Origin: Syntrophorhabdaceae bacterium
Lineage (GTDB): Bacteria > Desulfobacterota > Syntrophorhabdia > Syntrophorhabdales > Syntrophorhabdaceae
Assembly: GCA_017992765.1 (NCBI GenBank)
Contig: JAGOOA010000020.1
Coordinates: 1-47,072 of the forward strand
DNA: 47,072 nt
Direction: 5' to 3'
Translations under genes and position numbers: made by a program
The notes under the pieces: generated by a model
Database searches by the model: none
Told to the model about the DNA's origin: nothing
Seen by the model: only the letters and a program-made list of their open reading frames with translations
Shown here: in pieces, positions 1-47,072 of the stretch
Numbering within the stretch: the stretch's first letter is position 1
Layout of the letters: each line of letters begins with the position of its first letter

Positions 1-749
1 TCCTGATCGAGGCGCCGAAAGGAATGAGGATGCTCGTGGACGGGGGAGGTTCCTATAAAGGCGAACATGATACAGGCAAATCGATCCTTACCCCTGTTCT
101 CCTCGCCAAGAAGATCCGGACCATCGACTATGTCATCAATACCCACCCGCATGGCGATCATATCGGCGGGCTTTTCCATATTGTCAGGAACTTTGACGTA
201 AGACACTTCGTCACCGGCAAGTACTTCATCAACGAAGGAATGTTTCTCGACATCATGAACATCCTGAGGATAAAGGGCGTACCAGTGGAACGATGGGAGG
301 CGGGCGATCACCTTACATTGAGGGGCGCTCGCATCGATGTCCTGAGTCCTGATCGCGATACCACCATTGAAGATCCCAACAACGCTTCTCTTGTTCTGAG
401 AATCGTCTACGGAAAAAAGAGCTTTCTTCTCACCGGCGACATCGGATCAGAGATAGAGCAAAGACTGGTGCTGTCCGGGCTTGCCGCAAAGGCCGACGTC
501 CTCAAGGTGCCGCACCACGGCAGCAGATATTCCAGCAGCGCTCATTTTCTCTACACGGTCAGACCGGATCTTGCGGTACTGAGTGTTGGCAGCGGCATCA
601 AGGGCCTGCCGAGCAAAGAGGCGCTGGGAAGGTATAAACGGCTGTCGATCCCTGTATTGCGGACGGATGTAAACGGATTTATCAGGATATGTACTGACGG
701 AGAGAAGATATGGTGCAATACAATGTTGAAGTCAAACAACCGTTATTGA
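1..749 (+). CDS. ComEC/Rec2-like metallo-beta-lactamase-fold hydrolase, C-terminal part
   Basis: The frame is open to the left edge (it reads LIEAPKG before the first Met at 24), so the gene starts outside the window. About 248 residues are visible. The metallo-hydrolase signature THPHGDHIGG sits near residue 40 of the ATG-delimited part. Further on come LLTGDIG and VPHHGSRYSSS, the second and third metal-ligand regions typical of the ComEC C-terminal domain. In ComEC this domain is thought to act on DNA at the competence membrane channel. No membrane segment is visible here, so a soluble stand-alone ComEC-like hydrolase is equally possible. The gene runs convergently into the Ppx-like gene and is followed by a palindromic repeat. 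Confidence 0.8.
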   Translation, partial: LIEAPKGMRMLVDGGGSYKGEHDTGKSILTPVLLAKKIRTIDYVINTHPHGDHIGGLFHIVRNFDVRHFVTGKYFINEGMFLDIMNILRIKGVPVERWEAGDHLTLRGARIDVLSPDRDTTIEDPNNASLVLRIVYGKKSFLLTGDIGSEIEQRLVLSGLAAKADVLKVPHHGSRYSSSAHFLYTVRPDLAVLSVGSGIKGLPSKEALGRYKRLSIPVLRTDVNGFIRICTDGEKIWCNTMLKSNNRY

Positions 750-775
750 TATAGAAAATCCGTATATCGTAGTTC

Positions 776-848
776 GTATATCGTATATCGAGAGTATAAA
801 AACCTTTTATCTAATGATCTCTTTTGCAGTTCACTATATACGATATAC
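776..848. repeat. Family A palindromic repeat (GTATATCGTATAT arms)
   Basis: A perfect 13-bp inverted repeat, GTATATCGTATAT (776-788) and its complement (836-848), encloses an AT-rich 47-nt loop in the convergent space between two genes. Flanking copies of CGTATATCG extend the left arm. The right arm overlaps the stop codon of the Ppx-like gene. It may work as a bidirectional terminator or be a mobile REP/MITE-like element. Confidence 0.75.
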
Positions 849-1765
849 TATATACTATTGACTGCTCCGGCTATATGCTCATAAAGGACGCCGTACCTCA
901 CTCCCTTTGCGCTGACGATGCATTCGCTGAACCCGTAGAATGACATCATCTCCCGGAGAAGAACGGCCCCCTGCAGAATGATGTCTTCCCTCCCCCTCTC
1001 CATGCCCTTTACCGCCTTCCTCTCAGAAATGCTCATTGCCTGCAGCATATCGACGGTGCTGCATACCACCTCATAGGGAATGCAAAGACCGTGGATCCTC
1101 TCCTTGTCAAAATATTCGCACGCACAGATAATGCTCGCAAGGGTAGTGACCGTTCCGCCGGTCCCGACGAGAACGTCGGAATAACCGATGAACCATCTAT
1201 CGAGGAGTGGCCTTATATGTGCCATTGCGGTTTCGATCTCGCTGCCGACGGGAGGATCATTTCTCATGAACATCTCCGTCAGCTTCACGGAACCTATCGG
1301 CAGCGACACGAAATGCCGGAGGGCTTCCCTGTCGCCTGCAATAATCTCCGTGCTGCCTCCGCCGATGTCAACGATCACAAGCCTTTCCCCGTCAATGATC
1401 CTGTCGTTCTTCACAGACAGGTATGTATAGTACGCCTCATCGCGCTCGCTTATTACACGTATCCGGATCCCGAGACGGTCCCGGGCAAGGGCTAAAAACT
1501 CCTTTCCGTTCCTTGCTTCCCTCAGCGCGCTCGTGCCGACACAGAATACGCGGTCCACTCCATGGACTGCCGCCATGTCGGCGTATTCCTGCAGGACTTT
1601 CAAGCCTCTGTCCATTGCGCCTTGTGATATATACCCTGTCTCTTTCAAGCCTTCTCCCAGCCTTGCCGTCGTGGAGATGTCGGCAATCTCCCGGATAAGG
1701 TCTCCCGCATCAACGATCAAGAGCAGGATCGTGTTCGTCCCGATATCGACGGCAGCACATTTCAT
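848..1765 (-). CDS. Ppx/GppA family exopolyphosphatase/pppGpp phosphatase
   Basis: The protein has 305 aa and the ASKHA fold. The N-terminal phosphate-1 motif is AVDIGTNTILLLI, the phosphate-2 region is VDIGGGSTEI (about residue 140), and the adenosine-like glycine loop is GTGGTVTTLASI (about 200). The length matches the short two-domain Ppx subgroup, not the 500-aa E. coli type. The family hydrolyses inorganic polyphosphate and/or pppGpp, and the substrate cannot be told from sequence. The ATG follows a GTGAGG ribosome site. The gene is divergent from ccdA with only 25 bp between starts. Its last two residues and stop codon lie inside a family A repeat. Confidence 0.88.
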   Translation of the reverse strand: MKCAAVDIGTNTILLLIVDAGDLIREIADISTTARLGEGLKETGYISQGAMDRGLKVLQEYADMAAVHGVDRVFCVGTSALREARNGKEFLALARDRLGIRIRVISERDEAYYTYLSVKNDRIIDGERLVIVDIGGGSTEIIAGDREALRHFVSLPIGSVKLTEMFMRNDPPVGSEIETAMAHIRPLLDRWFIGYSDVLVGTGGTVTTLASIICACEYFDKERIHGLCIPYEVVCSTVDMLQAMSISERKAVKGMERGREDIILQGAVLLREMMSFYGFSECIVSAKGVRYGVLYEHIAGAVNSI

Positions 1766-1790
1766 TTGACAACCTCACAGAAAACTACTT

Positions 1791-2534
1791 ATGATAGCGT
1801 GCATGTTTGCTATCTCTTTTTTTGACATCAGCGGGCTGCTGGCATTCTCGGCCGGGCTCCTCTCTTTCTTCAGCCCCTGCATCCTGCCGCTCATACCATC
1901 TTACCTGATATTCATAAGCGGCATCACCTTTGATAATTATAACGAACTGCAAACAAAAAAATACAGAAAAGTTGTTTTGATCCATGCTGTCGCATTTGTA
2001 TTGGGGTTTTCCTTTGTATTCGTCTCCCTCGGCATTTCGTCTTCGATCCTCGGTAATTTCCTCACCGATTACCAGGACTATATCATAAAGGCCGGGGGCG
2101 TTTTTCTTGCCGTGATGGGTCTCTTCTATCTGAATATCCTGAAGATCCCTTTTCTCAACCAGGAAAAATTGATCCGGCTGGAAAAAAAACCTATTGGTAT
2201 TTTCGGGTCCTTCGTCATCGGTGCAACATTCTCCCTTGGCTGGACACCCTGCGTCGGCCCTGCCCTCTCATCCATCCTTATCGTAGCATCAACAACAAAA
2301 AAGATATCGGAGGGCGTTTATCTCCTCGGCCTCTATTCGATCGGCCTTGCCATCCCTTTTATCCTTTCTGCGTTCCTCTTTGACAAGCTCTTTTATTTTC
2401 TGAAGCGGTACGGCTTTGTAATGAGGTATTCTACGAAGATCATGGGGGTCCTCCTCCTGGTCATGGGCATACTGCTCGCCACTTCGTACTATACGGCCCT
2501 GACGCTCAAACTGGGGCAACTCTTCTCGTTCTGA
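1791..2534 (+). CDS. ccdA: CcdA-type cytochrome c biogenesis/thiol reductant membrane protein
   Basis: The product is a 247-aa polytopic membrane protein with about six hydrophobic segments. It carries the two DsbD/CcdA cysteine signatures: FFSPCILPLIPSY near the N terminus and GWTPCVGPAL in the middle. The two cysteines pass electrons from cytoplasmic thioredoxin to extracytoplasmic thiol proteins, for example apocytochrome c maturation factors. No thioredoxin-like partner or c-type cytochrome gene is adjacent. The start is uncertain: ATG 1791 has no clear ribosome site, and the next Met is four codons downstream. Confidence 0.88.
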   Translation: MIACMFAISFFDISGLLAFSAGLLSFFSPCILPLIPSYLIFISGITFDNYNELQTKKYRKVVLIHAVAFVLGFSFVFVSLGISSSILGNFLTDYQDYIIKAGGVFLAVMGLFYLNILKIPFLNQEKLIRLEKKPIGIFGSFVIGATFSLGWTPCVGPALSSILIVASTTKKISEGVYLLGLYSIGLAIPFILSAFLFDKLFYFLKRYGFVMRYSTKIMGVLLLVMGILLATSYYTALTLKLGQLFSF

Positions 2535-2554
2535 CATTACACCCTCGGCAACCG

Positions 2555-2679
2555 ACAGTATATAGTATTTCGTATATCGTATGTAGTGGCTTCTGATGCA
2601 CATCAGACCTTGAACGCTTGACCCCGAACGGCTTCATCAAGGATCTTCGATATGCGATATACTATATACGATCTACTGT
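2555..2679. repeat. Family A palindromic repeat, second copy
   Basis: Imperfect inverted arms at 2555-2586 and 2646-2679 share ACAGTA, GTATATAGTAT and CGTATATCG words. They flank a 60-nt loop between the convergent ccdA and rpoH genes. Placement and composition match the element at 776-848. Confidence 0.6.
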
Positions 2680-2682
2680 GGG

Positions 2683-3582
2683 TTAGAAATCGAATTTTTT
2701 GAATTCGCCCTTGAACCTGTCCTTGAATTTCTTCAGGACCCTGTTCTCGATCTGCCGTGCCCGTTCCCTGGAGATGCGAAATTTTGTTCCTATCTCCTGC
2801 AGCGTCAAAGGCTCTTCCGAGAGCATCCTGTTCTCAAAGATAAAAAGCTCCTTCTCGTTCAGGGTCTTTTTAAATTCGGCCACCTTTTCGGTGATAATCC
2901 TGTTCTTTTCCTTATCGGCGACGATCTCCTCAACGTTTTCATCGGTTTTTATCAAGTCCATGATCGTATCATCGCTCTCGTCGTGCAGGGGAGCGCCCAG
3001 GGAGACGTCTCCGTAGGCCAGCCGCTTCTGCATATCCACGATCTCTCCTTCTTTCACGTCAAGGGTGCTCGCGAGGAGCTGCGGGGCGGGGAAGATGCCC
3101 AGCGCTTCGAGTTTTTGCTTCTCCTTGTTCAACCGGTAAAACAGCTTCCTCTGGCTCTGCGTTGTCCCTATCTTTACAAGGCTCCAGGAATCCATAATAT
3201 GCTTAAGGATATACGCCCTGATCCAGAAAGAGGCATAGGTTGAGAATTTTGTTCCTTTATATGGATTGTATTTCTTCACCGCGTGGAGAAGCCCGACGTT
3301 TCCTTCCTGGATAAGGTCGAGGATGTTGAGGTAGGTGTTGTAATACTCAAGGGATATCTTGACGACCAGCCTCAGGTTCGACATGATAAGCTGTTGAGCA
3401 GCGTCCCTGTCTCTGTTCTCATAGACCTTTTTCGCGATCTCAAACTCCTCTTCTTTCGAGAGTACGCGATATTTAGACAATTCCGAGAGGTACCGTTTAA
3501 GGGGGTCGAACTGCGCGGGAAGAGCGCCTTCGTCTTCCGTCTTTACGAGGTCTTCCTGTTCGTCAAACACGATATCTTCCAT
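2683..3582 (-). CDS. rpoH: RpoH-like (sigma-32 type) RNA polymerase sigma factor
   Basis: 299 aa. Region 1.2/2.1 begins DPLKRYLSELSKYRVLS. Region 2 contains LIMSNLRLVVKIS, LDLIQEGNVGLLHAVKKYNP and the -10-binding segment FSTYASFWIRAYILKHIMDSW. Region 4 ends in an HTH, LTLQEIGTKFRISRERARQIE. The QRKLFYRLNKEK segment after region 2 resembles the RpoH box. The family directs heat-shock transcription, though alternative stress sigma factors have the same architecture. The start codon lies only 6 bp after the stop of the XdhC-family gene, so the two are probably co-transcribed. This is an unusual context for a sigma factor. The ribosome site before the ATG is weak. Confidence 0.85.
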   Translation of the reverse strand: MEDIVFDEQEDLVKTEDEGALPAQFDPLKRYLSELSKYRVLSKEEEFEIAKKVYENRDRDAAQQLIMSNLRLVVKISLEYYNTYLNILDLIQEGNVGLLHAVKKYNPYKGTKFSTYASFWIRAYILKHIMDSWSLVKIGTTQSQRKLFYRLNKEKQKLEALGIFPAPQLLASTLDVKEGEIVDMQKRLAYGDVSLGAPLHDESDDTIMDLIKTDENVEEIVADKEKNRIITEKVAEFKKTLNEKELFIFENRMLSEEPLTLQEIGTKFRISRERARQIENRVLKKFKDRFKGEFKKFDF

Positions 3583-3588
3583 GAAAGG

Positions 3589-4593
3589 TTACTTTGTTCT
3601 CCGTACCGCTATAAGCTCTGCGACGATGCTCACCGCTATCTCCTGTGGCGTCTCCGCGTGGATGCCCAAGCCGATCGGCGCATGAACGCCTGCCACGGCC
3701 TTCTCATCAAAACCGGCTTTCCGCATATGGTCCAATATTATCATGACCTTTCTTTTGCTTCCTATCATACCTACGTACTTTGTTTTTTTTCTCAATACCT
3801 CTTCCAATACATGGGCGTCGTATTGATGCCCCCTCGTAACGATCGCCGTATACTCTTTTCCGGTAAAGCTGAGGCGATCGAAGACATTATGAAAATCATC
3901 GACTATGATCTCGGCAACGCCCGGGAAGCGCTCCCTGTTCGCGAATTCCTCCCTGTCATCAATGACAACAACATGAAAATCAACGATCTCGGCGATTTCG
4001 GCAAGAAACTGCGATATGTGCCCCGCGCCGAAAATATAGAGCACCGGTTGCGACTGGAGAGGCTCAATGACCGTTCCGTTCGCTATGCAAGGCTTCTTCT
4101 CCTGCAGATAACAACTCAGTTCTTTTATTTCTTTCTCCGGCAGCAAATCCCCTTTTACAGCAAGGCTCTCTTCTATCAGCGTCTTTGAGAACGCGCCGCC
4201 GCCGAACTTCGTCGCGACAATGCCCGGCAGATCGTCCTGCAGCATCTCTCCGACCCTTTTATATATCCCTGCATATTTCTTCATGACGGGTTCAAGGAGG
4301 ACATCTACGTTTCCGCCACAGAGCATGCCGTCAGCGGCTATCGCGTCGGAATCCATCCTTATATTGAGTATTTTTGGCTTGTTTGTATTCATTATGCTCA
4401 TTGCTTCCCTGCACGTATCAGCCTCAAGCCTGCCGCCGCCGATGGTTCCGAAACATTTTCCATCTTCCGCCACCAGCATCTTAGCGCCTACATCTCTCGG
4501 TGCAGAGCCGGCCCGGTAGATAACCGTTGCAAGGATACCGCCTTTGCCCTCTTTGAGATACTGTTCTATGGTTTCATAAATGTTCATTATCAT
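3589..4593 (-). CDS. xdhC: XdhC/CoxI family molybdenum hydroxylase maturation factor
   Basis: 334 aa with the two XdhC domains. The N-terminal XdhC/CoxI domain holds GGILATVIYRAGSAPRDVGAKM, which matches the family's VxxxGSSPR motif, and the LCGGNVDVLLEP segment. The C-terminal NAD(P)-binding Rossmann domain holds LYIFGAGHISQFLAEIA and VGMIGSKRKV. XdhC proteins bind molybdenum cofactor, promote its sulfuration and insert it into xanthine-dehydrogenase-family enzymes. The likely target is the three-subunit hydroxylase at 43.2-46.9 kb. An AGGGG ribosome site favours the third codon (ATG at 4587) as the true start. Confidence 0.9.
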   Translation of the reverse strand: MIMNIYETIEQYLKEGKGGILATVIYRAGSAPRDVGAKMLVAEDGKCFGTIGGGRLEADTCREAMSIMNTNKPKILNIRMDSDAIAADGMLCGGNVDVLLEPVMKKYAGIYKRVGEMLQDDLPGIVATKFGGGAFSKTLIEESLAVKGDLLPEKEIKELSCYLQEKKPCIANGTVIEPLQSQPVLYIFGAGHISQFLAEIAEIVDFHVVVIDDREEFANRERFPGVAEIIVDDFHNVFDRLSFTGKEYTAIVTRGHQYDAHVLEEVLRKKTKYVGMIGSKRKVMIILDHMRKAGFDEKAVAGVHAPIGLGIHAETPQEIAVSIVAELIAVRRTK

Positions 4594-4639
4594 CCCCTGT
4601 GAGAAAACGCTGATTTCTAAGCACCTAATATTAAGCCAA

Positions 4640-4790
4640 GCACGAAATTCTAATATCTAAATTCTAAACAATATCTAAATCTAAATATCAAATGTTCAAA
4701 ACAAATACATGTTATTTGTGCTTTGATATTTGCTAATTTGAACATTTGTGCTTGTTTAGGATTTCGATATTCGAATTTAGGATTCCTGTT
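4640..4790. repeat. Family B long palindromic repeat
   Basis: An imperfect inverted repeat of about 60-nt arms fills the gap between two molybdenum-cofactor genes. Words such as CTAAACAA, AAATTC and CAAATGTTCAAA in the left arm reappear as complements in the right arm (TTTGAACATTTG, TTGTTTAGGAT). A nested 7-bp hairpin (ACAAATA/TATTTGT) sits at the tip. Related copies lie at 23.85 kb and 46.9 kb. Confidence 0.75.
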
Positions 4791-4819
4791 CAACTACAAT
4801 ATCTCCTTAGATATCCTGC

Positions 4820-5635
4820 TTAACTATGGTTCACATTATATGCATGCATTATCCCTTCCAGCACGCCGCCGCCGATCGCCCTCGCCTTTTCGGTTATTGT
4901 GTAACACCATTGCTTTTTCCCGCGAGGATCTATATCCCCTATCTTCTCGTTGGCCGGAACCTTTATCTCGCGGATAAGCCCTCTGAGAACGCCGTCGAAA
5001 GGCGCCTCTATGGGGGTCTTATTCACGTAGGCCACGATCTCTCCTTTTTTCACACGATCACCGATGTTTTTGTTGGCATGCTTTACTGTTCCGGCTCGGG
5101 GCGACCGCAGCACCCGTTCTTTTGTGTATCCCATGACAGGCCCTGGAACTCCCGTGTGGGACTCTGCCGACCCCCTGTACATAACCCTGCCGAGGTCCTG
5201 TCCCCTGTTGCTTTCGACAACCACGTGTACGTCGGCAGGCGCGTTGAAGCCCGGTCCCACGCCGATTACGAGGGGTGCTTCATTCTTTTTTGTCCCCAGG
5301 TTTTTCTTTGCCATAATGGCATCAACGATCACGTCGGGCTTCAGGGCGGACACCGCCTTCCATTTGGGGTCTATAAGGACAGCGATCCGTTTTTTCTTCC
5401 AGGCACGTTCCACGTCTTTGACGTTATGAACCAGCTCCGCCGCAACGCCCTCTACCTTTGCCTTTCCTTCGTATACGCATTCGGAAAACGCAACCGTTCT
5501 CCTCACCGTGATAGGCTTCCGGATCTCTGTCATCACTATCTTTGTAATATTCGCCATAAAAAGCCTGCAGGCAATGCCGCTTGCCATCTCGCCGGCACCC
5601 TTTATCAATACTGTTAGATCGCGCATATTATTCAA
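4820..5635 (-). CDS. yqeB: YqeB-family selenium-dependent molybdenum hydroxylase maturation protein
   Basis: 271 aa. The N terminus has a Rossmann-like loop VLIKGAGEMASGIACRLF. The centre has VIVDAIMAKKNLGT and VIGVGPGFNAPADVHVVVES, and the C terminus a biotinyl-like GTVKHANKNIGDRVKKGEIV. This layout matches the EF2563/YqeB family, which co-occurs with selenium-dependent molybdenum hydroxylases. The family's biochemical step is not established. The start is TTG at 5635, because GGAGG lies six bases upstream of it and 15 upstream of the in-frame ATG. It sits downstream of the MoeA-like and MocA genes on the same strand. Confidence 0.85.
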   Translation of the reverse strand: MNNMRDLTVLIKGAGEMASGIACRLFMANITKIVMTEIRKPITVRRTVAFSECVYEGKAKVEGVAAELVHNVKDVERAWKKKRIAVLIDPKWKAVSALKPDVIVDAIMAKKNLGTKKNEAPLVIGVGPGFNAPADVHVVVESNRGQDLGRVMYRGSAESHTGVPGPVMGYTKERVLRSPRAGTVKHANKNIGDRVKKGEIVAYVNKTPIEAPFDGVLRGLIREIKVPANEKIGDIDPRGKKQWCYTITEKARAIGGGVLEGIMHAYNVNHS

Positions 5636-5683
5636 TTCCGTCCTCCATACATTTCAAATTTCAAATCTCAAATTTCAAATCCA

Positions 5684-6700
5684 TTAAGGCCCTTTCCCGA
5701 AAAAACAGGTCGGATAATGGCAAACACTGCATTGCAGGCATAATCCTCCGTACGACAGTTTTACCATATCCTTTTTGTGCATCTTTTCGCCGGCCATGAT
5801 CCGCGTCAGTATAATATCCATAACGGTATATCTGTTATAATAGATGCATGCCGGGGCGCCCAGGATATACTTTCCCTTCAGGCGCGCGACGAGGAACATG
5901 GCCCCGGGAAAGACAGGGGTCCCGTAGAACAAGACCTCCGCGCCGGTTGCCTCTATGCCATCCTTCGTCACATCGTCAGGGTCGACAGAAAGGCCTGCTG
6001 TTGTCATAACGATATCTGTCCCCATGTCAAGCTGCGCCAGGACAGCATCCCTGATCATCGAGATGTCGTCAGACACGATCTTTTTATCAACCACTTTCAA
6101 CCCGTAGCCTTTTATCTTTTTCTCAACGACATGGGAACCATCGGGTATCCTCCCACTGTAGACCTCGCTCCCCGTGATCACCAGGCCTACCGTGAGCTGC
6201 CTGAAAGGGCTGATCCTTATAACGCCTTGCTCGCCTGTCCGCTCAACCTTCTTCAGCTCGCGCTCCTTGATATATAGGGGGATGATCCTCGTTGCCGCAA
6301 CAATATCGCCGGGCTTGACAGGGTGCCTGTTCGGGACCGTGCTCAAGAGGACGTCCTTTATCCTGTTCATCTCGTAAAGGTACCTGTCGTTGACATAAAA
6401 AAGCCCGTTCACCTTGCTTATGATCTGTACCTTGCCTTCCTTTGGGGGCAATGGCTCCATGTGCTCGTCCATGATGGCCTGCGCTATCCTCATGCCCGCC
6501 TCGTTCTCATGCACTCCCTTGATCTCACCCTCAAAAACATAGAGGCTCCTTTTGCCCAGGTCCAGGAGCTTCTCTATGTCCTCTTTCTCAATGACCTTTC
6601 CTCTCCGGAACGCGACGTCCTTCTTCTTGCCGGGAATGATCTCGGTAATATCATGGGCAAGGACAGTGCCGAGCGCCTCTTCAACATTTACCTTTTTCAA
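5684..6700 (-). CDS. MoeA/MoaB-like molybdopterin-binding protein with Cys-rich tail
   Basis: 338 aa. The N-terminal half resembles the MoeA lead-in (EALGTVLAHDITEIIPG). The second half is a MoCF-binding domain with LTVGLVITGSEVYSGRIPDG, DIVMTTAGLSVDPDDVT and GAMFLVARLKGKYILGAPACI. The last 25 residues hold five cysteines as C-x2-C-x2-C-x5-C in YGGLCLQCSVCHYPTCFFGKG, a possible metal or Fe-S site that ordinary MoeA lacks. Such proteins accompany xanthine-dehydrogenase-type enzymes and probably handle the pterin cofactor. The start is TTG after AAAGGGG, and the gene overlaps mocA by about 20 bp. Confidence 0.8.
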   Translation of the reverse strand: MKKVNVEEALGTVLAHDITEIIPGKKKDVAFRRGKVIEKEDIEKLLDLGKRSLYVFEGEIKGVHENEAGMRIAQAIMDEHMEPLPPKEGKVQIISKVNGLFYVNDRYLYEMNRIKDVLLSTVPNRHPVKPGDIVAATRIIPLYIKERELKKVERTGEQGVIRISPFRQLTVGLVITGSEVYSGRIPDGSHVVEKKIKGYGLKVVDKKIVSDDISMIRDAVLAQLDMGTDIVMTTAGLSVDPDDVTKDGIEATGAEVLFYGTPVFPGAMFLVARLKGKYILGAPACIYYNRYTVMDIILTRIMAGEKMHKKDMVKLSYGGLCLQCSVCHYPTCFFGKGP

Positions 6701-7292
6701 CTTTGTAACCCCTTTCTCTTAAAAGATTGATCTCTTCTACTGAATCAATATCAAAGATGTTTCCTTCTTCACCCTCTATGTATAGCACATCTTCAGAATG
6801 TTTTTCTATAATTTCCCTTAACCCTCTGTCGCCCTCGAGAAGTGCGATCTCGTCGCCATAGCGCTGAATATCGATCAGGACCGGGTGCCCTTTTTCGCCT
6901 TTGAATAAGGGCAGTACGATCGGGGCTTTTTCCGCGAAAAATGCCTTGATCATCACGTCTACGATCTCATCGGCGACAAAAGGCTTATCTCCAAGCTGAA
7001 AAAAAACACCCCGCGCCTTTGCAAGAAAGGGCAGCGAAGCCTTAACGGAAGTTGACATGCCTTGTGCGTGATCCTTGTTGTGGATAATTTCCAGGGGAAA
7101 CCCTGCAAGTTCCCGAGCGATCGCATCAGTCGCATTCCCCGTAACAACAATGACCTTTTCTATGGAAGGCCGCAGGAAAGGCGCTACGGCCCTTCTGATG
7201 ACCGTCTCGCCATCTATCGCGACGAGCAGCTTATTGTATCCAAGCCTGCTTGACGCCCCCGCGGCAAGAATAACTGTATAGATCGGCTTCAT
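6681..7292 (-). CDS. mocA: MocA/MobA-like molybdenum cofactor nucleotidyltransferase
   Basis: About 203 aa from ATG 7292. The nucleotidyltransferase motif VILAAGASSRLGYNKLL begins at residue 5. It is followed by FFQLGDKPFV, the conserved QxxDxP-type metal site in variant form, and GEKGHPVLI. The family transfers CMP or GMP to molybdopterin. In xanthine dehydrogenase systems the product is molybdopterin cytosine dinucleotide. An in-frame TTG at 7328 would add 12 residues and overlap the upstream DUF1858 gene, but the motif position favours 7292. Confidence 0.85.
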   Translation of the reverse strand: MKPIYTVILAAGASSRLGYNKLLVAIDGETVIRRAVAPFLRPSIEKVIVVTGNATDAIARELAGFPLEIIHNKDHAQGMSTSVKASLPFLAKARGVFFQLGDKPFVADEIVDVMIKAFFAEKAPIVLPLFKGEKGHPVLIDIQRYGDEIALLEGDRGLREIIEKHSEDVLYIEGEEGNIFDIDSVEEINLLRERGYKVEKGKC

Positions 7293-7308
7293 AATTCCGG
7301 CTGAACGA

Positions 7309-7512
7309 CTATCGTCGGCCTTTTTCAAGAGCCTGGTTGAGGCTGTTCAAAAGCTTGTCAATGTCGATGCCATGGATCTCAGCTCCTTGCTGGATATCCT
7401 CAAAGAGGGCAGCCTGGCATCCAACGCAGCCCAACCCGTATTTTTCGAAGACCGGGATAGTCTCCGGATATTTTTTTACGATCTCTTCGATTGGCATCTT
7501 TTTGTCGATCAT
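7309..7512 (-). CDS. DUF1858 domain small protein
   Basis: 67 aa, nearly all one DUF1858 domain: it starts MPIEEIVKKYPETIPVFEKYGLGCVGC and has an alpha-helical C terminus. The GLGCVGCQ pair of cysteines is typical of this family, whose function is not known. It is often seen beside hybrid-cluster or redox genes. A good AAGGAG ribosome site precedes the ATG. It is the first gene of the MocA/MoeA-like/YqeB block. Confidence 0.8.
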   Translation of the reverse strand: MIDKKMPIEEIVKKYPETIPVFEKYGLGCVGCQAALFEDIQQGAEIHGIDIDKLLNSLNQALEKGRR

Positions 7513-7582
7513 GCGTCAAACTCCTTCAAATTTTTCCGTCAGGGCCTGAGCAATGGCTGACGGTCGGCAGCTTCCTTGCGCC

Positions 7583-8125
7583 TCAAAAAACTTCCGCCGA
7601 AAAGATATAGATTTGAATGTCTTTTGACTTCCACGCATCTTTCGGAAGCCCCGCCTTATAACAAGTGTGCTCGAGAAAGGCCGTCCTGTCCAGGCCATAT
7701 TCTGTAGCGACCTGTGGGAGCAAAAGGCCTGAATATGCGCCTTTCTCGATGTACAGGCCATGTACGCCGACCTTTATCTCGTTCACGTCGTCAATCTTCT
7801 TCATCGGGGTGAGGACAGAGATTTCTATATCGATATCCTCCCATTCGTTCTTGCTGACGGGGCTAAAGCGGGGATCGTGGAATGCCGCCTGGATTGCCAT
7901 CTCCCGGATCGTTTCATGAAGAGGCAGGAAGCCCTTTATGTACCCTATGCAGCCCCTGAGCTCACCCCTTTTCTTTACGGTTACAAAGGCGCCCCTTTTC
8001 TCTTTCAGGATTGCCGGTATCCCCGAAGGCTCCTTGTCTGTACCGAAGAGAACGCCCTCTATCGTATCGCGCGCTATCTGTTTAAGCTGGCCTCTGTCTT
8101 TTTCGGAGAGATCCACCGGCAACAC
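7583..8125 (-). CDS. amrA: AmmeMemoRadiSam system protein A (AMMECR1 family)
   Basis: 180 aa. The AMMECR1 core is visible as GAFVTVKKRGELRGCIGYI, MAIQAAFHDPRFSPVSKNE, EISVLTP and GLLLPQVATEYG. It follows the MEMO1-family gene by 3 bp, starts at GTG and is presumably translationally coupled. The AMMECR1/MEMO1/radical-SAM trio is conserved in prokaryotes, and its reaction is still poorly defined. The radical SAM member is not next to these two genes. Confidence 0.88.
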   Translation of the reverse strand: MLPVDLSEKDRGQLKQIARDTIEGVLFGTDKEPSGIPAILKEKRGAFVTVKKRGELRGCIGYIKGFLPLHETIREMAIQAAFHDPRFSPVSKNEWEDIDIEISVLTPMKKIDDVNEIKVGVHGLYIEKGAYSGLLLPQVATEYGLDRTAFLEHTCYKAGLPKDAWKSKDIQIYIFSAEVF

Positions 8126-8128
8126 CTG

Positions 8129-8959
8129 TCAGGACTTATAAAATACTGCCGATACATAGCCGACAACGGCGCTTCTGTCACCGGAGACATCGCCTGAATT
8201 GGCGTATTTCATTACCCGGCTGTGTTGGGCGCCGAGCTTATCCGACACCATCATCGTTGTAAGCATCGGCCCGGCTCCGCACGCCTCTCCCTTGTCCTCA
8301 TTGAGGTCTTTGACCATGCCCGGAACATCAAAATCTTCGAGATGGCTTACAATAACACTGTCAAGCTTTACCGCCGTCGAATATGGGTGGTAATGAGACA
8401 GGTCAGTGCTTCCAACGACGAGACATTGCCTGCGGCCCCTACGGATCACGCCCTCAATGCAATCTGATAACGCGACGCAAAGGTCAACGGTCTGGGTACC
8501 CATTATCAGCGGAACAATGGTAAAATCTTTCAAGGCGGACTGCAAAAAAGGGATCTGTACCTCAAGGGAGTGTTCGCCCTTATGGGCTTCAACAAACGGC
8601 CTTATCGCGGCCGACGATCTTACGAGATCTGCGACAGTCTCCTCATCGACCCCTACCAGGCCAAGGGGCGTCTTGTAGCTGCCCTTTTCCATGACGGCAA
8701 CCCCTTCAAAATGTATCCTGTGGCTTGGCGCCAGCACTATAACCGTATCAAATGGCTTGCTCACGATTGCCTTAAAGCCGTATGCCGCCACCTGTCCGGA
8801 ATACATGTACCCTGCGTGCGGCGCAATAATGCCGGTAACCTCACCGGGGACGGGGGGGGCATCGGCGTTCCTGAAGTATCTTTCTATATCCTTTTTGAGC
8901 GCTCCCGGGTCATCAGGATAAAACATGCCGCTCACTGCCGGTTCTCGCACAAAACCCAT
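8129..8959 (-). CDS. amrB: AmmeMemoRadiSam system protein B (MEMO1 family)
   Basis: 276 aa from ATG 8959. The MEMO1 fold, related to class III non-haem iron dioxygenases, shows REPAVSGMFYP at the start. It also shows the metal-ligand segments IIAPHAGYMYSG, LAPSHRIHFEG, EHSLEVQIPFLQ and STDLSHYHPY. A longer reading frame begins at 9076, but the alignment to the family, a GGGGAAG ribosome site and a good promoter at 8981 all support 8959. The gene is divergent from the retropepsin-like gene. Confidence 0.9.
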   Translation of the reverse strand: MGFVREPAVSGMFYPDDPGALKKDIERYFRNADAPPVPGEVTGIIAPHAGYMYSGQVAAYGFKAIVSKPFDTVIVLAPSHRIHFEGVAVMEKGSYKTPLGLVGVDEETVADLVRSSAAIRPFVEAHKGEHSLEVQIPFLQSALKDFTIVPLIMGTQTVDLCVALSDCIEGVIRRGRRQCLVVGSTDLSHYHPYSTAVKLDSVIVSHLEDFDVPGMVKDLNEDKGEACGAGPMLTTMMVSDKLGAQHSRVMKYANSGDVSGDRSAVVGYVSAVFYKS

Positions 8960-8980
8960 GGATCGCTTCCCCTGGAGTTT

Positions 8981-8991
8981 ATTATACCACA
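8981..8991 (-). promoter_or_regulatory. Extended -10 promoter for the MEMO1/AMMECR1 genes
   Basis: On the minus strand this reads TGTGGTATAAT, a TGn-extended -10 box with a perfect TATAAT, 21 bases upstream of the MEMO1 start. The same 11 bases occur in mirror orientation at 9050-9060. Confidence 0.6.
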
Positions 8992-9049
8992 TATGGCATA
9001 CTATATAAACAATACACGGGGCAGTTTTTTGAACGAAATCAAAATATCG

Positions 9050-9060
9050 TGTGGTATAAT
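9050..9060 (+). promoter_or_regulatory. Extended -10 promoter for the retropepsin/7TM/ATP-grasp operon
   Basis: TGTGGTATAAT on the plus strand is the mirror image of the box at 8981-8991. Together they form a divergent promoter pair. The ATG at 9068 lies only seven bases after TATAAT, so a transcript from this box would be nearly leaderless, or the true start codon is further in. Confidence 0.6.
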
Positions 9061-9067
9061 CTCTTCT

Positions 9068-9613
9068 ATGCATCATCGGACGCCGGCAATATTTTCCATC
9101 AACAACCGGAAAAATAAAAAGATCTGTCTGTCCTTAACGCTCGTATTATCATGCATGTTGCTCATGCTCATCGCAGTGAAAAAGACGGATGCCTCAGAAA
9201 AGGTCCATATTGGAGTAACGGAGGACGTCATGCTTCTGCCATGGGGCATCATCCTCCCTGCACGTGTCGATACGGGCGCCGCATCATCATCCCTCGATGC
9301 AAGGGATATAAAAATAAAGGGCAATACCGTAACATTTAAATTAGCTCCGCAATACAGCGGCATTGAATTGAGCCTTCCCATCGTAAAACGGAAAACGATA
9401 AGGTCTGCCGAAGCACGTGAAAAAAGGGTCGTCGTGGAACTTGAGATCTGTATAGCCTCAAAACGTCTTCCCGTAAAGGTCAACCTGAATGACCGCTCCG
9501 GCGTACAGTACCCGATGCTTCTCGGAAGGAACGTCCTTATGAATAATTTTGTCATCGACTGTGCTCAGACAAAATGCACCGTCCCCGACTGTCCAGGGGC
9601 ACCGCCACGATGA
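9068..9613 (+). CDS. Exported retropepsin-like protease (putative ATP-dependent zinc protease family)
   Basis: 181 aa from ATG 9068. A hydrophobic signal or anchor segment (LSLTLVLSCMLLMLIAV) covers residues 20-36. The domain contains the retropepsin motif ARVDTGAASSSLDARD with catalytic Asp in DTGA, and the later YPMLLGRNVL strand-loop. Family annotations call it a zinc protease, but the DTGA motif indicates an aspartyl-protease fold. It overlaps the next gene by ATGA. It is the first gene of a conserved trio with a 7TM inactive transglutaminase and a RimK-like ligase, so its substrate may be a ligase product. Confidence 0.82.
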   Translation: MHHRTPAIFSINNRKNKKICLSLTLVLSCMLLMLIAVKKTDASEKVHIGVTEDVMLLPWGIILPARVDTGAASSSLDARDIKIKGNTVTFKLAPQYSGIELSLPIVKRKTIRSAEAREKRVVVELEICIASKRLPVKVNLNDRSGVQYPMLLGRNVLMNNFVIDCAQTKCTVPDCPGAPPR

Positions 9614-11130
9614 AACGTCCTGCGCTTCTGCTGGCGTTCAGCCTTTTCATTATCACCGCCGTTCTTCTTCTCTACCGTATCTTCGGCCTCGGGTATCCTG
9701 CCCTGCCGATAGCCACGGGGAAGGCATTCCATTTCAAGTTTGACGGACATATCAAGAGCTCTGACGGCAGCGCGACCCTCTCCATCGCCCTGCCATCAGA
9801 GCGGGCAGGGCTGATCATATCAGAGGAGAATTTCGGCTCGGGATCGCTAAACTTCAACCTCTTCAGAAAAGAATCGGGGCGGTACGGGGTATGGACCGGG
9901 CAGACAGACCGCGACGGTGAGATTGCCTCGTATCGTGCGACGATCCTTTTGCGTTCCCCGGGAACCGCAAAGCCGGCGCCTCCCGCTTTGAACAAGTACC
10001 CGCCATTGACAGGTAAAGATGAGCAGGCAGCGGCTGAAAAGATCACCGAAAAGATCAAGCCTCTTCCCCTTCCGGAGAGGATCGGGGCCATCCTGCAGCT
10101 GGTGCGAGACTCCGGCGAAAGGCCTTCTCCCGAGCTTACGCTCCTTAAACGCCTGGAGGAAAGCCATGACCGCCCAACCCTGCTCCCTGTTCTCTTCAGG
10201 GCGGCATCGATCCCCGCAAGGGTTGTCGACGGCATCAGGCTCGCCGAGGGCATCGTCACAAAACCCCTTACCTGGATAGAAGCATGGAACGGACAGACAT
10301 GGGGGATCTTCAGCGCTGACGGAAAGGAAACGCTGAAAGACCAGTCCACGCTTTTGCCGCTTACCTACGACGGCGCACCGGTTGTGCATGTCTCGGGCGG
10401 CGGGATCAGCGATATCCGTTGGGACATCAACCGGCAGGTCGTCGGCCAGTGGCGGTACAATTATGAACATATCAGCCGTTCGGAGCGGTTTCTCGACCGC
10501 TGGTCGCTTTTTCGCCTTCCCACCGAATTTCAACAGACCTTCCGCATCCTTCTCCTCGTACCCATCGGCGCCCTCCTCATATGTATACTCCGCAATATAA
10601 TCGGCTTTCCAACATTCGGCATATTCATGCCCGTCCTGATGGCGCTCTCATTCCGCAATACGGGGCTGACATACGGGCTTTCCATATTCGCGGGCGTCAT
10701 CCTGATCGGTTATGTTGCGCGCCGCTTTCTTGACCGGCTCCGCCTCCTTCTCGTACCCCGCATGTCCGTGCTGCTCACGCTGGTCATAGTCTCTTTTACG
10801 CTCCTTGCCCTCTTCGGCAACAAGTTCGGGCTGCGCCAGGTTATGGCGGTCGGCCTCCTTCCCTTCGTTATCCTCGTCATGACGATAGAACGATTTTTTG
10901 TTGTTGTGGAAGAGCACGGGATCCGTACCGCATTGCAGACCTCTGCGGGGAGCGCTGCAGTTGCCTTCATCACGTACCTCATCATCAGCTCGGAGACGCT
11001 CCAGCTTACATTCTTCATATATCCTGAACTTCTTCTTGCCATAGGCGCCCTGCAGATCCTCGTCGGCAGATACACCGGCTACAGGCTTTCAGAGCTTTCC
11101 CGTTTTCGGGAATTTCGCAGCCCATCATGA
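9610..11130 (+). CDS. Inactive transglutaminase-like domain fused to 7TM region (UUP1-like)
   Basis: 506 aa from ATG 9610. An N-terminal membrane anchor (residues 4-24) precedes an extracytoplasmic beta-rich region. A transglutaminase-like core follows (about 180-265: LLPVLFRAASIPARVVDG, TWIEAWNGQTWGIFSADG). Finally there are about seven transmembrane helices from residue 320. The Cys, His and Asp expected in active transglutaminases are replaced, so it is probably a binding module. The gene overlaps both neighbours by ATGA. The trio was predicted earlier, from comparative genomics of ATP-grasp ligases, to modify or sense peptides; no function is proven. Confidence 0.82.
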   Translation: MKRPALLLAFSLFIITAVLLLYRIFGLGYPALPIATGKAFHFKFDGHIKSSDGSATLSIALPSERAGLIISEENFGSGSLNFNLFRKESGRYGVWTGQTDRDGEIASYRATILLRSPGTAKPAPPALNKYPPLTGKDEQAAAEKITEKIKPLPLPERIGAILQLVRDSGERPSPELTLLKRLEESHDRPTLLPVLFRAASIPARVVDGIRLAEGIVTKPLTWIEAWNGQTWGIFSADGKETLKDQSTLLPLTYDGAPVVHVSGGGISDIRWDINRQVVGQWRYNYEHISRSERFLDRWSLFRLPTEFQQTFRILLLVPIGALLICILRNIIGFPTFGIFMPVLMALSFRNTGLTYGLSIFAGVILIGYVARRFLDRLRLLLVPRMSVLLTLVIVSFTLLALFGNKFGLRQVMAVGLLPFVILVMTIERFFVVVEEHGIRTALQTSAGSAAVAFITYLIISSETLQLTFFIYPELLLAIGALQILVGRYTGYRLSELSRFREFRSPS

Positions 11131-12068
11131 TAGGAAAGGCATTTCAACAGCTGAGAGATGCGGGCGTTCTCGGCATCAACAATCGTAATGCCGAATATAT
11201 TATGCGCTGCAATCCGCGATCCCGCTACCCCCTTGTGGACAACAAGGTGCTCACCAAGGAGCTTGCAAAGCAATACGGGATACCGACCCCTGTACTTTTT
11301 CACATCATCAAGAACCACGGCAGCATGAAGAATCTCAAGACGATGCTGGAGGGCATAAAGGAATTTGTTGTCAAGCCTGCAAGCGGTTCCGGAGGGAGCG
11401 GCATCATCCTTATCACGGAACGTACAGAAAAGATATTTCTTACGCAAAGCGGGAAGGCGGTCGCTCTTGAATACCTGGGCTATCACATATCTGACATCCT
11501 TTCAGGCATATTCTCTTTGCAAGGGCAGGAAGACCATGCGATCATAGAATCCCTTATTCATCCCGATCAGGTCTTTTCCGCCGTTACCTACCAGGGGGTT
11601 CCCGATGTGAGGATCATCGTTTACCGGGGCGTGCCTGTGATGGCAATGGTGCGGCTCCCGACAAAGGATTCCGACGGAAAGGCAAACCTTCACCGCGGCG
11701 CGATAGGCGCAGGGATCAAACTTGGGACAGGGCATACGATCACCGCCGTCCATAAATCACAGATCGTCACGCACCATCCCGACACGGGCAACCCGGTAAG
11801 CGGCCTGAAGGTGCCCCACTGGGACACGATGCTTTCCATCGCCGCGCTCGCCACCGATATGACAGACCTGTGCTACGTTGGCGTCGACATTGTCATCGAC
11901 CGGGACCGGGGTCCGGTGCTTCTTGAACTGAATGCCCGTCCGGGCCTTGCTATTCAGATGGCGAATAAGGGCGGCTTATTGAAAAGGCTTGAAAGTGTTG
12001 ATGCGGCGCCGACAGAAATATTTACAACACCGGAAAAACGGATCGCCTGGGCGAAGGAGAACCTGTAA
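11127..12068 (+). CDS. RimK-like ATP-grasp ligase (alpha-L-glutamate ligase-like)
   Basis: 313 aa. The ATP-grasp features are the nucleotide-binding loop EFVVKPASGSGGSGIILI (about residue 85-102) and the metal-binding end VLLELNARPGLAIQMA (about 268-283). An N-terminal domain contains INNRNAEYI. ATP-grasp enzymes of the RimK group form peptide bonds, often adding glutamate. The gene overlaps the 7TM protein gene by ATGA, so the three products are made together. The substrate is unknown. Confidence 0.85.
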   Translation: MIGKAFQQLRDAGVLGINNRNAEYIMRCNPRSRYPLVDNKVLTKELAKQYGIPTPVLFHIIKNHGSMKNLKTMLEGIKEFVVKPASGSGGSGIILITERTEKIFLTQSGKAVALEYLGYHISDILSGIFSLQGQEDHAIIESLIHPDQVFSAVTYQGVPDVRIIVYRGVPVMAMVRLPTKDSDGKANLHRGAIGAGIKLGTGHTITAVHKSQIVTHHPDTGNPVSGLKVPHWDTMLSIAALATDMTDLCYVGVDIVIDRDRGPVLLELNARPGLAIQMANKGGLLKRLESVDAAPTEIFTTPEKRIAWAKENL

Positions 12069-12162
12069 AGGCAGCGGAGAGCAAAGGGCGGAGAGCGGAG
12101 AGTTCAAAAACTCAGAAGGCGGGAGAAAAAAATCAACGCATAGCCGGCAAGCAGCACAAAAG

Positions 12163-12200
12163 GCTGATAGCTGAGAGCTGACTGCTGATAGCTTATACAT
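12163..12200. repeat. Family C repeat (GCTGATAGCT words)
   Basis: Repeated words GCTGATAGCT and GAGAGCTGACT form short palindromes just upstream of the NUDIX gene. Related words appear at 13.26, 13.83-13.96 and 23.98 kb. Confidence 0.55.
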
Positions 12201-12212
12201 AGGAGACAGGAA

Positions 12213-13139
12213 ATGAAGAACATGGTTCCTAAGAGATCGGCGGCGGTCATATTGCTGAAAGAAGAAAAGCCTCAGGGGCTGAAGGTCTTCCTCTTAAAGC
12301 GCTCAGAACAGCAAAAGTTTATGGCAGGAGCATACGTTTTTCCGGGCGGGATGATGGACAAGCAGGACAACGACCAAAAAATCCGTGTCCGCTGCAGGGG
12401 CGCATCGCCAGCAAAAGCACAGGGAGCGCCCGTGAAAGCGCTTTCAGAAGAGGACCGCCTTACCTTCCGGGTAACGGGCGTCAGGGAACTCTTTGAAGAA
12501 GCAGGGGTTCTTTTTGCCGTACGTGGCACCGGCGTGCCTGTTGCTATGGACGATGCGTCCGTTCAACAACGTTTCGACGGCTACAGGGAGCTTCTCACGA
12601 AGGGCGAGATCACCCTTGCCCGCCTGGCGGAGAAGGAGGACCTTATCTATACCCTTGACCAGCTCACCCACTTTGCCCACTGGATCACGCCTGAGGGACA
12701 ACCTCTCCGGTTTTATACGCATTTTTTCATAGCCGCCATGCCTGAGTTCCAGAAAGCTCATGCTGACGGGAAAGAGGCAACGGAAGGACGATGGGTCTCC
12801 CCGCGTGATGCGCTGGAAGAAAACCTCAGGGGCGCCATGACCCTCATGCCGCCCACCATTGCATCCCTCGAAAACCTTGCCCGCTTCACAACTATCGGCG
12901 ATGTTCTCCTTTCATTAAAAGACAGAGAAACAACAAGGGCTGTCCAGCCTGTCTACGTTGATCTGCCCGGCCAGCCCTTCGTCGTTTTTCCGTGGGATCC
13001 CGATTTTGAAGGCTACAAAAAGGGCTTCGTACCAGAGAACATAGACCACGGCAGGCCTTCAACGCCGTCGGACACCTCTACCCGCATCCTCTTTAAGAAC
13101 GGGCTTAGCCTGCCGTACTGTAAAAGCCGTATATCGTGA
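12213..13139 (+). CDS. NUDIX hydrolase (NUDT7/8/19-like, possibly CoA-active)
   Basis: 308 aa. It begins SAAVILLKE and carries FPGGMMD. The Nudix box is split by an insertion: GVRELFEEAGVLFA supplies the REx2EExGx2 half about 55 residues after FPGG. The insertion and length resemble the NUDT19-like branch. Nudix enzymes hydrolyse nucleoside diphosphate derivatives, and some members of this branch cleave CoA or acyl-CoA, but the substrate here is open. An AGGAG site precedes the ATG. The last four residues and stop lie inside a family A repeat. Confidence 0.83.
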   Translation: MKNMVPKRSAAVILLKEEKPQGLKVFLLKRSEQQKFMAGAYVFPGGMMDKQDNDQKIRVRCRGASPAKAQGAPVKALSEEDRLTFRVTGVRELFEEAGVLFAVRGTGVPVAMDDASVQQRFDGYRELLTKGEITLARLAEKEDLIYTLDQLTHFAHWITPEGQPLRFYTHFFIAAMPEFQKAHADGKEATEGRWVSPRDALEENLRGAMTLMPPTIASLENLARFTTIGDVLLSLKDRETTRAVQPVYVDLPGQPFVVFPWDPDFEGYKKGFVPENIDHGRPSTPSDTSTRILFKNGLSLPYCKSRIS

Positions 13140-13175
13140 AAAGCCGTATATCGTAGTTCGTATATCGTATATCGA
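13122..13175. repeat. Family A repeat, third copy, with 16-bp direct repeat
   Basis: AAAAGCCGTATATCGT occurs at 13122-13137 and again at 13139-13154, followed by CGTATATCGTATATCG. The first unit overlaps the C-terminal codons and stop of the NUDIX gene. Confidence 0.65.
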
Positions 13176-13317
13176 GTTCTTAAAGAAACCGTTCGGCGTG
13201 ATGCGTTCGGCGTTCGGCGAGAAATAACACCGTAAGCCATGATCAGCTACCTCTTTTGTTTCAGCTGACTGCTGTGTGCTGACAGCTGACGGCTATTCAT
13301 TGATTATCTTCTTTTAG

Positions 13318-13346
13318 TTGCACAAAATAATTATAGGGTATATAAG
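13318..13346 (+). promoter_or_regulatory. Putative sigma70-type promoter of the CBS gene
   Basis: TTGCAC (13318-13323), a 17-base spacer and TATAAG (13341-13346) lie about 50 bases before the start codon in an AT-rich stretch. The -35 box matches only moderately. Confidence 0.45.
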
Positions 13347-13395
13347 AATATAAGGTCGCACAGAACAAAGTAAAATTTGAATGCGGAGGTAGGTC

Positions 13396-13818
13396 ATGCA
13401 AACCGTCAAAGAAATTCTTCACTCGAAAGGACATGACATCTGGTCGATATCACCCTATGCCACGATGCTGGAAGCGCTGAAGCTCATGAGCGCAAAGGAT
13501 ATAGGCGTCCTCGTTGTCATCGACGGCGGCCGGCCGGTAGGGATCCTTTCGGAAAGGGATTACGCAAGGAAGGTGGTCCTCCTGGGCAAAAAATCAAGTG
13601 AAACCGCCGTGAAGGATGCCATGACTTCAAAATTCCATTCGGTCAGACCCGACGACACCGCAGAACAATGCGTCAAGCTCATGGTCGCCAAGGATATCAG
13701 GCATCTCCTCGTCTTCGACGGCGAGAAACTGGTAGGGATCCTGTCGATAAAAGACCTGGCAAAAACCCTCATACCGGGAGGAGAGAACTGGGCGTCGCCT
13801 TCTCTGCTCGATACATAG
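13396..13818 (+). CDS. CBS-domain pair protein
   Basis: 140 aa made almost wholly of two CBS domains (about residues 12-65 and 75-130). The repeated patterns are AKDIGVLVVIDGGRPVGILSERDYARKVV and AKDIRHLLVFDGEKLVGILSIKDLAK. Stand-alone CBS pairs bind adenine nucleotides and sense energy state; the partner is unknown. GGAGG lies seven bases before the ATG. It is a single-gene unit bounded by repeats. Confidence 0.88.
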   Translation: MQTVKEILHSKGHDIWSISPYATMLEALKLMSAKDIGVLVVIDGGRPVGILSERDYARKVVLLGKKSSETAVKDAMTSKFHSVRPDDTAEQCVKLMVAKDIRHLLVFDGEKLVGILSIKDLAKTLIPGGENWASPSLLDT

Positions 13819-13826
13819 AATAAGCT

Positions 13827-13957
13827 CATGGCTCACGGCTCATAGCAAAGGCCAAACAGAGTAAGAAGCAGGGAGCAGGCAGTAAAAGATTTTTGTGCAT
13901 ACTGCTTACTTCCTACCCGGTTCTTGCTGTTGCTATGAGCTATCAGCTATGAGCAGG
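13827..13957. repeat. Family C long palindromic repeat
   Basis: GGCTCATAGCAA on the left returns as TTGCTATGAGC on the right. At the centre GCAGTA and TACTGC flank a 15-nt loop, giving an imperfect hairpin of about 50-nt arms. Further CTATCAGCTATGAGC words follow. Confidence 0.65.
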
Positions 13958-13973
13958 TTTCATTTTTAAGGGT

Positions 13974-14003
13974 TTGCCGGCCTGCATGTCTGCAAGCCGG
14001 CAA
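13974..14003. other. Hairpin between CBS gene and acyl-CoA synthetase gene
   Basis: TTGCCGGC and GCCGGCAA form a perfect 8-bp stem, continued after one mismatch by TGCA/TGCA around a TGTC loop. No T-run follows on either strand, so a classical intrinsic terminator is not shown. Confidence 0.5.
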
Positions 14004-14041
14004 GTGATGCAAGAACCAATAGCTGATATTGGGGGAGGGTC

Positions 14042-14071
14042 ACCGGGATATCCACAAGCGAATGTCCCGGT
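14042..14071 (-). other. Hairpin downstream of the acyl-CoA synthetase gene
   Basis: ACCGGGA (14042-14048) pairs with TCCCGGT (14065-14071), a few bases beyond the synthetase stop codon. The minus-strand sequence after it is C-rich, not T-rich. It could end the operon transcript or protect its 3' end. Confidence 0.45.
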
Positions 14072-14077
14072 AACAGT

Positions 14078-15739
14078 TCATGATGCTCTCTTCTTCTTCT
14101 CTTTTTCCTGTTTCCTCTTCTCTTCGTCTCTGATCTCGCGCCTTAGCAGCTTGCCTACTTTCGATTTGGGAAGCATATCCCTGAACTCTATATAACCAGG
14201 GATTTTGTATGGGGCAAGCCTGTCACGGCACCACCTGGTAAGTTCGGCGCTGCCGATGCCCTTGGCGTCCTCCTTCAGGACAACGATGGCCTTGATCCTC
14301 TCGCCGACCTTCGGATCAGGGATGCCGACAACGCAGGCGCCGATGACCGTAGGGTGGTCCTGAAGGACCGCCTCGACTTCCGACGCGGAAACCCTGTACG
14401 CCTTGTATTTGATGATGTCCGCGGTCCTCTCAACGAATTCGAGCTCGCCTTCTTCATTCATTTTCACGAAGTCGCCCATCCTGTAATAGGTCTCTCCGTA
14501 GATCTCGACATAAGAATAGCTCGTCTCTTCAGGCTTGTTCAGGTATTCCTTTATCGGGTACGGCGAGGTGACGCATAGCTCACCGAGTTCTCCGGGCGGA
14601 AGTTTTTCCAGCGTCTCCCTGTCCACAACGATCGATTTTCTTGTCTTAAGCGGCTTTCCGATCGTCGTTGCGGAAGGCTCCTTGGACAGCGGGCTGTACG
14701 TAACGTGGCCTATCTCTGTTGAGCCATAGACCTGATACAAAGGCACCCCGTATTTTTCCTTCCATGTCTTGAAGACCTCTACGGGCAGGACATCGCCCCC
14801 GCAGTAACAATAGCGCAGCGAACTGAGGTCATACTGATCGAGCCGGTCATTCTCAAGTATCATCCGGTAAAGGGCAGGGACGCCGAGCATCCATCGCGCC
14901 TTATAGCGCTCAACGGCGGAAAGTACAGGATCCACTTCGGGGATCGGCATGAGCACTACCGTATTCCCGTAATTGAAGCCGAAGGCGATCATAAAGCCCT
15001 TTGCCATGATATGGAAAAGGGGGTTGATCATGAGCACCACATCGCTGCCTTCATGAATGAACTCGCCGATCACATCGTCCATAATGTCCCGGATATAAGA
15101 GACCTCGCCGATATGGTTGCCGGGCACGCCTTTCGGAAAGCCCGTCGTGCCGCCTGTGTACATAATGTAAGAAAGGTCCTTAACGGGATCGATCTCAACG
15201 GCAGGCGGCTTGGTCACGCCGCTCTTCAGAACATCCATAAAAAAATGGACCTTTTCATTTGCCTCCACGTTCCCTTTCGGTACCTTGTCAAACATATGAG
15301 CGACCAAGCGCTTCCATGGAGAGACGAGATCTATGAGGTTCGTGACGATGACCCTTGCCAGATTGGTCCTCTCCATTACCTCTTTCACGTATACATAATT
15401 TGTGTCAAGGCATATGACCGTATCGATGCCGGCGTCCTTTATCATATATTCGATCTCGAAGGCCGTGTATATCGGCGACACCGGCACGGTAACCGCCCCG
15501 ATCCTGTTTATCGCAAAATTCGAGATGATCCACTGAGGGCTGTTTGAGATATAGAGCATTACCCTGTCCTGCTTTTTTATGCCGAGATTTAAAAGGCCCG
15601 TTGCAAATTTATCGACGAGCGTCTCGAGATATCCGTACGTGAACCGTTCCCCGAGATATACAAGAGCGGTTTTGTCCGAGTACTTTTTACACATCTCGTA
15701 AAAACGGGAGAAGGTATACTCATGTTCAAAGGATCCCAT
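14078..15739 (-). CDS. AMP-dependent acyl/aryl-CoA synthetase
   Basis: 553 aa of the ANL superfamily. The P-loop is YIMYTGGTTGFPKG (about residue 192), the adenine-binding motif VYGSTEIGHVTYSP, the ribose-binding aspartate YRMGDFVKMNEEGE and the hinge ADIIKYKAYRVSASEVE. The acyl-adenylating lysine lies in SKVGKLLRRE near the C terminus. It activates a carboxylic acid to its CoA thioester with ATP. It is the last gene behind a Liv-type importer (11 bp after livF), so the imported substrate is probably the acid it activates. Aromatic acids are plausible given the benzoyl-CoA reductase genes, but fatty acids cannot be excluded. Confidence 0.87.
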   Translation of the reverse strand: MGSFEHEYTFSRFYEMCKKYSDKTALVYLGERFTYGYLETLVDKFATGLLNLGIKKQDRVMLYISNSPQWIISNFAINRIGAVTVPVSPIYTAFEIEYMIKDAGIDTVICLDTNYVYVKEVMERTNLARVIVTNLIDLVSPWKRLVAHMFDKVPKGNVEANEKVHFFMDVLKSGVTKPPAVEIDPVKDLSYIMYTGGTTGFPKGVPGNHIGEVSYIRDIMDDVIGEFIHEGSDVVLMINPLFHIMAKGFMIAFGFNYGNTVVLMPIPEVDPVLSAVERYKARWMLGVPALYRMILENDRLDQYDLSSLRYCYCGGDVLPVEVFKTWKEKYGVPLYQVYGSTEIGHVTYSPLSKEPSATTIGKPLKTRKSIVVDRETLEKLPPGELGELCVTSPYPIKEYLNKPEETSYSYVEIYGETYYRMGDFVKMNEEGELEFVERTADIIKYKAYRVSASEVEAVLQDHPTVIGACVVGIPDPKVGERIKAIVVLKEDAKGIGSAELTRWCRDRLAPYKIPGYIEFRDMLPKSKVGKLLRREIRDEEKRKQEKEKKKRAS

Positions 15740-15750
15740 ATATGTGCCCC

Positions 15751-16497
15751 TTATACACCAAAATATGCAGCTTTCACGTCCGGGTTGTCCATCAACTCTT
15801 CCCGCGTGCCGGAAAGAACGCTCGAACCGTTCTCAAGGATGTATGCAAAATCTATGATGGGCATAACGGGCCGCGCGTACTGCTCTGTAACGACGATAGA
15901 AATGCCCTTTGTATCCCTTATCGCCTTCGTTCCATTGATAACGATGTCCTGATACGCAGGGCTTAATCCCATGAGCGGCTCATCGAGGAGAAGGACCTTC
16001 GGGTTCGCCATGAGCGCGCGCCCGATCGCGAGCATCTGCTGCTCGCCGCCGCTTAAGAACCCGCCCTGTCTCTTCAGGTGGTCTTTCAATCGCGGGAAAA
16101 GGTCCAGCACGTAGTCTATATTCTCTCTCGTCTCCCTGCTGGTGGCAAGGTACGCCCCTATCTTCAGATTCTCCATGACCGAGCTCTCTGCGAATATCCT
16201 CCTTCGCTCAGGGCAGAGAACGATGCCCATCCGAGCACGCTGGTGCGGCTCAATGGTCGTTACATCATTGCCGTTAAAAAATACCCTTCCGAACACAGAG
16301 ATCCGCTCCCCGCCGCGCATATCTTCCTTTTTCTTGATGTCCAGGACGATGCCCGAGAGGGCATACATGAGCGTGCTCTTCCCAGCGCTGTTTGAACCGA
16401 AGACACCAACGATCTTTCCTTCATCGCAGGTTATGCTCACGTTGTTAAGCGCTATCATGTTTTCATAAAAGACCATAAGTTCAAAGGCTTCAAACAT
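15751..16497 (-). CDS. livF: LivF-type branched-chain ABC transporter ATPase
   Basis: 248 aa with Walker A GSNSAGKST, ABC signature LSGGEQQMLAIGRA, Walker B VLLLDEPLMGLSP and switch His/Gln region VVTEQ. It pairs with LivG to power uptake through LivH/LivM. Liv-type (HAAT) importers carry branched-chain amino acids but also aromatic acids and short amides. It starts shortly after the livG stop. Confidence 0.9.
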   Translation of the reverse strand: MFEAFELMVFYENMIALNNVSITCDEGKIVGVFGSNSAGKSTLMYALSGIVLDIKKKEDMRGGERISVFGRVFFNGNDVTTIEPHQRARMGIVLCPERRRIFAESSVMENLKIGAYLATSRETRENIDYVLDLFPRLKDHLKRQGGFLSGGEQQMLAIGRALMANPKVLLLDEPLMGLSPAYQDIVINGTKAIRDTKGISIVVTEQYARPVMPIIDFAYILENGSSVLSGTREELMDNPDVKAAYFGV

Positions 16498-16502
16498 CGT
16501 GT

Positions 16503-17270
16503 CTACACCTCTTCAGTTCCAAGATAGGCTTCCCTCACCCTCTTGTCCTCAATGACAAAAGAAGGCTCGCCTTCGGTGATCTTTTCGCCAAAATTAAGCG
16601 CCATGACCCTCGTTGCAACCCTGAAAAGTTCCCGCAGCCTGTGTTCGACCATGATAAGCGTGATGCCTTCGTCCCTCATCTTCTCGATGAGGGGAAGCAT
16701 ACCGGCGATCTCGCTCATGCTCAAGCCCGAAAAGACCTCGTCGCAGAAGATGATCTCAGGCCGCAGCGCCATGCACCGTGCCAGCTCAAGCCTCTTCTGG
16801 TAACCAGTCGGCAAGGTCGAAGAGAGCTTGTAAGGAACGCGCGAATCCCTTTCGAAGCCGATCTCCTCGAGGATATCCACTGCCACGGTATCCCTGTCGC
16901 CATGCTTTCCTCCGCCGCGCCATCCGCCCGTCTTTCTTGCCCTCGGCGACCAAAGCGGGATGATGAGGTTCTTATATGCCGGCAGCGAATAATAGGGCCT
17001 CATGATCTGGAATGTCCTTGCGATCCCCGCGTCGGCGATCTTGTGCGGCTTCCAGCCTGTTATCTCTTTCCCTTTAAAATATACCTTACCGGCAAGCGTA
17101 CTTATAAACCCGGTGATGCAGTTTATAATGGTGGTCTTGCCGGAGCCGTTCGGCCCTATGATGCCGAATACCTCGCCTCTCTGGACATCAAAGCTGACGT
17201 CCATAAGCGCCTTCAGGCCGCCGAATGATTTTGAAATACCTTTTACTGAAAGTATCGGTTCTTCGCTCAT
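16503..17270 (-). CDS. livG: LivG-type branched-chain ABC transporter ATPase
   Basis: 255 aa from ATG 17270, which overlaps the livM stop as ATGA. A GTG at 17282 would add four residues. Walker A is GPNGSGKTT and Walker B EIIFCDEVF. The usual LSGGQ signature reads LPTGYQKRLELAR, the degenerate form common in LivG. The C-terminal REAYLG is the LivG hallmark. Confidence 0.9.
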   Translation of the reverse strand: MSEEPILSVKGISKSFGGLKALMDVSFDVQRGEVFGIIGPNGSGKTTIINCITGFISTLAGKVYFKGKEITGWKPHKIADAGIARTFQIMRPYYSLPAYKNLIIPLWSPRARKTGGWRGGGKHGDRDTVAVDILEEIGFERDSRVPYKLSSTLPTGYQKRLELARCMALRPEIIFCDEVFSGLSMSEIAGMLPLIEKMRDEGITLIMVEHRLRELFRVATRVMALNFGEKITEGEPSFVIEDKRVREAYLGTEEV

Positions 17271-18277
17271 ACCTTCACCCACCGTTCAAACTGGTGATAC
17301 TTTCTCTGCATGAATATCATTAGCCCCTCGCTCTTGAAGACGATGAATCCTGTGAGTATGATGCAATAAATAACGATACGGAACGTCCCGAAGGCCCTCA
17401 GGATCTCTGAAAGCGGCACAAGGATAAAACTTCCTATTAACGCGCCTACGAGCGTGCCTCCGCCCCCGATGACAACAGAGGCAATGGGGATAATGGAAAA
17501 ATCAAGCGCAAAAAGGGAAATACCCGCCCACATGTAAAGGTGCGCCATATAGGCGCCCCCAAAGCAGCCGATCAGCGATGCCACAAAAACAGCAAGGATC
17601 TTCATGCGCGTAACATCGATCCCAGAGGCCCTCACCGACTGGTCGTTGTCCTTCACGCCGCGCAGCACGAGGCCTATATCCTGGTTGACAAATCGCCTCA
17701 TACCGAAAAGAAAACCGATGACTACCAGGATAATTATATAATGCTCAACGTACTGGTTCGCAAAACCATCCACCCCCGTGATCCCGTTCGTACCGCCAAG
17801 GATGTCCAGCGCCTCGATGATACGCGTAAAAAGCAGGGGGTACATGAGCGTCACAATGGCAAAATAAACACCCCTGAGCGGCAAGCACGGTATAAGGCAT
17901 AGCGTACAGAATGCGGCGCCTGTGATGGTGGCGCATGGAATAGCAAGGTATGTAGGAAAGGAAAGATACACATTGTAGATCGCCGAAAAATATCCTCCCA
18001 CACCGGTCAAAAAGGCGCCCCCGAGACAGACAAGCCCCACGTAATTTGCTAGAAAATCAAAAGAAAGGGCAAGAAGGGCATAAACGAACATAATATTTAT
18101 GACCCTCTTCCAGTAAGGCGCGAGCTCAAAAATAAAGGGGAGTGCTATGACACCTACGATAAGAAGAAGCCTTGGGCCCATGAGATATAAGATCTCACGG
18201 TAGGAGGAGATCGCATAGAGACCCTCCGTACGGACCTTGAGTCCTCTGTCGATCCTTTCTTTTCGCATCATTTCCAT
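17267..18277 (-). CDS. livM: LivM-type ABC transporter permease
   Basis: 336 aa with eight to nine hydrophobic segments. It shows the LivM signatures VGLVCLGGAFLTGVGGYFSA, GGTNGITGVDGF and the cytoplasmic loop LRGVKDNDQSVRASGIDVTRMK that docks on the ATPases. It starts 3 bp after the livH stop; of the Met codons in MEMM any could be used. It pairs with LivH to form the channel. Confidence 0.9.
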   Translation of the reverse strand: MEMMRKERIDRGLKVRTEGLYAISSYREILYLMGPRLLLIVGVIALPFIFELAPYWKRVINIMFVYALLALSFDFLANYVGLVCLGGAFLTGVGGYFSAIYNVYLSFPTYLAIPCATITGAAFCTLCLIPCLPLRGVYFAIVTLMYPLLFTRIIEALDILGGTNGITGVDGFANQYVEHYIIILVVIGFLFGMRRFVNQDIGLVLRGVKDNDQSVRASGIDVTRMKILAVFVASLIGCFGGAYMAHLYMWAGISLFALDFSIIPIASVVIGGGGTLVGALIGSFILVPLSEILRAFGTFRIVIYCIILTGFIVFKSEGLMIFMQRKYHQFERWVKV

Positions 18278-18280
18278 AGG

Positions 18281-19150
18281 CTACACCCGTTCCTCAAGTT
18301 CTTTCTGCTTGCCGAATATCCCTGAGGGCTTGACGAGCAGCGTAACAATGATCGCAAGGAGAGCTACGACCATCTGATAATGTGTAGAGATAAAGGCCTC
18401 TGTAAGGATCTGGGCAAAACCGATCACGAAAGAAGCAACGATAGTTCCCCCCCAGCTTCCCAGCCCCCCGATAACGCAGACTGCAATGGCAAAGATCAAC
18501 ACATTGTATCCTGTCTCTACAACGATATTGCCGAGAGGCAGGAGCAGTACTGCTGCAAAACCGGAAAGCGCCGACCCGATAGCAAGGGACACAATAGCGG
18601 TCATGTCGGAATTGATCCCCAGCATCATCGCCGCCCTTTCGTCCTGGGCAATGCCGCGTAAGGCGAGGCCGATCTTCGTGTAACGCGTAAAAACATAGAG
18701 GAAGATGAAGGTTAATATTCCAACGCCCACAATGATAATACGCTGGTAATCGACGCTCACATCAAATAAATTTACTGAGCCCGCTATAAATGTCGGGAGG
18801 GTGAAGGTGCCGCCCCTCAGCCCTCCCCATCTCAACCCTTCCAGGATAGCGAGCCCTATTGCATATGTTGCGATGATCTCCGATATCTCCATCCCCCTGA
18901 TGCGGATCAGTATGAACCTGTAGATCAAGGCCCCCACAACGGCCGTGAGGCCGATGGCGGCAATGATCGCAAAGGGATAAGGAAAACCGGCAAACTTGTT
19001 GATAAACAACCATACGAGATATCCTGATAAGATATAGAGGGCGCCGTGGGCAAAATTCGGCACCCTGCTGATGCTGTATACCAGGGTAAACCCCAGCGAT
19101 ACCAAGGAAAGGGTAATGCTGTTAATGATGCCGTATATGATGATATGCAT
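18281..19150 (-). CDS. livH: LivH-type ABC transporter permease
   Basis: 289 aa with about eight membrane segments. LVSLGFTLVYSISRVPNFAHG is the conserved LivH N terminus, LRGIAQDERAAMMLGIN the ATPase-coupling loop and GGLGSWGGTIVASFVIG a conserved C-terminal helix. AAAGGA precedes the ATG, 16 bp after the binding-protein gene. Confidence 0.9.
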   Translation of the reverse strand: MHIIIYGIINSITLSLVSLGFTLVYSISRVPNFAHGALYILSGYLVWLFINKFAGFPYPFAIIAAIGLTAVVGALIYRFILIRIRGMEISEIIATYAIGLAILEGLRWGGLRGGTFTLPTFIAGSVNLFDVSVDYQRIIIVGVGILTFIFLYVFTRYTKIGLALRGIAQDERAAMMLGINSDMTAIVSLAIGSALSGFAAVLLLPLGNIVVETGYNVLIFAIAVCVIGGLGSWGGTIVASFVIGFAQILTEAFISTHYQMVVALLAIIVTLLVKPSGIFGKQKELEERV

Positions 19151-19166
19151 ACCTGTCCTTTTCCTT

Positions 19167-20426
19167 TTATTTCATCCAAGGCGGCAGCAGCACTTTCCCT
19201 GCAGCGGCCTTAGGCGGAAACACCTGCACCCTGTTTCCCTGCTGCCATTGAATAATGCCGGTGACAGCGCCCTCTTTCGGATCCAGCGAGGGAATGATCT
19301 GGTGCGATTTCTTGTCAAAGCGCATTCTGCCGTATACGCCCATGATGTCGCTGTTCTCGAGGCCCTTGATGACCGCGTCTGAATCCGTGGACCCGGCCTT
19401 TTCGATGGCGTCTTTCAACTGGTAGACAGCCATATAGCTTGACGATGTGCCATAGCCCTCAGGCTCCAGGCCCCATTTCTTTTTATAGGCATCGGAAAAT
19501 TTCATCGTCCACGGCGTTATCTTTGCCGGCGCATTTCCGCCGTTGACAAGGTTGACGATCAGATATTCGCCGCGGCCCGCCGAGGCCTTCCAGAAACCCG
19601 GCTGCTCCGCTGCACACACAAACCCGACGGGAAGCGATTTCAGCTTCATATCGCTCCACTGTTTCAGGAGCACCGCGCTCTCGGGCATATCCATCCAGAT
19701 GAAAAGTATCTGGGCGCCGAACTTTCCGGAATCGTTAAGCCCGACGGAGTAGTCCGTTGTCCCTGTGGGATATATCTTCGTGTCAGAGACCTTCCATCCC
19801 TTGGCTGTAAGCCCCTTCTTCATTGCCTCTCCGCCCGCCCTCGCGTGCGCCACGTCCTGCACCATGACGGCGGCCTTGTCAAAACCGTGGGACTTCCTCA
19901 GGTCTTCGAGCATGGTGATGAACTCGTTCATCATTACGCCCACGTGGCTCGTGTTCCTGAAGCAGTATTTGTATTTATCATAATTATCCGCAATCTTTTT
20001 CTGATAGGCTGGCGTAAGAACGCCTGTCGTCAGGATGCTTATCTTCTTATATTTGTTGAGCAGGTCCATGGCAGCGAGCGCAGCCTCTGAACGGACTGGG
20101 CCCCCGATTATGAAATCCGCTTTCTTCTCGAGAATAAGCTTTTCAAGCCCGAGCAATGCCTCGCTGACAGGAACGCCGGGCTCAAGGTCTCTCGTATCGA
20201 TGACCTCTACGGCAAAAGGCCTCTTTTTGCCTTTGACGTTCACGCCGCCTGCCTTGTTGATCTCTTCCACCGCAAGCTTTATCCCTCTCTCGGCATCCCA
20301 GCCATAGAGGAAAGCGGTGGCAAGCGGAGCCCCGATCACGATCGGCTTCTCAGCGGCAACGGACGGCAGAGGAACCGCAAAAGCAATGAACATTAAAATT
20401 GTTATAAAAAAGACCAATCTTCTCAT
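19167..20426 (-). CDS. livK: LivK-type periplasmic substrate-binding protein
   Basis: 419 aa with a signal peptide ending near PSVAA at residue 25. The type I periplasmic binding fold shows IVIGAPLATAFLYGWDAERGIKLAVEEINKAGGVNVKGKKR and the later FIIGGPVRSEAALAAMDLL. It captures the ligand for the LivFGHM importer. The ligand is not readable; co-transcription with an acyl-CoA synthetase suggests a carboxylic acid. It is the first gene of the operon, after a GAGGGGG ribosome site. Confidence 0.87.
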   Translation of the reverse strand: MRRLVFFITILMFIAFAVPLPSVAAEKPIVIGAPLATAFLYGWDAERGIKLAVEEINKAGGVNVKGKKRPFAVEVIDTRDLEPGVPVSEALLGLEKLILEKKADFIIGGPVRSEAALAAMDLLNKYKKISILTTGVLTPAYQKKIADNYDKYKYCFRNTSHVGVMMNEFITMLEDLRKSHGFDKAAVMVQDVAHARAGGEAMKKGLTAKGWKVSDTKIYPTGTTDYSVGLNDSGKFGAQILFIWMDMPESAVLLKQWSDMKLKSLPVGFVCAAEQPGFWKASAGRGEYLIVNLVNGGNAPAKITPWTMKFSDAYKKKWGLEPEGYGTSSSYMAVYQLKDAIEKAGSTDSDAVIKGLENSDIMGVYGRMRFDKKSHQIIPSLDPKEGAVTGIIQWQQGNRVQVFPPKAAAGKVLLPPWMK

Positions 20427-20459
20427 AATAACCCCCTCGTTTTTTGATTTGTACCCCTA

Positions 20460-20495
20460 TCACTCAGTGATGTGCCATTGGTGTAACCATATGGT
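20460..20495 (-). promoter_or_regulatory. Two palindromes upstream of the liv/acyl-CoA synthetase operon
   Basis: TCACTCAGTGA (20460-20470) and ACCATATGGT (20486-20495) are short perfect palindromes 34 to 69 bases upstream of the livK start. They are candidate operator sites; the cognate regulator is unknown. Confidence 0.4.
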
Positions 20496-20664
20496 AAGCA
20501 ATAATTATGCCGAAGAGTGTTTTACGCAGTATATTAAATTATTTCAATTAGTTAATAAAATAGAACGATCGTATGTCGCACTGTCTCTGTATTATTCTTT
20601 CATTATTTGAAATTTATTTTCAATTTACGGTCCATCGTACAGGAAGAACCGGCAGGCGTAATTT

Positions 20665-20841
20665 TTATTTATTGGTTTTTACCGTATGCTGCGGGGCTTT
20701 GGACTGGCCTATCTTCCTGATCTCTTTTTTCAGGAAACCCTCTGATACCTTCAACATTTCACTGGCTTTCTTCAAGTCCCAGTTCGTCTGGTTAAGGACC
20801 TGAAGCACATGCTCGTTCCTTATCTGCCGCAGGGTTTTCAT
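20665..20841 (-). CDS. Stand-alone Fis-type HTH mini-protein
   Basis: 58 aa from ATG 20841. A Fis-family helix-turn-helix covers residues 7-42: EHVLQVLNQTNWDLKKASEMLKVSEGFLKKEI. The pattern matches the C-terminal DNA-binding domain of NtrC-type regulators, including the one encoded 56 bp upstream on the same strand. It lacks receiver and AAA+ domains. It could compete for, or help bind, the same DNA sites. Confidence 0.65.
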   Translation of the reverse strand: MKTLRQIRNEHVLQVLNQTNWDLKKASEMLKVSEGFLKKEIRKIGQSKAPQHTVKTNK

Positions 20842-20897
20842 AATTACAGATAAGATATACTGCAATTAAGATGCCAGCGCAGGATAAGGGGCATCCC

Positions 20898-22268
20898 TTA
20901 TGGTGAATAAGGGTGTATGGAGATGCCGTATTCCTTGAGCTTCTGCCGCAGCGTGGGACGTGATATCCCGAGAAGCTTGCAGGAATTTCCGAGGTGCCAG
21001 CGGGCGTGGCTTAGCACCTTCAGGATGTGTTCCTTTTCGATCTCCTGGAGGCTTAATATATTCAGAGCGCCCTTTCCCGCTGCCGCCTTGTCTTCCCTGC
21101 CAAGCAACGGAGAGATAAATTCATCGAGGATAACCTCGCCCTGCGTGGTGATCGCCGCACGGGTAAGGATGTTCTCAAGCTCCCTTACGTTGCCCGGCCA
21201 GTCATAATTCATAAGCCTGTGCACGGCCTTCTCTTCAACCCTTTTGATGCTCCGGTGCAGTTCTGCATTGATCTTCCTGATTATATATTCAATAAGAAGC
21301 GGGATGTCGGATCTCCTCTCTCTTAAAGGGGGGACATCGATGGCCGCTACGCTGAGCCTGTAATAAAGGTCTTCCCTGAAGCTTCCGTTCTTGACCATCT
21401 CTTTCAGGTCCTTGTTCGTCGCCGCGATGACCCTCGCATTCGATTTAAGGTTTTTTTCGCCGCCCACGTGCTCAAATTCCTTCTCCTGGAGGAACCGCAG
21501 CAATTTCGCCTGCAGCTCGAAGGGTATCTCGCTTACCTCATCGAGGAATATCGTCCCGTCGCCTGCAAGCTCGAATTTTCCTTTCTTCGAAGCTATGGCC
21601 CCGGTAAAGGAACCTTTCTCATGTCCGAAAAGCTCGCTTTCAAGCAGCGTTCCCACAATGGCAGAGCAGTTGATGGCGAGGAGGGGCTGGTCCTTGTAAG
21701 GGCTGTGGTAGTGGATGGCCCGCGCGATAAGCTCTTTCCCCGTGCCGGTCTCTCCCTGGATCAGGACTGTGACCATATTTTCCGAAAGCAGCCCTATGGA
21801 TTTGAATATCTCCTTCATGGTCCTGCTCTTCCCGATTATCTTTCCCTTCTCGTACATAGACGACGGGTCAAGCGAGATCGCGTCGGCGCCGCGCCTTAAG
21901 CTTCCGACCTTTAATGCCCTGTCTATGGCCTTTTCCAGTTCCTCGATATCGATAGGCTTCGGGATGTATTCGCAGGCGCCGAGCTTCATTGCCGTGATCG
22001 TCGTCTCCATGTCGTGGAACGCGGTAATGATGATGATATTTTTCTCGCTGTGCCTCTGCTTCAGCTCCTGCAGGACATCAAGGCCATTTTTGTCCGGCAG
22101 GCGGATATCGAGGATCACTATATCGGGGCTGAACGAGGCGTTCTTCTTTATCCCCTCGGCCGCGGAAAGCGCGCAGCACACATCGTAGCCCTTCTCGCTC
22201 AGAAACATCTCAAGCGATTCGAGGAGGGATTGTTCGTCATCGATGATAAGTATCTTCTTTTTTCTCAT
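20898..22268 (-). CDS. NtrC-family sigma54-dependent response regulator
   Basis: 456 aa. A receiver domain (1-120) has the acidic pair IDDE and phospho-Asp in DIVILDIRLPD, with KP at the end of the domain. The AAA+ domain (about 145-375) has Walker A GETGTGKE, the sigma54-contact loop GSFTGA (usual form GAFTGA) and Walker B GTIFLDEVSE. A Fis HTH ends the protein (ARWHLGNSCKLLGISRPTLRQKLKEYG). It activates sigma54 promoters on phosphorylation by the kinase encoded just upstream, whose stop it overlaps by ATGA. Confidence 0.93.
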   Translation of the reverse strand: MRKKKILIIDDEQSLLESLEMFLSEKGYDVCCALSAAEGIKKNASFSPDIVILDIRLPDKNGLDVLQELKQRHSEKNIIIITAFHDMETTITAMKLGACEYIPKPIDIEELEKAIDRALKVGSLRRGADAISLDPSSMYEKGKIIGKSRTMKEIFKSIGLLSENMVTVLIQGETGTGKELIARAIHYHSPYKDQPLLAINCSAIVGTLLESELFGHEKGSFTGAIASKKGKFELAGDGTIFLDEVSEIPFELQAKLLRFLQEKEFEHVGGEKNLKSNARVIAATNKDLKEMVKNGSFREDLYYRLSVAAIDVPPLRERRSDIPLLIEYIIRKINAELHRSIKRVEEKAVHRLMNYDWPGNVRELENILTRAAITTQGEVILDEFISPLLGREDKAAAGKGALNILSLQEIEKEHILKVLSHARWHLGNSCKLLGISRPTLRQKLKEYGISIHPYSP

Positions 22269-23779
22269 GCCGTTTTCCTGGCCGGTATTGTGAGGTACAC
22301 ATGTGTACCCTGGGGCTTTCTCAGCACCGTATGCACGGTCCCCCCGTGCGCCTCCATTATCTTCTTTACGTTGGAAAGCCCGAGCCCGGTCCCTTTTTTC
22401 TTGTTGCTGAAAAATGGGTCGAAGATGTAAGGCAGGTCATCCGGGCTTATGCCGGGGCCATTATCAAGGATCTCTATCTGTATCGTCCCTTTGTCTTTTG
22501 CTTCCTGTTTGGTGATAATGATGATCTCGCCGCCTGTCTGCAGCGCCTCGACAGAATTGAGGATCACATTGATTATCGCCTGCTCTACCCTGTCATGGTC
22601 CAGAAGGATGCCGGGGATATCTTTCCCGTATCTCTTTTTCACGCGTATGCCCTTTTCTTTCATCCTCACATCCACGATCTCAAGGCATGAATCGATAATG
22701 CCATGAATGGAGACGGGGTCGAGGTTGATCCTTATGGGTTTCGCAAAGTTGAGCATCTCGTCGAGGATCCTTTCGAGCCTTGACGTTTCGCTGAAGATGA
22801 TCTCCATGCGCCTCTTGTCGTTGCCGTTAAATTCCGTATTCTTAAGGATTATCTGGCTGTTCATCTTTACCGACGACAGGGGGTTCCTTATCTCGTGCGC
22901 CAGGGACGTGGTGAGCTTCCCGATATGGGCAAGGCGCTCGGATTCCCTGATCCTCCGTTCGGTCTCCATCCGTTCCGTAATATCACGGCAGATCCCCGCT
23001 ACCGCTTCTTTGCCCTGGTATATGATGCGTTTTACCTTGTTCTCTGTGGGGAAATGGCTTCCATTCTTGTGTCGCCGGTAATACATATAAAGGTCCCTCG
23101 CGTCCTCCCCGATCATCCTCTGCTCGTAGAGCCTCTTCACCGCATGCAGGTACTTTGGCGCCAAAAGGTCCGTGTACGGCTTCCCGATGATCTCCTGCAG
23201 GGTATACCCGTGGAGGTCGCAGAAGGCCTGGTTTGCGAAGACAATGTTCCCGTCCTGGTTCACAAAATAACCGTCGTTGATCTCCTCGACAAGGACGCGG
23301 TACTTCGCCTCTGATTCCCCAAGCTCTTTCGTCCTTTCCTCCACTTCCTGCTCAAGGTTCTGTGCGTGGTTCCTTATCTGTTTTTCATGGAGAGACTGAA
23401 AGAAGTCGCTGAATTTCGTGATCGTGTAGAAGAGGCATCCGTTCAGCTTCTCCATGGCGCGGAGAAGCTCATCTCCCTTTAGCTCCTTTACCATGACCGG
23501 GAAAAGCGTGGTCCTGTAAAGCTCGTATGCGTGCTGCACCTCTGAGAGTGCAAACCCGCCCCTAAGGCGGATCTGTGAGATCCAGTGAATATGGCAGTCT
23601 ATCTTTGAAAAATCATTATCGATAAGGACCGCGCAGCTTGCATCATACGCCGCGGCGACGGTAATGTAAAGTTCATCCCGCGACCGCCTGCTGTAGCGGC
23701 GGCTCACTGCCAGAAGGCGATCGATCCATTCCTCGATGATCCGGTCGCGGTACTTTTTCAGGACCTCAGCGGTATCCAC
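22265..23779 (-). CDS. PAS-domain sensor histidine kinase with RsbR-like N terminus
   Basis: 504 aa, no membrane segments. Residues 1-140 form a helical RsbRD-like sensor region. A coiled coil (QNLEQEVEERTKELGESEAKY) leads to a PAS domain (about 165-280, FANQAFCDLHGYTLQEIIGKPY). The kinase core follows: H-box SLAHEIRNPLSSVK with phospho-His, N-box NVILNSVEAL and G-boxes DNGPGI and GTGLGLSNVKKI. It is cytoplasmic and probably senses a soluble ligand or redox state. The start is GTG with a weak ribosome site. Confidence 0.9.
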   Translation of the reverse strand: MDTAEVLKKYRDRIIEEWIDRLLAVSRRYSRRSRDELYITVAAAYDASCAVLIDNDFSKIDCHIHWISQIRLRGGFALSEVQHAYELYRTTLFPVMVKELKGDELLRAMEKLNGCLFYTITKFSDFFQSLHEKQIRNHAQNLEQEVEERTKELGESEAKYRVLVEEINDGYFVNQDGNIVFANQAFCDLHGYTLQEIIGKPYTDLLAPKYLHAVKRLYEQRMIGEDARDLYMYYRRHKNGSHFPTENKVKRIIYQGKEAVAGICRDITERMETERRIRESERLAHIGKLTTSLAHEIRNPLSSVKMNSQIILKNTEFNGNDKRRMEIIFSETSRLERILDEMLNFAKPIRINLDPVSIHGIIDSCLEIVDVRMKEKGIRVKKRYGKDIPGILLDHDRVEQAIINVILNSVEALQTGGEIIIITKQEAKDKGTIQIEILDNGPGISPDDLPYIFDPFFSNKKKGTGLGLSNVKKIMEAHGGTVHTVLRKPQGTHVYLTIPARKTA

Positions 23780-23848
23780 AACGTTAGATTTTATCCTGTT
23801 ACCGCTCCCGCGGTCAAGTAGTAACCCCGAATATTCCTTGTCATAAAC

Positions 23849-23992
23849 AATATCTAAATCCTAATATCGAAATCCTAAACAATATCAAATGTTCAAAACA
23901 GGTGCTCTGCAACATGCTTCGATATTGGAACATTTGATATTGTTTAGGATTTAGAAATTCGTGCTTCGGATTTACTATCAGCTATGAGCTGC
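23849..23992. repeat. Family B repeat with perfect 25-bp inverted arms
   Basis: Bases 23870-23894 and 23928-23952 are exact reverse complements (left arm AAATCCTAAACAATATC...), around a 33-nt loop. The outer parts are imperfectly paired. The copy ends in family C words (CTATCAGCTATGAGCTG) beside the amidohydrolase stop. Confidence 0.8.
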
Positions 23993-24002
23993 CTTTCGTC
24001 GA

Positions 24003-24830
24003 TCATCCTATCCCCAGGACGGCCTCCGCGTTCCTCCAGAGGATCTTCTCCTTTGCGTCGTCTGATATTTCCAGTTTGTATACCCTTTCTATCTGCTGCC
24101 TGATATCGGCCACGCCAGGCCAGTCGCTCCCGAATATGAACCGATCCTGGTACCTGTCGAAGTTGGGAAAATACCTGAGGAGCTTCCTGACCGGTATGCC
24201 GGCTATTCCCACATACATGTTCCTGTGCCTCGTGATGAGCCAGCTCGCACGGTCGTACCAGAAAGACCTGCCGCCGTGCTCCATGACGATCGCAAGATCG
24301 GGGAACGCGTCCGCCACATCATCGAGCAGCAAGGGGTCGGCATATTTTATCCGCGACCTCTTGAAGGACGATATGCCTGTGTGGAACATAACGGGGACAT
24401 TTGCGGATTGCGCCGCTTCATAGAACGGAAAAAGCTTCTCATCGTTTGGATAAAAATGCGCATAGGAGGGAATAAGCTTAAAGCCCTTCATACCGAGGTT
24501 CTTCAGCGCGTTCTCGGCCTGCGCACCGTAAGGCGTCTCGTCATAGAGGCATATAGACCCGAAAGGGATCAGCTCTCTACGGCCCCTGCAGAACTCTGCC
24601 GTGTACTCATTGGTCACAACGCCGGATGTCACCGGGTTATATTCGGCGAGCATGACGGTCCTGTCGACGCCCTGGGATTGAAAAAAAGAGATCACCGCTT
24701 CCGGCGTGATGTTCTTTCCAAACCTTTCGATGTATAAGGGGTTGTGTTCCTCGAAGAATTCCGTCACCCATGGGGTCCAGTTCTCAACTGTACCGATGTG
24801 TGCATGAAAATCAATAACCTTGCTCAGCAT
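24003..24830 (-). CDS. Metal-dependent amidohydrolase (amidohydrolase_2/ACMSD-like)
   Basis: 275 aa of the TIM-barrel family that includes ACMSD and gamma-resorcylate decarboxylase. Metal ligands are visible as IDFHAHIG (residues 6-13), MFHTGIS, MEHGGRS and the catalytic aspartate in FGSDWPG near the C terminus. Members are hydrolases or non-oxidative decarboxylases, often of aromatic or cyclic acids. It follows the bamF terminator by 72 bp on the same strand, so it probably has its own promoter but may belong to the same pathway. Confidence 0.8.
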   Translation of the reverse strand: MLSKVIDFHAHIGTVENWTPWVTEFFEEHNPLYIERFGKNITPEAVISFFQSQGVDRTVMLAEYNPVTSGVVTNEYTAEFCRGRRELIPFGSICLYDETPYGAQAENALKNLGMKGFKLIPSYAHFYPNDEKLFPFYEAAQSANVPVMFHTGISSFKRSRIKYADPLLLDDVADAFPDLAIVMEHGGRSFWYDRASWLITRHRNMYVGIAGIPVRKLLRYFPNFDRYQDRFIFGSDWPGVADIRQQIERVYKLEISDDAKEKILWRNAEAVLGIG

Positions 24831-24901
24831 AGCGGGAGTATTCTACCACGGCTGCCCGGGAAAGCAAAGAGAGAAGCGCCTCCGGTCAGTGATACATACA
24901 T

Positions 24902-24930
24902 AAAAAAAGGCCCCGTATCGCTACGGGGCC
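24902..24930 (-). terminator. Rho-independent terminator of the bam operon
   Basis: A perfect 9-bp stem, GGCCCCGTA/TACGGGGCC, with a 4-nt loop is followed on the minus strand by seven T residues. It lies 30 bp beyond the bamF stop codon. Confidence 0.92.
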
Positions 24931-24959
24931 CCTGTCTTCAACGATATGATCCTATCGGT

Positions 24960-25814
24960 TCAGGCAACTTCCTTTTCCTTCCCCTTTCTGACCACGGCCC
25001 TTTGCCCTTCGGGTAGGGGCGGCGGTACCGCCTCGCCGACGATCTTCGTCACGGCGCGGAACTTTGGAGGGCATACCTCAAAGCATGTCCCGCATTTTAT
25101 GCATTTGTCCTGATCGACAATGTGCACCTGGCCCTTGGCGCTTATGATCGCCTCCACGGGGCATCTCCTGGCGCAGGTCATGCAAGCCTGGCACTTCTCC
25201 GGGTCAATGTAGTAAGAAACTACTTCTTTAAACAGCTGATCAACCTCTTCTTTGGTGAAGACCTCTTCATACTTCTCATATTCTTCGTGGCCTTCGAGGC
25301 GCGTTGCCAGCTTCTCCCGTTTCGCTATCTTAAAATAGGGCGTCAGCCTTGTAACCTCTGCGAGCTTTGAATGCAGCCTATCCTGGTCCATCCCTTCCGC
25401 TGTGCCGAGCGGCCCCATCTCCTTTATCTTCTTCACAAAATCGTTGACGCTTTCGACAAAAACGTTTGCCTCGGCGCCGGACATGAACCTGATCCTCAGT
25501 CTTTCCGGGTTAAGCCCTATATGCTCCAGTATCCTCCGATAAAGAAGGACCATGTTAAGCGTATGGTAGTTCCCGTGCGTAACATAGTTGCATTCGCCAA
25601 GATGGCAGGCGCCGATAAATACCCCATCGATTCCCTTTGAAAAGGCCCTGATGATAAATTCCGGATCAACCCTTCCGGAACACATGACGCGAATGATCCT
25701 CATTTCAGTGGTATATTGCAGTCTGGAAACTCCAGCCAGGTCAGCAGCTCCGTACGCTCACCAGTTGCATGCGAAGCCGAGCACTTTCGGTTTGAACTTA
25801 GATCCTGAACTCAT
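24960..25814 (-). CDS. bamF: BamF-like MvhD/FlpD electron-transfer subunit, selenoprotein
   Basis: 284 aa if TGA at 25758-25760 is read as selenocysteine (residue 19). Starting at ATG 25814 after GGAGG, the protein reads FKPKVLGFACNW-Sec-AYGAADLAGVSR and continues in frame into MRIIRVMCSGRVDPEFI. Homologues have CNWC or CNWU here, the [2Fe-2S] site of the FlpD domain that receives electrons from HdrA. Other conserved cysteines are MCSGR and GACHLGECNY. Two [4Fe-4S] motifs (CQACMTCARRCP, CIKCGTCFEVCP) follow at about 208-250. In class II benzoyl-CoA reductase complexes BamF works with BamE. It starts 33 bp after bamE. Reading only from 25703 would lose the first 37 residues. Confidence 0.88.
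25723..25735 (-). promoter_or_regulatory. Candidate bacterial SECIS hairpin in bamF
   Basis: Beginning 23 bases after the UGA, CUGGA and UCCAG form a perfect 5-bp stem with loop GUU. Bacterial SECIS elements place a GU in the apical loop some 16-37 bases after the UGA, as here. Confidence 0.6.
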
Positions 25815-25847
25815 GCGTTTCCACCTCCTTTTTCCATAATCCCGGCT

Positions 25848-28800
25848 TTATTTGCCGGCCGCTGCATCGATCTGCCCGATGATATCTTCTTCCGGGACGA
25901 TTACATCGACCTCGGCCAGCAGCTCTTCGTCGGTAAAATGCTTCAGTGAAATAGCCCCTGTGGGACACTTCGAGTTGCAGAGGCCGTCGCCTTTACAGAG
26001 GACAGGGTTTATCGTCGCCTTCTTTCCCTGTTTTGTATCGTAAAGGTCCAGGGCGCCATAGGAACAGACCTCAACGCATGCCCCGCACCCCATGCACCTC
26101 TTCTCGTCGATCTCACAAACAGAGCCTGAGGCTACGACGATATCATTTGCGAGAAGGGTTAACGTCCTGCCGGCGGCCCCGTAAGCCTGGTTGACCGTTT
26201 CCTGTATGAACTTCGGATAGTGGGCCAGCCCGCAGAGGTAGACGCCGTCCGTCGCAAACTCGACAGGTCTTAATTTGACATGGGCCTCCTTGAAGAAGCC
26301 GTCTAAGCTCAGCGTCACCTTGAAGAGATTGGCGATCTCTTTTGTCGCTGCCGAAGGGACAACGGCGGCAGCCAGTGCGACGATGTCGGCGTCGAGCTCA
26401 AGCTTCTTGCCGAGGATATAATCCGTCGCGGTCACCTTGAGAACAGGCCGGCCGTCCTCTGCCTTGCCGGGCTCCACCACGGGCGGATCCTCCGGCTCGT
26501 AGCGTATGAACCTTACGTCCTTGCCTGCCGCTTCCCGGTAGTGATCCTCTTTGAACCCGTAGGTCCTTATGTCCCGGAAGAGGATATAGACGTCCATCGC
26601 TGGGTTCTTCTCTTTGAGCAGAAGCGCGTTCTTTATGGACTCGCTGCAGCATATCCTGCTGCAGTAATTCCTGTCCTCGTTCCTGCAGCCGACGCACTGG
26701 ATCATCACGAGGCTCTGCGCCTTCGCGACCTTTTCGTCCCCGTTGAAGATCTTCTCTTCCAGCTCAAGGTGGGTCATGACCCTCTCGTCCTGCCCGTAGA
26801 GGTATTCGGTGGGCGTATAGAGGTCGGCGCCGATTGCAATAACGGCTGCGCCGTGCTTTATCTCCGTGATACCCCGGTCAGACTTCACCGTAGTGACGAA
26901 GTTCCCCACATATCCCTTTGCCTCCGTAATTGCCGCATCGGTATACACATGTATCAAGGGGTGCCTGTAGATCTTTCCTGCGAGGTCGCGCAGGTAGGCC
27001 TGAACATCCAGCCCCTCAAGGGTGGTATGGATCTTCCGCGCGATCCCGCCGAGGTCGCTGTCCTTTTCGATGAGGTAGACCTCATGCCCCTGGTTGGCTA
27101 TGGAGAGGGCGCTGGTCATGCCGGCTATGCCTCCTCCTACCACCAGTGCCCTCTTGTCGACGGGCAGGTCAAACTCCTGCAAGGGCTTCAGGTGGCACGC
27201 GCGGGCTACCGACATCCGTATTATATCGTGGGCCTTTTTAGTGGCCTCTTCCTTTTCTTTTGCGTGGACCCAGGAGTTATGCTCCCTGATGTTCGCCATC
27301 TCGTAGTAGTACTGGTTGATCCCCGCCTCCCTGAGGGTGTCGCGGAATAACGGCTCGAGGGTCCTGGGGGAGCATGCAGCGACAACCACCCGGTTGAGCC
27401 CCTTTTCCTTTATCATGTCCGTTATCTCCTTCGCGGAGTTCGTGGCACACGAGAAGAGCTGTTCCTGCGAGTAGACGACATTGGGCAAGGTCTTGCAGTA
27501 TTCGACCGTTCCGGGGACATCCACTATCCTTCCGATATTTGCCCCGCAATGGCACACAAAGACGCCTATCTTCGGCTCCTCCTGCGAGACGTCCTTTTCT
27601 TCCGGATATATCCTCTCCTTGGCAAGGTTCCCCCGTCTGTGCTGAAGGAGCTCGCCGATCTGTGAGCTTGCCCCGCTGGCGCTGAAAACCGACTCGGGGA
27701 TATCGATGGGGCCCTGTAGGGCGCCGCTCACAAAGACCCCGGGCCTGTTTGTTATCATGGGATTGACGGGGTCAAGGTTGCTGAACCTGTGCGCGCTGAG
27801 TTCAATGCCGTATTTCTTTGCTATTTCTTCTACGTCCTTAGGGGGATTCATTCCGATCGACAGCACCACCATATCGAACTCTTCTTCTTTGACCCCGTCG
27901 TCCGGGGTAGAATACCGTACGGTCACATTCTTCGTTACGGGGTCCTCTTTTACTATGGACGTGTAGCTTCTGAAGAAGCGAATGCCGGGAAGGTTCTCGG
28001 TCCTCTGGTAGTAGCGCTCAAAGTCCTTCCCGTAGGAACGGACGTCGTTGTGGAATATGGTGCACTTCGCCTCTGCGTCGTGGTCCTTCGTCAGGATCAC
28101 CTGCTTCTGGGTATAGGTGCAGCATACGGCCGAGCAATAGCTGTTGCCGCCTTCGATAACCTGCCGGGAACCAACGCACTGGATCCATGCTATGTTATGG
28201 GGATGCTTCATGTCGGATGCCCGGAGTATCTCGCCGGCATAGGGGCCCGTGGAGCACAAAAGCCGCTCGAAGTCCATGCTCGTCACCACGTTCTTGAACT
28301 CCCCGTAGCGATACTCCTCCCTTACCTTCGGATCAAAGGGCTCAAAGCCCGGGGAAAGAACTATGGCTCCTACATTTATTTCCTTCTTCTCCGGCTCTTG
28401 ATTGAAATCTATGGCATTATTCTTACAAACCGCCTCGCAGATGCGGCATTTCTTCTCTTTCAGGTAAAGACAGCTCTCATCGATATATGTGATAAGCGGA
28501 ATCGCCTGAGCGAAGTATACATGGACAGCCTTGTTCTTCGATATCTCCTGGTTATATTGATCAGGGTACACTACCGGGCAGTATTCAACGCAGGTAGTAC
28601 AACCAGTGCATTTGTCTTCCAGGATGTACCTGGGCTTTTTCGTTATTGTTACCTTGAAGCTTCCCGCCTCACCTTCCACGCTGTTGACCTCTGTGTAGGT
28701 GAGAACCTCTATGTTTGGATGCCGGCCGACCTCGACCAGTTTAGGTGCGAGTATTCACATCGAACAGTCGTTGGTCGGAAAGGTCTTGTCGAGCTGGGCC

Positions 28801-28985
28801 ATGTGACCTCCGATGCTCGGCGCCTTTTCAACTAAGTAAACCTTAAAGCCGGCGGTGGCAAGATCAAGAGATGCCTGGATGCCGCTGATGCCCCCTCCGA
28901 CAACCATGACGTCCCCGAAATTACCGCCTCCAAGATTCTTACAAAGTTGCTGAATATTGTCTTTGAGCGATATTACGTTATCCAC
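25848..28985 (-). CDS. bamE: BamE-like double HdrA flavin/Fe-S subunit, selenoprotein
   Basis: 1045 aa if TGA at 28755-28757 is read as selenocysteine (residue 77). GTG 28985 follows GAGGTGAT. The first HdrA unit has [33 protein letters not shown][12 protein letters not shown] and a ferredoxin motif [13 protein letters not shown] second HdrA unit starts near residue 610 with [16 protein letters not shown], and two [4Fe-4S] motifs ([24 protein letters not shown]) end the protein. In HdrA the residue replaced here is a cluster-ligand Cys, and Sec there is known in some archaeal and bacterial HdrA. BamE is the proposed FAD electron-bifurcation/confurcation subunit of class II benzoyl-CoA reductase. 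Without readthrough the frame would break into 76 and 943 residues. Confidence 0.9.
28722..28739 (-). promoter_or_regulatory. Candidate bacterial SECIS hairpin in bamE
   Basis: Beginning 16 bases after the UGA, CUGGUC pairs with GGCCGG (four Watson-Crick or better pairs plus G-U pairs) around a GAGGUC loop. The loop resembles the AGGUCU loop of E. coli fdhF SECIS, and its GU lies about 25 bases after the UGA. Confidence 0.65.
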
Positions 28986-29020
28986 TTTCTATCACCTCAT
29001 CAGATTTTTTGTGGCCCTGT

Positions 29021-29821
29021 CTAATTCCTTGAACAGCCAAGCCTCTCCGGGTGGGTGAACACCGCCAGGCTATTGCTGCGCACCTGGCCGACCAGGGCGA
29101 TGCCCATATCGCTTGCAAGCGAAATTGCCCTCCCCGTCGGCGCATGCCGCGAAACAACGATCGGAACCTCCATCTTTGCCGCCTTGAGCAGCATCTCAGA
29201 CGAGATACGGCCGGTGATCAACAGCAGCCGATCCCTCGACGATATTCCCCTCAGCAAGCATTCTCCCTGTATCTTATTCAGGGTATTATGCCGTCCGATG
29301 TCCTCAGCTACAATGAGCAGCTTCTTTGTATCGGACAGGGCTGAAGTGTGCACTCCACCGCTAAGCCGGTACAGTTCCATCTGAGCCTGAAGCTCTTTCA
29401 TCAGCGACAGCACTTCCATCGTCGTAACGACAAGATCAGAATCTACCTTCCGGCCTTGATTCTCGAAAACTCCGCCGCCGCCGCAGCCCGTGGCCAGCGT
29501 CTTCACCGTCGGCGGTTCATATCCGGCGTTGGAAAGCGTCACGTCGGCCAGCGAATCATCCTCGCAGACCCGCATTATCGCCACATCGCCGACGCCTGAG
29601 ATGATCCCCTCTGCATAGAGGTACCCTATGACAAGATAATTAAGCTTCGCCGGAGTGCACAGGATGTTTACCAGCGCCCGGTTATTGACATAGATCGTGA
29701 GCACCATCTCGGTAGGCACGTGAGCCGGAGTCCTGGTCCATCCTCCATCGTCCGAAAAGCGGTCGCATACTATCTCTGCCGCGACACCTTTTATATTCGT
29801 TAAGCCGGTTGTTTCCTGCAT
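29021..29821 (-). CDS. fdhD: FdhD-family sulfurtransferase inside the bam operon
   Basis: 266 aa. Recognisable FdhD segments are PTEMVLTIYVNN, NYLVIGYLYAEGII, TLATGCGGGGVF, LSGGVHTSAL, AEDIGRHNTLNKIQGECLL and VSRHAPTGRAISLASDMGI. FdhD transfers sulfur from a cysteine desulfurase to the Mo/W-bis-pterin cofactor of formate dehydrogenase. The Cys loop here has one cysteine (TGCGGGG), not the CxxC of E. coli. No formate dehydrogenase is in the window. Its place between bamD and bamE suggests a role in maturing the tungsten cofactor of BamB, which is inference. Confidence 0.88.
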   Translation of the reverse strand: MQETTGLTNIKGVAAEIVCDRFSDDGGWTRTPAHVPTEMVLTIYVNNRALVNILCTPAKLNYLVIGYLYAEGIISGVGDVAIMRVCEDDSLADVTLSNAGYEPPTVKTLATGCGGGGVFENQGRKVDSDLVVTTMEVLSLMKELQAQMELYRLSGGVHTSALSDTKKLLIVAEDIGRHNTLNKIQGECLLRGISSRDRLLLITGRISSEMLLKAAKMEVPIVVSRHAPTGRAISLASDMGIALVGQVRSNSLAVFTHPERLGCSRN

Positions 29822-29839
29822 GTCTCGCTTCTTCGTCCC

Positions 29840-30991
29840 CTACAGCACTTCCTGTATGATCTCTGTGATGTCCTTGACTTCTATATCGTCGGCATGATTC
29901 GTGACCAGCCTGCTGTCCTCAAGGGCGGTGATGCAGTAAGGGCAGGCGGTAGCCAGCACCTGTGCCCCAAGCTCAATGGCCTGCTCAACCCTGATATTGG
30001 AGAACCTTTCATGCTTCTCCGTTTCCGCCCAGACCCTGCCTCCCCCCATTCCGCAGCAGAGGCTGTCTGTGCGCGCCTCGGGCAGATCGACCAGCTCAAG
30101 GCCGGGGGCCTTCTTTAAGACGTCCCGGGGCTCGTCATATACACCGTTATGCCGTCCCAGATAGCACGGGTCATGATAGGTGACCTTCTTCGCATACTCC
30201 TTTGAGAGCTCAAGCCTCCCCTCATTGACGAGCTGGAACACATACTGGGAGATGTGGATCACTTCGAAGTTCACATTGAACGCCGGGTACTCGTTCTTGA
30301 AGGTGTGGTAGCAGTGCGGGGAAGAGACGAGTATCTTCTTCACCCCGTTGTCGATGAAGGTCTTGATGTTCTCTTTCGCCAGCTTTCTGAATACTTCCTC
30401 GTTGCCTGTCTTGCGGATGCTTTCCCCACAGCAGTTCTCCTTTTCACCGAGGATCCCAAAATCCACGCCTGCCTTGTTGAGGATATTGGCCGTTGCCTGC
30501 GCCACCTTCTTCAACCTCGGGTCATAGCTGCAGTAGCAGCAGGGAAAATAAAGGATCTCCATCCCCTCTTTAAAGGTCTTTACGTTCAGGCCCTGCGCCC
30601 AATCAGCCCTTGTCTTCCGGTCTTCGTTGAAAGGGTTGCCTTGCGCCGTCAGCCCTGAGCTTATTGCGCGGTAAGGCTTGACGGAGCCGTGAAAAACGCC
30701 GTATCCCGTGGCCATCCTCCGCAGGGCTATCATGTCGTCTATCTGCTTTACGTCCCTGGGGCACCGCTGAGGGCACTTGCCGCAGGTGGTACAGCGCCAG
30801 ATATCCTCGCGCTCTATCTCGCTCAAACCGAACGTGGCCTCCCGGATGAGCTTGCGCATGCTGAAATTTCTCACCTTGTTCCAGGGGCACACGGTATCGC
30901 ACTTTCCGCATTGATAACAGAATTTGACGGGGTCTCCGCCTTTCTCTTTTACCTCGTCTATTACCTCTTTAAAGGGGGCTATGGTTTCCAC
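29840..30991 (-). CDS. bamD: BamD-like HdrD/CCG-domain Fe-S electron-transfer subunit
   Basis: 383 aa. Two ferredoxin-type motifs at the N terminus (CYQCGKCDTVCP and CTTCGKCPQRCP) are followed by two CCG domains: CCYCSYDP...ENCCGE (about 152-190) and YHDPCYLGRHNG...SLCCGMGGG (about 272-318). This is the HdrD/GlcF/BamD architecture. In the class II benzoyl-CoA reductase it passes electrons between BamE and BamC/BamB. The start is GTG after AGAGGAT. A 97-bp gap with a repeat-like sequence separates it from bamC upstream. Confidence 0.88.
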   Translation of the reverse strand: METIAPFKEVIDEVKEKGGDPVKFCYQCGKCDTVCPWNKVRNFSMRKLIREATFGLSEIEREDIWRCTTCGKCPQRCPRDVKQIDDMIALRRMATGYGVFHGSVKPYRAISSGLTAQGNPFNEDRKTRADWAQGLNVKTFKEGMEILYFPCCYCSYDPRLKKVAQATANILNKAGVDFGILGEKENCCGESIRKTGNEEVFRKLAKENIKTFIDNGVKKILVSSPHCYHTFKNEYPAFNVNFEVIHISQYVFQLVNEGRLELSKEYAKKVTYHDPCYLGRHNGVYDEPRDVLKKAPGLELVDLPEARTDSLCCGMGGGRVWAETEKHERFSNIRVEQAIELGAQVLATACPYCITALEDSRLVTNHADDIEVKDITEIIQEVL

Positions 30992-31088
30992 GATCGTTCA
31001 ATCCTCTTTTTTTACTGGTTGTTTATTTCTCTTGTTAGCTGCCTTTTTTTGCTTCTTACCTCTCACTTTTCACCATTCACTGCTTTTT

Positions 31089-31628
31089 TCAGTCTTTCTG
31101 CGAGATCCGGGAAACGGTATCCATGACCTTCTGCAGGCCGTATTTGTTTATCATTGATTCCAACCCTATCTCCACATCCTCTACCTTTACCTCTTCGTCC
31201 ACTTCTTCTTCCCTTTCTTCATAGATCAGGGCATCGTTGAGGCACCATTCAACACACAGGGGCTTTTCTCTTGGCGGGTCGTCTTCGCACATATCGCATT
31301 TGAGAGGAAGGCCGGAATCGGGCTCTTTGAACGCGTCCCTTGACGGGCAGGCAGCCCTGCAGAAGCCGCACTCGTCGTATTCCTTCCCGTCAATAATATA
31401 TTTGTCCCTGCCCATACATTCGGCCGCAGTATACTCGCCTGCATATACGGGAACGTAGACGTCTCGCATCGGGTCGCGTATCATCCGGATGCGGGACCGC
31501 GCCGGGTTATTGCTGCTGTATTTCGGGTTGGCGTGAAAGGCTGAGCAGATCACTTCGCATGCCCGGCAGCCATTGCATTTATCAAGGTCGACTTTGATTG
31601 TTTTGATCTTCTTTTTAATCTTAGCCAT
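31089..31628 (-). CDS. bamC: BamC-like polyferredoxin subunit
   Basis: 179 aa with ferredoxin cysteine groups in the order CNGCRACEVIC (about 18-28), CGFCRAACPS (about 86), CDMCEDD and CVEWCLNDAL (about 109-128). This is the pattern for three [4Fe-4S] clusters of the BamC/DMSO reductase B type. The C-terminal 45 residues are acidic. It overlaps the end of bamB by 8 bp, fitting a tight BamB-BamC pair, as in the purified Geobacter enzyme. Confidence 0.88.
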   Translation of the reverse strand: MAKIKKKIKTIKVDLDKCNGCRACEVICSAFHANPKYSSNNPARSRIRMIRDPMRDVYVPVYAGEYTAAECMGRDKYIIDGKEYDECGFCRAACPSRDAFKEPDSGLPLKCDMCEDDPPREKPLCVEWCLNDALIYEEREEEVDEEVKVEDVEIGLESMINKYGLQKVMDTVSRISQKD

Positions 31629-33585
31629 TTTTTATTATCCCTCTCTGTTCTAAGTCTTCGGCAACATAGCCCAGATCTAATTCCTGCAAGGTCTCTTTCT
31701 TGGGAACGCCTTCATTATCCCATCCCTTGAATTTGTAGTAGGCATCCAAAAGCTGGGCTTCAAGTTCGGGAAATCGTTTTTTCCAGTGGTCCTCAGGCGG
31801 CACCTCATCGGCCCTTCTCAACCCTCTTCTGACATTTACCGCCCTGAGCAGATTCCGGTTCCTCCTGTATATCTTCTTGAGGCCTTCCTCGTCCATATCT
31901 ATCCCTGTTGCTGCCGAGATGATCTTCGGATAATTGTGAATATGATAAGGGGGCTTAAGAGGAAAAGACGATAAACCCGCACATACCCCGAGGGCATCGT
32001 CAAAGTAATGTATCATCTCCTGCCAGTCGACGATGTCAACGGACATGTCAATGGTAGGATAATACGGGTTTGAGCGCTCTCCGCGAAATTCCCAGTCAAG
32101 GACGATCTGTTTAAACTTTTCGTCAGGAACCTGGATCCAGTCGCTGATAAATTCCTGCCTCTCTTCCATGGTAGCAAAAGGCGACTGGGGGAACTGCCCT
32201 TCGATCTGTGTTATATTTATCTTCTCGCCCGTCGCATACATAAGGTAATAAACGGGGTTCAGCATCCCGAGTTTAAGAGGAAGCTGCTCATGCTTCTTGA
32301 TGTTGTTGTGGGCAAATTGTTCTGCACCCTTTCCGATCTTCTGGGCCGCCCAATGGGTGCCGTCGGCCAGAATGTCTCCTATCCCTTCCCTGCGAACTAT
32401 CCTGTCGAGCAGCCAGTAGAATTTCCCTTCGTTATCGGACGGGCATCCTTCGAAATCCGCATCGGTCAGAATACCGGCCTCTCTCAGCTCAAATGCAAAT
32501 GCCATGATCTGCGGGGTTGAGAACCCGTCCACTCCGTACTCCGTAGCACGCTGAGCGATCTTGAAGCCAAAATCCAGGTCGTCTACAAAGGCTGCCATTG
32601 TATAGGTAAGCTTCGAGAAGCACTTCATCATGTAGGTCGAAAGCCCCGGCACGGAAATGATCGCCCCGCATTTCATCGGGCAGTTATAGCAGCTTATCAA
32701 CCGCTTCCGCACATTCAGCTGGACACTTTTCCATCGCTCTTCGATCTCCTTATTCCAGAAGTCTTTTCGACGAACGCGGGAATTGCCCCACATGAAATTT
32801 TCGGTGTGCCACTTCTCATCGACGTGCAGCATCTCCTGCGGCGATCCAAGCCCCTGCAGAATGGTCATTACGTTGGGAACAGGATTGTCGTTCCGGAATT
32901 TTATATATTTCAGCACCTCGTTGCAGAGCTCTATGAACTCAGCCGGTCTGGCCAGGTTGACGTCCTTTGTACCGCGGACAGCTATCGCCTTTACCCCTTT
33001 GTCTCCCATAACGGCACCCAGCCCAAGCCGACTGGCACTGGAGCGGCCCTGTTCGATAGATGCGGTAAATACCCTGTTCTCACCGGCAAGGCCGATAGCG
33101 GCCACCTGCGCATTCGGCTCGTTCAACTCCTTCCGGATAAGCTCCTGCGTCTCGACAGCGCCTTTACCCTTGAGGTGGCTGGCATCCCGTATCTCCACTT
33201 TGTCATTGTGTATCCATATATAGACCAGGCTGGGCGACTTGCCGCGAAGGATCACTTTGTCGTAACCTGCATACTTCAATTCCGGCGCCCAGAAGCCTCC
33301 CATCATTGAATATCCCATTAATAAGGTCTGGGGGGAATAGGCGGTTATAATAGTACGGTTCGCGCCGGGGGCAGGCGTACCACCCAAAAGTCCTGTGCTG
33401 AAGATCAATGGAATTTCCGGCGCAAAGGGGTCGATCTCAGGGGGAACCCTGCTCCATAATATCTTCGTGTTCGTGCCTAACCCGCCAAGATGAAGTTCGG
33501 TGTCTCTGGGATCAGTCTCTACCCTCTCAATATTTCCCTTGGTTAGATCAATTTCTAAATTAAACCCTGTTTCTCCGTACCTCAT
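31621..33585 (-). CDS. bamB: BamB-like class II benzoyl-CoA reductase active-site (W-pterin) subunit
   Basis: 654 aa of the aldehyde:ferredoxin oxidoreductase family, the same length as BamB. It shows GGLGTNTKILW, GYSMMGGFWAPELKYAGYDKVIL and SRLGLGAVMGDKGVKAI. The Fe-S ligands LISCYNCPMKCG are near residue 300 and DALGVCAGLSSFPLKPPYHIH near 533. BamB carries a tungsten-bis-pterin and reduces benzoyl-CoA to cyclohexa-1,5-diene-1-carbonyl-CoA without ATP. It is the first gene of bamBCD-fdhD-bamEF. A paralogue acting on a substituted or polycyclic aryl-CoA is possible. GAGGAG precedes the ATG. Confidence 0.9.
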   Translation of the reverse strand: MRYGETGFNLEIDLTKGNIERVETDPRDTELHLGGLGTNTKILWSRVPPEIDPFAPEIPLIFSTGLLGGTPAPGANRTIITAYSPQTLLMGYSMMGGFWAPELKYAGYDKVILRGKSPSLVYIWIHNDKVEIRDASHLKGKGAVETQELIRKELNEPNAQVAAIGLAGENRVFTASIEQGRSSASRLGLGAVMGDKGVKAIAVRGTKDVNLARPAEFIELCNEVLKYIKFRNDNPVPNVMTILQGLGSPQEMLHVDEKWHTENFMWGNSRVRRKDFWNKEIEERWKSVQLNVRKRLISCYNCPMKCGAIISVPGLSTYMMKCFSKLTYTMAAFVDDLDFGFKIAQRATEYGVDGFSTPQIMAFAFELREAGILTDADFEGCPSDNEGKFYWLLDRIVRREGIGDILADGTHWAAQKIGKGAEQFAHNNIKKHEQLPLKLGMLNPVYYLMYATGEKINITQIEGQFPQSPFATMEERQEFISDWIQVPDEKFKQIVLDWEFRGERSNPYYPTIDMSVDIVDWQEMIHYFDDALGVCAGLSSFPLKPPYHIHNYPKIISAATGIDMDEEGLKKIYRRNRNLLRAVNVRRGLRRADEVPPEDHWKKRFPELEAQLLDAYYKFKGWDNEGVPKKETLQELDLGYVAEDLEQRGIIKNG

Positions 33586-33642
33586 GTTCTGCTCCTCTGG
33601 TTAATCTTTTCAAGTCTGTTTTATTCTTTCAAACTTGTGCTT

Positions 33643-33671
33643 AATTTAACAAATCGGATGGTCCTTGTCAA
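33643..33671 (-). promoter_or_regulatory. Sigma70-type promoter of the bam operon
   Basis: On the minus strand, TTGACA (33666-33671), a 17-base spacer and TAAATT (33643-33648) lie about 58 bases before the bamB start. The -35 is perfect and the -10 matches four of six bases. Confidence 0.7.
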
Positions 33672-33680
33672 GCGGAATAA

Positions 33681-33692
33681 TGAAATAATTCA
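33681..33692 (-). promoter_or_regulatory. Operator-like palindrome upstream of the bam -35 box
   Basis: TGAAATAATTCA has TGAA/TTCA half-sites, 9 bases upstream of the -35 box. It is one base shorter in the middle than the three sites before the class I operon. Confidence 0.4.
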
Positions 33693-33781
33693 CAAGCTTA
33701 ACAAACCAATTCCCGTTTTTACGGCCATACCATGCACATCTTCACAAATAGGCCGCAACTTTTTGAATCTTAAGGGCTTAT

Positions 33782-34537
33782 TTAAAATACGAACAGGTCG
33801 AGGCCCCCCATCATGTTCACAACAGCGCCTGTCATATAGTCGCTGGAGACTGCAAAAGCCACCGCATCGGCGATCTCCTGAGGCGTCGCAGGCCTGCGGA
33901 CGGCGGTCTTCTTCTCGACCTTTTCGCGAACCGGCTCCGGGAGGTTGAAATAGCCGTCGGTCGCAGATATGCCGATCAATACGCAGTTTGCCGTTATGTT
34001 GAAACGGGCGCCTTCGAGGGCCGCCGATTTTGCCAGCGCGATCAGGCCTGCCTTTGCGGCGCCATAGCTCGTCTGCCCGGTTCCCCCGAGGACTCCGGCG
34101 ACAGAGGTCATGTTAACGATGCGCCCCCACTTGTTGGCGCACATATCTTCCCATGCCTCCTTGATGCAATAGAATGCGGAATTGAGGCAAAGTTTGACCT
34201 CATAATCCCATTCCTCGATGGTGGTCTTGGTTATGCTGATATTATGTCCCATCAGGGCTGCGTTGTTTATGAGGATGCTTACTGGCCCCATCTCCGCCTT
34301 GATGGCTGCGAAGGCCTTCTGAACGCTCGGGTAGTCGCTAGCGTCCATCTGGACCGCCATGGCCTTCCTGCCGAGGGCCTTGATCTCGTCCGCAAGCTTC
34401 TGGGCTCCATCCATGTGGTGAAAACCTGTTACCACCACATCTGCTCCCATTTTCGCCAGCGAAAGGGCGGAAAATCTCCCGATGCCTTTTGGCATTGACG
34501 CTCCGGTTACCAATGCAAGCTTACCTTCTAATGACAT
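33782..34537 (-). CDS. Short-chain dehydrogenase/reductase
   Basis: 251 aa from ATG 34537, chosen because AAGGAGGG lies just upstream; a longer frame to 34597 has no such site. The cofactor loop is ALVTGASMPKGIG, the structural motif NNAALMG, and the catalytic set is NMTSVAG plus SYGAAKAG (Tyr and Lys). It would oxidise or reduce a hydroxy/keto group with NAD(P). The substrate is unknown. Lying between the class I and class II reductase operons, it may act on a ring-derived hydroxyacyl-CoA. Confidence 0.85.
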   Translation of the reverse strand: MSLEGKLALVTGASMPKGIGRFSALSLAKMGADVVVTGFHHMDGAQKLADEIKALGRKAMAVQMDASDYPSVQKAFAAIKAEMGPVSILINNAALMGHNISITKTTIEEWDYEVKLCLNSAFYCIKEAWEDMCANKWGRIVNMTSVAGVLGGTGQTSYGAAKAGLIALAKSAALEGARFNITANCVLIGISATDGYFNLPEPVREKVEKKTAVRRPATPQEIADAVAFAVSSDYMTGAVVNMMGGLDLFVF

Positions 34538-34592
34538 TTCTCCCTCCTTGATGTTCACAATTTTTATATATTCGCTCACCCTTTGGCAAGAG

Positions 34593-34631
34593 ATCAATTA
34601 ATCTATATAGCACACCCTCTACAGGGGTTGT
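34593..34631 (-). promoter_or_regulatory. Weak candidate promoter of the SDR gene
   Basis: On the minus strand TTGACA overlaps the tetR stop, and TATATA follows 19 bases later. The spacing is long, so the call is tentative. Confidence 0.3.
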
Positions 34632-35248
34632 CAATCTTTTGCGATCGATCCACCACCGTCGGCGGCGCCGCCTCTCAATGCGTCGATCAGTATCCTGCTC
34701 ACCTGCTGGTGCTGTTCCAGGATATCGTATTGTGCATCTTTCAGGAGCCAGCGGCTCACCATGTGTTCAAGAATGCCCAGAACCAGGTGGCGAAGCACAT
34801 AGATGTCAACATCCGTTCTGATGACGCCCTCCTTCTGCCCTTCTTCAAGTATGTCCCACACTGAACGCACTGATTGTTTGAGAAAGTCGTATGTCTCCGT
34901 CTTGGCAAAGCTCCTGTTCACCCGCAGCTCAAGCATCAGAAGCCTTCCGTAATCGGGGTTTGTCTTAAAGAAATAAAGAAAGTACCATACGAATTTCCGG
35001 ATCTTGTTGAAGACCCCCGAGATCCCTTCCAGGTGCAATGCTGCCTGGCTGCGGAATTCGTTCGTTTTCTCGACAGGGATAGAGAAGAAGAGGTCTTCCT
35101 TGTTCTTGAAATACTGGTAGATGGTTCCATTGGCAACACCAGCCCTTTGGGCTATTTCAGAGATGCCTGCGCTCTGAAAGTCTTTCTTGCTGAAGACCTC
35201 AATAGCTGCCTGGATGATGTCTTCTCTTCTGGCGACCTTTTTATGCAT
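34631..35248 (-). CDS. TetR family regulator (FadR-like)
   Basis: About 205 aa from ATG 35248; an in-frame TTG at 35263 would add five residues. The N-terminal HTH reads IIQAAIEVFSKKDFQSAGISEIAQRAGVANGTIYQYFKNKEDLF. The C-terminal half is helical (VWYFLYFFKTNPDYGRLLMLELRVNRSF), like TetR regulators of fatty or aromatic acid degradation that release DNA on binding an acyl-CoA. It lies 39 bp after the second ATPase gene of the class I reductase operon. It is probably co-transcribed and may control the sites at 39.49-39.65 kb. Confidence 0.85.
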   Translation of the reverse strand: MHKKVARREDIIQAAIEVFSKKDFQSAGISEIAQRAGVANGTIYQYFKNKEDLFFSIPVEKTNEFRSQAALHLEGISGVFNKIRKFVWYFLYFFKTNPDYGRLLMLELRVNRSFAKTETYDFLKQSVRSVWDILEEGQKEGVIRTDVDIYVLRHLVLGILEHMVSRWLLKDAQYDILEQHQQVSRILIDALRGGAADGGGSIAKD

Positions 35249-35287
35249 GGCCTGTGTGCCCAACGCCTTCTGTAAAGATCGATCTAC

Positions 35288-36163
35288 TCAATTATGCCGG
35301 CTGCCGCTGGCCGATGCGTCGGATTCCTGCCGCTTGCAGAAACCATCGGCATACAGGGCTGCGCCCAGGGCCGGTATCAATGCAGGATCCCATTCAGGGC
35401 CGGGGGCCAGCCTGCCTGCCTTCAGGATGCCTTCCACCAGGCTGACTATTCCTGGATTCCTGGCCAGCCCTCCAATGATGACAAAATCCTTCTTCATGCC
35501 CAGCCTGTCTACCAATGTGCTGATCCTCCTGGCCATAGCGTAGTAATAGCCCGCTATCAGCTGTTCTATCGGTACCTTGCTCCGGATCAGATCCAGCGCT
35601 TCGGACTGCGCGTATACGGCGCAAAAATCGCTCAGCTTTGGAAATTTATCAGACCGGAGCGCGATCTCCGCCGTCTCAGCCATGTCTTTCCCGACCAGGC
35701 CTCCGAACGCCTCCATCGACCTTCCGATGCCCGCTGCGCATTTGTCGTTCCAGAGGAATGCCGTTGCCCTGCCCTTTTCGGTACAGTGAATTACCCTGCA
35801 GCTTTGCCCCCCGGCATCGAGCACCGTACGGACCGACGGGCCACATACCCGCAGCGCCCCCGCGGCGGCGCATGCGATCTCCGATACCGCCTTATGTGCA
35901 AAGGTCGCCTGCGCGCTCCCGCGGCCGGTCGCGACGATGCAATGGATATTCTCCGGCTTTAAACCGGTTCCGTTGAGAGCCCCGCTCATAGCATCCAGGG
36001 CCGATCCTTTGGGCGTCCCGGTCGTCACCTGAGAAGATGCATAGGGTTGCCCGTCAAGCAGCAGCAGCGCCTTGGACGTCACCGCCCCGATATCGACGCC
36101 CGCCGCGATCACCTTGGCCTTTTTCCAATCCAGTTTTTTATTCATTGAAATATGCCCGCTCAT
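35288..36163 (-). CDS. Class I benzoyl-CoA reductase ATPase subunit (BcrD/BzdQ-like)
   Basis: 291 aa of the BadF/BadG/BcrA/BcrD ASKHA ATPase family. The phosphate loop is AAGVDIGAVTSKALLL, followed by GRGSA, VLDAGGQS and GGLARNPG. Cysteines in NDKCAAGIG and DFCAVYAQSE would hold the [4Fe-4S] cluster shared across the ATPase dimer. It couples ATP hydrolysis to low-potential electron delivery to the catalytic subunits. It overlaps the upstream paralogue by ATGA. At this length it resembles the shorter ATPases of the Azoarcus (Bzd) type. Confidence 0.87.
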   Translation of the reverse strand: MSGHISMNKKLDWKKAKVIAAGVDIGAVTSKALLLLDGQPYASSQVTTGTPKGSALDAMSGALNGTGLKPENIHCIVATGRGSAQATFAHKAVSEIACAAAGALRVCGPSVRTVLDAGGQSCRVIHCTEKGRATAFLWNDKCAAGIGRSMEAFGGLVGKDMAETAEIALRSDKFPKLSDFCAVYAQSEALDLIRSKVPIEQLIAGYYYAMARRISTLVDRLGMKKDFVIIGGLARNPGIVSLVEGILKAGRLAPGPEWDPALIPALGAALYADGFCKRQESDASASGSRHN

Positions 36164-36954
36164 CTTCCACCTCCGTAACTCACTACAGCGCCTATTGCGC
36201 CCACATACTCAGGAAGGCTCACCACGCTCACCTCTCGTTCTATCAGACGCTGAAGGTGGTTAATGACCGCTTGAGACCTGGCCAGCCCTCCGGCTACCAC
36301 GATCTCTTTCGTAAGGGGCATACAGGTGGACATGGCGGCAACGCGCTCGACCATGAACCTGGTGACGGCATCTGCTACATCCGCAGCGTCCGCGCCCTGG
36401 CACATAAGATCAATGGCATCCGATTCGGCGGAGAGGGCGCACTGAATGGCAACAGCTATGCTCTTTGTCGACTTAAGCGCCAGCCGGGACAGCTCTTCCT
36501 CGCTAACCCCCAGCAGCTTCGCCATACTCGTGTAGAAGATGCCCAGGCCGTCGGCGCATTTGTCGTTTTGAATGACGTCCAGCAAATCCCCGTTCTGGTC
36601 ATAGCTCATCGCCTTATGTACGTTGCCGCCGATATCGATGACCGTTCTCGAGTTGCCGTTGAGGAAAAAAGCCCCTTTTGCATCCGCTACGTATTCGGGC
36701 ACCGATGCGGCCGCGTCAAGAGCCGGCGCCTTGATGGCATCCCTGAATATCCCCGTGGCGACGATGCCGTTCAGTTCGCCTCCGGAAATGCCTGCACCTT
36801 TCAGGGCATCATTTAACGCTGCCCGGGCCGCCGCCGCCGGATCACATGCCGTGGGGACCGCGGCATAAGCAAGGATCTCCCTGCCCTTCATTATTATGGC
36901 CTTCGTATTGATGTGGCCCGCATCCAGTCCAGCGAGAAGTTTTCCGTTATTCAC
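36160..36954 (-). CDS. Class I benzoyl-CoA reductase ATPase subunit (BcrA/BzdP-like)
   Basis: 264 aa of the same ASKHA family, clearly diverged from its neighbour. Motifs are LLAGLDAGHINTKAIIM, VATGIFRDAI, VIDIGGNVHKAM, NDKCADGLGIF and VAGGLARSQAV. The first cluster cysteine is kept in NDKC; the second site reads IQCALSAESDAI. Two different ATPases are the hallmark of class I aryl-CoA reductases, since 2-hydroxyacyl-CoA dehydratases use one homodimeric activator. It overlaps genes on both sides by four bases. Confidence 0.87.
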   Translation of the reverse strand: MNNGKLLAGLDAGHINTKAIIMKGREILAYAAVPTACDPAAAARAALNDALKGAGISGGELNGIVATGIFRDAIKAPALDAAASVPEYVADAKGAFFLNGNSRTVIDIGGNVHKAMSYDQNGDLLDVIQNDKCADGLGIFYTSMAKLLGVSEEELSRLALKSTKSIAVAIQCALSAESDAIDLMCQGADAADVADAVTRFMVERVAAMSTCMPLTKEIVVAGGLARSQAVINHLQRLIEREVSVVSLPEYVGAIGAVVSYGGGR

Positions 36955-38117
36955 GGCGTCACCCCCTTTATTATTTCAACGAGCGCGTCCAGCTGCGCCC
37001 GAAATTGAGCTTTTGGCACGGTGGTATCAAGCTCAAGCTCCGTCGATGGGATTCCCAGCTTATCGACGATGGGTTTCAGCGCTACGACGTCCATCGGCTG
37101 AGGGCTGCAGAACCTCTGGTAGAGGAACACCACCCCATCAGGCTTGAAGTCCTCGATGAACTGCTGAACGAACCTGAACCTCTTTTTTTCGCCGGTCCCG
37201 GGGACGGTATCCTTTGCGGGACAGGGGATCTTGCCGATGTATCCCTCGGCGAGCGCCTTAAGCTTATCCGGCCTGCCCTCGGGCACCTCGAACCAGAAGT
37301 ACCTGGCGGCCGTACAGGAATCAATGAAGATAAGGCTTGCGTCATAACTCAGATGTTCCATCAGGTCGAAGATAACCATGTCGTCGCAGGCGCCCCCCGT
37401 AACCATCAGCCGAACCCCCGGCGCCGCCTTGCCGGGCCCGGCCTCCAGCCTTTCGATCAGCTGCTCCAGCATCTCATTGCATTCCTGCTTGTCCATAACC
37501 TGAGAGGCCAGTGTCGCGGCGGCGACATCCGGGCCCGTTATGGGCGGTCTGTCATGCCTCAGGAACTCCCAGAGGTGCTTGAGGAGCCTCCGGTTGTGGT
37601 TATAGGCCTTGATCGCATCCTCCAGGTCGTTGTCCGTTACCGGCTTTTTTGTAAGCTTCTCGACGAATTCTCTGAACTGTGCAAAAGACTCTGTCATGAA
37701 CCCGCCGGCAGGCTTCGTGTGAATGATATGAGGGTACTGCATGAGGTAGCTTCTGTCCTGGAACCCCGCGAACCTCACCCATACGTTGAACGCTTCGCCC
37801 ATATGGATGCAGCTGCTGCTCGTAACGATCAGGTCCAGGTGATCATAATTGCCCTGCAGCCCCTGGTAGGCGCAGTCATGGGAAAAGGAGCAATACGTTT
37901 CATGGATATAGCCCCTCGTCATTGCCTGAGACTCATGGGACGTAAGGATCCTCAACGGTACGATCCCTGCCGCATAGAGGATCTCCTCCGGGACATGGGT
38001 GCACATATATCCTGCCAGGAGCCGCCCTTTCGCCTTAAGGGACCTGGCGTATTCTGTCGTATTCTCCGTTATATGGCGAAACCGTTCGATTATCGCATCT
38101 GGGCCCTTTTTCTCCAT
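36951..38117 (-). CDS. Class I benzoyl-CoA reductase catalytic subunit (BcrC/BzdN-like)
   Basis: 388 aa of the HgdB/BcrC family. The N-terminal GYMCTHVPEEILYAAGIVPLRI is a family hallmark carrying a cluster-ligand cysteine. Further cysteines occur in SSSCIHMGE, GGACDDM and YQRFCSPQPMD. With the 438-aa partner it forms the Fe-S heterodimer that binds aryl-CoA. The length fits BcrC (about 386 aa). It starts 3 bp after its partner gene and overlaps the ATPase gene. Confidence 0.87.
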   Translation of the reverse strand: MEKKGPDAIIERFRHITENTTEYARSLKAKGRLLAGYMCTHVPEEILYAAGIVPLRILTSHESQAMTRGYIHETYCSFSHDCAYQGLQGNYDHLDLIVTSSSCIHMGEAFNVWVRFAGFQDRSYLMQYPHIIHTKPAGGFMTESFAQFREFVEKLTKKPVTDNDLEDAIKAYNHNRRLLKHLWEFLRHDRPPITGPDVAAATLASQVMDKQECNEMLEQLIERLEAGPGKAAPGVRLMVTGGACDDMVIFDLMEHLSYDASLIFIDSCTAARYFWFEVPEGRPDKLKALAEGYIGKIPCPAKDTVPGTGEKKRFRFVQQFIEDFKPDGVVFLYQRFCSPQPMDVVALKPIVDKLGIPSTELELDTTVPKAQFRAQLDALVEIIKGVTP

Positions 38118-38120
38118 CTG

Positions 38121-39437
38121 TCATGCACCTCCTTTCTTATGCGCTTCCATGAGATGTACGAACAACTCCGTTTTCCGCTGGGCGCCCGGCAGGTCCATTT
38201 TCCGGACATCTACCTGGTCGGTATCGTATTCAACGGTCGGGATCTGGTTTTTGAAGATACGCTGCATCGCTATATAGCCGTTCCTGAAATCCGTTTCGCA
38301 ACTGCGGGAAGGCGCAAGCAAAAGCCCGTCGGCCTTATACTCTGTCACCATCGCCTTGGCCATCTCTTCAAGCGCCCAGTACGATCTCACCCCCTGCCAG
38401 GTTGGCCAGCCCAGGACTATTTTAGCCAGCTCGGTTATGGCCTTTCTTCTCGTTGACAGGTCAAGCTCGTCGACCCAGGCAGGGTCTATGGGTTCCCACG
38501 TCCACTTTCCGTTGACGATCCCCTTGAAGTTGCCGCAGGTGCCGAATGTATAGACCGAGGCTACGATCTCGGCCCCGACGTCCCTCAAGATCCTCGCCAT
38601 TTCCGGATGGCCGTACGTGTGCGCTATCCCGAAATAGACTATCCTGAAGCGCTGGTCCGGCGCCACGCTCTCCCCTGTCTCGACCATGTGCTTCACTTCT
38701 TTCAGCAACGTCTCGTATATGCGCACGCTTTCATCGGTCGTCCTGTCCACAACGGCCGGCGGGAACAAGGCTATAAGCCTCCGCTCATCCAGCGGCGCCG
38801 GGGAATGCATGTTGAGAGCGCATATATTGCCCCACAGGACAAGCACCTTGATCTCGTTCCTCACCGCCTTGACAAACAGCTCGTCGGAAAACTCCCTGCC
38901 GGTCACCCTCTGGAGCCACTCTATGCCGGCCTCTATCTGGTTGGAGACGTAGTTGACGATCTTCGGGTCTTTCTCCGCATTCCCCCCGCCGACCATGTCT
39001 ATCGCATACATCGGCACGCCGCCCAGGCGCCTCGAGACCTCCTGGTACCACTTTGAATGCTGGCTGCACAGGTGCGTGGTCCAGATCACGTCCGGCCTCG
39101 GATATCCGTCCTTGATCGTTTTATCGGTAATAGCCATTTTGTCGCGGATCACCTCGCCGACGAACAGCTTGAGGTAGCTGCACGAGTGAAACCCAAGGCC
39201 GCCGGTCTCAGCGGCGATAATGTCCTCGCGGCACTCTGCGGGCACCGTCCCTGCCGCTGACGCCGAGTGAGGTTCGCCGCCTATCACGCGTATGTCTTCG
39301 CCCAGCCCTTTAAGGGGAGCGAGCGGGCTCCAGGTAGAGCCCATGCATCGCAGGCCACCCGAGGCATAGAGATAGTCCCTGTAGCAGTTGTTCTGGTAAT
39401 TCTTTACTTCGCCCCACGTCGTTATGTTGTATGCCAT
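38121..39437 (-). CDS. Class I benzoyl-CoA reductase catalytic subunit (BcrB/BzdO-like)
   Basis: 438 aa from ATG 39437, fixed by an AGGAGG site upstream; a longer frame from 39464 is unlikely. It is a second HgdB/BcrB-family protein with SGGLRCMGSTWSP, GLGFHSCSYLKLFVGEV, WTTHLCSQHSKWY, FGTCGNFKG and LLLAPSRSCETD as cysteine sites. Its length matches BcrB. It is the first gene of the four-gene operon and follows a strong promoter with an operator. Confidence 0.87.
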   Translation of the reverse strand: MAYNITTWGEVKNYQNNCYRDYLYASGGLRCMGSTWSPLAPLKGLGEDIRVIGGEPHSASAAGTVPAECREDIIAAETGGLGFHSCSYLKLFVGEVIRDKMAITDKTIKDGYPRPDVIWTTHLCSQHSKWYQEVSRRLGGVPMYAIDMVGGGNAEKDPKIVNYVSNQIEAGIEWLQRVTGREFSDELFVKAVRNEIKVLVLWGNICALNMHSPAPLDERRLIALFPPAVVDRTTDESVRIYETLLKEVKHMVETGESVAPDQRFRIVYFGIAHTYGHPEMARILRDVGAEIVASVYTFGTCGNFKGIVNGKWTWEPIDPAWVDELDLSTRRKAITELAKIVLGWPTWQGVRSYWALEEMAKAMVTEYKADGLLLAPSRSCETDFRNGYIAMQRIFKNQIPTVEYDTDQVDVRKMDLPGAQRKTELFVHLMEAHKKGGA

Positions 39438-39489
39438 CTCAACCTCCTGTCCAAAATATATCAATATCTTCTTTGGTTGGTATCAATAT

Positions 39490-39502
39490 TGAATATGATT
39501 CA
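39490..39502. promoter_or_regulatory. Operator copy 1 (TGAAT-N3-ATTCA)
   Basis: TGAATATGATTCA is a perfect inverted repeat of TGAAT with a 3-bp centre. It abuts the -10 box of the class I reductase promoter on the downstream side, a classical repressor position. Confidence 0.65.
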
Positions 39503-39531
39503 TTTTTATTATTTTAAAGACCAGATGTCAA
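39503..39531 (-). promoter_or_regulatory. Sigma70-type promoter of the class I reductase operon
   Basis: On the minus strand, TTGACA (39526-39531), 17 bases and TAAAAA (39503-39508). The expected start of transcription falls inside operator copy 1, about 60 bases before the first gene. Confidence 0.65.
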
Positions 39532-39565
39532 GTATTTTTTCTTTATTTTAAGCCAAATATTATAT

Positions 39566-39578
39566 TGAATATAGTTCA
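39566..39578. promoter_or_regulatory. Operator copy 2
   Basis: TGAATATAGTTCA matches copy 1 with one broken pair. It begins 76 bp upstream of copy 1. Confidence 0.55.
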
Positions 39579-39637
39579 TGTTACGATACAAATAACCTGC
39601 GCAAGCCGGGTTGAATACCCTATTGGGTCATAAAATA

Positions 39638-39650
39638 TGAATTATGTTCA
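39638..39650. promoter_or_regulatory. Operator copy 3
   Basis: TGAATTATGTTCA has the same half-sites as copy 2. It begins 72 bp from copy 2. An ACCC-TATT-GGGT palindrome lies between them at 39617-39628. Confidence 0.5.
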
Positions 39651-39710
39651 TATATTAAGAAAAGGGGTTTTGGATCATTGCGTGATGTTAAAGAGGAAAA
39701 TGCCGGGAGG

Positions 39711-40646
39711 CTATTCTACATAGGGGCATTTCTTGTTCTCACGGATAAAGCTGCAATCCTTTCCGCAGGGCTCCATCCTGATGGACACTTCGCTCTCGGC
39801 GATAAGCGAATCGATATCCTTTTTAATATCTGAGATCACCGAATGGCCTTTTTTCAGCTGGATGTGTTCAGGCATAATGATATGGAGGTCTATAAAGCGT
39901 TTTCTCCCTGCCGTCCGGGTCTTCAGTTCTTTAAAATTGCAGTATTTGTCCATGTGCCTTGCAAGGACCTTTACGACATCCATCTGCCCGGACTCCTCGA
40001 TGGAGGCATCGAGAAGCTTCATGAAGGCTTCCCTGAGGAGACGGACTGAAGGGACCGCGATGATGCCGCTCACAAAGAGTGTGGCACCGGGGTCGATGTA
40101 ATTGACCACCTTGTCAAGGCCCAGACGCGTAGCGATTATTATCAGGAGAAATGACAGGGTGATCGCTGAAGAGATGTATCCCTCGAGCTTGAAATGCAGC
40201 CCTTCTGCCTTCAATGCAGGAGAGGCGCTTTCCTTCGCCAGCTTCAGTATATAATAGGATCCCCAGAAATTGATGGCCACGCCGGCAATGCTGCATATGA
40301 ACCCTACCAGTGGGGCCTTCACCTCTTCCACCCTGATGATGTGCATGACGGCCTGAAAGGACATGGCAAGGGCAAGGCCCACGAGAACCACCCCTTCGAT
40401 CACCTCCGACACGTTCTCGATCCTTCCGTATCCGTAGTTATGAAGAAAGTCTGCAGGCTTGTTCGAGATCTTGATCGCATAGTAGAGGATGACCGAAACG
40501 GCAAGGCCCACGAAGGATATCCCAAGGTCAGCCGCTATCGCCAGAGAATCGACTATCACGAGAGCGACCACCTTTATGATGCAGAGGGCTATATTCGAGA
40601 ACAGGCTTACCTTCACGGCAAGCATCATATAGTGGTCTTTATTCAT
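39711..40646 (-). CDS. Cation diffusion facilitator (CDF) family exporter
   Basis: 311 aa with about six membrane segments (first 220 residues) and a cytoplasmic C-terminal domain. The metal-site motif on helix II is in LAIAADLGISF, and a related site HNYGYGRIENVSE fits the HxxGxxR-E pattern after helix III. The C-terminal domain has DLHIIMPEHIQLKKGHSVI. It ends in an unusual Cys-rich tail (EPCGKDCSFIRENKKCPYVE). The family exports Zn, Fe or Mn by proton exchange; the metal is not readable. AAGGAC precedes the ATG. Confidence 0.87.
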   Translation of the reverse strand: MNKDHYMMLAVKVSLFSNIALCIIKVVALVIVDSLAIAADLGISFVGLAVSVILYYAIKISNKPADFLHNYGYGRIENVSEVIEGVVLVGLALAMSFQAVMHIIRVEEVKAPLVGFICSIAGVAINFWGSYYILKLAKESASPALKAEGLHFKLEGYISSAITLSFLLIIIATRLGLDKVVNYIDPGATLFVSGIIAVPSVRLLREAFMKLLDASIEESGQMDVVKVLARHMDKYCNFKELKTRTAGRKRFIDLHIIMPEHIQLKKGHSVISDIKKDIDSLIAESEVSIRMEPCGKDCSFIRENKKCPYVE

Positions 40647-40659
40647 GCGTCCTTATTAT

Positions 40660-40704
40660 ATACCCAAAAGTAAATTAAGAAAATATTTACCTTCTCTTGG
40701 GTAT
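40660..40704. promoter_or_regulatory. Inverted repeat between the CDF gene and the plus-strand operon
   Basis: ATACCCAA and TTGGGTAT (8 bp, perfect) enclose a nested GTAAAT/ATTTAC pair. It lies just 13 bp upstream of the CDF start. A metal-responsive operator is a reasonable guess. Confidence 0.45.
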
Positions 40705-40772
40705 GTAAAAAACAAAGTTTGTTTTCAACCTCACCCCTGTGTTATATGATATTCAGCGACCAGGAGGCCACC

Positions 40773-42083
40773 ATGAAAGATCATTCCAACGAAGTTTCCC
40801 TGACGATCTCTTCTGACAGGCAGTTCCTCCCCCTCGCCATGTCATTCACGGAGGCATCTGCAAAGGCGTTCGGGCTCGAAAAGACAGACGCCCTGAAGCT
40901 CACTCTTGCCTGCGAAGAAACATTCACCTATATCTGCAACATAAGCAAAGAAACTAAATCCCTGGTAATGAAAGCGACGAACGGCCTTTATTACGTCGGG
41001 GTGCAATTTCTTTTCCGCGCCGCTGATTTTGACCCCGGGGCATTCAACCTCACGGCCCAGGCCTCGCCTGAGGATGAGAAGGGGCTTGATGAGATGGGGC
41101 TCATCATCGCATCAAGGTCCGTGGAGAGGTTTCAGATCTCTCACAGCCCCGAGGGCGTAAGCCTTGTGCTGATAAAAGAAAAATCATACCCCCAAATGCC
41201 GGAGATCACAATGCCCGAATCAAAGCCCCTGAAAGATTTTACCATCACTTCCCCTGACCCGGGAACGCTGAAACTGTTTGCCGGGCAGATCGTGCACAGC
41301 TACCCGGACCACCTCTATCCCAGGGACTTTCATTTTCCCGGCAAGCTCGTGGACATGGTCGCAAGCGGCGAATACGGCGCGGCGGTAGCGGTCGGCAAGG
41401 AAGGGTTGACGGGAGGGGGAGTGGCGTGGTTCCGGTCAAGCGGCAAGATGGTCGAGGTCTTCGGCCCTTACCTCTTCGATCAGCCCCCCCGATCATCAGC
41501 TGCGGAAAGGCTCATCGATGCCGTCGTAGAGGGCCTGGCAAAGACCGACACACTGTTTCTCATTGTCATGTACGCAACGCCGGAATTACCTGCGGGCTAT
41601 TTTGAACCGCTGGGCACCATCGACATCTTTAAAAAGGGTTCGCCTCCCGCCGCCATCACGGTCTACTGCCGGCAGCTTAAGGAAGACCCAGGGAGCACGG
41701 TCTGGGTCCACCCGGAGATTGAAGAATTCCTTAAAAAAGAATACCGGCGGCTGTATTTTGCCCGTCATATGAAGCCCACGGAGAGCGCCGGCGAGGCCCG
41801 ACCCGAACATTCGGTGTTCGCCGCGAGGTTCGTCAAGGCGCAGAACACCGTAATCCTTAACGCCATATGGGATGGGGTTGACTTCTCCGACAACCTCGAT
41901 CGCCACATCGGCACCCTGGGCGGCGAAGGAATACCGAACATCTTCTTTGAGATCGACCTTGCATATGCGTGGCAGGCCAACCTCATACCCTCGCTGCTTG
42001 GCAGGGAGTTCATCCCAAGGCTCGTCCTGCCCTATGCCGGGGAGGGCGACGTAGTGCTGTTCCAGCAAAGGAAGGGGCTGTAG
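40773..42083 (+). CDS. RsbW-like ATPase domain fused to GNAT-like domain
   Basis: 436 aa from ATG 40773, after AGGAGG; the frame continues up to 40719 without a ribosome site. Residues 8-135 resemble a degenerate GHKL/anti-sigma kinase (DALKLTLACEETFTYICN as N-box, DEMGLIIASRSVERFQI as the G-box region). The middle part (about 155-310) looks like a GNAT acetyltransferase. The C-terminal 120 residues are not recognised. Such fusions are seen in anaerobes with unknown roles. It is 3 bp from the aminotransferase gene, so the two are likely coupled. Confidence 0.55.
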   Translation: MKDHSNEVSLTISSDRQFLPLAMSFTEASAKAFGLEKTDALKLTLACEETFTYICNISKETKSLVMKATNGLYYVGVQFLFRAADFDPGAFNLTAQASPEDEKGLDEMGLIIASRSVERFQISHSPEGVSLVLIKEKSYPQMPEITMPESKPLKDFTITSPDPGTLKLFAGQIVHSYPDHLYPRDFHFPGKLVDMVASGEYGAAVAVGKEGLTGGGVAWFRSSGKMVEVFGPYLFDQPPRSSAAERLIDAVVEGLAKTDTLFLIVMYATPELPAGYFEPLGTIDIFKKGSPPAAITVYCRQLKEDPGSTVWVHPEIEEFLKKEYRRLYFARHMKPTESAGEARPEHSVFAARFVKAQNTVILNAIWDGVDFSDNLDRHIGTLGGEGIPNIFFEIDLAYAWQANLIPSLLGREFIPRLVLPYAGEGDVVLFQQRKGL

Positions 42084-42086
42084 GCA

Positions 42087-43196
42087 ATGTTCGTCGTCCC
42101 TCTCGACAGCCTTGTGCCGGATTATGTCAAGACGTTCGAGGCCTACATCCCGAGCAAGCCCGACCCTGAGCTCATGAAGCTCTACGGGTGCGACCGCCTC
42201 TACCGCCTCAACAACAACGAGAACCCGCTGGGGCCGCCCCCCGGTGCGCAGGAGATCATGCGCCGCTTCCCGCCTCCCAGGGCAGGCCTCTATCCGAGCG
42301 GGGATTCCTACTATATGCGCCGCAGGCTCGCCGAACTATACGGCATGGACCCCGACCAGTTTCTCTTCGGAAACGGCGCGAACGAGGTGATAGCCTTTGT
42401 CATCAAGGCATTCTGCCAGGAAGGCGACAATATCATCACGGCCGACAAGACATTCGCCGTCTACGAGTGGGTAGCGACGTTTTCAGGCTTCGCCGCCAGG
42501 CTCATACCGCTCAAGGACTTCGGATTTGACGATAAGGGCATGCTTGACGCGATCGACGAGCGGACAAAGATACTCTTTGTCTGCAACCCGAATAATCCCA
42601 CCGGGACGTACTGGAGCGAGGAGAAGCTTCGCGGCTTTCTCGACGCCGTCGCGGGCAGACAGATCGTCGTCATCGATGAGGCCTATTGTGAATTCGTTGA
42701 AAAAAATGATTACCCCGACGGCATGAAGCTTATCGGCGAATATCCCAATCTCGTTGTCTTCCGGACATTCTCAAAGATGTACGGGCTTGCAGGCCTTCGC
42801 ATCGGCTATCTCGCGGGGAGCATGGGCGTGGTGGACGTGATACGGCGCACCTGCGTCGTCTATTCCGTGAATACCGTAGCCCAGGATGCTGCCCTCGCGG
42901 CGCTCGATGATGCCGGCCATATATCTCAAACGCGCGCGCTCGTCAGGTCGGAGAAGGACTACCTTAAGAAGGAGCTCTCCCGCCTGGGACTCGAGACGCA
43001 GGTCGGCGAAGGATGCTTTATCATGATAAAACTGCCCATGAGCGACACCCTCGCCTATCGGAAGCTTATGACAGAAGGGGTCATGATACGGAGCATGACT
43101 GGCTTCAGGTTCCCCAACTGGATACGCGTCAGCATAGGGAAACATGAGACAATGGAGGCCTTCGTGGAAGCGCTGGAAAAGATCATTGTCGTATAG
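42087..43196 (+). CDS. Histidinol-phosphate aminotransferase-like PLP enzyme
   Basis: 369 aa, fold type I. Substrate/PLP motifs are RLNNNENPLGPPPGAQE, GNGANEVIAFVIKAF, VCNPNNPTGTYWS, VIDEAYCEFV and the Schiff-base lysine in FRTFSKMYGLAGLRIGYL. The sequence is closest to HisC, but HisC-like enzymes also make or degrade other amino acids and cobamide precursors. No other his gene is nearby. It is followed after 6 bp by the molybdenum hydroxylase. Confidence 0.83.
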   Translation: MFVVPLDSLVPDYVKTFEAYIPSKPDPELMKLYGCDRLYRLNNNENPLGPPPGAQEIMRRFPPPRAGLYPSGDSYYMRRRLAELYGMDPDQFLFGNGANEVIAFVIKAFCQEGDNIITADKTFAVYEWVATFSGFAARLIPLKDFGFDDKGMLDAIDERTKILFVCNPNNPTGTYWSEEKLRGFLDAVAGRQIVVIDEAYCEFVEKNDYPDGMKLIGEYPNLVVFRTFSKMYGLAGLRIGYLAGSMGVVDVIRRTCVVYSVNTVAQDAALAALDDAGHISQTRALVRSEKDYLKKELSRLGLETQVGEGCFIMIKLPMSDTLAYRKLMTEGVMIRSMTGFRFPNWIRVSIGKHETMEAFVEALEKIIVV

Positions 43197-43202
43197 CCGC
43201 AT

Positions 43203-45509
43203 ATGATGAAAGAAGAGAAAAAAACCTTCGGCATCGGCAAAGCGACTCCCCGTTTAGACGCCTTTACGAAGGTAACGGGGCAGGAGAGATACGCCGTGGA
43301 CTATTACAGCGATCATTTCTTCTGGGCAGGCGTGAAAAGGGCCGGCATCCCGCACGGGAAGCTGATAAAGGTGCACACAGAGGATGCAAAGAGGCTCAAG
43401 GGGGTCGTTGCCGTACTGACCTCGGAAGATGTTGCCGGTTCGAACAGGGTCGGGATAATCAGGGGAGACCAGCCTGTGCTGGCCGACAAGAAGATATGTT
43501 ATGCAGGCGATCCTGTCGCCCTCGTGATCGCCGAGAACAAAGAGGTTCTGCAAGCGGCTATGGGCTTTATAACCTTCGACTATGAGCCTCTGCCCGGCGT
43601 CTTCGATGTAGAAGAGGCGTTGAAAAAAGATGCCCCCCTGGTCCATGAAGACAACCCCGGAGGGAACCTCCTTCGCCTCGTTTCCGTGGAGACGGGCAAA
43701 GGCGCATCGGCATTTGATGAATGTGATCTGGTCGTTGAAGAGGTCTTCGAAACGCCTTTCCAGGAGCACGCCTACCTTGAGACAGAGGCCGGCTGGGCAT
43801 ACCTGGGAGACGACGGACAACTCGTTATTGCCTGCTCCACGCAGACCCCTTTCCGTGACCGGAACGAGATGGCGCCCGCCCTCGGCATCGACGTGGAGAA
43901 GATCCGCATCGTAGTCCCTTATCTCGGGGGGGCCTTCGGAGGAAAAGACGGGATAACCATTCAATGCCTCCTCGGCCTCGCCGCTCTTCATACCGGCGGC
44001 GTGCCCGTAAAGATGTGGTGGGGCAGAGAGGAGAGTTTCCTCGGGAGCGTAAAGCGCCTCTCCGCAAGGATGCGCTACAGGCTCGGGGTGAAGCGCGGCG
44101 GCGCCTTCCACGCCCTTGAGTGCAGGGCACACTTCGATACCGGCGCTTACGCTGGGCTCGGAGAGACCGTTATGACCCTCGGGCTGGAACATGCGGGCTC
44201 AGCATACCGCATCCCGAACGTGAGCATCGAGGGATCGTGCGTATACACGAACAACGCGGTCGGCGGGCCTTTCCGCGGATTCGGCGTAACACAGGTAACG
44301 GCGGCCATGGAGCAGGTCGTCGATATGGCAGCGCAAAGGCTCTCCATCGATCCTCTGGCTATCCGCCGCAGCAACGCGCTGGAAAAGGGGGATAAGAACT
44401 GCATCGGCGTCACGCTTACCCATTCGACGGGAATAAAAAAATGCCTTGCCGTTCTCTCGGAGCACCCATTGTGGAATGAAAAAGAAGGCTGGAAACTGAA
44501 GGCGGGGCAATTCAAAAAGAGGGGAGTAGGGATCGCGTGCATGGCGCACGCCATGGGCTATCCGGCTATGGTGCCTGACTTTGCGAACGCAAAGATCGAG
44601 TTTACCTGCGAGGGAAGATTCCGCATCTATGCCGGAATTGTAGATATGGGACAGGGAAACGCGAGCACCTATGCCCAGATCGCGGGCATCATTCTGAACC
44701 AGGACCGAGGCGCGTTTGAGCTCGTCCAGCCCGACACAGGCCGGACATTGCCGTCAGGCTCATCCTCTGCCAGCCGCACGACGTACGTATACGGGAATGC
44801 CCTTATCATCGCCGTGGAGGAACTGAAAAAAAGGGTCCTCGACAAGGCATTGTCGTTTTTCAAAACAGCTTGCGCTGAAGATCTCGTGCTCGTCCCCGGC
44901 GGCATCAGACGCAGAGAGGGTAAAAAGATAGCGTCCTTAAGGAGAGTGGCGGGGCTGTTCGGTGAAACAGAAAGGATCTGTACGGCATATTTCAGGGTGC
45001 CTGCCGCGACGGAGATGCTGGACCGGATATATCTCGGTCCCCACATCATCTTTTCATACGGGGCGCACCTCGCGTATGTAGAGATCGACACGCTGACAGG
45101 CTGCGCGGAGGTAAAAGGGTACCTTGCCGTTACCGATGCGGGAGATGTCATTAATCCCCAGGCATATGAACAGCAGGTTCATGGGGGGATCGCACAGGGC
45201 ATCGGGTTCGCCCTCAGCGAAGACTACAAGGTCGCGAGCGGTCATTCAGACACGAACAGCCTTGCCACCTATATTATCCCGACCTCGATGGATATACCCG
45301 ATATGGTGTCAATCGCGGCGGATAGCGTTGAAGAGACCGGGCCCTTCGGCATGAAAGGCATCGGCGAGATCTCGATCAGCGGCCCTGTCCCTGCGATCGC
45401 CAACGCCGTTGCCGACGCATGCGGCATCAGGATCCCCCGCAACCCGATCACGGCGGAGAAGATCCTTCAGGCGCTGCAAGAACACAACGATCAGGAGAGA
45501 CCGCGTTGA
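43203..45509 (+). CDS. Xanthine dehydrogenase-family molybdenum hydroxylase, large subunit
   Basis: 768 aa. The N-terminal a/b hammerhead domain (ERYAVDYYSDHFFWAGVKR) precedes the Moco domains. Moco contacts are ACSTQTPFRDR, PYLGGAFGGKDG, NNAVGGPFRGFGVTQ, VDMGQGNAS and GSSSASRTTYVYGN. The catalytic glutamate is in KGIGEISISGP near the C terminus. It hydroxylates a heterocycle or aldehyde with water as oxygen source; purines are the default guess. Linkage in the genome to YqeB suggests a labile-selenium enzyme, which the sequence itself cannot show. It overlaps the 2Fe-2S subunit gene by TTGA. Confidence 0.88.
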   Translation: MMKEEKKTFGIGKATPRLDAFTKVTGQERYAVDYYSDHFFWAGVKRAGIPHGKLIKVHTEDAKRLKGVVAVLTSEDVAGSNRVGIIRGDQPVLADKKICYAGDPVALVIAENKEVLQAAMGFITFDYEPLPGVFDVEEALKKDAPLVHEDNPGGNLLRLVSVETGKGASAFDECDLVVEEVFETPFQEHAYLETEAGWAYLGDDGQLVIACSTQTPFRDRNEMAPALGIDVEKIRIVVPYLGGAFGGKDGITIQCLLGLAALHTGGVPVKMWWGREESFLGSVKRLSARMRYRLGVKRGGAFHALECRAHFDTGAYAGLGETVMTLGLEHAGSAYRIPNVSIEGSCVYTNNAVGGPFRGFGVTQVTAAMEQVVDMAAQRLSIDPLAIRRSNALEKGDKNCIGVTLTHSTGIKKCLAVLSEHPLWNEKEGWKLKAGQFKKRGVGIACMAHAMGYPAMVPDFANAKIEFTCEGRFRIYAGIVDMGQGNASTYAQIAGIILNQDRGAFELVQPDTGRTLPSGSSSASRTTYVYGNALIIAVEELKKRVLDKALSFFKTACAEDLVLVPGGIRRREGKKIASLRRVAGLFGETERICTAYFRVPAATEMLDRIYLGPHIIFSYGAHLAYVEIDTLTGCAEVKGYLAVTDAGDVINPQAYEQQVHGGIAQGIGFALSEDYKVASGHSDTNSLATYIIPTSMDIPDMVSIAADSVEETGPFGMKGIGEISISGPVPAIANAVADACGIRIPRNPITAEKILQALQEHNDQERPR

Positions 45510-45982
45510 AGATATCCTTTGTTCTGAACGGAAAGAAGAGGACGGTGGACATCGAGCCCGACATGCGGGTCGTTGACCTTCTCAGGGAACACCTTCATCT
45601 CACCGGCGCCAAGGAAGGCTGCGGCTCGGGCGAGTGCGGCGCCTGCACGATCCTCGTTGACGGCGAAAGCAGGCTGTCCTGCCTGATGCTCGCCGCGCAG
45701 CTCGAAGGAAAAAGGATCACGACCATCGAAGGGCTGTCAAAAGGGAGAAGGCTGCACCCCGTGCAAGAGGCCTTTGTCGAGAACGGCGCAGTGCAGTGCG
45801 GCTTCTGCACGCCCGGCATGGTGATGACCGCGGTCGATCTTCTCTCCCGCAACAGGGATCCTTCGCGGGATGAGATCAGGGAAGGCATAAGCGGCAACCT
45901 CTGCCGCTGCACGGGCTATCAGAAGATCGTCGACGCAGTGGAAAAGGCGGCACAAGACATGAAAACCGAGGACGGTATATGA
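45506..45982 (+). CDS. Molybdenum hydroxylase [2Fe-2S] small subunit
   Basis: 158 aa from TTG 45506 (overlap TTGA with the previous stop, CAGGAGAG upstream). The plant-type [2Fe-2S] motif is CGSGECGACTILVDGESRLSC (residues about 39-60). The second cluster is formed by CGFCTPGMV and NLCRCTGY in the helical C-terminal domain. It passes electrons from Moco to the FAD subunit. Confidence 0.92.
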   Translation: MKISFVLNGKKRTVDIEPDMRVVDLLREHLHLTGAKEGCGSGECGACTILVDGESRLSCLMLAAQLEGKRITTIEGLSKGRRLHPVQEAFVENGAVQCGFCTPGMVMTAVDLLSRNRDPSRDEIREGISGNLCRCTGYQKIVDAVEKAAQDMKTEDGI

Positions 45983-46905
45983 GAAACGTCCTGGTGCCAC
46001 ACAGCCTTGACGATCTGTGGGAGATCATGTATTCGGAACCGGGATCACAATTGTATGCCGGCGGAACCGACCTCCTCGTAAAGCTCCGCTCCCCGTCGCC
46101 CCTGCCCTCCGGCCCGCCTGTCTCCCAGCCCCCCGATCCGCTGACGCTTCCGCTCTTTCGCCCCCCGGCTCCTCTGGTCTGCCTCGACAGGATCGATGAA
46201 CTGAAAGGCATCTACGAAGAGGGCGGGTTGGTCTGCATCAGGGCCTGTACGACCCATTCGGAGAGCATGAAGAATACTCTTATCCGGCGGCACTTCCCCG
46301 TTCTCACAAAGGCGCTGCGCCTTCTCGGCTCCCCCCAGGTCAGGAATATGGGGACCATCGGCGGGAATATCTGCACCGCATCGCCTGCCGGCGACACGCT
46401 CACGCCATTGTATGCACTGGGCGCTTCCGTTGAGACCCGCTCGGTCGACGGGGGACGGCTTATGCCCCTTAAGAGCTTCATCCTTGGCCCTGGCAAAGTT
46501 GCCCTCCAGGAAGGCGAGGTTCTTTACGGGATATGGGTAACAAAAGACCTTGACTTCAGCATCCATCACTTTGAAAAGGTCGGGCAGCGCAGGGCGCTCG
46601 CCATTGCCATCGCAAGTATGGCCGCCCTCATAAAGCTATCCGATGACGGGATTATCGAAAAGATCAGGCTCGCCTGGGGGAGCGTAGCGCCGACGGTCGT
46701 CGTTTCCCGGACCGTCGAAGACGCCCTTACCGGGAAGCCCCTGACGGCAGATACCCTCCGGGATGCCATTCCTCTCGTGATGGATGCCGTTTCCCCCATC
46801 GACGATGTGCGCGCCTCCGCCGGATACCGGAGGAGGGTAGCCGCCAATCTCCTTTTCCGGCTGATGCAGTATAAAGATACAAAAATTCGAAGCACGAATT
46901 TCTAA
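45979..46905 (+). CDS. Molybdenum hydroxylase FAD-binding medium subunit
   Basis: 308 aa of the CO dehydrogenase flavoprotein family. FAD motifs are YAGGTDLLVKLR (about 26-37) and RNMGTIGGNICTASPAGDTLTPLY. Between residues 38 and 65 there is a Pro-rich insert (eleven or more prolines) where relatives run straight on to the LICLDRI strand. No extra four-cysteine insert is present, which argues against 4-hydroxybenzoyl-CoA reductase. The last residues (KIRSTNF) and stop lie in a family B repeat. It overlaps the 2Fe-2S gene by ATGA. Confidence 0.88.
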   Translation: MRNVLVPHSLDDLWEIMYSEPGSQLYAGGTDLLVKLRSPSPLPSGPPVSQPPDPLTLPLFRPPAPLVCLDRIDELKGIYEEGGLVCIRACTTHSESMKNTLIRRHFPVLTKALRLLGSPQVRNMGTIGGNICTASPAGDTLTPLYALGASVETRSVDGGRLMPLKSFILGPGKVALQEGEVLYGIWVTKDLDFSIHHFEKVGQRRALAIAIASMAALIKLSDDGIIEKIRLAWGSVAPTVVVSRTVEDALTGKPLTADTLRDAIPLVMDAVSPIDDVRASAGYRRRVAANLLFRLMQYKDTKIRSTNF

Positions 46906-46918
46906 ATCCTAAACAACA
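46884..46918. repeat. Family B repeat, half copy
   Basis: AATTCGAAGCACGAATTTC followed by TAAATCCTAAACAA matches one arm of the repeat at 23.85 kb. It codes for the C terminus of the FAD subunit. Confidence 0.6.
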
Positions 46919-46946
46919 ATTATCCATGCAGCGCATCGCATGAAAC

Positions 46947-47072
46947 CCTGGTGTGAGAGCGTCATACCAACACATCCCCTCTCCCCTGGTGTGAGAGCGT
47001 CATACCAACACATCCCCTCTCCCCTGGTGTGAGAGCGTCATACCAACACATCCCCTCTCCCCTGGTGTGAGA
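46947..47072. repeat. 38-bp exact tandem repeat running off the window
   Basis: Three full units and the start of a fourth repeat with a period of exactly 38 bp and no differences. Each unit contains GGTGTGA-GAGCG-TCATACC, which on plus-strand RNA folds into a 7-bp hairpin with one G-U pair. There are no variable spacers. Confidence 0.9.

Follow-up and report, generated by a model that had tools for sequence, protein, structure and literature searches.

Loeffler et al. reportedly described, in the abstract of a 2011 article in Environ Microbiol, that BamF contains selenocysteine (Sec) in every class II benzoyl-CoA reductase, and BamE in many of them. FlpD/MvhD (PF02662) and HdrA are among the known families of selenoproteins and have CxxU motifs, and Syntrophobacter fumaroxidans possesses multiple genes for Sec-containing HdrA and FrhD (PMC13188914; PMC1794560). 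The remark of the first-pass annotation of this DNA that Sec is known in MvhD/VhuD-type proteins was in agreement with these reports. Furthermore, the genome paper of Desulfococcus multivorans described Sec in HdrA, MvhD and BamE (PMC5109826), and the class II benzoyl-CoA reductase has been hypothesised to lower the electron potential by bifurcation (review, PMC12054007). In our study, the window was the whole stretch of 47,072 nucleotides from a Syntrophorhabdaceae bacterium (contig JAGOOA010000020.1), and its features are given in Table 1. The main reading is that bamF and bamE of the class II cluster are both selenoprotein genes, each with a UGA and a bSECIS hairpin decoded by SelB and tRNA-Sec. 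The probability of this reading, in which incorporation in vivo is inferred, was put at about 96%.

Table 1. Positions of the bam genes and of the candidate selenocysteine signals in the window.
Feature	Position	Strand	Description or basis
bamF	24960..25814	(-)	FlpD/MvhD domain + 2x[4Fe-4S] ferredoxin-like domain, 284 aa with Sec19
bamF hairpin, bSECIS-like, (GG)CUGGA-GUU-UCCAG(AC)	25720..25737	(-)	Core stem 23 nt past TGA; frozen synonymous codons
bamF in-frame TGA, read as Sec19, second position of CxxC	25758..25760	(-)	Frame and homologue column
bamE	25848..28985	(-)	HdrA-like flavoprotein, 1045 aa, GTG start 28985 behind GAGGTGA, Sec77
bamE hairpin, bSECIS-like, CUGGUCG-AGGU-CGGCCGG	28722..28739	(-)	16 nt past TGA; frozen synonymous codons
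bamE in-frame TGA (the second), read as Sec77, TNDCSM-U-ILAPK	28755..28757	(-)	Frame and homologue column
fdhD, sulfurtransferase for Mo/W cofactor enzymes, between bamD and bamE	29021..29821	(-)	
bamD, HdrBC-like, CCG domains	29840..30991	(-)	
bamC	31089..31628	(-)	Match to 4z3w chain E (G. metallireducens BamC), E=7.7e-83
bamB, tungsten active-site subunit	31621..33585	(-)	Match to 4z3w chain A over the whole length, 1131 bits, 653 aa

Because BamB and BamC matched the solved Geobacter enzyme over their full lengths, the sequence comparison assigned the operon to the class II (ATP-independent, tungsten) benzoyl-CoA reductases. The name bamF, given in the first-pass annotation, was supported by these two matches and by the place of the gene within a bamBCD-fdhD-EF cluster. 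The gene order bamBCD-(fdhD)-EF was conserved, and bamBCD neighbours recurred beside the Sec pairs. No bamGHI (diaphorase) subunits were found among the annotated genes of the window. The position of fdhD between bamD and bamE was also observed in seven relatives (L025, L029, L032, L033, L039, L047 and L060), and this placement suggests a role in the maturation of BamB. In addition, four class I (bzd-type)-like subunit genes (Q, a second activase, N and O; 35288-39464, minus strand) adjoined the class II cluster, all of them scoring too low for true Bzd subunits by the NCBIfam cut-offs. Downstream of the bam genes (20898-23779, minus strand), an AtoSC-like sensor kinase and a sigma-54 response regulator were present, and these were kept in the closest relatives.

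The frame of bamF ran from the AAAGGAGGTGGAAACGC-ATG start at 25814, behind a GGAGG site, to the terminal TGA at 24960. The internal TGA (25760-25758) was codon 19 of 284, in the context FACNW-U-AYGAAD. BamF showed a domain match to PF02662 (E=7.6e-48), with ferredoxin-like clusters after it. Against the solved MvhD (5odc, E=6e-44), the N terminus was aligned and the TGA fell on the second Cys of CNWC, a match that fixes the fold of BamF. The mechanical ORF calling started at ATG 25703 instead and gave 247 aa, which was 37 residues fewer. The first-pass annotation had pointed to the upstream frame with its ATG and GGAGG site, to the TGA on the second Cys of the FlpD/MvhD motif and to the 37-residue loss, and all of these were borne out. 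Its claim that the shortening would delete the [2Fe-2S] site held in part: C16 and Sec19 were removed, but C45, C70 and C75 were kept, and the conserved Cys set was thus damaged, not wholly deleted.

The selenoprotein reading of the operon had been limited to bamF. It was supported for that gene but incomplete, as bamE, directly upstream, was a second selenoprotein gene that had been missed. The ORF callers gave a BamE of only 943 aa (25848-28679), 102 residues short. The frame extended upstream through a single TGA (28757-28755) to the GTG at 28985, which lies 35 nt past the fdhD stop. This TGA was at the CxxC/CxxU site of HdrA (CSMU), where the homologues carried TGA or Cys. Therefore, bamE was read as encoding a 1045-aa protein with Sec77, with two selenoprotein genes adjacent to each other.

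The bamF column was counted in 80 related loci from public genomes together with the window, and 79 copies were readable. The codon was TGA in 76 of the 79 and TGC in three, with no other codon, and every readable homologue had Cys or Sec at the column. Two loci in which the column seemed absent (L083 and L147) had masked bases and no real loss. The readable copies came from Desulfobacterota, Bacillota, Chloroflexota and other bins. Furthermore, when 395 genomes of the phylum were swept, most close bamF matches had one in-frame TGA. The search of a plasmid collection returned no full-length relatives.

Among the 80 closest loci, the bamF/bamE pairs were either Sec/Sec (63, a few counted twice) or Cys/Cys (13). 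The strict coupling drawn from these loci was dropped, since wider sampling added 13 pairs with Sec in BamF and Cys in BamE, which had bamBCD neighbours wherever the flank sufficed. The Cys/Cys pairs had the motifs CNWCCYGGAD and CSMCIESPKF and were mostly without bamBC neighbours in the flanks examined. Their origin by loss of the Sec machinery was rejected; SelA was present in every checked genome with a Cys/Cys pair, and they were therefore regarded as distinct gene variants. One locus, L196, had a bamBCDEF cluster in which BamE and BamF were all-Cys, in a genome with SelA. It is possible that L196 encodes a class II-like enzyme free of selenium, or that its BamB is a paralogue with another function. 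A pair with Sec in BamE and Cys in BamF was seen neither in the closest loci nor in the wider sampling, and for this reason Sec-BamE might occur only with Sec-BamF. Selenium use in BamE-BamF would then be hierarchical and coupled, with the two selenols acting as a single low-potential relay that is particular to BamBC-linked enzymes, a tentative proposal that we regard as rather unlikely. If it were true, the few BamBC-linked all-Cys clusters, such as L196, would be natural selenium-free variants.

The stem with a GUU loop that had been reported 23 bases past the bamF TGA was present as described (CUGGA-GUU-UCCAG). In bacterial selenoprotein hairpins, a G stands among the first two loop bases, and this was the case for both the GUU loop of bamF and the AGGU loop of bamE. 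The minimum free energy was uninformative as a test of the bamF hairpin, which showed no excess of stability over synonymous shuffles (mean z +1.1 in 84 Sec genes, that is, less stable), and synonymous constraint was analysed instead, as the deviation from the genes' own codon usage in bits. For bamF, the Sec genes had a mean of 1.69 bits at codons +4 to +14 compared with 0.27 elsewhere, while the Cys homologues had 0.66 and 0.30, respectively. For bamE, the values were 0.94 bits after the TGA and 0.21 elsewhere in the Sec genes, and 0.25 and 0.24 in the Cys homologues. The constraint downstream of the TGA was thus higher in the Sec genes and weaker or absent in the Cys homologues. The frozen stretches were GCT GGA GTT TCC AGA, one freer codon and CAA in bamF, and CTG GTC GAG GTC GGC CGG CAT in bamE. 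Such constraint at the TGA-proximal codons is as expected of a coding-region bSECIS, and it is decisive. The evidence for the bamF hairpin is conservation and not thermodynamic stability; the bamE hairpin had a modest stability excess (mean z -0.94). Covariation was nearly nil in both hairpins, which is because the elements are almost invariant and can hardly be scored, and the Rfam search for the SECIS family gave no match. As the bamF column held TGA or TGC throughout and the synonymous codons were frozen at the hairpin, the TGA was not there by chance, and it almost certainly encodes selenocysteine.

In the genome, selB, selC (tRNA-Sec, at the end of contig C29) and selD were all found. There were two different Sec-type selD genes (L170 and L171, on contigs C63 and C70), each with an in-frame TGA in GAGUASK. 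With this machinery present, and with Cys or Sec at the bamF column, the Sec19 reading stood. In the same genome, an FlpD gene on the minus strand of contig C48 (L172) also had an in-frame TGA (FCCEY-U-GYTAADLAG), and its predicted product is a second selenoprotein of the MvhD type, encoded away from the bam cluster. SelA, which the first-pass annotation had also named, had no match in the 95%-complete assembly, so Sec could be encoded here while the machinery was non-functional in the strain through a true loss of selA; one other genome of the genus likewise had no SelA match. However, SelA was present in the other five of the six further same-genus genomes and in 19 of the 21 genomes that were searched; a sister genome has selA in a 14-kb neighbourhood that was missing here as a block, and the tRNA-Sec lay at a contig end. 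Since most relatives have SelA and the whole sister region is missing as well, a gap in the assembly is the best explanation of the absence, and a true loss is quite improbable.

The remaining alternatives concern the TGA itself. The mechanical call would have bamF start at ATG 25703, with the TGA closing a short upstream frame and no selenocysteine. This is very improbable, as residues 1-37 are the conserved FlpD N terminus that aligns to MvhD in PDB, dozens of species have the upstream frame open with the TGA in place, and the GGAGG site lies ahead of ATG 25814. A sequencing error, or a recent nonsense mutation that made bamF a pseudogene, has hardly any likelihood: no point in its support was found, and it was refuted by conservation, the TGA being at the same codon in the 95%, 91%, 78% and remoter homologues from independent assemblies and being matched by the TGA in bamE. 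The number of genes with in-frame TGA in this genome (bamE, bamF, the two selD and another FlpD) might also be explained by reassignment of TGA as a sense codon for Trp or Gly. However, all of these genes belong to known Sec families and carry the TGA at Cys columns, the stop of bamF is itself TGA, most genes of the window are intact under table 11, and tRNA-Sec is present; the chance of reassignment is accordingly negligible.

Under the preferred reading of bamF and bamE as selenoprotein genes, SelB and tRNA-Sec would decode each UGA, followed by its small coding-region bSECIS hairpin, as selenocysteine, and the products would be BamF with Sec19 in the FlpD CxxU motif and BamE with Sec77 in the HdrA CxxU motif. 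Judged from their families, the HdrA-like BamE and the MvhD-like BamF would correspond to the electron-transfer partners that surround the FAD in electron-bifurcating complexes of the HdrA type. BamE (FAD/[4Fe-4S]) and BamF ([2Fe-2S] FlpD plus ferredoxin domain) would feed low-potential electrons to BamBC. The most likely role of Sec19 and Sec77 is to tune or to ligate redox centres of this presumed BamE-BamF electron path, and a selenolate that replaces the thiolate at the CxxC site in either partner would shift the potential or reactivity of the adjacent centre.

ORF callers that take TGA as a stop shorten both redox subunits of a central enzyme of anaerobic aromatic degradation, BamF by 37 and BamE by 102 residues. 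The paired TGA and the two frozen hairpins provide a clean metagenome marker for selenium-dependent class II benzoyl-CoA reductases, and the natural Sec/Cys series is available for probing the reason for selenium in BamE and BamF.

Compared with known systems, the Sec pair of this cluster is well supported and fits a known pattern in a known enzyme family, and the finding is less novel than first judged. The pattern has become sharper in our analysis: the pair types were F-Sec/E-Sec, F-Sec/E-Cys and Cys/Cys, and never E-Sec/F-Cys. Like the class II enzymes of Geobacter, Desulfosarcina cetonica and Desulfococcus multivorans, the locus has BamB and BamC that match the Geobacter subunits, and bamD, bamE and bamF in order; Sec in BamE is shared with D. 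multivorans. It differs from them in the fdhD between bamD and bamE, in having no bamGHI in the window and in the adjoining class I-like bzd genes. BamF shares the CxxU motif in the FlpD domain with the Sec-containing MvhD, FrhD and VhuD (PF02662), but a further 2x[4Fe-4S] domain follows at its C terminus, and its cluster is that of an aromatic-ring reductase and not of a hydrogenase. Similarly, the N-terminal HdrA domain of BamE has the CxxU motif (CSMU) as in the Sec-containing HdrA (NF040770-like), whereas BamE is a long HdrA-like form tied to BamBC and not to HdrBC or hydrogenase genes.

Follow-up and report, generated by a model that had tools for sequence, protein, structure and literature searches.

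To our knowledge, very little is known about how obligate syntrophs regulate the anaerobic degradation of aromatic compounds; most benzoyl-CoA regulators that have been characterised are from Azoarcus, Rhodopseudomonas and Geobacter. We analysed a stretch of 47,072 nucleotides from a Syntrophorhabdaceae genome (contig JAGOOA010000020.1, hereafter the window), in which three short palindromes precede a class I benzoyl-CoA reductase (BCR)-like operon that carries a tetR gene of its own. The locus is best read as encoding a predicted repressor of the TetR family, derived from FadR and autoregulated, that would control an operon for a BzdNOPQ-like benzoyl-CoA reductase.

A three-copy array in the bzdO promoter gap

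All three 13-bp palindromes claimed in the preliminary description were confirmed, and each matches TGAAY-N3-RTTCA (Table 1). All lie in the intergenic gap of 246 bp that separates the bzdO-like gene from a CDF transporter gene. The start-to-start spacings are 76 and 72 bp, which corresponds to 7.24 and 6.86 turns at 10.5 bp per turn; the spacing range of 72-76 bp given earlier thus stands, while the accompanying figure of about seven helical turns is loose.

Table 1. Features of the array, its promoter and the adjoining genes (window positions).
Feature	Position	Strand	Remarks
CDF transporter gene	39711-40646	-	
Candidate operator copy 3	39638-39650	-	TGAATTATGTTCA; operon strand TGAACATAATTCA; 72 bp upstream of copy 2
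Candidate operator copy 2 (distal)	39566-39578	-	TGAATATAGTTCA; operon strand TGAACTATATTCA; 76 bp upstream of copy 1
A-rich stretch TAAAATAAAGAAAAAATAC	39532-39550	-	between copy 2 and -35; AAAAAATAC-TTGACA recurs in relatives
-35 hexamer TTGACA	39526-39531	-	present in 14/14 aligned clade promoters
-10 hexamer TAAAAA	39503-39508	-	several relatives have TATAAA, TATTAA or TAAAAT in the same place
Candidate operator copy 1 (proximal)	39490-39502	-	TGAATATGATTCA; operon strand TGAATCATATTCA
bzdO-like class I benzoyl-CoA reductase subunit	38121-39464	-	likely start ATG 39437 behind GGAGG
bzdN-like subunit	36951-38117	-	
BCR activase subunit, bzdP/badG position	36160-36954	-	
bzdQ-like activase subunit	35288-36163	-	
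tetR, FadR-like (TetR_N + TetR_C_4), predicted array binder	34631-35263	-	possible start ATG 35248
SDR oxidoreductase, likely last operon gene	33782-34597	-	likely start ATG near 34537

Chance palindromes, or an unrelated repeat, would be another explanation, and an A+T content of about 70% makes such words likelier in this gap. However, only 0.0022 TGAAY-N3-RTTCA sites are expected in 246 bp of the local composition (Poisson P for at least three, ~2e-9), and none of 20,000 dinucleotide shuffles placed two sites in one gap. The motif is therefore not one that is common by chance in AT-rich gaps, a weakness that the preliminary description had itself considered. Because the half-sites are also kept in four congeners and the motif is linked to one TetR clade (see below), we regard this explanation as refuted, with a negligible residual probability.

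The genome-wide motif scan proposed earlier was run over all 2.42 Mb and returned five exact sites (reversed control, 0). The two outside the array are both intragenic, in an aminotransferase gene on contig C60 and in a 509-aa ORF on C2, and were rejected as regulon members. A wider search of the genome with WWTGAA-N5-TTCAWW gave no sign of a larger regulon, matching only copies 1 and 3 and one further site on C66. With a scoring matrix derived from other loci, orthologues included, the array copies reach 32.9, 30.5 and 24.5, compared with 9.3 for the next best non-overlapping site in the window and 19.1 for the best site in 2 Mb of random sequence.

Promoter layout and operon

Read along the operon strand, the gap presents copy 3, copy 2, the A-rich stretch, TTGACA, 17 bp, TAAAAA and copy 1, which starts at the very next base after the -10 box (39502). 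Since copy 1 abuts the -10 box, it covers the predicted transcription start, and the earlier claim of an overlap behind a TTGACA-N17-TAAAAA promoter is borne out. The A-rich stretch is presumably UP-element-like.

Judged from its sequence, the operon enzyme is class I BCR-like. Genes for the N and O subunits and two activase subunits are adjacent, as in bzd-type class I systems, and the nearest solved relative of the bzdO-like product is BzdO (8s02, E 3.6e-58); the NCBIfam scores of the bzd genes are below the equivalog cut-offs, so the substrate of the enzyme is not fixed by them. The tetR gene is the fifth gene; a short gap, with no predicted terminator, separates it from the SDR gene downstream. 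The operon thus need not end with tetR, as had been supposed.

Conservation of the array and its linkage to a TetR clade

The array is kept in four congeners (the window genome, L036, L037 and contig C292 of G002) with spacings of 76-77 and 71-72 bp, and the tetR contigs of two more, G001 and G003, are too short to show it. In the four congeners, 29 of 30 half-site columns are invariant versus 113 of 194 (58%) in the rest of the gap (Fisher p 7e-6). Copy 3 was found in congeners only. The bzdO promoters of the more distant relatives L040, L041, L042 and L060 also carry the motif, at a different distance from bzdO in L041 and L042; in L059 it was not found.

When every 4-bp palindrome with a spacer of 0-14 was enumerated without bias, TGAA-N5-TTCA came first in two promoter sets: 12 of 13 regions upstream of tetR genes of the clade (0.20 expected), and six of six upstream of bzdO (0.12 expected). 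Each orthologous bzdO gene examined is preceded by the motif. For the counts given here, overlapping loci of the genome collection were represented by one copy each; the genomes compared are mostly metagenome assemblies, and related promoters are not all independent trials because they share ancestry.

In genomes whose tetR lies outside a bzd operon, it is the tetR gene that has the motif upstream, in most cases immediately after the -10 box. In L064, tetR is the first of a co-directional run that continues with a molybdopterin oxidoreductase gene and then bamB- and bamC-like genes. In L049, a TetR gene of the clade lies downstream in another gene run (CoA ligase, SDR, TRAP transporter, tetR), and the motif precedes the first gene. 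Alignment of 14 clade promoters revealed a conserved TTGACA with the operator start 22-29 bp behind it. The common module consists of a distal operator, ~34 bp with AAAAAATAC or similar, TTGACA, 17 bp, TATAAA or TAAAAA, and a proximal operator, with an operator-operator distance of 76-77 bp. It is found at bzdO in the window, L036 and L037, and at tetR in L064, L065, L066 and L069, as well as in L063, where one site is degenerate.

Scanning 297 genomes for two sites 50-80 bp apart gave matches in 10 and none in the reversed control. These were four bzdO promoters of the genus, four tetR promoters of the clade, the own promoter of one distant TetR, and one unlinked site. At L104 (~1501-1576), two TGAAY-N3-RTTCA sites 63 bp apart surround TTGACA-N17-TATCAT in the same layout, before a TetR gene of 24% identity.

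A different protein, of the MarR, XRE or a distant TetR type, might bind the motif, with tetR merely a neighbour. The array at L104 suggests that similar sites may serve other TetR proteins. However, the motif accompanies members of this TetR clade at unlinked loci and in other gene runs. Moreover, the genome holds no second TetR of this clade; its other TetR homologues match the TetR of the window weakly (the best with 45% identity over 79 residues only), and one of them has a different palindrome of its own. A different regulator is therefore highly improbable. Both the conservation and the way in which the motif follows the TetR clade support the operator function claimed at the outset, and the three palindromes are very probably the operators of the TetR repressor whose gene stands fifth in the operon it would control.

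The TetR protein and the spacing of its predicted operator

Both domains of the TetR protein score above the gathering cut-offs (TetR_N, 60.8 bits against 24; TetR_C_4, PF08359, 58.6 against 21). Its AlphaFold model (pLDDT 86) has an all-helical two-domain fold, with Bacillus FadR as the best structural match (TM ~0.8-0.9). The best PDB sequence matches are also Bacillus FadR (5gp9, 3whb), while the score for the NCBIfam FadR equivalog NF053878 is 128.5, below the cut-off of 200. The protein is thus FadR-like, and the proposed resemblance of the half-site to FadR-type operators holds, with a spacing 5 bp shorter than in the FadR-type site of related TetR genes of the phylum.

We compared the promoters with those of 40 distant TetR homologues of the same phylum (26-40% identical). 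The short motif TGAAY-N3-RTTCA was found upstream of none of the 40, whereas TGAATGA-N4-TCATTCA (at most two mismatches), which we take to be the FadR/YsiA-type site of Bacillus, precedes 18 of them (shuffles, 0) and occurs in none of the 14 promoters of the window's clade. Both sites share the half-site TGAAT, and the spacer measures 3 bp in the window's clade versus 8 bp in the FadR-type site. A protein tree separates the long- and short-operator groups without conflict, with GTIYLYF in the former and GTIY[QK]YF in the latter. The long group was picked for carrying the long site and the short group by relatedness, so that the congruence is partly built in; the counts of 0/40 and 0/14 are the more independent part of the evidence.

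By sequence comparison, the TetR clade of the window has kept the TGAAT half-site in its predicted operator with a shorter spacer (3 versus 8 bp), which is new here. It is quite possible, though short of probable, that in a FadR-related TetR clade of anaerobic, mostly syntrophic deltaproteobacterial lineages the operator changed from TGAAT-N8-ATTCA to TGAAY-N3-RTTCA, a re-spacing by half a helical turn. Such a change would insulate aromatic-ring reduction from fatty-acid control, with a conserved two-operator module placed before class I (Bzd-like) genes and, via tetR-led clusters, class II (Bam) genes.

Two further observations concern related regulators. In a sister clade whose recognition helix contains YQHF (L072, L074-L078), several members have a TGAA-N5-TTCA-like pair 22 bp apart, and ATGAGCG(C/T)AACTCAT lies across the tetR start codon. 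TGAG-N5-CTCA was rejected as a changed operator of the YQHF clade, since it is absent from the deepest member and, in near-identical genes, runs across the start codon. In the window's genome, another TetR gene (192 aa) has AGAATGAACATTCATTCT, close to the FadR-type site, just upstream (L177 1501-1518, equal to C27:1543-1560).

Possible looping between operators

A TetR dimer at copy 1 might also contact one at copy 2 (or 3), forming a DNA loop that bends the A-rich promoter and excludes polymerase. An A-tract does lie between the sites, and the 76-77 bp pair of proximal and distal sites is kept at bzdO promoters and at promoters of tetR genes whose products are ~60% identical, but this spacing may reflect shared ancestry of one promoter module. 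The spacings in relatives (22, 54, 69-72, 76-77 and 90 bp) have no common helical phase (Rayleigh p ~0.9). Helical phasing as a general rule of the array was rejected on this basis, and the looping proposed in the preliminary description is unsupported. Loops of ~75 bp are also generally costly without a bending protein. On balance, we consider a loop rather unlikely.

Proposed regulation and comparison with known systems

For the autoregulated TetR repressor, the position of the operators and the characterised analogues MbdR and FadR suggest a steric block that is relieved by an acyl-CoA. In the absence of substrate, copy 1 would be occupied by a TetR dimer that blocks RNA polymerase at the sigma-70 type promoter, and dimers on copies 2 and 3 would add occupancy through raised local concentration or dimer-dimer contact. 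With the pathway running, an acyl-CoA of the aromatic or alicyclic kind, either benzoyl-CoA or a product of ring reduction, would bind the C-terminal domain and the DNA would be released; this class of ligand is inferred by analogy. As the genes behind the motif differ by lineage, the inducer may differ too. Since tetR lies inside the operon, its level would be under feedback control, and the autoregulatory loop suggested earlier is to be expected.

The protein shares with Bacillus FadR (YsiA), a TetR-family regulator responsive to long-chain acyl-CoA, the TetR_C_4 domain, a very similar recognition helix region and the TGAAT half-site; it differs in that the longer FadR site is absent from the promoters of its clade. 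FadR of Thermus thermophilus HB8 binds a 15-bp site, TTRNACYNRGTNYAA (PMC5597230). This site and TTGAAYNNNRTTCAA are equal in length with a 3-bp centre in both, and the tested consensus TTGGACTTAGTCCAA is one base per half-site off TTGAAC-N3-GTTCAA; a short centre therefore has a precedent in TetR proteins. In contrast, the T. thermophilus protein has fatty-acid genes as its targets, and in the PDB sequence search it matched weakly (3ang, E 1e-7).

MbdR of Azoarcus sp. CIB is an autoregulated TetR repressor of the 3-methylbenzoyl-CoA pathway, with its operator over the transcription start, from which 3-methylbenzoyl-CoA frees it (PMC4424350). The regulator described here would likewise be a TetR protein of an anaerobic aryl-CoA pathway with an operator over the (predicted) start, and, with MbdR-type operon control in mind, the array and tetR were found to flank the bzdO, bzdN, activase and bzdQ genes. 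MbdR differs in its operator, ATAC-N10-GTAT, and is distant in sequence (4uds, E 9e-9); its operator type is not among the enriched palindromes of the tetR and bzdO promoter sets. BzdR of Azoarcus represses bzdNOPQ and is released by benzoyl-CoA (PMC4424350), but this XRE-family regulator is unrelated to the present TetR.

The locus offers a testable pair of regulator and operator, together with a motif for mapping the regulon in uncultured Syntrophorhabdus-like genomes. It also provides a natural case in which two lineages of FadR-like TetR proteins within one phylum share a half-site and differ in operator spacing, concordantly with the protein tree, so that the structural basis of spacing specificity can be tested directly.

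Neighbouring class II genes

Further downstream follow a gene for a BamB-like protein (4z3w, 1131 bits) and genes for proteins in the order expected for BamC-F, these names being inferred from gene order and domains. The class I (Bzd-like, 33782-39464) and class II (BamB and putative BamC-F, 24960-33585) sets adjoin on the same strand. The bamB-like gene has a promoter of its own, TTGACA-N17-TAAATT, at 33640-33700. No strict second operator precedes this gene, just the word TGAATTATTTCA (TGAA-N4-TTCA) upstream of the -35 box, which is kept in 4/4 congeners. Within the aromatic cluster (20898-23779), genes for an AtoC-like sigma-54 response regulator and an AtoS-like histidine kinase are also present and may form a second layer of control.
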